A stretch of 34,854 nt of DNA from Synechococcaceae cyanobacterium (GTDB lineage Bacteria > Cyanobacteriota > Cyanobacteriia > PCC-6307 > Cyanobiaceae). Both the position numbers and the translations under genes were made by a program. Of the stretch, positions 1 through 34,854 are shown one piece after another (position 1 is the stretch's first letter; each line of letters opens with the position of its first letter). The DNA lies in contig CANHMF010000009.1 of assembly GCA_947461705.1 (NCBI GenBank), positions 1 to 34,854 of the forward strand. The letters run 5' to 3'. Below the pieces are notes generated by a model. That model was not told the origin of the DNA and did not search any database. It saw only the letters and a list, made by a program, of their open reading frames with translations.

Positions 1-61
1 GGAGCGGCTTGGGATAGCTGAGCGTGAGCAACTCGCCGTCGCCGTCGCCGAACCCACTCAT
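1..61 (-). CDS. RluD-family pseudouridine synthase, N-terminal fragment (runs off the window)
   Basis: Reading the minus strand from an ATG at 61-59 gives MSGFGDGDGELLTLSYPKPL before the window ends. The GELLTLSYPKPL stretch resembles the start of cyanobacterial RluD-type 23S rRNA pseudouridine synthases, just ahead of their S4 domain; this is from memory of the family and rests on only 20 residues. The ATG overlaps the rbgA stop codon (ATGA), so the two are probably translationally coupled. RluD next to RbgA/YlqF fits a ribosome-maturation operon. No catalytic residue is visible. Confidence 0.6.
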   Translation of the reverse strand, partial: MSGFGDGDGELLTLSYPKPL

Positions 62-1053
62 GGCTGTCCTGGAACCTTGGCCGCCGCGGGCAATTCCAGG
101 GCAATGGGGCCGAGCACGCCGCGGCGGAAGTCGTCGAGCAGGCGCTGGGACATGCGGGCCGTGTCGCCGCTGGTGTGGCGCGTGGCCGCGGCCTCCAACC
201 AGGCGGCGGCGTCAGGGGGGAGTCCTGCGGGGTGCTCTCCGGAATTCTGTACAGGCTGTACAGAACCCTGCGAAGGCGCCTCTGAGCCTGCAGCCACCGC
301 CCCGAGCGCCTGCAACGGCACCCCATAGCGGCGCTCCAGCAAGCCGGCGGGCACCCCCGCAGCCAGCACGGGCTCCAGCCCTGCCAGCACCCGCACAAAG
401 GCCATGGCCACCGCTTCGCCGTCGTAGGCGGCCTGGCCGATGTCGTCGCATAGAGCGAGGCGCAGGGCCGCCAGCTGGTCATCCAGCCTGGGTGGCAACA
501 CCCCTGGGGCATCCAGCAGATCGAGGTCCTGCCCCAGGCGCACCCAGCGCAGGCTGCGGGTCACGCCGGCCCGGCGAGCACTGTCCACCACCTTCTGGCG
601 CACCAACCGGTTGATCAGGGCCGACTTCCCCACGTTGGGGAAGCCCAGCATCAACGCCCGCACGGGCCTGGGCTTCATGCCGCGACCGGCGCGGCGGGCA
701 TTGAGGGCGGCTCCGGCCCGGATCGCCGCCTGCTGTAGCTGCTTCACGCCGGTGCCGGCCTTGGCATCACACCACCAGGGGGTCTGGCCATGGGCCCGAA
801 ACCACGCTTCCCACAACTGGCGAGCCTCGGGGCTGATCATGTCGCGCCGATTCACCACCAACAGGTGCTGCTTGCCCTTGATCCAGCGCTGCAGGCGGGG
901 ATGGCTGGTGGCCATGGGGATACGGGCGTCCCGCACCTCAATCACCAGATCCACCTTGGCCAGGTTGTCGGTGAGGGAACGCTCCGCCTTGGCGATATGC
1001 CCGGGGTACCACTGAATCGCCGGGGCGGCACTGCTGAGCAGTTCAGCCTCCAT
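58..1053 (-). CDS. rbgA: Ribosome biogenesis GTPase RbgA/YlqF
   Basis: A circularly permuted GTPase of the YlqF/RbgA family, which in other bacteria acts late in 50S subunit maturation. From the ATG at 1053 (331 residues) the motifs come in permuted order: WYPGH near residue 16, the G4-type NRRD at 68-71, G5-type DAK at 96-98, then the P-loop GFPNVGKS at 137-144, the G2 threonine near 165 and G3 DAPG at 181-184. The P-loop follows G4, which defines the permuted class. A GTG at 1056 is an alternative start. The ATG shares one base with the upstream universal stress protein stop (TGATG), and the stop overlaps the RluD-like start, so three genes form a tight operon. The C-terminal segment, about residues 255-331, is rich in Ala and Gln. 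Confidence 0.93.
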   Translation of the reverse strand: MEAELLSSAAPAIQWYPGHIAKAERSLTDNLAKVDLVIEVRDARIPMATSHPRLQRWIKGKQHLLVVNRRDMISPEARQLWEAWFRAHGQTPWWCDAKAGTGVKQLQQAAIRAGAALNARRAGRGMKPRPVRALMLGFPNVGKSALINRLVRQKVVDSARRAGVTRSLRWVRLGQDLDLLDAPGVLPPRLDDQLAALRLALCDDIGQAAYDGEAVAMAFVRVLAGLEPVLAAGVPAGLLERRYGVPLQALGAVAAGSEAPSQGSVQPVQNSGEHPAGLPPDAAAWLEAAATRHTSGDTARMSQRLLDDFRRGVLGPIALELPAAAKVPGQP

Positions 1054-1430
1054 CACGGCACCACCAGCACGGGGCAGGGCGCCAGTTGAATCACGCGGGA
1101 GGCGGTGCTCGGGGCCTCGTCGGCCTCAAGGCTGAGGCCGCGGGTGCCCATCACGATCACATCGGCGTTGATCTCATCGGCCACATCACAGATCACGAAG
1201 GCCGGCTTCCCCTCCCGCTCAATCACCTCGCAGCTCACGCCCTGCTCCTGGAAGCGGCTGCGGGCCTGCTCCAGCAGCTCCGCCACGGCAGCGGGATCGT
1301 CCTGCCCGGGCTCCACCACCGAGAGCACCACCAGGCGGCTGTCGTGCTGCTGCGCCACTTTCAGGGCCGTGGCAGCGGTTTCGGCAGCCTGGCGGCTGCG
1401 GTCGATGGGAAACAGAACAATCTCGAACAT
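1053..1430 (-). CDS. Universal stress protein (UspA family)
   Basis: A single-domain Usp protein of about 125 residues: a first strand (EIVLFPIDRS), central DVIVMGTRGLS and a C-terminal PCPVLVVP strand, the usual alpha/beta Usp fold. I start it at the ATG at 1430; a TTG two codons upstream is possible but less likely. ATP-binding members carry G-2x-G-9x-G-(S/T) near the C-terminus. Here MGTRG is followed by LSLEADEAPSTASR, so the last Gly-Ser part is not canonical and nucleotide binding is doubtful. It is the first gene of the Usp-rbgA-rluD operon and is divergent from the phosphatase gene across about 70 bases. Confidence 0.88.
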   Translation of the reverse strand: MFEIVLFPIDRSRQAAETAATALKVAQQHDSRLVVLSVVEPGQDDPAAVAELLEQARSRFQEQGVSCEVIEREGKPAFVICDVADEINADVIVMGTRGLSLEADEAPSTASRVIQLAPCPVLVVP

Positions 1431-1461
1431 GGCCAACCGGCCGGTGCCCCCTCTGTCTAGC

Positions 1462-1497
1462 GCCCTGGGCCATCAGGGCAGGCCTGGCTGGCCAGGC
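1462..1497. repeat. Two short inverted repeats in the Usp/phosphatase divergent spacer
   Basis: The spacer between two divergent genes holds GCCCTG (1462-1467) with CAGGGC (1474-1479), and GCCTGGC (1482-1488) with GCCAGGC (1491-1497) around a two-base centre. The second reads as a near-palindrome suited to a dimeric regulator. There is no T tract, so this is unlikely to be a terminator. A role as an operator is inference only. Confidence 0.4.
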
Positions 1498-1501
1498 TCT
1501 A

Positions 1502-3505
1502 ATGGGTCATACGCTTAGGCCCTGTGCCATGCAGTCTCCGTGGCCTTCCCTCCGCCGGGTGCTCTGGGAAAGCCGTCCCTTACGCCAAAAGTTGGCCCTG
1601 GGGGTGTGGTTGTCCGTAGTGCCGATCTCCCTGGTGGCCTCCTTGGTGGCCCTGGAGAACGCCAAACGGGTGGTGGTTGGACAGTTGCAGCAGCAGCTGA
1701 TCTGGGATGCGGAACAGGCCAGCAGCTGGCTCTACTGGTGGGACAGCCAGCACCTGCGCACCCTGCAATTCAGTGCTGACTCCCCCGCAATCCGCAGCCT
1801 GCAGAACCAGGAGGCGAGTCAGGCCATGCAGGGCCTCGCGTCGATCTTTCCCAACTACAGCTACAGCCTGATTGAGCGCAACGGGGCATTAGTACACAGA
1901 TCCGGCCAGCTCACCGCCACGGAGGGCGAAACGATGAGCCAGTTGCTGAGGGATCCACACAGCTCCTATGCCAGGGCCCTGGCCGGCACTCCGACCAGCC
2001 GCCCCCTCGCCCCACCGCATGTGGCACTGCCCTGCATCGCCAGCAGCGTGCCCGTGTATCGCGGCAGCACAGCAGAAAAACCGCAAACCATCGGGGTACT
2101 GAGCAGCTGCCTGGCCCTCAGTGAACTGGGCTCTGTAACCGGCATCAACGAGCTGATCAAGGCCGCCTCGAACGGTCGCGGAGCGCTCCCCTTGATCGAT
2201 CTCGACCATGGCAAGCCTTACGGGTATGCCCTGATGCTGGTGATCGATCCCGGCAGCGCGATTCTGCTGGGCCAGCCCAATGCCAACCTTCAGGACCAGC
2301 TCCTGCTGCTCGATCCACACCGCAACCGCACCACCCAGTGGTGGCCCCTGATCCGCCTGGCCATGGCGGGGCGCACCACAACCAGCTTCGAGCGCATCCA
2401 GCTCAACGGGATCTGGTACTTCGTGGGAGTGGATCGCAGGATTGCCGGCCGGACCGTGCTGATGGTGCTCGATGAGCGCTCGGCCTTTGCCACCGTGAAC
2501 TCCCTGTTCACCTGGATCTGGCTGGGGAACCTGCTGGCCCTGGTGGTGAGCTCGTTGGCCATCCACCGAATCTGCGGAGCCCTCGCCAAACCTGTGGACC
2601 AGGCCGGTGAGGCCCTCTCGCGCATCAGCCACGGTGACTTTGGCGAGCCCCTCCCCACCGACAGCAGTGATGTGGGTCGCCTGTTCAACTATGTGAATCA
2701 GGCCTCCAGCCAGCTGCAGGCCTTTCTGGCTGACGCCAAGGCCCACGCCATCACGGACACCCAACTGGAAGAAGCGCGCCGGATTCAGGCGGACTTTCTC
2801 ATTCGCGATCTGCCCTCCAGCCCCCAGGTGGAGCTGGCAGCCATGTTCGATCCGGCCTACCAGATCGGCGCCGATTGGTACGACGCCCTGGAGCGGGATG
2901 GCGTTGTGTTCGTGGTGGTGGCCGACGTCTGCGACAAGGGAATTCCCTCTGCCCTGTACATGTCGGTGTTTCGCTCCCTGCTGCGGCTCAGCCTGGTGAA
3001 GGAGTGGGACCTGTGCCACGAGCCGTGCCGAGCCATCTGCCGCGCCATCGGCACGGTGAACACCTACATGGCCGAGACCCATGGCAGCACCGCCATGTTT
3101 GCCACGGCCTTCGTGGGGGCGTACGACCCCCAGCACCAGCAGCTGAGCTATGTGGTGGCGGGCCATGAGGCGCCCCTGGTGCTGCAGGGAGACCAGCTGC
3201 AGAGCCTCACCCTGGGCGGACCAGCCCTGGGCCTGTTCCGGGCGGCGACGTTCCAGCCAGGGCAATGCCAGCTGCAGGCGGGAGGCCTGTTATTCGCCTT
3301 CAGCGACGGTCTGCCCGATGCGCGCACCCCAACGGGCGAGTCGTTCGGGCAAGCCCGCATCGCCACCCTGCTGCAGACCAGGCCCTCCAACTGTTGGACC
3401 GCCGCAGAGTTGGTGCAGCGGTTCCGGCAGACCGTGCAGGAGCACATGGGCACAGCCGAACAGTTCGACGACCTCACCTTGCTGAGCCTGAAGGTGGGCG
3501 GCTGA
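1502..3505 (+). CDS. Membrane-bound PP2C-type serine phosphatase with HAMP domain (RsbU/SpoIIE family)
   Basis: A 667-residue sensor phosphatase. One membrane segment lies at about residues 31-51, an extracytoplasmic sensor region at about 55-333, a second membrane segment at about 336-356, HAMP at about 357-410 and a PPM/SpoIIE phosphatase domain from about 430 to the end. Metal-site motifs are visible: GADWYDAL near 455, VVADVCDKGIPSALYMS near 471, VVAGHEAPLVL, FAFSDGLPDA and the C-terminal FDDLTLL. Family members remove phosphate from anti-sigma-factor antagonists (STAS proteins), linking an external signal to sigma-factor or other output. No STAS or anti-sigma gene lies nearby, so the target is unknown. 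ATG 1502 is used; ATG 1529 is equally plausible and still precedes the first membrane segment. pgk follows on the same strand after 69 bases. Confidence 0.9.
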   Translation: MGHTLRPCAMQSPWPSLRRVLWESRPLRQKLALGVWLSVVPISLVASLVALENAKRVVVGQLQQQLIWDAEQASSWLYWWDSQHLRTLQFSADSPAIRSLQNQEASQAMQGLASIFPNYSYSLIERNGALVHRSGQLTATEGETMSQLLRDPHSSYARALAGTPTSRPLAPPHVALPCIASSVPVYRGSTAEKPQTIGVLSSCLALSELGSVTGINELIKAASNGRGALPLIDLDHGKPYGYALMLVIDPGSAILLGQPNANLQDQLLLLDPHRNRTTQWWPLIRLAMAGRTTTSFERIQLNGIWYFVGVDRRIAGRTVLMVLDERSAFATVNSLFTWIWLGNLLALVVSSLAIHRICGALAKPVDQAGEALSRISHGDFGEPLPTDSSDVGRLFNYVNQASSQLQAFLADAKAHAITDTQLEEARRIQADFLIRDLPSSPQVELAAMFDPAYQIGADWYDALERDGVVFVVVADVCDKGIPSALYMSVFRSLLRLSLVKEWDLCHEPCRAICRAIGTVNTYMAETHGSTAMFATAFVGAYDPQHQQLSYVVAGHEAPLVLQGDQLQSLTLGGPALGLFRAATFQPGQCQLQAGGLLFAFSDGLPDARTPTGESFGQARIATLLQTRPSNCWTAAELVQRFRQTVQEHMGTAEQFDDLTLLSLKVGG

Positions 3506-3574
3506 GGCCGCTTGTTCGGTTGGCCCCTTGACCCACCCGCTAAATTCGCCCGACCTGAACCCTCCTGCGACCCC

Positions 3575-4783
3575 ATGGCGAAGCGCTCCCTGGCCAGCCT
3601 CTCCGCTGACGACCTGCGCGGCAAGCGCGTGCTGGTTCGGGTTGACTTCAACGTGCCCCTCAACGATGCCGGTGCCATCACCGATGACACCCGCATCCGG
3701 GCTGCCCTGCCCACCATCAACGCCCTCACCGACAAGGGCGCCAAGGTGATCCTGGCGGCCCACTTCGGCCGTCCCAAGGGGCAGGTCAACGAAGGCATGC
3801 GCCTCACCCCCGTGGCCGCCCGCCTTGCTGAGCTGCTGAGCAAGCCTGTGGTGAAGACCGACAGCTGCATCGGCCCCGATGCCGAAGCCAAGGTGGCCGC
3901 CATGGCCGAAGGCGATGTGGTGCTGCTCGAAAACGTGCGCTTCTTCGCCGAGGAAGAGAAGAACGAGGGCGATTTCGCCAAGCAGCTGGCCGCTCTGGCC
4001 GATGTGTACGTGAACGACGCCTTCGGCGCCGCCCACCGTGCCCACGCCTCCACCGAGGGCGTCACCCAGTACCTGAGCCCCTCGGTGGCCGGCTACCTGA
4101 TGGAGAAGGAACTGCAGTACCTGCAGGGCGCCATCGATGAGCCCAAGCGCCCCCTAGCCGCCATCGTGGGCGGCTCGAAGGTGAGCTCCAAGATCGGCGT
4201 GCTCGAGGCCCTGATCGACAAGTGCGACAAGGTGCTGATCGGCGGCGGCATGATCTTCACCTTCTACAAGGCCCGCGGCCTGGCGGTGGGCAAGAGCCTG
4301 GTGGAAGAGGACAAGCTGGAGCTGGCCAAGGAGCTGGAGGCCAAGGCGGCCGCCAAGGGCGTGCAGCTGCTGCTGCCCACCGATGTGGTGCTGGCTGACA
4401 ACTTCGCCCCCGACGCCAACAGCCAGACCGTGTCCATCAACGCCATCCCCGATGGCTGGATGGGCCTGGACATCGGCCCCGACTCGATCAAGGCCTTCCA
4501 GGAGGCCCTGGCCGACTGCAAGACCGTGATCTGGAACGGCCCCATGGGCGTGTTCGAGTTCGACAAGTTCGCCGCCGGCACCAACGGCATCGCCCACACC
4601 CTGGCCGACCTGAGCGCCCAGGGCTGCTGCACGATCATCGGCGGCGGCGACTCCGTGGCCGCCGTGGAGAAGGTGGGCGTGGCCGACAAGATGTCCCACA
4701 TCTCCACCGGCGGTGGCGCCAGCCTGGAGCTGCTGGAAGGCAAGGTGCTGCCCGGCGTGGCCGCCCTCGACGAGGCGGCCTGA
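3575..4783 (+). CDS. pgk: Phosphoglycerate kinase
   Basis: Makes 1,3-bisphosphoglycerate and ADP from 3-phosphoglycerate and ATP in the Calvin cycle, and runs in reverse in glycolysis; cytoplasmic. The 402-residue protein has the usual length. It has the substrate-loop RVDFNVPL near residue 22, AAHFGRPKG near 61, [12 protein letters not shown], the nucleotide-site NGPMGVFEF, and the C-terminal [13 protein letters not shown] and [12 protein letters not shown]. The ATG at 3575 starts MAKRSLASL; an upstream in-frame ATG at 3512 would only add a non-conserved tail. Codon use is strongly biased to G/C third positions and very regular, as in highly expressed genes. A TAAATT at 3541-3546 could be a -10 box, but I see no convincing -35. 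Confidence 0.98.
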
Positions 4784-4794
4784 GCCTCATCGCA

Positions 4795-5166
4795 TCAGCG
4801 CCTGGGCAACAGCTGCTGCAGCTGCGTCATCTCCTCGCGACGTAGCTGCATCCGGCCGCTCTGCAGCCTCTCGAGGCAGCCCTCCACGGCCAGCAGGCCC
4901 CGGGCCTGCTCCAGGCAGGTGCCGCTCTGATCCAACAGCGTGAGCCGCTGGCTATGGAATCGCTGCTCCAGGTCGCGCTGGGCTCTTACATAGTCGCGGC
5001 GCTGCTGGGCACTGAGCTTGGTGAGGGCTTCAGCGCGCTGGCGCTGCCAGCCCTGCCAGCGCTGCTGCAACTGGGATTGCGGAGCCGGCTGCTGTGCCAG
5101 GACACTGCCCCCGCTCAGCACCAGCAGGGCGGCCAGGGCGGGCCAGGAACGGAGACGGGAGTGCAT
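4795..5166 (-). CDS. Small secreted hypothetical protein, helical
   Basis: A 123-residue protein I do not recognise. It starts with a typical signal peptide: positive MHSRLRS, a hydrophobic core at about 9-20, and a likely cleavage site after SVLA near residue 24. The mature part is almost entirely charged and helical, rich in Gln, Arg and Leu (QRWQGWQRQRAEALTKL and similar), suggesting a coiled coil. Two Cys residues (SGTCLEQ and VEGCLERL) could form a disulfide in the periplasm. It converges on pgk with an 11-base gap. No function assigned. Confidence 0.72.
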   Translation of the reverse strand: MHSRLRSWPALAALLVLSGGSVLAQQPAPQSQLQQRWQGWQRQRAEALTKLSAQQRRDYVRAQRDLEQRFHSQRLTLLDQSGTCLEQARGLLAVEGCLERLQSGRMQLRREEMTQLQQLLPRR

Positions 5167-5266
5167 GGGAACGCTTGGGCCGGGACACCCCCATGCTCAG
5201 CAGCGGATCGGACCCAGAGCTGACTGCCGCAGCCCGGATCGATGACCAGATCCAACTGACCCTCTC

Positions 5267-6544
5267 TCACACCGCAGCAGGCAGCGAGCGGCCCTGCAGC
5301 ACCACGGCAAACCCCTGCTCGCTGCGCACGGCTTCCAGCCCACCGCCATGGGCCGCCGCCACCCGGGCGGCGATGGCCAGGCCGAGGCCGCAATGGCCCA
5401 GGCCACCGCGGGCGCGATCCAGCCGTTGGAAGGGCATCAGGGCCTGGGCCCACTGGTCGGGGGCGATCCCCGCACCGCAATCCCACACCGCAATCCGGAA
5501 ACCCTCCCCGTCCGGCAGCGCCGAGCGCAGCACCAACCGCAGCGGCGCCTGACCATGGCTGAGGGCGTTATCCAGCAGATTGCCGACGGCCCTGCAGAGC
5601 GCCGTGGGCTGCACCCAGCGCTGCAGTGGCTCGAGATCCAGCTGCAGCTCACGGGGATCGATGGCAGCACTCAGCTCCGCCAACAGCTGCTCCAACGGCA
5701 CCTGCACCGGCGGCTCCGCATCCACGCCGCCGGCAAACAACAGGAACTGGGCCGTGATGCGCTCGAGGGCATCGAGATCGGCCTCGGAGCGCTGCAGATC
5801 CGCGGGCTCCGGCCGGGCCAAGCCGAGCCGGAGCCGCAAGCGGGTGATGGGGCTCTTGAGGTCGTGGGCGATGCCGGCGAGCATGGTGGCCCGCTCCCGC
5901 TCGCTCAGGTCTAGGCGCTGCACCATGGCGTTGAACCGCCCCGTGAGCCGCCGCACCGCCCCAGTGCCCAGGGCGGCCAGGGGAGCAGGCCGGGCCGCCA
6001 GCCCCACCTGGCTGAGGGCCTGCTCCAAGCGCTGCAGAGGCCGTTGCACCTCGACCCAGAGGAACAGCAACGAGGCCGACACACTGCCCCCCAGCAGGGC
6101 CAGGCCCAGCAGCAGCGGATCGGGGGGCCAGCGTTGGGGGGAGCGCATCGGCGCGAATAGCCACACCGGCTCGAGAGGCGAGAGCAGCGCCACCCACACC
6201 CCCCGGGGATCCCCCGCCGCCGGTAACACCGGCGGGCAGTGGGGGAGCTGGCGGCACAGGGCCTGCTGCAGCCGCTCCGCCTGCACCGCCAGGCGGCCAT
6301 CGCCCCCCGTGGGGGGCAACTCCCCCACCCGCAGGGGCAGGCCACTCAAACGGGAGAGAGCGGCCGGCGGCAGGCGCTCGAGGGCCAACTCCCCCAGCCG
6401 CAGGTTGAAGGCCACCTCCGGGCCCATCTGGGCGATCTGGGCCCGCTCCAAGCGCTGGGCCAGCAGGGTTTGCAGCAGCACCAGGCTGAGGGCCGACACA
6501 CCGGCCCCCACCAGGGCATACCTAACGGGTGCGGGGCTGGCCAT
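5267..6544 (-). CDS. EnvZ-type sensor histidine kinase
   Basis: A 425-residue two-component kinase. Membrane segments lie at about residues 8-29 and 143-164, enclosing a periplasmic loop of about 110 residues; a HAMP-like region follows (170-220). The phosphoacceptor is His227 in GIAHDLKSPITRLRLRL, an H-box closely like that of EnvZ. The ATP-binding domain shows the N box NLLDNALSHG (322-331), the G1 box DCGAGI near 355 and the G2 box GHCGLGL (383-389). The ATG at 6544 lies inside the regulator gene (23-base overlap); a longer reading upstream only shadows the regulator. The order regulator-then-kinase with overlap argues for a cognate pair. The signal is unknown; an osmotic or envelope role is only an analogy to EnvZ. 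Confidence 0.92.
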   Translation of the reverse strand: MASPAPVRYALVGAGVSALSLVLLQTLLAQRLERAQIAQMGPEVAFNLRLGELALERLPPAALSRLSGLPLRVGELPPTGGDGRLAVQAERLQQALCRQLPHCPPVLPAAGDPRGVWVALLSPLEPVWLFAPMRSPQRWPPDPLLLGLALLGGSVSASLLFLWVEVQRPLQRLEQALSQVGLAARPAPLAALGTGAVRRLTGRFNAMVQRLDLSERERATMLAGIAHDLKSPITRLRLRLGLARPEPADLQRSEADLDALERITAQFLLFAGGVDAEPPVQVPLEQLLAELSAAIDPRELQLDLEPLQRWVQPTALCRAVGNLLDNALSHGQAPLRLVLRSALPDGEGFRIAVWDCGAGIAPDQWAQALMPFQRLDRARGGLGHCGLGLAIAARVAAAHGGGLEAVRSEQGFAVVLQGRSLPAAV

Positions 6545-7247
6545 CGGGCACAAATACGTAGCCGTAACCCCAGACCGTTTGCAAGTAGCGGGGCCGGCTG
6601 GGATCGGGCTCCACCAGCTTGCGCACCCGCGACACCTGCACGTCCATGCTGCGGCTGTCGGTGTCGGAATCGGGGCCGCGGGCCAGTTCAATCAGCCGCT
6701 CCCGCGACAGGGGCCGGTGGGGGTGCTGCACAAAGGCCACCAGCAGGCTGAACTCACCGCTGGTCATCACCACCGGCTCCCCGCCGCGCTGCAGCACCCG
6801 GGCCGCCAGGTCGAGCACGTTGTCGCCGAAGGCCACCTGCTGGCCCTCCGCCAAGGGGGTGCCGGCAGGCAGGGCCACCCGCCGCCGCAACACCGCCTCG
6901 ATGCGGGCCGTGAGTTCCCGGGGCAGGAAGGGCTTGCCCAGGTAGTCGTCGGCCCCCTGCTCCAGGCCGATGATCCGATCCACGGCATCGCCCTTGGCGG
7001 TGAGCATCACCACCGGCAGGTCGTCGCCGCCATCGCGCAGACGCCGCAGCAGGGTGAGGCCATCGTCGCCGGGCAGCATCACATCCAGCACCACCAGATC
7101 GGGCCGCTGGCTCTCCAGCCGGGCCATCAGCTGCTCGCCGGTGGAGAGGCAACGCACGTCGTAGCCCTGGTCGGTGAGGTAGGTGCCGAGCAAACGCCGC
7201 TGTTCAGGGTCGTCGTCCACCACCCAGATGTGCTGTGACTTGCCCAT
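6522..7247 (-). CDS. OmpR-family response regulator
   Basis: A 241-residue regulator. The receiver domain (about 5-120) has the acidic pocket DDD at 11-13, phosphoacceptor Asp55 in VVLDVMLPG, Thr83 in MLTAKGD and Lys105 in GKPF. The C-terminal winged helix (about 140-235) reads SGEFSLLVAF, RPLSRERLIELARG, RSMDVQVSRVRKLV and YLQTVWGYGYVFVPDG. This is notably close to the enterobacterial OmpR DNA-binding domain, including LARG and the VFVPDG end, and less like the usual cyanobacterial RpaA/RpaB proteins as I recall them. It is first in a two-gene operon with the overlapping kinase and is divergent from the EF-hand gene. Targets are unknown; regulation of porin or envelope genes would be the natural guess by analogy. 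Confidence 0.94.
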   Translation of the reverse strand: MGKSQHIWVVDDDPEQRRLLGTYLTDQGYDVRCLSTGEQLMARLESQRPDLVVLDVMLPGDDGLTLLRRLRDGGDDLPVVMLTAKGDAVDRIIGLEQGADDYLGKPFLPRELTARIEAVLRRRVALPAGTPLAEGQQVAFGDNVLDLAARVLQRGGEPVVMTSGEFSLLVAFVQHPHRPLSRERLIELARGPDSDTDSRSMDVQVSRVRKLVEPDPSRPRYLQTVWGYGYVFVPDGQPRTR

Positions 7248-7335
7248 CCGGGCAACCGGCTGCTGGCCCGACTGTATGGAGATGCGGGCGCCGGGTCAGC
7301 GGCAGAAGGATCTGGTCATACCTTCACGGCCCGGG

Positions 7336-7352
7336 GGCCACGGCCAGTGGCC
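7336..7352. repeat. Inverted repeat in the regulator/EF-hand divergent spacer
   Basis: GGCCAC (7336-7341) and GTGGCC (7347-7352) flank five bases in the 127-base spacer between the response regulator and the EF-hand gene. It sits about 25 bases before the EF-hand ATG, where a repressor or hairpin could act. No T tract follows. Such GC-rich repeats arise easily at this base composition. Confidence 0.3.
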
Positions 7353-7374
7353 AGGCACTCCATAGCCTTGGGCC

Positions 7375-7857
7375 ATGCGGGTGTTCCAGCCAGCCTTGTT
7401 CGCCTCCAGGCTCACTGCGGTGCTGGCCCTGGCCCTGCAGCCCCTGGCCTGGGCCCAGCCACTGCTGGCCCAGACCAGGGGCGAACTGGAGACCTACCAA
7501 CGGCGTCTGGAACAGCTGTTCGAACGCCTGGACAGCAATGGCGATCGACGCCTTACCCCGGCGGAAGTGCAGGGCCATCCCTACCTGCAGCGCCATTTCC
7601 AGCGCCTGGATCGCCAGGGCCGTGGCTATCTGGTGCCGGCCGACCTGAGCCCCGTCAACCCGAGCGTCCACGGGGAGCGGGCCCAGCAGTTCTTCACCTC
7701 GGCTGATCGCAACGGCAACGGCCGCATCGATCGCCAGGAGGCCGATGCCTACCCCTGGCTGGAGCGACGCTTCAACGCCATCGACAGCAATGGTGATGGC
7801 GGCATCAGCCGCGAAGAACTGATGAATCTGCGCAAGCGGCAAGCTGGCGGCTCCTGA
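7375..7857 (+). CDS. Secreted EF-hand calcium-binding protein
   Basis: A 160-residue protein with a signal peptide (hydrophobic core at about 12-28, likely cleavage near LAWA or LLAQ) and four EF-hand-like loops. Loop 1 is at 53-64 (DSNGDRRLTPAE), loop 2 at 79-90 (DRQGRGYLVPAD), loop 3 at 111-122 (DRNGNGRIDRQE) and loop 4 at 137-148 (DSNGDGGISREE). Loops 1, 3 and 4 have Asp at positions 1 and 3 (or Asp/Asn) and the bidentate Glu at 12. Loop 2 has Gln at 3, Arg at 5 and Asp at 12, so it probably binds poorly. A periplasmic or exported calcium sensor or buffer is likely. The next gene starts 13 bases downstream on the same strand. Confidence 0.9.
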   Translation: MRVFQPALFASRLTAVLALALQPLAWAQPLLAQTRGELETYQRRLEQLFERLDSNGDRRLTPAEVQGHPYLQRHFQRLDRQGRGYLVPADLSPVNPSVHGERAQQFFTSADRNGNGRIDRQEADAYPWLERRFNAIDSNGDGGISREELMNLRKRQAGGS

Positions 7858-7870
7858 GCCCCACGCCTCC

Positions 7871-8758
7871 ATGCCGGCCCCAAGCCTGCCCAGCGTCGCC
7901 TTCCTGGGGTTGGGATGCCTCGGCCAACCAATGGCCGCCAACCTGCTGCGGGCCGGTGTGCCCCTCACGGTGCACAACCGCACCCGGACCAAGGAAGAGG
8001 TCCTGGCCGCCCAGGGAGCCCAGCGGGCGGCCACACCCGCCGCCGCGGTAACCGAGGCGGCGGTGGTGATGCTGTGCCTCAGTGATGACGCCGCCGTGGT
8101 GGAGGTGCTGTCGGCGGCGCCTCTGCGCCCGGGGGCCCTGGTGATCGACACCTCCACCATCAGCCCCGGCACCAGCCGCCGCCTGGCCCAGCAGTTGCAA
8201 CACCAGGGGGTGGCCTATCTGGATGCACCAGTCACGGGCGGCACCGAGGGCGCCCAGGCCGGCACCCTCTCGGTGCTGGTGGGCGGCGCCGCGGCGGATC
8301 TGGAACGGGCCCGGCCGCTGCTGGAGGTGATTGGTCGCAGCATCAGCCACTTCGGGCCGGTGGGCTGTGGCCAGGAGGCCAAGGCAGTGAACCAGGTGCT
8401 GGTGGCAGGCAGCTATGCCGCGGTGGCCGAAGCCCTCGCCCTGGCCCAGCGGCTGGGACTGCCCCAGGCCGAGCTGGTGGAGGCCCTCAAGCACGGGGCC
8501 GCCGGCTCCTGGGCCCTCGAGCACCGCAGCCGCCAGATGATCGAGAACACCTACCCCCTCGGCTTCCGCCTGGCCCTTCACCACAAGGACCTCACCATCG
8601 CCCTGGAGGCCGCCGCGGGCCAGCAGCTCGACCTGCCCATCACGGCCCAGGTGGCGGCCATGGAAACAGCCCTGCTGGATGCAGGCCATGGCGATGAGGA
8701 TGTCTCCGCCCTGGCCCGCTGGTTTCAGTTTCCGGCTGCGAGACGGCCTAGAGATTGA
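7871..8758 (+). CDS. NAD(P)-dependent beta-hydroxyacid dehydrogenase (3-hydroxyisobutyrate dehydrogenase family)
   Basis: A 295-residue oxidoreductase. The N-terminal Rossmann motif is FLGLGCLGQPMAANL (GLGCLG at 13-18), with HNRT after the second strand. The family substrate-binding motif is DAPVTGGTEGAQAGTL (118-133), the catalytic Lys is at 171 in GCGQEAKAVNQVL, and the cofactor-side motif HHKDLTIALEAA lies in the C-terminal helical domain. HNRT after strand 2, with Arg rather than an acidic residue, favours NADP(H). Relatives reduce tartronate semialdehyde, succinic semialdehyde or glyoxylate; the exact substrate cannot be read from sequence. Its end overlaps the convergent secreted protein gene by 11 bases. 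Confidence 0.92.
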   Translation: MPAPSLPSVAFLGLGCLGQPMAANLLRAGVPLTVHNRTRTKEEVLAAQGAQRAATPAAAVTEAAVVMLCLSDDAAVVEVLSAAPLRPGALVIDTSTISPGTSRRLAQQLQHQGVAYLDAPVTGGTEGAQAGTLSVLVGGAAADLERARPLLEVIGRSISHFGPVGCGQEAKAVNQVLVAGSYAAVAEALALAQRLGLPQAELVEALKHGAAGSWALEHRSRQMIENTYPLGFRLALHHKDLTIALEAAAGQQLDLPITAQVAAMETALLDAGHGDEDVSALARWFQFPAARRPRD

Positions 8759-9503
8759 GACCGGACTGATCGGCCACAACCCGCACCTGCTTGGTGGCAC
8801 TCACGATCCCCTTGGGGTGCACCAGCAGCACGGCCCAGGTCTGGGTGCCGGGTTGGTAGGGCGCCTGCACCGACTTGAACAGACCGCCGCCACCGAGGGC
8901 CTCGAGCTCCAGGGCCGGGCTCTCCAAGCTGATCAGCTCGGCCACGGTCACCGGCTGGATCGCCCCGGCCGCCACGGAGCCCTCCAGGGGGTCGTCGAAG
9001 ATCACATCCAGGTCGTAGCGCTGGCCCGTGAGCACGGCATCCGGGATCAGCAGGCTGACGCCCAGATCGGCATCGCCGCTGCGCAGCATGGAGCTTTCGC
9101 GAATCACCTGCTGGCGGTTGAAGCGCGCCGCGCTGCCGCCCAGCACCAGCTGCTGACGCGCCTCAAAGCGGAAGGCGTAGGCCCCCAGCTGGCGGGTGCC
9201 CTGCACCAGCACCTCCGTGGTGGCGCGGCCATCCCGCAGTGGGGAGCCGGGGCTCACGGTCCAGCGGGCGTCGGGGAAGCGCTGGCGCAGGGCGGCCTGG
9301 CGGGCCTCCACCTCCTGGGGATCGAGGCCCGGGCCAGCCTCGAGTACCGCCGCCAGCGCTCCTGGCCCAGGGGTGTTGAGGGCCGTCTGCAGGGCCTCCA
9401 GGCTGGGTGCAGCCCGAACAGCCCCCGGCAACACTCCGCCAACCACAACGCCCGCCAGCGCCAGAACTGCCGGCAGGAGAGGGCGGAAGCGCACGACAGG
9501 CAA
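8748..9503 (-). CDS. Secreted hypothetical protein, cyanobacterial type
   Basis: A 251-residue protein with an Arg-containing N-terminus, a long hydrophobic core (about 9-27) and a likely signal cleavage after AVRA near residue 31. The mature part has no motif I recognise. It looks mainly beta-rich in its second half (RYDLDVIFDDPLEG, QTWAVLLVHPKG, KQVRVVADQS), compatible with an immunoglobulin-like or similar extracytoplasmic domain. Its 3' end overlaps the reductase gene by 11 bases and its 5' end is divergent from murG by 45 bases. Function unknown. Confidence 0.78.
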   Translation of the reverse strand: MPVVRFRPLLPAVLALAGVVVGGVLPGAVRAAPSLEALQTALNTPGPGALAAVLEAGPGLDPQEVEARQAALRQRFPDARWTVSPGSPLRDGRATTEVLVQGTRQLGAYAFRFEARQQLVLGGSAARFNRQQVIRESSMLRSGDADLGVSLLIPDAVLTGQRYDLDVIFDDPLEGSVAAGAIQPVTVAELISLESPALELEALGGGGLFKSVQAPYQPGTQTWAVLLVHPKGIVSATKQVRVVADQSGLNL

Positions 9504-9548
9504 AGCGGGATCAGGCTTTTAAGTTAGGCCCGCTTGCCGCCGCTGCCC

Positions 9549-10619
9549 ATGTCCAGGCTCCTGATTGCTGCGAGCGGCACCGGTGGGCACCTGTTCCCGG
9601 CCCTAGCCGTGGCCGAGGCCCTGCCTCCGGACTGGACCATCCACTGGCTGGGGGTGCCCGACCGGCTGGAGCGCCAGCTGGTGCCGCAGACCTATCCGCT
9701 GCACACCATCCGCGCCGGTGGCCTCCAGGGCCAGGGGGTCCAAAAGCTCTGGCAACTGGCGCGGCTGCTGGGCTCCACCGTGAGCGTGCGGCAACTGATC
9801 CGCCGGGAGCGGATCCGGGTGGTGTTCAGCACCGGTGGCTACATCGCCGCCCCGGCGATCCTGGCGGCCCGCTGGTGTGGTGTGCCGGTGGTGCTGCATG
9901 AATCGAATGGCATCCCGGGCCGGGTCACCCGGCTGCTGGGGCGGCTCTGCACCCACGTGGCGGTGGGGCTGCCCCAGGCCACCGAGCGCCTGCTCCATGG
10001 CCAGCCCCGGGTCACCGGCACCCCCGTGCGCAAGACCTTCCTGCAACCCGCCTCCCTGCCCGCTTGGGTGCCCACGGGCCCAGGCCCATTGCTGGTGGTG
10101 ATGGGCGGCAGCCAGGGCGCCGTGGGGCTCAACCGCATGGTGCGGCCGCTGCTGCCCGGGTTGCTGGCGGCGGGGGTGCGGGTGGTGCACCTGAGCGGCA
10201 GTAACGACCCCGACAACGGCCAGCTCCACCACCCGGGCTACGCAGAGCGGCCCTTCAGCGAAGAGATGGCCGGACTGCTCCAACACGCCGATCTGGTGAT
10301 CAGCCGCGCGGGGGCCGGCAGCCTCAGCGAACTGGCGGTGTGCGGCAGCCCCTCGATCCTGGTGCCCTTCCCCCAGGCCGCCGACCAGCACCAAGACGCC
10401 AACGCCGGGGCTGCGGCCGCCGTGGGGGCCGCCGTGATCGTGTGGCAGCACCCGCCTGACCATCCGGCTCTGGAGCAGGCCATCTGGCGACTGCTGGGTC
10501 CGAGGCTGCGGGGCGCCGACGCCAGCGTGGATCCCCTGAACAAGCTGCAGGCCGGCATGGCACGGCTGGCCGTGCGCGATGCCGATCAGCTGTTGGCAAG
10601 GTTGCTGATGGCGCTGTGA
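9549..10619 (+). CDS. murG: UDP-N-acetylglucosamine-undecaprenyl-PP-MurNAc-pentapeptide transferase MurG
   Basis: The membrane-associated glycosyltransferase that adds GlcNAc to lipid I to form lipid II in peptidoglycan synthesis. The 356-residue protein has the N-terminal glycine-rich loop [18 protein letters not shown], the second loop [34 protein letters not shown], the C-domain [10 protein letters not shown] and the UDP-GlcNAc site [24 protein letters not shown] followed by [10 protein letters not shown]. The start is ATG 9549 ([10 protein letters not shown]); a TTG at 9534 would add five residues. The short linker and 356-residue length are normal for the family. The small membrane protein gene follows after 40 bases on the same strand. 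Confidence 0.97.
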
Positions 10620-10659
10620 GGCCGTTGCCCGTGATGTCCGCCTCGGACCTCCTGCGCCC

Positions 10660-10965
10660 ATGAGCCGCCTGAGCAGCGATGGCTGGGCCCTGGGGATCAC
10701 AGCCGGGCTACTGCTGATCCGCCAGGCCCTTAGCGGCGTGGATCTGCTGAGCCTTCTGATGCTGGTGCCCCTGCTGATCTGCCTGATCCCCAGCCTCGAC
10801 AGCCTGCAGGGCACGGGCACGATCCGCATCTGGGACCGTTGGCGGATGCGCTTCACGCCGATCGAGCGCAGCCGCCGCGCCTGGAGCTACTGGATCAATC
10901 TGGTGGTGAGCTGGCCGGCCGCAGGCTTCTTCGCCTACGCACTGGTGTTCATGCCGAAGCGGTAG
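10660..10965 (+). CDS. Small membrane protein of unknown function
   Basis: A 101-residue protein with hydrophobic segments at about 9-22 (short), 27-46 (LLSLLMLVPLLICLIPSL) and 77-96 (NLVVSWPAAGFFAYALVF). The amphipathic loop between the last two contains WDRWRMRFTPIERSRRAW. I do not recognise the family. It follows murG on the same strand and may be cotranscribed; its 3' end overlaps the convergent nucleotidyltransferase gene by 17 bases. No catalytic motif visible. Confidence 0.68.
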   Translation: MSRLSSDGWALGITAGLLLIRQALSGVDLLSLLMLVPLLICLIPSLDSLQGTGTIRIWDRWRMRFTPIERSRRAWSYWINLVVSWPAAGFFAYALVFMPKR

Positions 10966-11416
10966 GCGTCTCCGGCGTACAGGAGGGGTCGAAATCCTGC
11001 AGGGCCTCCACCACGACTGACTCACAGGGCGCCATAGTTGCAATGGTGTCTTCCAGGGCGGCCAGACGGCCCTCAAGCGCGGCCAACAGCGCCGGCCGGG
11101 GAGTGGGGAGCGCAAACGGACCCTCCTCATAACGGGCTCCAACAGCAAACACCTGCAGCTTCTGCCAGGCATCCGGCCAAACCTCACCGAGGCCACAGGC
11201 CAGATCAAGATCGGAATCAGCACGTGCCTCGCGGCGGCCACGGGACCCGAAGGCCACCAACGGCTGCACCTGAGGCTGGTTGCACAACGCCGCGAGCCCC
11301 TGCCGAAGCGGCCCCGCGTCACAGCCCGGGCCCAGATCAACGGCCTCCGGCAGGGGCTGGGGCTCCAGCCAGGGAGTGGCCGGCGCAACGAAACCCGTCG
11401 GTACGGATGTGGCCAT
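10949..11416 (-). CDS. Orphan nucleotidyltransferase-domain protein (MNT-like)
   Basis: A 155-residue protein with one clear hallmark, the polymerase-beta-superfamily motif VAFGSRGRREARADSDLDLAC. The Gly-Ser is at 57-58 and the two metal-binding Asp are at 69 and 71. Small proteins with this motif are often the MNT half of HEPN/MNT toxin-antitoxin pairs or free nucleotidyltransferases. Here there is no HEPN partner: the neighbours are a membrane protein and a CobD-like enzyme. The third catalytic Asp expected 30-50 residues later is not obvious in the following VFAVGARYEEGPFALP region. It may be a degenerate or specialised member. A roughly 50-residue N-terminal extension precedes the motif. 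Confidence 0.7.
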   Translation of the reverse strand: MATSVPTGFVAPATPWLEPQPLPEAVDLGPGCDAGPLRQGLAALCNQPQVQPLVAFGSRGRREARADSDLDLACGLGEVWPDAWQKLQVFAVGARYEEGPFALPTPRPALLAALEGRLAALEDTIATMAPCESVVVEALQDFDPSCTPETPTASA

Positions 11417-11454
11417 GGACCCGGGCTAGCGATGGTGCAGAGGGGTCCAACCGC

Positions 11455-12552
11455 TCAGCAGACCAGCGCCTGGCGCAGGGCCCGGATGATGCGGCCGTTG
11501 TTCCAGCGGCTCTGGTAGCCGATCCGCAACCAGGTGTCGCCGAGCCCCTCAAAGGAACGGCAATCGCGCACGAGGATCCTGTGCCCCTGCTCCAGCCGCT
11601 GGCGCAGGGAGTCGAGACTGGAAGGCTGAGCGTCCCGCTCACCGCGCACCAGCAAGTAGTTCGCGGCAGACGGCATCGGCTGCAGCCCAGGGATGGCCTG
11701 CAGCTGCTGCCGCAACCAGGCGCCCTCAGCAGCCACCCAGGCCTGCACGCGAGCGCACCAGTGGTCATAAAGGTGCGGCTGGCCCATCAAGGTCTCCCCA
11801 GCCGCCGCCGCCAGGCTGTTCACCGGCCAGGGGTCGCGCCAGGCGGCCCAGCGCCGCAGCCGTTGCGGATCGCCGAGGGCGTAGCCGAGCCGCAGGCCGG
11901 CAATAGCGAACAGCTTGGTGAGGCTGCGAATCACCACCAGATTGGGGTGATCGGCCAGCAGCGGCACCAGCGACTGCGCCTCACCGCCCGGCACCAGCGG
12001 CAGAAAAGCCTCATCGCAGATCACCAGCGCGAAGCGCTGGAGCAGTGCCTCCAGGCTGGCCCGGCTCCAGAGCTGCCCAGTGGGGTTATGGGGATTGGTG
12101 ATCCACACGGCCTGGGCTGAGCCGAGGTCGGCCGGCGGAAGTGGCGGCAAGATCGCCGAAGCCGCATCACACCAATCCAGCCGCAGGGGCCAGGACTCCA
12201 CCGGGGCCTCCCAGCAGCACAGGGCCCGCCGGTAGTCGGCGAACCCCGGCTGCGGCAACAGACTGGGGCCAGCGGCAGCGGCATCACGGGCCGCCCAGGT
12301 GAACAGCTCGGCGGCGCCATTGCCGGGCAGCACCGAGGCCGGATCCAGCCCATGCTGGGTGGCGATCACCGTGCGCAAGGCCTGGTAGCTGCGATCGGGG
12401 TAGGGCTTGAGAGCCGCCTGGCGCAGGGCCCGCCGGAGGAGCCGTGGCGGGGCGAAGGGCACGAGGGAGGCACTGGCATCGAGCAGCTGTCCAGGCCGGC
12501 AGCCCAAGCGCCGCGCCGCCGCATCGAGGTTGCCGCCGTGGAGCTCGGGCAC
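11455..12552 (-). CDS. cobD: CobD/CobC-like L-threonine-O-3-phosphate decarboxylase (PLP fold type I)
   Basis: A PLP enzyme of the histidinol-phosphate-aminotransferase-like group, about 365 residues. The opening VPELHGGNLDAAARRLG is typical of CobD/CobC, which make (R)-1-aminopropan-2-ol phosphate for the cobamide nucleotide loop. PLP motifs: GNGAAEL (77-83), NPHNPTG (153-159), Asp180 in VICDEAF, and the Schiff-base Lys213 in SLTKLFAIAGLRLGYALG. I use the GTG at 12552 because the open frame further upstream overlaps the divergent pentapeptide gene and reads as low-complexity sequence. A plain histidinol-phosphate aminotransferase is the main alternative, but the HGGN start argues against it. 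No other cobamide genes lie in the window. Confidence 0.8.
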   Translation of the reverse strand: MPELHGGNLDAAARRLGCRPGQLLDASASLVPFAPPRLLRRALRQAALKPYPDRSYQALRTVIATQHGLDPASVLPGNGAAELFTWAARDAAAAGPSLLPQPGFADYRRALCCWEAPVESWPLRLDWCDAASAILPPLPPADLGSAQAVWITNPHNPTGQLWSRASLEALLQRFALVICDEAFLPLVPGGEAQSLVPLLADHPNLVVIRSLTKLFAIAGLRLGYALGDPQRLRRWAAWRDPWPVNSLAAAAGETLMGQPHLYDHWCARVQAWVAAEGAWLRQQLQAIPGLQPMPSAANYLLVRGERDAQPSSLDSLRQRLEQGHRILVRDCRSFEGLGDTWLRIGYQSRWNNGRIIRALRQALVC

Positions 12553-12647
12553 AGGCGAGGCCTGGAAGTGGGCACCAGCCTGATGGATCGGGCCGGATCG
12601 ACGCCAACCGCCAAGACCGTTAGAACGGCGTACCCCTTGGCCAACCG

Positions 12648-13466
12648 ATGCCACGGCTGCATCGCCTGCTTCCCCTGACCCTGTGCCTGCCCCTGGCAAC
12701 CGGCATGGGGGCGATGCTGAATCGGCCTGCCCGAGCCGCCGATCCCCAGCAGCTGATCCAGCTGCTGGAGCAGCGGAGTTGCAAGGCCTGCAAGCTCCAG
12801 GATGCGGATCTGGTGCACGCGGATCTGCGGGATGCCCAACTGAATGGCGCCCAGTTGCAACGCGCGAACCTGAGTGGAGCCCAGCTCGATGGCGCGGATC
12901 TGCGGGGCGCCAACCTCAGGTTCACCAGCCTGGAAGGGGCCTCGCTGCGGGGGGCCGATCTGCGGGGCAGCGTGCTGGAAGGCACCGATCTGCGTCGCTC
13001 AGACCTCAGCGGGGCGCGCCTGGATCCCCAGGCCCTGAGCCGCAGCCACTGGCAACAGGCCCGCGGCATCGACCCCAGCCAGCAGAGCTACGCCGAGCTC
13101 CATAACGCGGGTGTGGCCGCCGCCCAACAGGGACGCCACCCCGAAGCCGAGACATTCTTCGGCGAGGCCATCCGCAAGCAACCCGATGCCGCCATCAGCT
13201 GGGTAGCCCGCGGCATCACCCGCAGCGAACAGGGCAACAACCAACTCGCAGCCCAGGATCTCAACTACGCCGCCTCGCTCTACCGGCAAGCCGGCGATCT
13301 GGACCAGGCCAGCGAACTGGAGAAGGCCTCCAAAGAACTACTGACGCCTCCAAAAAAGGCGAAGGGTGGCAATGGACTGGCCTCGCAGCTCGCCAGTGGC
13401 GCGATGGCGGCCTTCCAATTCCTGGCCCCGATCGCCGCAAAAGCCTTCATGCCAGCTGGATTTTAA
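12648..13466 (+). CDS. Secreted pentapeptide-repeat protein with TPR-like C-terminal half
   Basis: A 272-residue protein. It has a signal peptide (about 1-30, ending RPARA), then LLEQRSCKACKLQDADL, then about 15 tandem pentapeptides (about 50-125, consensus A[DN]LxG, for example GADLR, GANLR, GASLR). These should fold as a right-handed quadrilateral beta helix. From about 147 to 232 the protein changes to TPR-like helices (NAGVAAAQQGRHPEAETFF, WVARGITRSEQGNNQLAAQ), where a solenoid binding surface is likely. Signal peptide plus both repeat types suggests an exported scaffold. The Cys pair SCKAC often opens cyanobacterial pentapeptide domains. Its stop shares bases with the pilQ stop inside the palindrome TTTTAAAA at 13462-13469. 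Confidence 0.88.
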   Translation: MPRLHRLLPLTLCLPLATGMGAMLNRPARAADPQQLIQLLEQRSCKACKLQDADLVHADLRDAQLNGAQLQRANLSGAQLDGADLRGANLRFTSLEGASLRGADLRGSVLEGTDLRRSDLSGARLDPQALSRSHWQQARGIDPSQQSYAELHNAGVAAAQQGRHPEAETFFGEAIRKQPDAAISWVARGITRSEQGNNQLAAQDLNYAASLYRQAGDLDQASELEKASKELLTPPKKAKGGNGLASQLASGAMAAFQFLAPIAAKAFMPAGF

Positions 13467-14242
13467 AAAGCCGAACCTGCGGCTGGAGCAGCCAAGAAGC
13501 GACGCATATCAGGGGTGGCAGGCTGATATCCGTAGCCATAGGAGCCCCCATCCACGTCATCAACAATACGTGGGGTAACCAGGATTACAAGCTCATTTTT
13601 CTGACGAGCATTGGATGACGAGCGGAAAAACTGCCCCACAAAAGGCATGTCACCCAGGATCGGCCATTTGGTTACAGCCTGCCTGTCCTCATCGGCAATC
13701 ACGCCCGTGAGGATGAGAGTTTGGCCATCACGCACTCGAACTTCTCCCGTATCGAGACGTCGAACTCGCAAGATGCTGACATTGCCACAACCCTCAATCT
13801 GCTGCGGCGTGTCCGCCACCGCGGAAACAGCAGGAGAGAGCGAGAATGTCACGAACCCATTGTCGTCAATTTTTGATACCTTCGCCCCAAAAGTCAAGCC
13901 GGCAGTGCCAAATTTGGGCTGGCACGTATTCGGGGCGCCGTTCTGCCCCGCCTGCACGGTGTAATCGGTGATCACCTGCGTGCCGACGGTCACAAACGAC
14001 TCATTGGCAAAGGGTCTACCAATCGAAGCCGTATTCAACACGGCATTGTCGCCACCTGCAGCGCCAGCCGCAACCGCAGCTCCTCCCAGGATAGGCTCCG
14101 GATTTTCACTGAGAATCAGCGTGGGGCTTGCCAGGACTTTTGTGCTTTCAGACTGAATTTGAGCGCGAATCAGATCATAAAATCGATTGGGAGAGTAAGC
14201 CGCAGCCGGATTGATGGGAGCGGGCGCAAGAGGGGGCTGCAC
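13463..14242 (-). pseudogene. pilQ: pilQ, 3' part: secretin domain downstream of an in-frame stop
   Basis: This open segment encodes the C-terminal, outer-membrane secretin half of PilQ, the type IV pilus exit channel. It has RFYDLIRAQIQSESTKVLASP, then LILSENPEP, a strand-rich region, the signature VRDGQTLILTGVIADEDRQ, and VTKWPILGDMPFVGQFFRS with ELVILVTPRIVDD at the end. These are intact and well conserved, which argues that selection acted on it recently. It is in exactly the same frame as the upstream pilQ segment, separated by one TAG and 11 sense codons, so no frameshift is needed. A GTG at 14242 could restart translation but has no strong ribosome binding site that I can see. Local GC is far lower than in neighbours. 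Alternatives are readthrough, a separately started polypeptide, or a sequencing error. Confidence 0.82.
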
Positions 14243-14275
14243 AACGCTTTCGTCATTTCTTGGAACATAAATAGG

Positions 14276-14278
14276 CTA
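14276..14278 (-). other. In-frame TAG stop within pilQ
   Basis: On the minus strand the codons run GGA GCT AGC AAT GCA TAG CCT ATT TAT, and the frame continues without another stop to 13463. The stop falls in a poorly conserved, Gly/Ser/Pro-rich linker between the N3/early secretin strands and the RAQIQ...ASPTLIL strand. A CAG-to-TAG (Gln) or TGG-to-TAG (Trp) change would each be a single substitution. Confidence 0.9.
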
Positions 14279-15865
14279 TGCATTGCTAGCCCCTCCACTT
14301 AGGAGATCAAACTGACCAGACCCAGGCGGGAGCCTATCGTTAAATGCTCCGATCATCCTCCCATCTTCACTCACAATAAAATTACTGCCATAGCGAAAGG
14401 CGAAGCTATTTTTGATGTCGGCATCATTACGCAGCGTCACGTCCAGGATCTTCACCGACAAGGCCACCTGCCGTTGGCGCAGGTCGATTTGCTTGAGGTA
14501 GTTCTCAGCCACGGCAACCACCTGCGGGTCTCCCACCAGAGTGATGGTCTGCAAGCGGGAATCCGTGGTGCCCGTAAGTCCCTTCAGTGGACCGGTACTG
14601 GCGCCATAGGTCTCAGTGGTGGTAATCCTCTGGGTCTGGGTCTGCTGTGAATCGGGCGCTCCCGCAACCTGGCTGGCCTGAGACTGGCCCTGGCTCACGG
14701 TGTTGGTGATGAGTGTCACCTTGGTGATCTTGGCCCCAAGGCTGGCCAGATAATCTGCCGCCGAGGCTGCGGTGGCCTGATTGAGGCGATAAACCTTGGA
14801 CAGCTGGGCCCCAAAAGTTTTTCCCAAGACCGATGGACCCGCCAGAATCATGTTTCCCTCGAGCTTGCCCTGCAGACCCGCGGCAAGCAGTACAGAATTG
14901 ATGGCTCTGGCGTAACTTTCACCACGAAAAGAAATCGAAACTGGACGCCCCTGCGCAGCGGCGACTGCCCCAGTGCCGGTGGCCGCTCCCGCCGGCGAAG
15001 TGCCTGTGGGCGGGTCATCATCCACATAGACAAACCCATAGCCACCCATCTGGGCCAAGGCCATCAACACATCACGGGCCGGGGCATTGCGCATCGTCAT
15101 GGAGACAGCCGGCCCATTCACATGGAGAAAACTGCGATTGCGCAGCACCATGCTTCCCACTGCCATATCCCCCAGCGGTGGCGCCACAGCTCGAGGCTGC
15201 AGCAGCGGGGCATAACTGGGCTGCGGCACGGCGCCCGGTGTGCGCAGATCCAGGCGCGCGGTCTGTTCAGATATCTGGGGCGCCGTGGCAAAGCTGATCA
15301 CCAGGTTGCGACCATCGGCACTCACCACGGGCCGGCCCAAGGGCGCACCCGGCATCGGCTCCACGAGAACTTGGTAGGTGTTGCCCGAACCCTGAAAGCT
15401 CACCAGCTGCAATCCAGCCTCCGGGAGCGACAGCCGCTGGGGGCCCAGCCGCAGACCAGAGGGCGTGGCCGTGCGCAACTGCCCAGCCCAGCCACCACCG
15501 GCCGTGGTGCCCTGTTGCAGCACGGGTGCCGGCCCCGTGCCCGCAATCACAATCTCCACAGCCCCGGCACTACGGCGCAGGCTGAGGGCCAAAGGGCCAC
15601 TTCCAGTGGCAGACGCCGGTTGAACCGGCAGTGGCACCGCCTGCACAGAAGCGCCACTCCGGGGCGCCGCCTGCAGCGGGTTCGTTGCAACGCCTGCCGC
15701 CAGCAAGGCCAGGATCAGGCGGCGACGACCACGAACCACCACGCTTGAGAACACCAGGGTTTTGGGCGGATGGTAACGGTGCTCACCACTGACCACCAGT
15801 GCGCCGCTGCCTGGGTCAGGGCGGGGTTGGGGCTCGAGGAGCCGGGGGCTCACCGGCCTTGGCAT
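14276..15865 (-). CDS. pilQ: PilQ, 5' part: periplasmic domains and first secretin strands, ending at an in-frame TAG
   Basis: A 529-codon segment of the type IV pilus secretin. It has a hydrophobic signal region near residues 48-62 (RRLILALLAAGVATN, cleavage near LQAA), AMIN-like strands at about 80-210, an STN/N0 domain near 252-287 (VSMTMRNAPARDVLMALAQM, FVYVDD), and N1-type KVYRLNQATAASAADYLASLG. A Gln/Thr-rich variable segment, LVGDPQVVAVAENYLKQIDLRQRQVALSVKIL and the start of the secretin domain follow. It stops at TAG 14276. Alone it lacks the secretin core and could not form a normal pore. The ATG at 15865 overlaps pilO by 50 bases and gives a long non-hydrophobic leader; GTG codons nearer residues 24-45 would place the signal peptide closer to the N-terminus. 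Confidence 0.88.
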   Translation of the reverse strand: MPRPVSPRLLEPQPRPDPGSGALVVSGEHRYHPPKTLVFSSVVVRGRRRLILALLAAGVATNPLQAAPRSGASVQAVPLPVQPASATGSGPLALSLRRSAGAVEIVIAGTGPAPVLQQGTTAGGGWAGQLRTATPSGLRLGPQRLSLPEAGLQLVSFQGSGNTYQVLVEPMPGAPLGRPVVSADGRNLVISFATAPQISEQTARLDLRTPGAVPQPSYAPLLQPRAVAPPLGDMAVGSMVLRNRSFLHVNGPAVSMTMRNAPARDVLMALAQMGGYGFVYVDDDPPTGTSPAGAATGTGAVAAAQGRPVSISFRGESYARAINSVLLAAGLQGKLEGNMILAGPSVLGKTFGAQLSKVYRLNQATAASAADYLASLGAKITKVTLITNTVSQGQSQASQVAGAPDSQQTQTQRITTTETYGASTGPLKGLTGTTDSRLQTITLVGDPQVVAVAENYLKQIDLRQRQVALSVKILDVTLRNDADIKNSFAFRYGSNFIVSEDGRMIGAFNDRLPPGSGQFDLLSGGASNA

Positions 15866-16520
15866 AGAGGCCGAGGTTGAGCTTCAAGCTGGTTTGCCCG
15901 CGCCGGGTCTGGGACGCCTTCGCCCCCTGCTCTGGGGGCTCCGCCTTCAGGCTCAGATCGCTCTGCACCACCAGCAGGCTCAAGGCCTCCAGGCGCCTCA
16001 GGAAATCCTGCAGTTGGGGAGCTGTGCCCCGGGCCGTGAGCAGCAGGGTGGTTTTCTCCAGGCCTGGTGCCAGCAGCGGATCCACCGGCCGGGGCACCTC
16101 CTTCTGCGGCCCCTTGCTCTGCGCGGCACCTCCCTTCGGCTCGGGCTCCACCTGGGTCACCACGGGCTCATAGCCATCCAACTGCACGCCGCTGCGCTGG
16201 GCCTCCACGGCCAGCTGGGTCATGAAGGTGGAGATCTCGCCGCTGCCGGCAATCAGCCCCAGGACCCGCCCCCGCCTGGCCTGGCCTTGCTCCTCGTTCT
16301 CCAGGGCCTTGGCGATCTGGCTGCGCAGCAGGGGCAGGCGCTGCTGCTGCTCATGCAGCTGACTGAGCTCCAGCTGATCCTGCTGCAGCCGCCGCCAGGC
16401 GGGCCACACCAAGCCGGCTGCCACTCCCAGAGCCAGCAGCAGCCCCAGCAGAGCCGGGGCAGCCAGCAACACCTGCTGCCGGCTAGGCCGGGGCTGGGCT
16501 CCGGGAGTGAGGTTGGTCAT
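15816..16520 (-). CDS. pilO: Type IV pilus inner-membrane alignment protein PilO
   Basis: A 234-residue bitopic protein. It has a short cytoplasmic N-terminus, a membrane helix at about 17-40 (VLLAAPALLGLLLALGVAAG), a coiled-coil stretch (about 43-80, QDQLELSQLHEQQQRLPLL), then a ferredoxin-like periplasmic domain with TLLLTARGTAPQLQDFLRR and LSLLVVQSDLSLKAE, typical of PilO/GspM-like proteins. The linker at about 127-145 is rich in Pro, Lys and Gln, as in other cyanobacteria. PilO pairs with PilN to link the PilM ring to the outer-membrane channel. The ATG overlaps the pilN stop (ATGA), and the 3' end overlaps pilQ if the latter starts at 15865. Confidence 0.88.
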   Translation of the reverse strand: MTNLTPGAQPRPSRQQVLLAAPALLGLLLALGVAAGLVWPAWRRLQQDQLELSQLHEQQQRLPLLRSQIAKALENEEQGQARRGRVLGLIAGSGEISTFMTQLAVEAQRSGVQLDGYEPVVTQVEPEPKGGAAQSKGPQKEVPRPVDPLLAPGLEKTTLLLTARGTAPQLQDFLRRLEALSLLVVQSDLSLKAEPPEQGAKASQTRRGQTSLKLNLGLYAKAGEPPAPRAPTPP

Positions 16521-17227
16521 GGCAGCACCCCCGCCCGGGCCAGCACCTGCAGGCGCCTGGCCATGCCATCGGCGCCCAGCCGCTGCAGCAGGCTGAGCTG
16601 GGCCGCGGGGCTGAGCTGGGCAAACTCGGCCGCCAGCTCCCAGGCCACCGGCGGCACAGCCCCTGTCGCGGCTGTGCCGCCCGCCTCCTGCTCCCGGGCC
16701 AACTTGAGCACCCGCACGCTCTTGGCCACAAACAACGGCGATTGCTTCAACAGCAACTGCAGGGCATTCACCCGCCGAAAGGCCTCCGGATCCCGGGCCA
16801 CGCCCTTGAGCTGCAGGGCCGAACCGGTCACCACCGCCTCCGTGAGCTGCACCCCCTCGGGGGTGATCGCCGCCAGCTCCGTCACCAGGGCCGAGCCGGA
16901 GGACACGGCCACCAGCCCCTTAGCCAGGGCCGCATTGCTGGCCTGCACCTTGCGCAGCCGCAGCCGCGCGGCCTGGGCCTGGGCTTCCAGGCCACGTACG
17001 GCGGCGGGGATGGCCCGCAGGCCCTCGAGCTCCGCCGACACCTGACCCTGGCGCACCCCCAGCAAGGCCCACACCAGCAGGGCCGCCCCCACAGCCCCGA
17101 GGCCCGCAGCAGCACCGATCAGCAGCAACCGCCGAGCCGGCACCAGGGCTGGGGCCTCAGGCGGCAGCCCCCGCTCAAGGCGCCGCTGGTGCAGCAGATC
17201 CAGGGATCCCGGCAGCACCCCGCTCAT
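16517..17227 (-). CDS. pilN: Type IV pilus inner-membrane protein PilN
   Basis: A 236-residue bitopic protein: cytoplasmic N-terminus MSGVLPGSLDLLHQRRLERG (the segment expected to dock into PilM), membrane helix at about 33-57, a helical stretch, then a periplasmic domain with LVTELAAITPEGVQLTE and LKGVARDPEAFRRVNAL, matching the PilN family core. The last 50 residues (VAWELAAEFAQL, LLQRLGADGMARRLQVL) extend beyond the usual domain. The ATG at 17227 overlaps the pilM stop as ATGA, so coupling is likely. An upstream extension of the same frame is only a shadow of pilM. Confidence 0.88.
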   Translation of the reverse strand: MSGVLPGSLDLLHQRRLERGLPPEAPALVPARRLLLIGAAAGLGAVGAALLVWALLGVRQGQVSAELEGLRAIPAAVRGLEAQAQAARLRLRKVQASNAALAKGLVAVSSGSALVTELAAITPEGVQLTEAVVTGSALQLKGVARDPEAFRRVNALQLLLKQSPLFVAKSVRVLKLAREQEAGGTAATGAVPPVAWELAAEFAQLSPAAQLSLLQRLGADGMARRLQVLARAGVLP

Positions 17228-18168
17228 GGGCTCAGCTCCGCCAACGCCAGCCCCCAGAGCCCCAGCAGCTCCACCCCAGCCGGCGTTGCGCTGGATCGGG
17301 CCACCTCCGCGGACTGCAACCATCCCAAGGCCAGAGGATCCACCACCATGGCCGGAGCGTCCAGCTCCAGGGCCGCGGCCAAGCCTGGGGCGGCCGCCAG
17401 GGGGCCATGCAACAGCACCTGCAGGTCCGCCGCTCCGGGATCCTGCTGGCGCCAGAAGCTCAGGCACTGGCGGATCTGCGCGGCCAGCGCTGCGGGCTCG
17501 AGGGCAGCGGGCCAGCGCCGCTCATACACCGGCAGACCCTGACGCACCAGCAGTAGCTGGCTGGCCTGGGCACCCAGCTCCACCAAAGCCGTGAGCTGAT
17601 CAGCGGGAGCATCGCGCAGCAGCGGCTCCAGCCCACGGCACAGACACAGGGGCGCGGCCTCCAGCCCATCCAGCGCCACACCCGCCGTGGCGAACACCGC
17701 AATCCAGGCCTCCAGCAGATCGGCTGGCACCGCCACCAGCAGCGAGGTGGGAGGTTCCAGCGCCAGCGGCACCAGCCGCAGATCAGCCTCCTGGAGGGGA
17801 ACCGGCAGGGCCAGCGGCTCCTGGCGCTCCAGCAGCACGGCCTCGGGATCAGCAGGCCATTGGCCGCCTGGCCACTGCACCAGCCGGCAGTGGCTGGCCG
17901 CCGCTGGCAACAGGGCCCGCACATGGGCCAGGGCCCACCCCCGTTCAATCAGCAGATCGCCGATCAGATCGCCAAGGGCCTCGGGCTGCTGGGGATCGCC
18001 CCCCTGGCACAGGCCTTCAGGCAGTGGAATGCGCTCGAGCCACACCACCTGGCCGTGACGCAGGGCCATGGCCGTGATGGCCTGATCGCCCAACTCCAGG
18101 AGCACGCGCCTGGGGAATAACCAGGCCTGCAAGGGGGCCAGACGCTCCTGAACTCCAGCGAGCACCAA
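17224..18168 (-). CDS. pilM: Type IV pilus actin-like assembly ATPase PilM
   Basis: A 314-residue actin/FtsA-like protein that heads the pilMNOQ operon. Strands such as RVLLELGDQAITAMALRHGQVVW near the start, SLLVAVPADLLEAWIAVF in the middle, and TALVELGAQASQLLLVRQG (the phosphate-2-like loop) are what remain of the actin-fold motifs. Overall it is diverged from textbook PilM, so the call leans on fold-like motifs plus position directly before pilN and pilO. The start is a TTG at 18168 or the adjoining GTG at 18165; no ATG lies near. It would form the cytoplasmic ring that contacts PilN. It lies 43 bases from the pyrD stop. Confidence 0.82.
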   Translation of the reverse strand: MVLAGVQERLAPLQAWLFPRRVLLELGDQAITAMALRHGQVVWLERIPLPEGLCQGGDPQQPEALGDLIGDLLIERGWALAHVRALLPAAASHCRLVQWPGGQWPADPEAVLLERQEPLALPVPLQEADLRLVPLALEPPTSLLVAVPADLLEAWIAVFATAGVALDGLEAAPLCLCRGLEPLLRDAPADQLTALVELGAQASQLLLVRQGLPVYERRWPAALEPAALAAQIRQCLSFWRQQDPGAADLQVLLHGPLAAAPGLAAALELDAPAMVVDPLALGWLQSAEVARSSATPAGVELLGLWGLALAELSP

Positions 18169-18211
18169 CGCCCTTGACTCCCATCTACCGGCAAGTTATC
18201 GCCGAAATCAC

Positions 18212-19372
18212 CTACTGCCAGGGCACACCACTGCCCACCGCCTCGCTGATGTTGCGGAAGCCATGGCGATCGAGCTGCTGACTCAGGCCCTCAAGGATCG
18301 CTGGCACCAGCTCGGGGCCGGCATAAATCCAACCCGTGTAGAGCTGAATCAGCGAGGCACCGGCCGTGATCCGCTCCCAGGCCGCCTCCGGGGAATCGAT
18401 CCCGCCCACGCCAATCAGGGGCAAGCCAGGCCCAGCGGTGACTCGCAGCCGCCGCATCACCTCCAGGGCCCGGGCCCGCAGGGGGGCGCCGCTGAGGCCA
18501 CCGGCTTCTTGGGCGAGGGTCTTGCCGCTCTGGGCGATGCGGCGCCCCTCCAGTCCTAGGCGGTTGAGACTTGTGTTCACCGCAATCAACCCGGCCAGGC
18601 CCTCCTCGTAGGCCAGGCGGGCAATCGCATCGATGGCCTCATCCTCCAGGTCGGGGGCGATCTTCACCAGCAACGGCGGGCAAGCCGGCAGCCGCCGCAG
18701 GCGCTCCACCAGCCGCCGCAGCTGGCTCTCGTCCTGCAACTCGCGCAGGCCTGGCGTGTTGGGAGAGCTCACGTTGATCACGGCGTAGTCCGCCAGCGAC
18801 GCCAGCAGCTCCAGGGAGGAGGCGTAGTCGTCGGGCGCCAGATCCAGGGGCGTGATCTTGGATTTGCCCAGGTTGATGCCGAGCACGGCCGGCCGCTGAC
18901 CAGCGGGTGGCAACCCCTGGCGCTCCAGGGTGCGCCGCGCCGCCTCGGCCCCATTGTTGTTGAACCCCATCCGATTCAGGGCGGCCCGCTCCGCCGCCAG
19001 GCGAAACAGGCGCGGCTTGGGATTGCCCGGCTGGGGATGCCAGGTGATGGTGCCCACCTCGGCAAAGCCGAAGCCGAACTGGTGCCAGATGCCAGCCGCC
19101 ACGGCGTTCTTGTCGAATCCAGCCGCCAGTCCGACGGGATTGCTGAAGCGGCAGCCGAACAGGGTCTGCTCCAGCCGCAGGTCGCGGCGCTGCAGCTGGG
19201 CACCGAGCCCGGCCAGGCTGCCGCTCACCAGGGGCCAGTGGCGCCGCAGCGAGGCCTGGCCGAGGGCGGTGAGCGTGAGTTGGCTCAGCTGCTCGGCGTC
19301 AGCGCCATCATCACGACTGAGCAGCGGCCCAACGAAACGCTGATAGAGGGCACCGGTTCCAGCCTCAGCCAT
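18212..19372 (-). CDS. pyrD: Dihydroorotate dehydrogenase (quinone), class 2
   Basis: Oxidises dihydroorotate to orotate in pyrimidine synthesis, passing electrons to quinone at the membrane. The 386-residue protein has the class 2 N-terminal helical region ([25 protein letters not shown]), [13 protein letters not shown], the FMN motif [29 protein letters not shown] carrying the class 2 catalytic Ser, [42 protein letters not shown] and [14 protein letters not shown] choose ATG 19372 because GGGG lies about 10 bases upstream of it; ATG 19381, three codons earlier, is the alternative. It overlaps the end of rnhA by 8 bases, so rnhA and pyrD are coupled. Confidence 0.96.
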
Positions 19373-20144
19373 GGCCTTCATCCCCGCTGCTCGCGTCACC
19401 CGATCCTGCCGCGCCACGCTCCAGGCGCCAGCGGCCGTCAGCCGAGGGCACCACAGTCCAATCCCGCCAGGGCCAGGGGCCCTGCTTGGCCTCCAGCTTC
19501 TTGAGCGGCATCCCCACCAGCTGGGCCAGCTCCACCAGGCTGAGCCCGTAGCCACCGGCCGCCAGTCGATCGGCCACCTCCAGGCGGCTGAGCAACTGCT
19601 GCAGGGCCGGTGGCGCAGGCTCGGCCGCGGCCGCAGGCTCGGGCAGCACCAGGCCGCCGTACTCGCCATGGGCCAGCTGCGGCTTGCCCCCCTTGGAGAA
19701 GGCCACGGCGATGGCATCGCAGCGGTCGTTATCGGGATCGCCGCTGTGGCCCTTCACATAGGTGAAGGGCAAACCGGCGATGCGGGCGGCATCCAGGGCC
19801 TCCCACAGGTCGCGGTTAAGCACGGGGCTGCCAGAGGCCGTGCGCCAGCCCTTGCGCTTCCAGCCGCTGATCCACTTGCTGAAGCCATCGATCAGGTATT
19901 TGCTGTCGGTCCGGATTGTCAGCTCCGGATGGCGGGGAAGCGTCTTGAGCTTCTCCAGCAACGTGAGGGCGGCAGCGAGCTCCATCCGGTTGTTGGTGGT
20001 GGCCGGGTCGTGGGCCCCGAATTCCTGCACCGAGCCGTCTTCGAAGCGCAGCAGGCATCCCCAGCCACCGGGCCCCGGATTGCCGCTGCAGGCACCATCA
20101 CAGGCGGCGGCCACCACCCGCGGGGATTGCGGCTTAGATGCCAC
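19365..20144 (-). CDS. rnhA: Ribonuclease HI with C-terminal HTH-like extension
   Basis: Cleaves RNA in RNA-DNA hybrids (R-loops, Okazaki primers). Residues 8-152 form a complete RNase HI domain: Asp16 in [16 protein letters not shown], Glu55 in [10 protein letters not shown], Asp80 in [30 protein letters not shown] (basic handle), His133 in [14 protein letters not shown], and Asp143. The protein is 259 residues against about 150 for the family. The extra part has an Ala/Pro linker (165-180), then [38 protein letters not shown] (HTH-like) and [18 protein letters not shown] (about 226-243). This may add nucleic-acid binding; that is inference. It is first in the rnhA-pyrD operon and is divergent from the DUF3747 gene. 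Confidence 0.95.
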
Positions 20145-20206
20145 TGGGCTGCTCCAACAAAATCCGGTACAACGCGTTACTCCGGCGGCGTCGAGGACAC
20201 CACTCC

Positions 20207-20902
20207 ATGAAGCGAACCTACCTGGCCTCCCTGGGCCTCTCCCTCGCCGGCGTCACGGCCGCGGCCCTGCAGCCCCAGGCCCTGGCGGCTGGCCTGTTCA
20301 GCAGCCAGCCCCTCGATGGCGCCCGCTTCGCGGTGCTGGGCAAGCCCGTGGGCCGCACCGACTGGACCCTGCTGGTGCTCGAACAAATTGCTGCCACACC
20401 GCGCTGCTGGGAACCCCGGCCCGATGGCCTGGTGGATCCCAGCCTCAACCGCTTCGACTTCACGGGCATCTGTAGCCGTTACCTGGACAGCAACGGCTAT
20501 TCGCTGCGCATCGGCCAGGACGATCTCGCCACCAGCTACCGGCTGCGGCTGCAGCAGCAGGGCACCAGCCTGCGGCTGCTGGCCATGAGCCCCAGCCAGG
20601 CCAGCGAGATGCTGGTGGGCCGCGGCACCGTGAACCAGCGGGATCGCGATGGCTTCGTGCCCATCAGCCTCGAACCCGGCTGGACCCTGGAGCGCCGGGT
20701 GTACGGCAGCCAGACCCTCAGCCACATCTATTTCGCCAACGGCACCCCCCTGGCCCAGTTGCTCGCCGCCAGCCAGACCGTGGCCAGCACCAACAGCGTG
20801 CCGCTGCGCCCGCTCACCCCGCCACTTGGCAACAACAACGACGACAACGGCCGCTTCAGCCAGGGCCCGATCGCCCTCCAGGTGATCCCCTTCCGGGAGT
20901 GA
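20207..20902 (+). CDS. DUF3747-like secreted protein
   Basis: A 231-residue protein with a signal peptide ([20 protein letters not shown], cleavage near ALAA at about 28). The mature part has [60 protein letters not shown] and [10 protein letters not shown], a pattern I associate with DUF3747, a family common in cyanobacteria with no known function. Two Cys (RCWEP and GICSRY) could form a disulfide outside the cytoplasm. A Asn/Asp-rich tail ([10 protein letters not shown]) precedes the end. It is divergent from rnhA across 62 bases and followed by a small-RNA-like region. Confidence 0.85.
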
Positions 20903-20944
20903 GCCAACCGGCAAGGACAGTTGCGGTAGCGGCCTGCGCCCCCC

Positions 20945-20974
20945 TTGCTGGCTATTTTCCTCTCACGGTATGGT
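20945..20974 (+). promoter_or_regulatory. Possible sigma-70-type promoter for a small RNA
   Basis: TTGCTG at 20945-20950 and TATGGT at 20969-20974 are separated by 18 bases. The match is partial (3 of 6 and 4 of 6 consensus positions). It would place transcription start near 20981, at the beginning of the GTGTGAGGAGT element. Confidence 0.35.
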
Positions 20975-20980
20975 CTGTGC

Positions 20981-21077
20981 GTGTGAGGAGTGAGGGACAT
21001 CACTTCCGGGGTCGAAACGAGGACAGACTCCCAGAAGCGTTCCTGCTCAAAGCCCTGCCTTCGGCGGGGCTTTTTTA
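20981..21077 (+). ncRNA. Candidate small RNA, about 97 nt, with Yfr1-complementary 5' end
   Basis: The spacer after the DUF3747 gene has no reading frame I can support but has RNA-like structure on the plus strand. The presumed 5' end is GTGTGAGGAGT (20981-20991), the exact reverse complement of ACUCCUCACAC, the unpaired conserved element of the cyanobacterial sRNA Yfr1. GGAGTGA (20987-20993) can pair with TCACTTCC (21000-21007, one bulge). An unstructured AGA/AAAC-containing middle follows, then a strong terminator at 21051-21077. Yfr1 itself, read on the minus strand, is unlikely because no terminator follows the motif there. It could instead be the 3' UTR of the upstream gene. I cannot place it in a named sRNA family. 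Confidence 0.45.
21051..21077 (+). terminator. Intrinsic terminator
   Basis: AGCCCTGCC (21051-21059) and GGCGGGGCT (21063-21071) form nine pairs with one G-U, around TTC, followed by a T run to 21076. It would end the candidate small RNA or the DUF3747 transcript. Confidence 0.85.
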
Positions 21078-21103
21078 TTGGCGGTGCCGAGCAGACCGCA
21101 CCA

Positions 21104-21134
21104 CAAAAAAAGCCGGCTCCCAGAGGAGCCGGCT
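21104..21134 (-). terminator. Intrinsic terminator after rplL
   Basis: AGCCGGCTCC (21111-21120) and GGAGCCGGCT (21125-21134) pair perfectly around four bases. On the minus strand the stem is followed by seven T (A run at 21104-21110). It lies 47 bases beyond the rplL stop and closes the ribosomal-protein operon. Confidence 0.92.
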
Positions 21135-21180
21135 GGTGAATGAAGCGGTGGCGGGCTGCCGGAGCGGCCCGCCCTGGCGA

Positions 21181-21564
21181 TCACTTGATGGTGACCTTGC
21201 CGCCCACTTCTTCCACGGCCTTCTTGATGGCCTCGGCGTCAGCCTTGGACACACCTTCTTTGATGGGGCAGGGAGCGCCTTCCACCAGGGCCTTGGCTTC
21301 GCCCAGGCCGAGGCCGGTGGCTTCGCGGACGGCCTTGAGCACCTTGATCTTGGAAGCGGCGTCGAAACCATCGAGGATGGCATCGAACTCGCTCTTCTCT
21401 TCAACAGCCTCAGCGGCAGCTGCAGGAGCAGCGGCCATCATGACGCCAGCAGAAGCGGCGGCGGACACACCGAAGGCCTCTTCGATCTGCTTGACAAGCT
21501 CGGAGGCTTCCAGCAGCGAGAGAGTCTTCAGGGACTCGAGGATTTGGTCAGTAGTAGCAGACAT
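21181..21564 (-). CDS. rplL: 50S ribosomal protein bL12 (L7/L12)
   Basis: The stalk protein that recruits and activates translational GTPases. The 127-residue product has the N-terminal dimerisation helices ([20 protein letters not shown]), an Ala-rich hinge ([14 protein letters not shown]) and the conserved C-terminal domain [52 protein letters not shown]. It follows rplJ after 68 bases and ends just before a strong terminator. Present in several copies per ribosome, it is usually made in excess of L10. Confidence 0.98.
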
Positions 21565-21632
21565 GGTTGGGAATCAGCAACAGATCTGTTTGGTTGAACA
21601 GTGAGGATCGGTTGAGCTCAGCAGAGCAGGCC

Positions 21633-22166
21633 TCAGGAGGCCTTGCCCTCGCCATCGGCGTGCTGCTTGAGCGCCCGTGCAAGACCGGAAGGAATTTCGT
21701 TGATACCCACAGCAACCTTGGTAGCCACGGCGTTGATCGCACCAGCGATCTGCGCCATGAGCACCTCCTTGGAGGGCAGATCCCCAATGGCCTTGATGTC
21801 GGTCTGGGAGAGGAGCTTGCCTTCGAAAAGGCCGCCCTTCACTTCAGACTTCTTCGTGTCCTTCTGGAAGGACTGAATGGCCTTCACCGCACCGCCAACA
21901 TCGCCCTTAACCAGGACGAAGGCGTTGGTGCCAGTGAGCAGGGAATCGAGTTCCGACCAAGCGCTGTTGCCATCAATGGCACGGCGCATCAAGGTGTTTT
22001 TGGTCACCTTGCAAATGCCGTTGCTGGCCTGCAGACGGGTCCGCAGATCAGACATCTCCTTGATGGACAGGCCCTTGAAATCAAGAACCAGCGCCATTTC
22101 GGCCTCACCGAGGAGCCCTTTGAGCTCTTCGACGATCTGTTGCTTGTTCTCCAGCGTGCGGCCCAT
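21633..22166 (-). CDS. rplJ: 50S ribosomal protein uL10
   Basis: The base of the ribosomal stalk, which binds 23S rRNA and holds the L12 dimers. The 177-residue protein starts [19 protein letters not shown] at ATG 22166 and has [46 protein letters not shown] and the L12-binding C-terminal helix. An in-frame start nine codons upstream would only add unconserved residues. An L10 leader RNA lies upstream (22283-22345), so expression is probably feedback-controlled by L10 or L10-L12. Confidence 0.97.
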
Positions 22167-22282
22167 AGGAAGTGGAACGGATCGGGGGAACAAGCCGGGT
22201 ACGCGGCCCTAGGACACCGGGAAGGTGGCGAGGCCGCTGCATGCTCCGCTCCCGATCAGGACCGAAATCCCTAGGGGCAAAA

Positions 22283-22345
22283 ACCTGTCGCGTTGTCCTC
22301 GGCAGGACTTACGGGCAACGAAGCCCACCTGCTGTCTGGGGTTGG
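22283..22345 (-). promoter_or_regulatory. L10 leader RNA (rplJL autoregulatory element)
   Basis: On the minus strand AGACAGCAGG (22337-22328) and CCTGCCGAGG (22306-22297) form the conserved kink-turn/stem arrangement of the bacterial L10 leader, followed by ACAACGCGACAGG. The element lies about 120 bases ahead of the rplJ start in the 311-base spacer between rplA and rplJ. In other bacteria L10 or the L10-L12 complex binds this RNA to repress rplJL. The rest of the spacer (22167-22282) contains no gene that I can support. Confidence 0.82.
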
Positions 22346-22377
22346 GCGCGTGCCCTTCTGGCATAAGCCAGTTCAAG

Positions 22378-22409
22378 ATCTTACACGGCTACACACCAGC
22401 TACAGCCAA
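22378..22409 (-). promoter_or_regulatory. Weak candidate promoter upstream of the L10 leader
   Basis: On the minus strand TTGGCT (22409-22404) and TAAGAT (22383-22378) lie 20 bases apart, a long spacer. It sits between the rplA terminator-like hairpin and the L10 leader, where a separate rplJL promoter would be expected. Confidence 0.28.
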
Positions 22410-22415
22410 GAGAAA

Positions 22416-22446
22416 GCCCCATACCTGTCCAGGACAGGCATGGGGC
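22416..22446 (-). terminator. Hairpin after rplA, probable terminator or attenuator
   Basis: GCCCCATACCTGT (22416-22428) pairs with ACAGGCATGGGGC (22434-22446), thirteen pairs with one non-Watson-Crick position. On the minus strand it is followed by TTTCTCTT, an imperfect T tract. It lies 32 bases beyond the rplA stop and probably reduces read-through into rplJL. Confidence 0.75.
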
Positions 22447-22477
22447 AAGGCCGCGAGTCCGCGGTGATGAAGGCGAC

Positions 22478-23185
22478 TCAGCCTTCCTGCTTGATGTCCT
22501 GCAGGGCGGCCACATCCACTTCCACCGAAGGACCCATGGTGGAGGTGATGTAGAGGCTCTTCCAGTAACGACCCTTGGCGCCGCTGGGCTTGTTGCGGTC
22601 GATGGTTTCCTGCAGAGCCTTGAGGTTGTCGAGCAGATTGGCCGCATCGAAGCTGGCCTTGCCGAAACGCACGTGCACGATGCCGGTGCGATCGGCGCGG
22701 AACTCGAGTTTGCCCGCCTTAAACTCGTTGATGGCACCAGCGAGATCGGTGGTCACGGTGCCGGCCTTGGGGTTCGGCATCAGGCCCCGGGGGCCCAGCA
22801 CCCGGCCGAGCTTGGCCACCTTGGGCATCATGTCCGGGGTGGCGATCAGCAGATCGAACTCCATCTCGCCCTTGGCGATGGTCTCCACCAGTTCGTCATC
22901 ACCGGCGAGATCGGCACCGGCGGCCTTGGCCTCAGCCACCTTTTCGCCGCGAGCGATCACGGCAATGCGGATGCTCTGACCGGTGCCATGGGGCAGGGCC
23001 ACGGTGGTGCGGAGCTGCTGGTCGGTGTACTTGGGGTCGATGCCCAGACGGGCATGGGCCTCAAGGGTCTCGTCGAACTTGGCGGTGGCGTTGGCCTTCA
23101 CCAGTTCCACCGCTTCCAGCGGGGTGTAGGTGCGGTCTTCGACCTTGTTGACGAGAGCGGAAAAACGCTTGGAAATTTTGGGCAT
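22478..23185 (-). CDS. rplA: 50S ribosomal protein uL1
   Basis: The L1-stalk protein that helps release deacylated tRNA; in other bacteria it also represses its own operon. The 235-residue product has the full two-domain uL1 sequence: [93 protein letters not shown] and [21 protein letters not shown] 23185 starts [11 protein letters not shown]. It is 50 bases downstream of rplK. Confidence 0.98.
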
Positions 23186-23235
23186 GGCAGGGATGGGGTG
23201 CGGACGACCGTGCGGTCTCCCCCGGTAGTGGTGGA

Positions 23236-23661
23236 TCAGTCGTTAACGGCGACGCCCATGTTGCGGGCGGTGCCTTCGATGATGCGCATGGCCGACTCAA
23301 CGCTGGTGCAGTTGAGGTCGGGCAGCTTGGTCTTGGCGATCTCCTCAAGCTGGGAGCGGCTGATAGCGCCCACAGAACCCTTGGCGGAGGTGGCGGCGCC
23401 CTTCTCGATGCCGGCTGCCTTGGAGATCAGCACGGAAGCGGGAGGGGTCTTGGTGATGAAGGTGAAGCTGCGGTCTTCGAAGACCGAAATTTCAACCGGA
23501 ATCACATAACCGGCCTTGTCCTGCGTCCGAGCGTTGTACTCCTTGCAGAACGCCATGATGTTGACGCCATGCTGACCGAGGGCAGGGCCCACCGGCGGCG
23601 CGGGGTTGGCTTTGCCGGCCTGGAGGGCCAGCTTGATCACAGCTACGACTTTCTTGGCCAT
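23236..23661 (-). CDS. rplK: 50S ribosomal protein uL11
   Basis: Binds the GTPase-associated region of 23S rRNA. The 141-residue protein has the normal length: [80 protein letters not shown] and [18 protein letters not shown] start at ATG 23661; the open frame extends 24 codons further but into the hairpin-rich leader without conservation. The leader (23662-23842) has four inverted repeats. Confidence 0.98.
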
Positions 23662-23680
23662 CGGCTGGGCTACGTAATGA

Positions 23681-23836
23681 ACTCCCCGAGGGGAGTGCGG
23701 GACTGCACTCCGGAATGGAGTGCGGGAGGACACTGTCTACACGAGAGAGTGCTGCGGATCGCCGACCCAGGGTCGGCGCTGCGGCAGGTTCCGGAACGGA
23801 GCCCGCTAAGGCCGCCCTCCGCAGGGAGGCGGCCGC
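23681..23836 (-). repeat. Cluster of inverted repeats in the nusG-rplK spacer
   Basis: The 181-base spacer has hairpins at 23681-23696 (ACTCCC/GGGAGT), 23705-23723 (GCACTCC/GGAGTGC), 23761-23777 (GCCGACCC-like arms) and about 23812-23836 (GGCCGCC/GGCGGCC, next to the nusG stop). The 11-base word GGAGTGCGGGA occurs twice, at 23692-23702 and 23717-23727. None is followed by a clear T run. This suggests a structured rplK leader rather than a plain terminator; possibly the L1 control site. Confidence 0.6.
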
Positions 23837-23842
23837 AGGTGG

Positions 23843-24517
23843 TCAGCTCTGTTTGCTGATCTGGGAGAACTCGAGCTCCACCGGGGTCTCGCGGCCGAAG
23901 ATCGAGAGCAGGGCCTTGAGCTTGTTGCGCTCGCCGGACACCTCGATGACCTCGCCCTGGAAGTCCTTGAACGGGCCAGCCGTCACCAGGATCTGATCGC
24001 CCTCGGTGAGGTCGACCTTCACCACGGGCTTCTTCTCGGCGGCGCGCTTGAAGATGCGATCCACTTCCTGGCGGCTGAGGGGCCGGGGCTTGATGTGGCC
24101 GCGGGCCTTGCCGGTGGCACGGCGCTCTTCCGCCCCTACGAAGTTGATGACGTTGGGGGTGCTGCGCACGGCCATCATCGTGTCCTCATCCAGCACCATG
24201 CGCACCAGCACGTAGCCGGGGAACACCTTCTCCTCGGTGCTGGTGCGGTTGCCGTCCTTCTTGATCTTCACCGCCGGGGTCTGGGGGATCTCGATCTCGA
24301 GGATGCGGTTGTCCACGCCGAGGGTCACGGCGCGCTGCTCCAGGGTGGCCTTCACCTTCTTCTCGCAGCTGGAGGCCACCTGAACGGCGTACCAGCGGGC
24401 CACGGGCGCCCGACCCTCGGCCGGGGCAGCAGCGGCGGCCAGATCCAGCACGGCCTCGCCGCCGTCAACCGGATCGGCAGAGGGGGATTCGTCAGTGATC
24501 AGGTCGACGTCGGACAC
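23843..24517 (-). CDS. nusG: Transcription termination/antitermination factor NusG
   Basis: Binds RNA polymerase and modulates pausing, termination and transcription-translation coupling. The 224-residue protein has the NGN domain (ARWYAVQVASSCEKKVKATL from about 40, KVFPGYVLVRMVLDEDTM, VINFVGAEERR) and a C-terminal KOW domain (EGDQILVTAGPFKDFQGEV, KLKALLSIFGRETPVELEF). The first 38 residues are acidic and Ala-rich and precede the conserved part, a common cyanobacterial extension. The start is a GTG at 24517 (MSDVDLITDE), 42 bases after secE. Confidence 0.97.
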   Translation of the reverse strand: MSDVDLITDESPSADPVDGGEAVLDLAAAAAPAEGRAPVARWYAVQVASSCEKKVKATLEQRAVTLGVDNRILEIEIPQTPAVKIKKDGNRTSTEEKVFPGYVLVRMVLDEDTMMAVRSTPNVINFVGAEERRATGKARGHIKPRPLSRQEVDRIFKRAAEKKPVVKVDLTEGDQILVTAGPFKDFQGEVIEVSGERNKLKALLSIFGRETPVELEFSQISKQS

Positions 24518-24559
24518 AGGGCGTGGGAAGGGAGGTATGGGGGACAGACAGCTGGAGAC

Positions 24560-24823
24560 TCAGCGGAACACCTGGGTGTTGGCCCAGCTGTAGAAGCGAT
24601 CGATCGCGGCGATGGCAAAGGCCGACAGCGTCACCATCAGGATCACAGCCACCGACTCACTGAACAGCTGCTGGCGGCTGGGCCAGACCACTTTGCGGAG
24701 CTCCTCCACGGTGGAGGCCACAAAACCGGGCTTGGCCGCGTCGCTGGACGGTGCCATGGCGCTGGCTGGCTCGGCGGAGGACGCCGGATCAGCGGCTGGG
24801 CGTGGGTCGGTCTGGGAGTCCAC
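24560..24823 (-). CDS. secE: Preprotein translocase subunit SecE
   Basis: The essential small subunit clamping SecY. The 87-residue protein is of the short, single-helix type: Ala/Pro/Ser-rich N-terminus, then GFVASTVEELRKVVWPSRQQ, the conserved amphipathic segment, then one membrane helix (about 57-75, SVAVILMVTLSAFAIAAID). A GTG at 24823 gives the full frame; ATG 24757 (MAPSSDAAKPGF) is an alternative that still keeps the conserved part. It begins 62 bases after the clpB stop and leads into nusG, the usual secE-nusG-rplK order. Confidence 0.95.
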   Translation of the reverse strand: MDSQTDPRPAADPASSAEPASAMAPSSDAAKPGFVASTVEELRKVVWPSRQQLFSESVAVILMVTLSAFAIAAIDRFYSWANTQVFR

Positions 24824-24885
24824 TCAGGGGGGTCGCCGGGATGTTCAGGCAGCCACAGGGCGGCATGAACAAGCAAACAGCCACC

Positions 24886-27654
<2,769 letters not shown>

Positions 27655-27661
27655 GGCGGGA

Positions 27662-28063
27662 TCAGGCTGCATCGGACCGAGACCCCATCGCAATCAGCTC
27701 CACCTTGTAGCCATCGGGATCCTCCACGAAGGCAATCACGGTGGTGCCGTTCTTCATCGGACCGGGCTCACGCACCACCTTGCCGCCCTTGGCACGGATG
27801 CCCTCGCACACCGCCTGGATGTCATCCACCCCGAGGGCTATATGGCCATAGCCCGTGCCGATCTCGTAGCTGCTGGTGTCCCAGTTGTGGGTGAGTTCGA
27901 GCACCGTGTGATCACGCTCGTCGCCATAGCCCACGAAGGCCAGGGTGAAACGGCCACCGGGGTAATCCTTACGGCGAAGCAGGCGCATCCCCAGCACGTC
28001 GGTATAGAAGGCCAGCGAACGCTCCAGGTCTCCAACCCGCAGCATCGTGTGGAGCAAGCGCAT
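27662..28063 (-). CDS. gloA: Lactoylglutathione lyase (glyoxalase I)
   Basis: Converts the methylglyoxal-glutathione hemithioacetal to S-lactoylglutathione, detoxifying a by-product of triose phosphates. The 133-residue protein starts [20 protein letters not shown] at ATG 28063. Metal ligands sit at the positions of the E. coli enzyme: His5, Glu56 ([10 protein letters not shown]), His74 (GYGHIALGV) and Glu122 (YKVELI). [17 protein letters not shown] and FVEDPDGYK are family hallmarks. clpB follows directly; eno is divergent across 130 bases. Confidence 0.96.
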
Positions 28064-28166
28064 GTACGGAGCAGTCCGGCTGGACAACCATTCTGACCAG
28101 CCCTGTCAGCCAGGGGTCCTGTTCGGTGCCAACGGGCACAACGGGCCCGGCAGGGGCGACCCATAG

Positions 28167-29486
<1,320 letters not shown>

Positions 29487-29488
29487 GC

Positions 29489-31162
29489 TCAGCCGCCTGC
29501 GCCCGGCAGCTTTTCCAGACGGCTGTCACGGCGCAGGCGCGCCTGCAACTTGAGCCAGCTCAGCCCCACCGGCAGCCCGCACACCAGGGGGATGGCGGTG
29601 AGGGCTGGGCGGGTGCTGGCCGCCAACAGGGCCGCCGCCACTGCCAGAGCCCCTAGCAACACCGCCTGACCGGCGGTCTGCTGGCTCAGGGCCAGGCGGC
29701 GCAGCAGGCGATCGGTTTCCCCAGCACGGATCTGCACCTGCAGGTCGCCCTGCTCGATGCGCGAGAGGCTGTCCTCCAGCCGCTGGGGCAAGCCGAGGGC
29801 CCGGGTGCCCACTTCCACGGCCTGACGGCCCAGCTGGTTGAAGAGTTCGTTGGGCCCGTTACCGCTGGCAGTCATCAGGGGCAGTAGGTAAGGACGGGCA
29901 ATGGCCACCAGGCTAAAGCCGGGATCGAGGCTGCGGCCCACCCCCTCGAAGGTGGAGAGGGCGCGCATCACAAAAATCAGCTCGGGCGGCAGGCGGAAGG
30001 GCTGGCCGTACACGAGGTCATAGAGGTCCCCCGACAACTTGGCGATCACGTTGGAGGAGAAGGGCGGGGTGAGGGCCTCCGTGAGCATCAGGCGCACCAG
30101 CCGCCGCACCGGGCCCACATCGATGCCCTCGGCGATCACCCCGGCGGCCTGCAGCTCCCGCACGAGGGAGGAGGCATCGCGAGCGGCGGCGGCCGTCACC
30201 ATCCGTCCCAGCCGGCTGCGCAGTCGCTGGGAGATCTGCCCCATCATCCCGAAGTCGTAGTAGATGAGGGCGCCATCGGTCGCCACCGCGAGATTGCCGG
30301 GGTGGGGATCGGCATGGAAAAAGCCGAAGCGCACCAGCTGCTGGAGGTAGCTGGCGGCCCCCTTCTCCGCCACCGCCGAGGGATCGATGCCGGCCTCGAT
30401 CAGCGCCGGGCGGTCGGTGATCTTGATGCCGGGCAGGTAGTCGAGGCACAGCACCCGGCGGGTGCTGAGTTCCCACACCACGGCCGGCACGCGAATGCCC
30501 GGGTCGTCGAGAAACTGCTGGCGAAACCGGGCGGCATGCTCCGCCTCCACGCGGAAATCGAGCTCCCGCAGCAGCACCCGCCGGCATTCCTGGGCAATGG
30601 ACACCCAGTCGCGGCCCACACCCCAGCGGGGGTGCCGCTGCAGCACGGCCGCCACCTGCTGCAGCACCTCGAGATCCAGGCGAAACAGGCGTTCCAACCC
30701 GGGGCGCTGAATCTTGAACACCACCTGCCGACCGCTGCGCAGGCTGGCCCGGTGCACCTGGGCCAGGCTGGCGGCCCCCAGGGGAAGCACCTCGAGATCC
30801 ACAATCTCAGCGCAACGCTCCCCCAGCTCCTGCTCCAGCAGCGCCTGCGCCGTGCTGAAGGGGAAGGAGGGCACCTGATCCTGCAGGTGCGCGAGTTCCT
30901 CCACGTAGCCGGCCGGCAGCACATCCGGCCGGGCAGACAGCAACTGGCCCAACTTGATGAAGGCCGAGCCCAGCTGCAGCAGCTCAGCGGTGAGCCAGCG
31001 GGCGCGACGGCGCTGGCGGGCGGCGCGCCTGTCGTCGCTCACGCCACCGGGGTAGGTCCAGCTGGCGGCATCCCACCAGAGGCCGAGCAGCAGCTGCAGC
31101 ACCGCGCGCCAGATACGCAGGGAGCGCCCGAGGCCCCTCAACCCATGCAGCAAACCGCGCAT
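29489..31162 (-). CDS. UbiB/ABC1 family atypical kinase-like protein
   Basis: A 557-residue member of the ABC1/ADCK/UbiB family, which in cyanobacteria and plastids acts in prenylquinone metabolism and membrane homeostasis. Hallmarks: the KxGQ motif in FIKLGQLLSARPDVLP (about 68-83), VLPLGAASLAQVHRA (Ala-rich loop), VFKIQRPG with the catalytic Lys, ELDFRVEAEHAARF (ExD), the catalytic loop FFHADPHPGN and YYDFGMMG. Two hydrophobic segments near the C-terminus (AVLLGALAVAAALLAA and ALTAIPLVCGLPVGLSWL) likely anchor it to a membrane. The ATG shares one base with the preceding stop (TGATG). Substrate unknown. Confidence 0.94.
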   Translation of the reverse strand: MRGLLHGLRGLGRSLRIWRAVLQLLLGLWWDAASWTYPGGVSDDRRAARQRRRARWLTAELLQLGSAFIKLGQLLSARPDVLPAGYVEELAHLQDQVPSFPFSTAQALLEQELGERCAEIVDLEVLPLGAASLAQVHRASLRSGRQVVFKIQRPGLERLFRLDLEVLQQVAAVLQRHPRWGVGRDWVSIAQECRRVLLRELDFRVEAEHAARFRQQFLDDPGIRVPAVVWELSTRRVLCLDYLPGIKITDRPALIEAGIDPSAVAEKGAASYLQQLVRFGFFHADPHPGNLAVATDGALIYYDFGMMGQISQRLRSRLGRMVTAAAARDASSLVRELQAAGVIAEGIDVGPVRRLVRLMLTEALTPPFSSNVIAKLSGDLYDLVYGQPFRLPPELIFVMRALSTFEGVGRSLDPGFSLVAIARPYLLPLMTASGNGPNELFNQLGRQAVEVGTRALGLPQRLEDSLSRIEQGDLQVQIRAGETDRLLRRLALSQQTAGQAVLLGALAVAAALLAASTRPALTAIPLVCGLPVGLSWLKLQARLRRDSRLEKLPGAGG

Positions 31163-31476
31163 CAGGAGCGGTCCTCAAGCCGGCGAGCCACCCGGGCAAC
31201 CTGGGCCCGCAAGTCGTCGATCTGCTCCTGGGGATCAGCGGCTGCCGGCTCCGGCCATGGCCTGGTGGAGGCCGAGGCCACCTCCGCTTCGGGCTGCTCC
31301 AGCCGCTCGGCCTCTTGCTCCACCTCCTCCAGGAACAACTGCCACTCCTGGCGCAACTTGTCAGGGGCGTCCTGGGCCAGCACAGCCAGGCTGGCCGCCG
31401 CATCGGCCAGCCCGCTGCCCAGGCGCGCCGTGAGGCGATTGAGGGCGGCCTGAACCAGGGTCTGGGGCGCGCTCAT
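31162..31476 (-). CDS. Small helical hypothetical protein upstream of the UbiB-like gene
   Basis: A 104-residue protein starting MSAPQTLVQAALNRLTARLG at ATG 31476. It appears to consist of amphipathic helices (about 5-32 and 38-60, KLRQEWQLFLEEVEQEAERL), an acidic Pro/Ala linker, then a final helix QIDDLRAQVARVARRLEDRS that looks like a coiled coil. No signal peptide or membrane segment. Its stop is coupled to the UbiB-like start, so they may act together at the membrane. I do not recognise the family. Confidence 0.75.
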   Translation of the reverse strand: MSAPQTLVQAALNRLTARLGSGLADAAASLAVLAQDAPDKLRQEWQLFLEEVEQEAERLEQPEAEVASASTRPWPEPAAADPQEQIDDLRAQVARVARRLEDRS

Positions 31477-31510
31477 GGCAGGCCATTGGGGATGGCCAAA
31501 CTGTGGCAGA

Positions 31511-32011
31511 TCAGGGCTGGCCGGCGGCGGGGGCCGACGGGGCGGGCGGTGGAGTGAGCAGGGGCGGCGGCGGGGCCGCCGTGGCAGCCGGGACTGGAGC
31601 GGGAGCCTCTGGGGCCGGCAACTCCGCTGGCTCCGGGGCCAATCCATCGACAGCGGCGGGCCCCTCCGTGGCGGCGGGCGGGGTGGGCGGAGCCTTGTCC
31701 TGGGCGGCCTCCTGGCGCTCCAGCTCCTGACGTTCCAGATCGCCCCGAATCTCCGCCTCGGGGGCACCGAAGCGCAATTTCAGGCTCTCCAGGCTGGTAC
31801 CCGGGAAGGGCTGCACATCGAACCCCGTCCCCGAGCGCCCCCAATCGCCAACATTGAGGTTGGACAGGCGATGGGTCACGCCATAGGCCAAACCAAAACA
31901 CAGTCCAGCCACCAAGGGGCTCGACCAGAGCATTCCCCGGCGGCGGCGGGACTCAGCGGCAGCGACTTTGGCCTGGGCCATGGACGACCGGGTCGTTCCT
32001 GGTGAAGCCAT
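31511..32011 (-). CDS. Single-pass membrane hypothetical protein with Pro/Ala-rich tail
   Basis: A 166-residue product from ATG 32011 (ATG 31981 is an alternative). After a basic ESRRRRG there is one membrane helix (about 52-72, LVAGLCFGLAYGVTHRL). A short conserved-looking segment follows (NVGDWGRSGTGFDVQPFPG, SLESLKLRFGAPEAEI), then a Glu/Gln-rich helix, then about 60 residues of almost pure Pro/Ala/Glu. The tail may span periplasmic or peptidoglycan space; this is inference. It starts 7 bases after the argJ stop, so it is probably in the argJ operon. Family unknown. Confidence 0.7.
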   Translation of the reverse strand: MASPGTTRSSMAQAKVAAAESRRRRGMLWSSPLVAGLCFGLAYGVTHRLSNLNVGDWGRSGTGFDVQPFPGTSLESLKLRFGAPEAEIRGDLERQELERQEAAQDKAPPTPPAATEGPAAVDGLAPEPAELPAPEAPAPVPAATAAPPPPLLTPPPAPSAPAAGQP

Positions 32012-32018
32012 TCTGCTC

Positions 32019-33248
32019 CTACGTCGTGTAATCGGCGTTGATGCGCACGTACTGGTCGGAGAGGTCGCAGCCCCAGGCGCGGCCCGCGCCAGCCCCGCTG
32101 CCCACCACCAGGCGGATCTGCACGGTGTCGTCCTGCAGGTAGGACCCGGCAGCACGCTGGCGCATGTACTGGGACGCGGCGGCACGATCAAAGGCCAGGG
32201 GCTGGCCGGCCGCCATCAGCTGGTGCTCTCCCAGCCACAGGGCCACGGCCTCGGGGTCGAAGGGCACCCCAGCGCGGCCGGCGGCGGCCACGATCCGGCC
32301 CCAGTTGGGGTCGCGGCCATGCACGGCGCACTTCACCAGCGACGAGCCGCACACGGTGCGGGCGATGGCGCGAGCACCGGCGTCATCCGCCGCTCCCTCC
32401 ACCTGCACCTCCAGCAGGCAGGTGGCGCCCTCGCCATCGCGGGCAATGGCCTTGGCCAGGTGTTGCGACACCGCCGTCAGGCCGGCCTCGAGGGCGTCAT
32501 AGAACCCGTGGCTCAAGGGCTCACCGGCTGCAAAAGCCAGGAACGTGTCGTTGGTGCTGGTGTCGCCGTCCACCGTGATCGCATTGAAGGAGCGATCCAC
32601 CGCCCGCTGCACCATCGCCTGCCACACCTCGGCCGGCACGCCCGCATCGCAGCTGAGGTAGCCCAGCATCGTGGCCATGTTGGGGTGGATCATTCCCGAC
32701 CCCTTGGCCATGCCGCCGATGCGCACCCGGCGGCCGCCGAGCTGCGCTTCCAGGGCGATCTGCTTCTCCACCAGATCCGTGGTGAGGATGGCCCGGGCCG
32801 CCGCGGCACCCCCCTCGGAGCTAAGGGCCGTCACCAGGGGATCGAGGCCCGCCAGCAGGGTGTCCATCGGGATCGGCACGCCGATCACGCCGGTGGAGCA
32901 GATCAACACCTGCTCAGCCGCCAGGCCCAACCGATCGGCGGCGGCCTGGGTGGCCCGCTGGCTATCGATCAGGCCCCGATCACCCGTACAGGCATTGGCC
33001 TGGCCGGAATTGGTGAGCACCGCCCGGGCCTGGCCGCTGCTGGCCACCAGCCGATCGGCACAGAGATCCACACAGGCCGCCCGCACCAGCGAGGTGGTGA
33101 AGGTGCCGGCACACACGGCACCTTCAGGAGCTAGCAGCAGGGCAAGATCGGGATTGCCGGAGGCCTTCAAGCCCGCCGTGATCCCCGCCGCCACGAAGCC
33201 GCTGGGGGCGGTGATGCCGCCGGGAATCGGGTGCCAGGGATGGGTCAC
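32019..33248 (-). CDS. argJ: Bifunctional ornithine acetyltransferase / N-acetylglutamate synthase
   Basis: Moves the acetyl group from N-acetylornithine to glutamate, completing the cyclic arginine pathway. The 409-residue precursor self-cleaves into alpha and beta chains; the site is visible as KGSGMIHPNMATMLGYL, with the nucleophile Thr193. Other hallmarks are TNSGQANACTG, ICSTGVIGVPIPMD, DGDTSTNDTFLAFA and VHGRDPNWGRIVAAAGRAG. I start at GTG 33248 (VTHPWHPIPGGITAPSGF); the open frame runs much further upstream but only mirrors coaE. Divergent from coaE across 60 bases. Confidence 0.97.
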   Translation of the reverse strand: MTHPWHPIPGGITAPSGFVAAGITAGLKASGNPDLALLLAPEGAVCAGTFTTSLVRAACVDLCADRLVASSGQARAVLTNSGQANACTGDRGLIDSQRATQAAADRLGLAAEQVLICSTGVIGVPIPMDTLLAGLDPLVTALSSEGGAAAARAILTTDLVEKQIALEAQLGGRRVRIGGMAKGSGMIHPNMATMLGYLSCDAGVPAEVWQAMVQRAVDRSFNAITVDGDTSTNDTFLAFAAGEPLSHGFYDALEAGLTAVSQHLAKAIARDGEGATCLLEVQVEGAADDAGARAIARTVCGSSLVKCAVHGRDPNWGRIVAAAGRAGVPFDPEAVALWLGEHQLMAAGQPLAFDRAAASQYMRQRAAGSYLQDDTVQIRLVVGSGAGAGRAWGCDLSDQYVRINADYTT

Positions 33249-33308
33249 GGGGCGGCCTGTGCTGCGAACCTGAGCATGGAATAGCGCCCCGCCCCTCGCC
33301 AAATCGCC

Positions 33309-33941
33309 ATGGCCGCGACCCTCCGCTGGCAAGGCCCCCAACGCCGCATCGGCCTCACCGGCGGCATCGCCACGGGCAAGAGCAGCGTGGGCCGCTGGCT
33401 GCAGCAGCAGGCTGGCCTGCCACTGCTGGATGCGGATGGGTTTGCACGTGAGGCCCTGGCACCGGGTTCCGAGGCCTCCCAGGCGGTGCTGAACCGCTAT
33501 GGCCCAGGGGTCCAAGCGGCCGGCGGCGGGATCGACCGACGCGCCCTGGGAGCCGTGGTGTTCAGCGATCCGGCCGAGCGCCACTGGCTGGAGCAGCTGG
33601 TGCATCCCATCGTGCGCCACCGCTTTGCCACGGAGCTCGACCGGCTGAAGGCGGCACCAGCGGTGGTGCTGATGATCCCGCTGCTGTTTGAGGCCAACCT
33701 GGAGGGCCTCTGCAGCGAGGTGTGGCTGGTGGACTGCGAGGAGAACCAGCAGCTGCAACGGCTGATGGACCGCGATCACAGCAGCGCCGCCGATGCCAGG
33801 GCGAGGATCAGCTGCCAATGGCCGCTGGCCCGCAAGCGCGGCCTGGCGGATCAGCTGATCGACAACCGGGGATCGCTGGAACAGCTGCACACCCTGCTCC
33901 AGGACCTCACGGACCCTGCAGCAGGACCGCTCAGCCGTTGA
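33309..33941 (+). CDS. coaE: Dephospho-CoA kinase
   Basis: Phosphorylates dephospho-CoA in the last step of coenzyme A synthesis. The 210-residue protein has the P-loop GLTGGIATGKSSVGRWL (about 15-31), LLDADGFAREAL (acceptor site), the lid-region LEQLVHPIVR, VLMIPLLFEANLEGLCSEVWLVDC, and QLQRLMDRDHSSAADARARI, SCQWPLARKR and ADQLIDNRGSLEQL at the end. ATG 33309. Its 3' end overlaps the convergent gatB by 11 bases. Order argJ-coaE-gatB recurs in related genomes as I recall. Confidence 0.96.
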   Translation: MAATLRWQGPQRRIGLTGGIATGKSSVGRWLQQQAGLPLLDADGFAREALAPGSEASQAVLNRYGPGVQAAGGGIDRRALGAVVFSDPAERHWLEQLVHPIVRHRFATELDRLKAAPAVVLMIPLLFEANLEGLCSEVWLVDCEENQQLQRLMDRDHSSAADARARISCQWPLARKRGLADQLIDNRGSLEQLHTLLQDLTDPAAGPLSR

Positions 33942-34854
33942 GCTTCTGAATCAGGATTTGGTTGGCGAGCTTGGGATCGGCCTTGCCGCCGGTTTTCTTC
34001 ATCAGCTGCCCCACGAAGAAGCCCTGCAGCTTGGTTTTGCCGCCGCGGAAGGCCTCCACCTCCTCGGGGTGGGCCGCCAGCAGCTCCTCCACGATCGTCG
34101 TGATCGCGGCAGGGTCGCTGATCATGCCCAGACCCCGCTCCTCCACGATCGCCTTGGGGGAACCACCCTGCTCGAGCAGCTCCGGCAGGATCTCCTTGGC
34201 GATCTTGCCGCTGATGATGCCGCCATCGATCAGCTGCACCATCTCGGCCAGCTGCTCGGGGCGGAAGGGCAAGGTGGTGTAGGAGAGGCGATTGCTGTTC
34301 ACATGGGCGGCGATGTCGCCGGTGATCCAGTTGGTCAGGCCCTTGGCATCGGCGCCGGCAGCCACGGCGGCCTCGAAGTATTCCGCCATGGGGCGCTCAT
34401 CGGTGAGCACCCGGGCGTCGTAGATCGAGAGGCCCAGCTGCTCGGCGTAGCGGTGGCGCTTGGCCGCCGGCAGTTCCGGCAGCTCCGCGCGCCAGCCCTC
34501 GCGCTGCTCGGCACTCACCTCGATCGGGCCGAGATCCGGATCGGGGAAATAGCGGTAGTCGCTGGCGCCCTCCTTGCTGCGCATGCTCTTGGTGAGCTGC
34601 TTGCCCTCATCCCAGAGGCGCGTTTCCTGCACCACCGGCTCGCCGGCTTCATAGGCCTTGATCTGGCGCTGAATCTCGTAATCACACGCCTTCTGGATGG
34701 CGGAGAACGAGTTCATGTTCTTGATTTCCACCTTCGTGCCGAAGGGGGCATCGGGGCCGCGCCGCACGGAGATGTTCACGTCGCAGCGCAGGGAGCCCTC
34801 CTGCATGTTGCCGTCGCTCACGCCCAGATAGCGCATGATCCGGCGGATCTCCGA
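33931..34854 (-). CDS. gatB: Aspartyl/glutamyl-tRNA amidotransferase subunit B, C-terminal part (5' end beyond the window)
   Basis: GatB selects the mischarged Glu-tRNA(Gln)/Asp-tRNA(Asn) and performs the kinase step of transamidation. The visible 307 residues begin SEIRRIMRYLGVSDGNMQEG and contain SLRCDVNISVRRG, FGTKVEIKNMNSFSAIQKA, ETRLWDEGKQLTKSMRSKEG, ASDYRYFPDPDLGPIEV (the GatB signature region), then the helical and YqeY-like tail domain ending EAFRGGKTKLQGFFVGQLMK and KANPKL-like ADPKLANQIL. The reading frame is open to the window edge, so the true start lies beyond 34854. Confidence 0.97.
   Translation of the reverse strand, partial: SEIRRIMRYLGVSDGNMQEGSLRCDVNISVRRGPDAPFGTKVEIKNMNSFSAIQKACDYEIQRQIKAYEAGEPVVQETRLWDEGKQLTKSMRSKEGASDYRYFPDPDLGPIEVSAEQREGWRAELPELPAAKRHRYAEQLGLSIYDARVLTDERPMAEYFEAAVAAGADAKGLTNWITGDIAAHVNSNRLSYTTLPFRPEQLAEMVQLIDGGIISGKIAKEILPELLEQGGSPKAIVEERGLGMISDPAAITTIVEELLAAHPEEVEAFRGGKTKLQGFFVGQLMKKTGGKADPKLANQILIQKLNG

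Follow-up and report, generated by a model that had tools for sequence, protein, structure and literature searches.

An in-frame TAG splits pilQ in a draft picocyanobacterial genome and lies in a segment divergent from its nearest relative

The minus strand of the window (the whole stretch of 34,854 nucleotides analysed here) carries a pilQ frame with one in-frame TAG, and the reading frame is unchanged on both sides of it. This stretch is contig 9 of a Synechococcaceae cyanobacterium genome of 2.24 Mb, assembled in 187 contigs, 89% complete and with 2.67% contamination. The source is probably a picocyanobacterium of freshwater type, and the fragmentation of the assembly suggests that it came from a metagenome. 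The question raised by this locus is whether the cell has lost its outer-membrane pilus channel, still makes it by an unusual route, or has an intact gene that the draft misrepresents. We lean, with somewhat better than even confidence, toward a null allele of pilQ that arose recently by a nonsense change and leaves a PilQ without its pore; we infer three of its components, namely the presence of the TAG in the living cell, the abolition of piliation and selection favouring the stop.

The interrupted gene and its identity

The first-pass annotation described pilQ as split by a single TAG without a frameshift, and this description holds: the open reading frame from 15865 encodes 529 residues and is ended by the TAG at 14278-14276, after which 270 sense codons follow in the same frame up to a TAA at 13465-13463 (Table 1). 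Its claim of a conserved secretin core past the TAG is likewise borne out. The Pfam Secretin domain (PF00263; 105.6 bits, E=2.8e-30) is located wholly past the TAG, and Secretin_N (PF03958; 48 bits) lies in the part before it. A search of 60 genomes with the 270 codons matched PilQ in 47, including the genome of the window itself, and the match in G006 has E=6e-159; the parts before and after the TAG are 90% and 88% identical, respectively, to the PilQ of that genome. Since these downstream codons match PilQ elsewhere and hold PF00263, the open frame past the TAG is not a product of chance. Conversely, when the intact G006 protein was compared with 25 genomes of the genus, 21 were matched, and the match in the window ran end to end with one TAG. 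Comparison of the codon in relatives, which the first-pass annotation had proposed, found no stop at the TAG column in any of 14 PilQ proteins (copies readable in one frame at the loci examined, broken copies being excluded): nine have lysine, one arginine, one proline and three no residue. Relative to its intact orthologues the gene carries a disabling change, as expected of a pseudogene.

The minus-strand order pyrD-pilM-pilN-pilO-pilQ, followed by a convergent pentapeptide-repeat gene, is identical in G006, which together with G007 is the nearest relative among the compared genomes. With pilM-like, pilN and pilO-like genes immediately upstream of pilQ, the locus has the composition of a pilMNOQ operon. 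Read with X at the stop, the protein scored 81.5 bits against the NCBIfam PilQ model TIGR02515, below its cut-off of 284.35, and the GspD (97.8) and MshL (82.1) models were likewise under their cut-offs. The name PilQ is thus given from operon position and close orthologues, for a predicted secretin of the pilMNO operon and not for a scored member of TIGR02515.

The start at ATG 15865 assumed in the first-pass annotation is doubtful. With this start pilQ would share 50 bases with pilO, whose end is at 15816, and in G006 the frame does not open until well past the equivalent point, shortly before the residues that match window position 15763. Three of the four start candidates (GTG 15754, GTG 15742 and GTG 15739) are in frame directly ahead of a hydrophobic, signal-peptide-like stretch, and on sequence they are more likely starts than ATG 15865. 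Given their position ahead of this stretch, the truncated product is probably 487-492 residues long, about 50 kDa. The choice of start alters the predicted length of the fragment and changes nothing else; the full-length protein has a computed mass of about 78-83 kDa, depending on the start.

Table 1. Features of the pilQ locus in window coordinates.
Feature	Position	Strand	Remarks
In-frame TAG within pilQ	14276..14278	-	No other in-frame TAG in the pilQ matches from 25 genus genomes
pilQ 5' part: probable signal peptide (by eye) and periplasmic part including Secretin_N PF03958	14279..15754	-	
pilQ 3' part: 270 sense codons and TAA, secretin pore domain PF00263	13463..14275	-	
Length-variable PilQ loop containing the TAG	14200..14345 (approximate bounds)	-	Loop shorter or of different length among relatives
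Divergent pilQ segment (~1.5 kb, about 15000-13460)	13466..15001	-	Synonymous codon difference to G006 0.47 vs 0.17 in the 5' part
pilO-like gene, open	15816..16520	-	GspM model match under cut-off; no Pfam match
pilN, open	16517..17467	-	PF05137
pilM-like gene, open	17224..18168	-	TIGR01175 3.2e-9, under cut-off; no Pfam match

Whether the TAG acts as a stop

It had been proposed that full-length PilQ might be made by readthrough of the TAG. Low or regulated readthrough, with full-length protein produced conditionally, would agree with the strong constraint on the same-frame sequence past the TAG, and an RNA stem across the TAG is somewhat more stable than its shuffles (z -1.66; 13 of 200 as good), a stem that is not kept in G006 when its codons are read by eye. 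The other evidence points away from it. RF1 is present (prfA, 475.8 bits; cut-off 423.25). A tRNA search gave 38 hits, 37 of them above the family cut-off; ARAGORN read 30 fetched hits and one neighbour, then six more, and none of these 37 tRNAs has a CTA anticodon, although in a genome 89% complete a tRNA could have been missed. From the single hit below the cut-off ARAGORN gave no tRNA. The stop is missing in the 14 aligned relatives, and no further TAG was found in pilQ across the 25 genus genomes. The 100 nt 3' of the TAG are no more stably folded than their shuffles (z 0.25; 115 of 200 as good), and a search for Rfam families in 13000-16500 returned none. We therefore consider readthrough very unlikely, and programmed recoding was rejected because RF1 is present, a CTA tRNA and an Rfam or downstream structure were not found and the stop is not shared. 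In 24 chosen window genes, among which pilQ was entered by its final TAA, the stops are TGA in 17, TAG in five and TAA in two. TAG is an ordinary stop in this genome, and basal readthrough of it may still occur.

A second proposal was a separately started secretin fragment from GTG 14242. The open reading frame exists, as this in-frame GTG opens 259 codons encoding a chain of 27 kDa; what does not follow is its arrival at the outer membrane. Secretins are exported by means of an N-terminal signal. A chain beginning within the loop would carry no such signal and is thus not expected to reach the outer membrane. A split gene, whose halves would be translated as two chains (with a restart near GTG 14242) that then assemble, is scarcely credible, also because pilQ is one open frame in 13 of the 21 genus genomes with a match.

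The proposed PilQ without a pore domain is supported by the position of the Pfam Secretin match. Under a nonsense null allele, translation would end within the loop, before the pore-forming domain is reached, leaving the cell with no more than an N-terminal periplasmic piece of PilQ and without an outer-membrane channel for the pilus. Type IV pili and pilus-dependent DNA uptake would be expected to be lost, and resistance to any phage using the pilus might follow. The cells are probably unpiliated, and the consequences for phage and competence are plausible. According to a review, PilQ is the pore in the outer membrane through which both the pilus and incoming DNA pass, and mutation of pilB or pilQ in Nostoc punctiforme abolishes exopolysaccharide (PMC12288463).

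pilQ is the only broken gene among the pilus genes examined. In the same genome PilB (98% identical to that of G006 over the 420 residues compared), two more ATPases of the PilB/PilT family, PilC and three N_methyl pilin-type hits all gave matches free of internal stops.

Age of the lesion and the divergent segment

Compared with G006 by the NG86 method, the part of pilQ before the TAG has dN 0.055 and dS 0.50, and the part after it has dN 0.075 and dS 1.64, a rough value since dS above 1 is near saturation. When the 32 differences past the TAG were polarised by the majority of 13 outgroups, two were derived in the window, five in G006 and four in both, and 21 received no assignment. Among the 83 columns past the TAG that are invariant in the outgroups, the window retains 82 and G006 81. 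Relaxed constraint past the TAG was thus looked for against G006 and the outgroups, and no excess of change was found; the sequence is still under constraint. With no decay past it, the TAG would be either very young, or absent from the living cell as an artefact of the draft genome, or not acting as a stop.

The TAG falls inside a part of pilQ that is unusually divergent from G006. From about 15001 to the end of the gene, 47% of the codons for the same residue differ from G006 vs 17% in the 5' part, a ratio of 2.8, and the breakpoint statistic was reached in 0 of 2000 permutations, in which every fourth breakpoint was tried. By the same measure, 14 of 15 other window genes lie at 11-22%, and the pentapeptide gene adjoining pilQ at 26%. 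In bins of 250 bases, identity to G006 is 87-97% over 15751-20750 and 89-91% over 12501-13250, but only 74-86% between 13251 and 15000, with a further low bin (82%) at 15501-15750. Within the segment, the window and G006 are about equidistant from G004, G007 and G024. A donor was sought in 400 family genomes, taken from a larger group, and none among the matches listed was closer than G006, the best DNA matches outside the window's genome being G006 at 80% and G004 at 76% over part of the segment. Given the excess of synonymous divergence, most of the secretin-encoding part was probably replaced by a diverged copy in one lineage, either that of the window or that of G006. The location of the TAG within this segment is compatible with a young mutation in one or the other allele and with the merging of strains during assembly.

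The window differs from G006 at other places too. Identity is low at 7251-7750 (79-83%) and 11251-11500 (81%), and drops to 68-74% in a patch at 31501-32000, between argJ and the gene at 31162-31767, where most surrounding bins exceed 90%. At 1469-3523, just upstream of pgk, the window has 2 kb with a gene for a SpoIIE-type phosphatase of 667 residues (PF07228), against just 57 bases at this place in the syntenic contig of G006. A further 580 bases (10646-11225) are missing at the syntenic place in G006.

An assembly or consensus artefact is the serious rival to a null allele. Co-occurring strains may have been merged, or a base miscalled at the divergent loop, the living cells having an intact pilQ. 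The draft state and contamination of the assembly are in keeping with this, as is the position of the TAG where co-assembled strains could merge, and an artefact would give the same constraint in the downstream half as that observed. However, the frame is kept over both halves, so that just one base would be wrong, and no other evident gene is interrupted when the window is set against the open frames of the syntenic G006 contig. The other stop-bearing frames are antisense to evident genes (pilMNO, the gene at 11455-12699, nusG) or weak chance matches, or have their stops upstream of a gene start (L10; the gene at 58-1056). On these grounds three candidate lesions were rejected: the frames at 11482-12645 and 23810-25069 run antisense to the gene at 11455-12699 and to nusG, respectively, and the L10 gene begins only downstream of the stops near 22200. 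We regard an artefact as possible, with distinctly less than even confidence, and a loss-of-function allele as the most likely reading.

pilQ lesions in the genus and known systems

Among the 21 pilQ matches in the genus, 13 are open, two run off contig ends (G002, G018) and six are interrupted: by the TAG in the window's genome (G000), by frame breaks in G008, G016 and G017, by a deletion in G012 and by a split into two parts in G013. The four genomes of the 25 without a pilQ match are 62-84% complete. The two parts of pilQ in G013 (L093, L037) are 1.45 Mb apart; the break falls in the variable loop that holds the TAG in the window, and the C-terminal part abuts the end of its contig. This split may reflect a rearrangement or a misjoin. 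Several of the other lesions sit in drafts, and some may be assembly errors. G383, a genome from a different genus in the family, shows a frame change in this loop too (L143, about 2566-2585), and in the family genome G157 the frame changes later. Apparent stops in G097, G167, G198 and G383, among the family matches listed, were dismissed on re-alignment, none being inside the matches.

As a control, PilB gave a near-full match in one piece in 20 of the 25 genus genomes, with a stop, a TAA, in one of the 20 (G012). In G021 it lies on two contigs, and G001, G010, G018 and G022 gave paralogues, a fragment or nothing. Interruption thus stands at 6 of 19 for pilQ, with the contig-end cases excluded, vs 1 of 20 for pilB, in a small sample and with a query of 420 residues for PilB vs 748 for PilQ.

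Counting the stop reported here together with the frame breaks, deletion or rearrangement in five other genus genomes, the secretin half of pilQ could be a turnover hot spot in freshwater picocyanobacteria, where diverged alleles are recombined and the gene is knocked out repeatedly under fluctuating selection, for example by phage. We hold this to be doubtful. The divergent segment and the repeated pilQ lesions in the genus are the more interesting part of the result. If the TAG is real, the window catches a natural picocyanobacterial population in the course of losing its pili through one base change, with the remaining pilus genes examined still open. Of marine picocyanobacteria, one in four reportedly encode a pilus, which aids suspension and avoidance of grazers and has been suggested to offer phage binding sites, raising the risk from phage (PMC7994388). 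Given these pilus roles in suspension, grazing and phage infection, variation between on and off states of pilQ would amount to a trade-off that can be tested.

A pilQ nonsense null is a known class of change and an ordinary event in a gene, and none in a picocyanobacterium appeared among the titles and abstract openings covered by a literature search. In gene order and domain order the window resembles the cyanobacterial PilQ of the pilMNOQ operon in G006, and differs from it in that its copy has an in-frame TAG and the G006 copy is open. A natural pilQ lesion also occurs in G012, which is a single contig. In G012 the damage is broader: the pil operon lacks pilO and the N-terminus of pilQ through a deletion from pilN into pilQ, pilM has a frame break, the in-frame TAA in pilB was confirmed and no N_methyl pilin hit was found (degraded pilus genes at L033 3200-5140 and L153), whereas the window shows a single affected codon and no interruption in the other pil genes examined. 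Because several pilus genes are broken in this one-contig genome, loss of pili within the genus is credible. A further parallel is the pilQ Q428* allele of Pseudomonas aeruginosa, described as selected by a pilus-targeting phage (PMC13170266). Although that allele came from laboratory phage selection and the one in the window is known from sequence alone, in both cases a nonsense codon falls late in pilQ and leaves a truncated secretin, in P. aeruginosa one of 46.3 of 77.4 kDa (PMC13170266).
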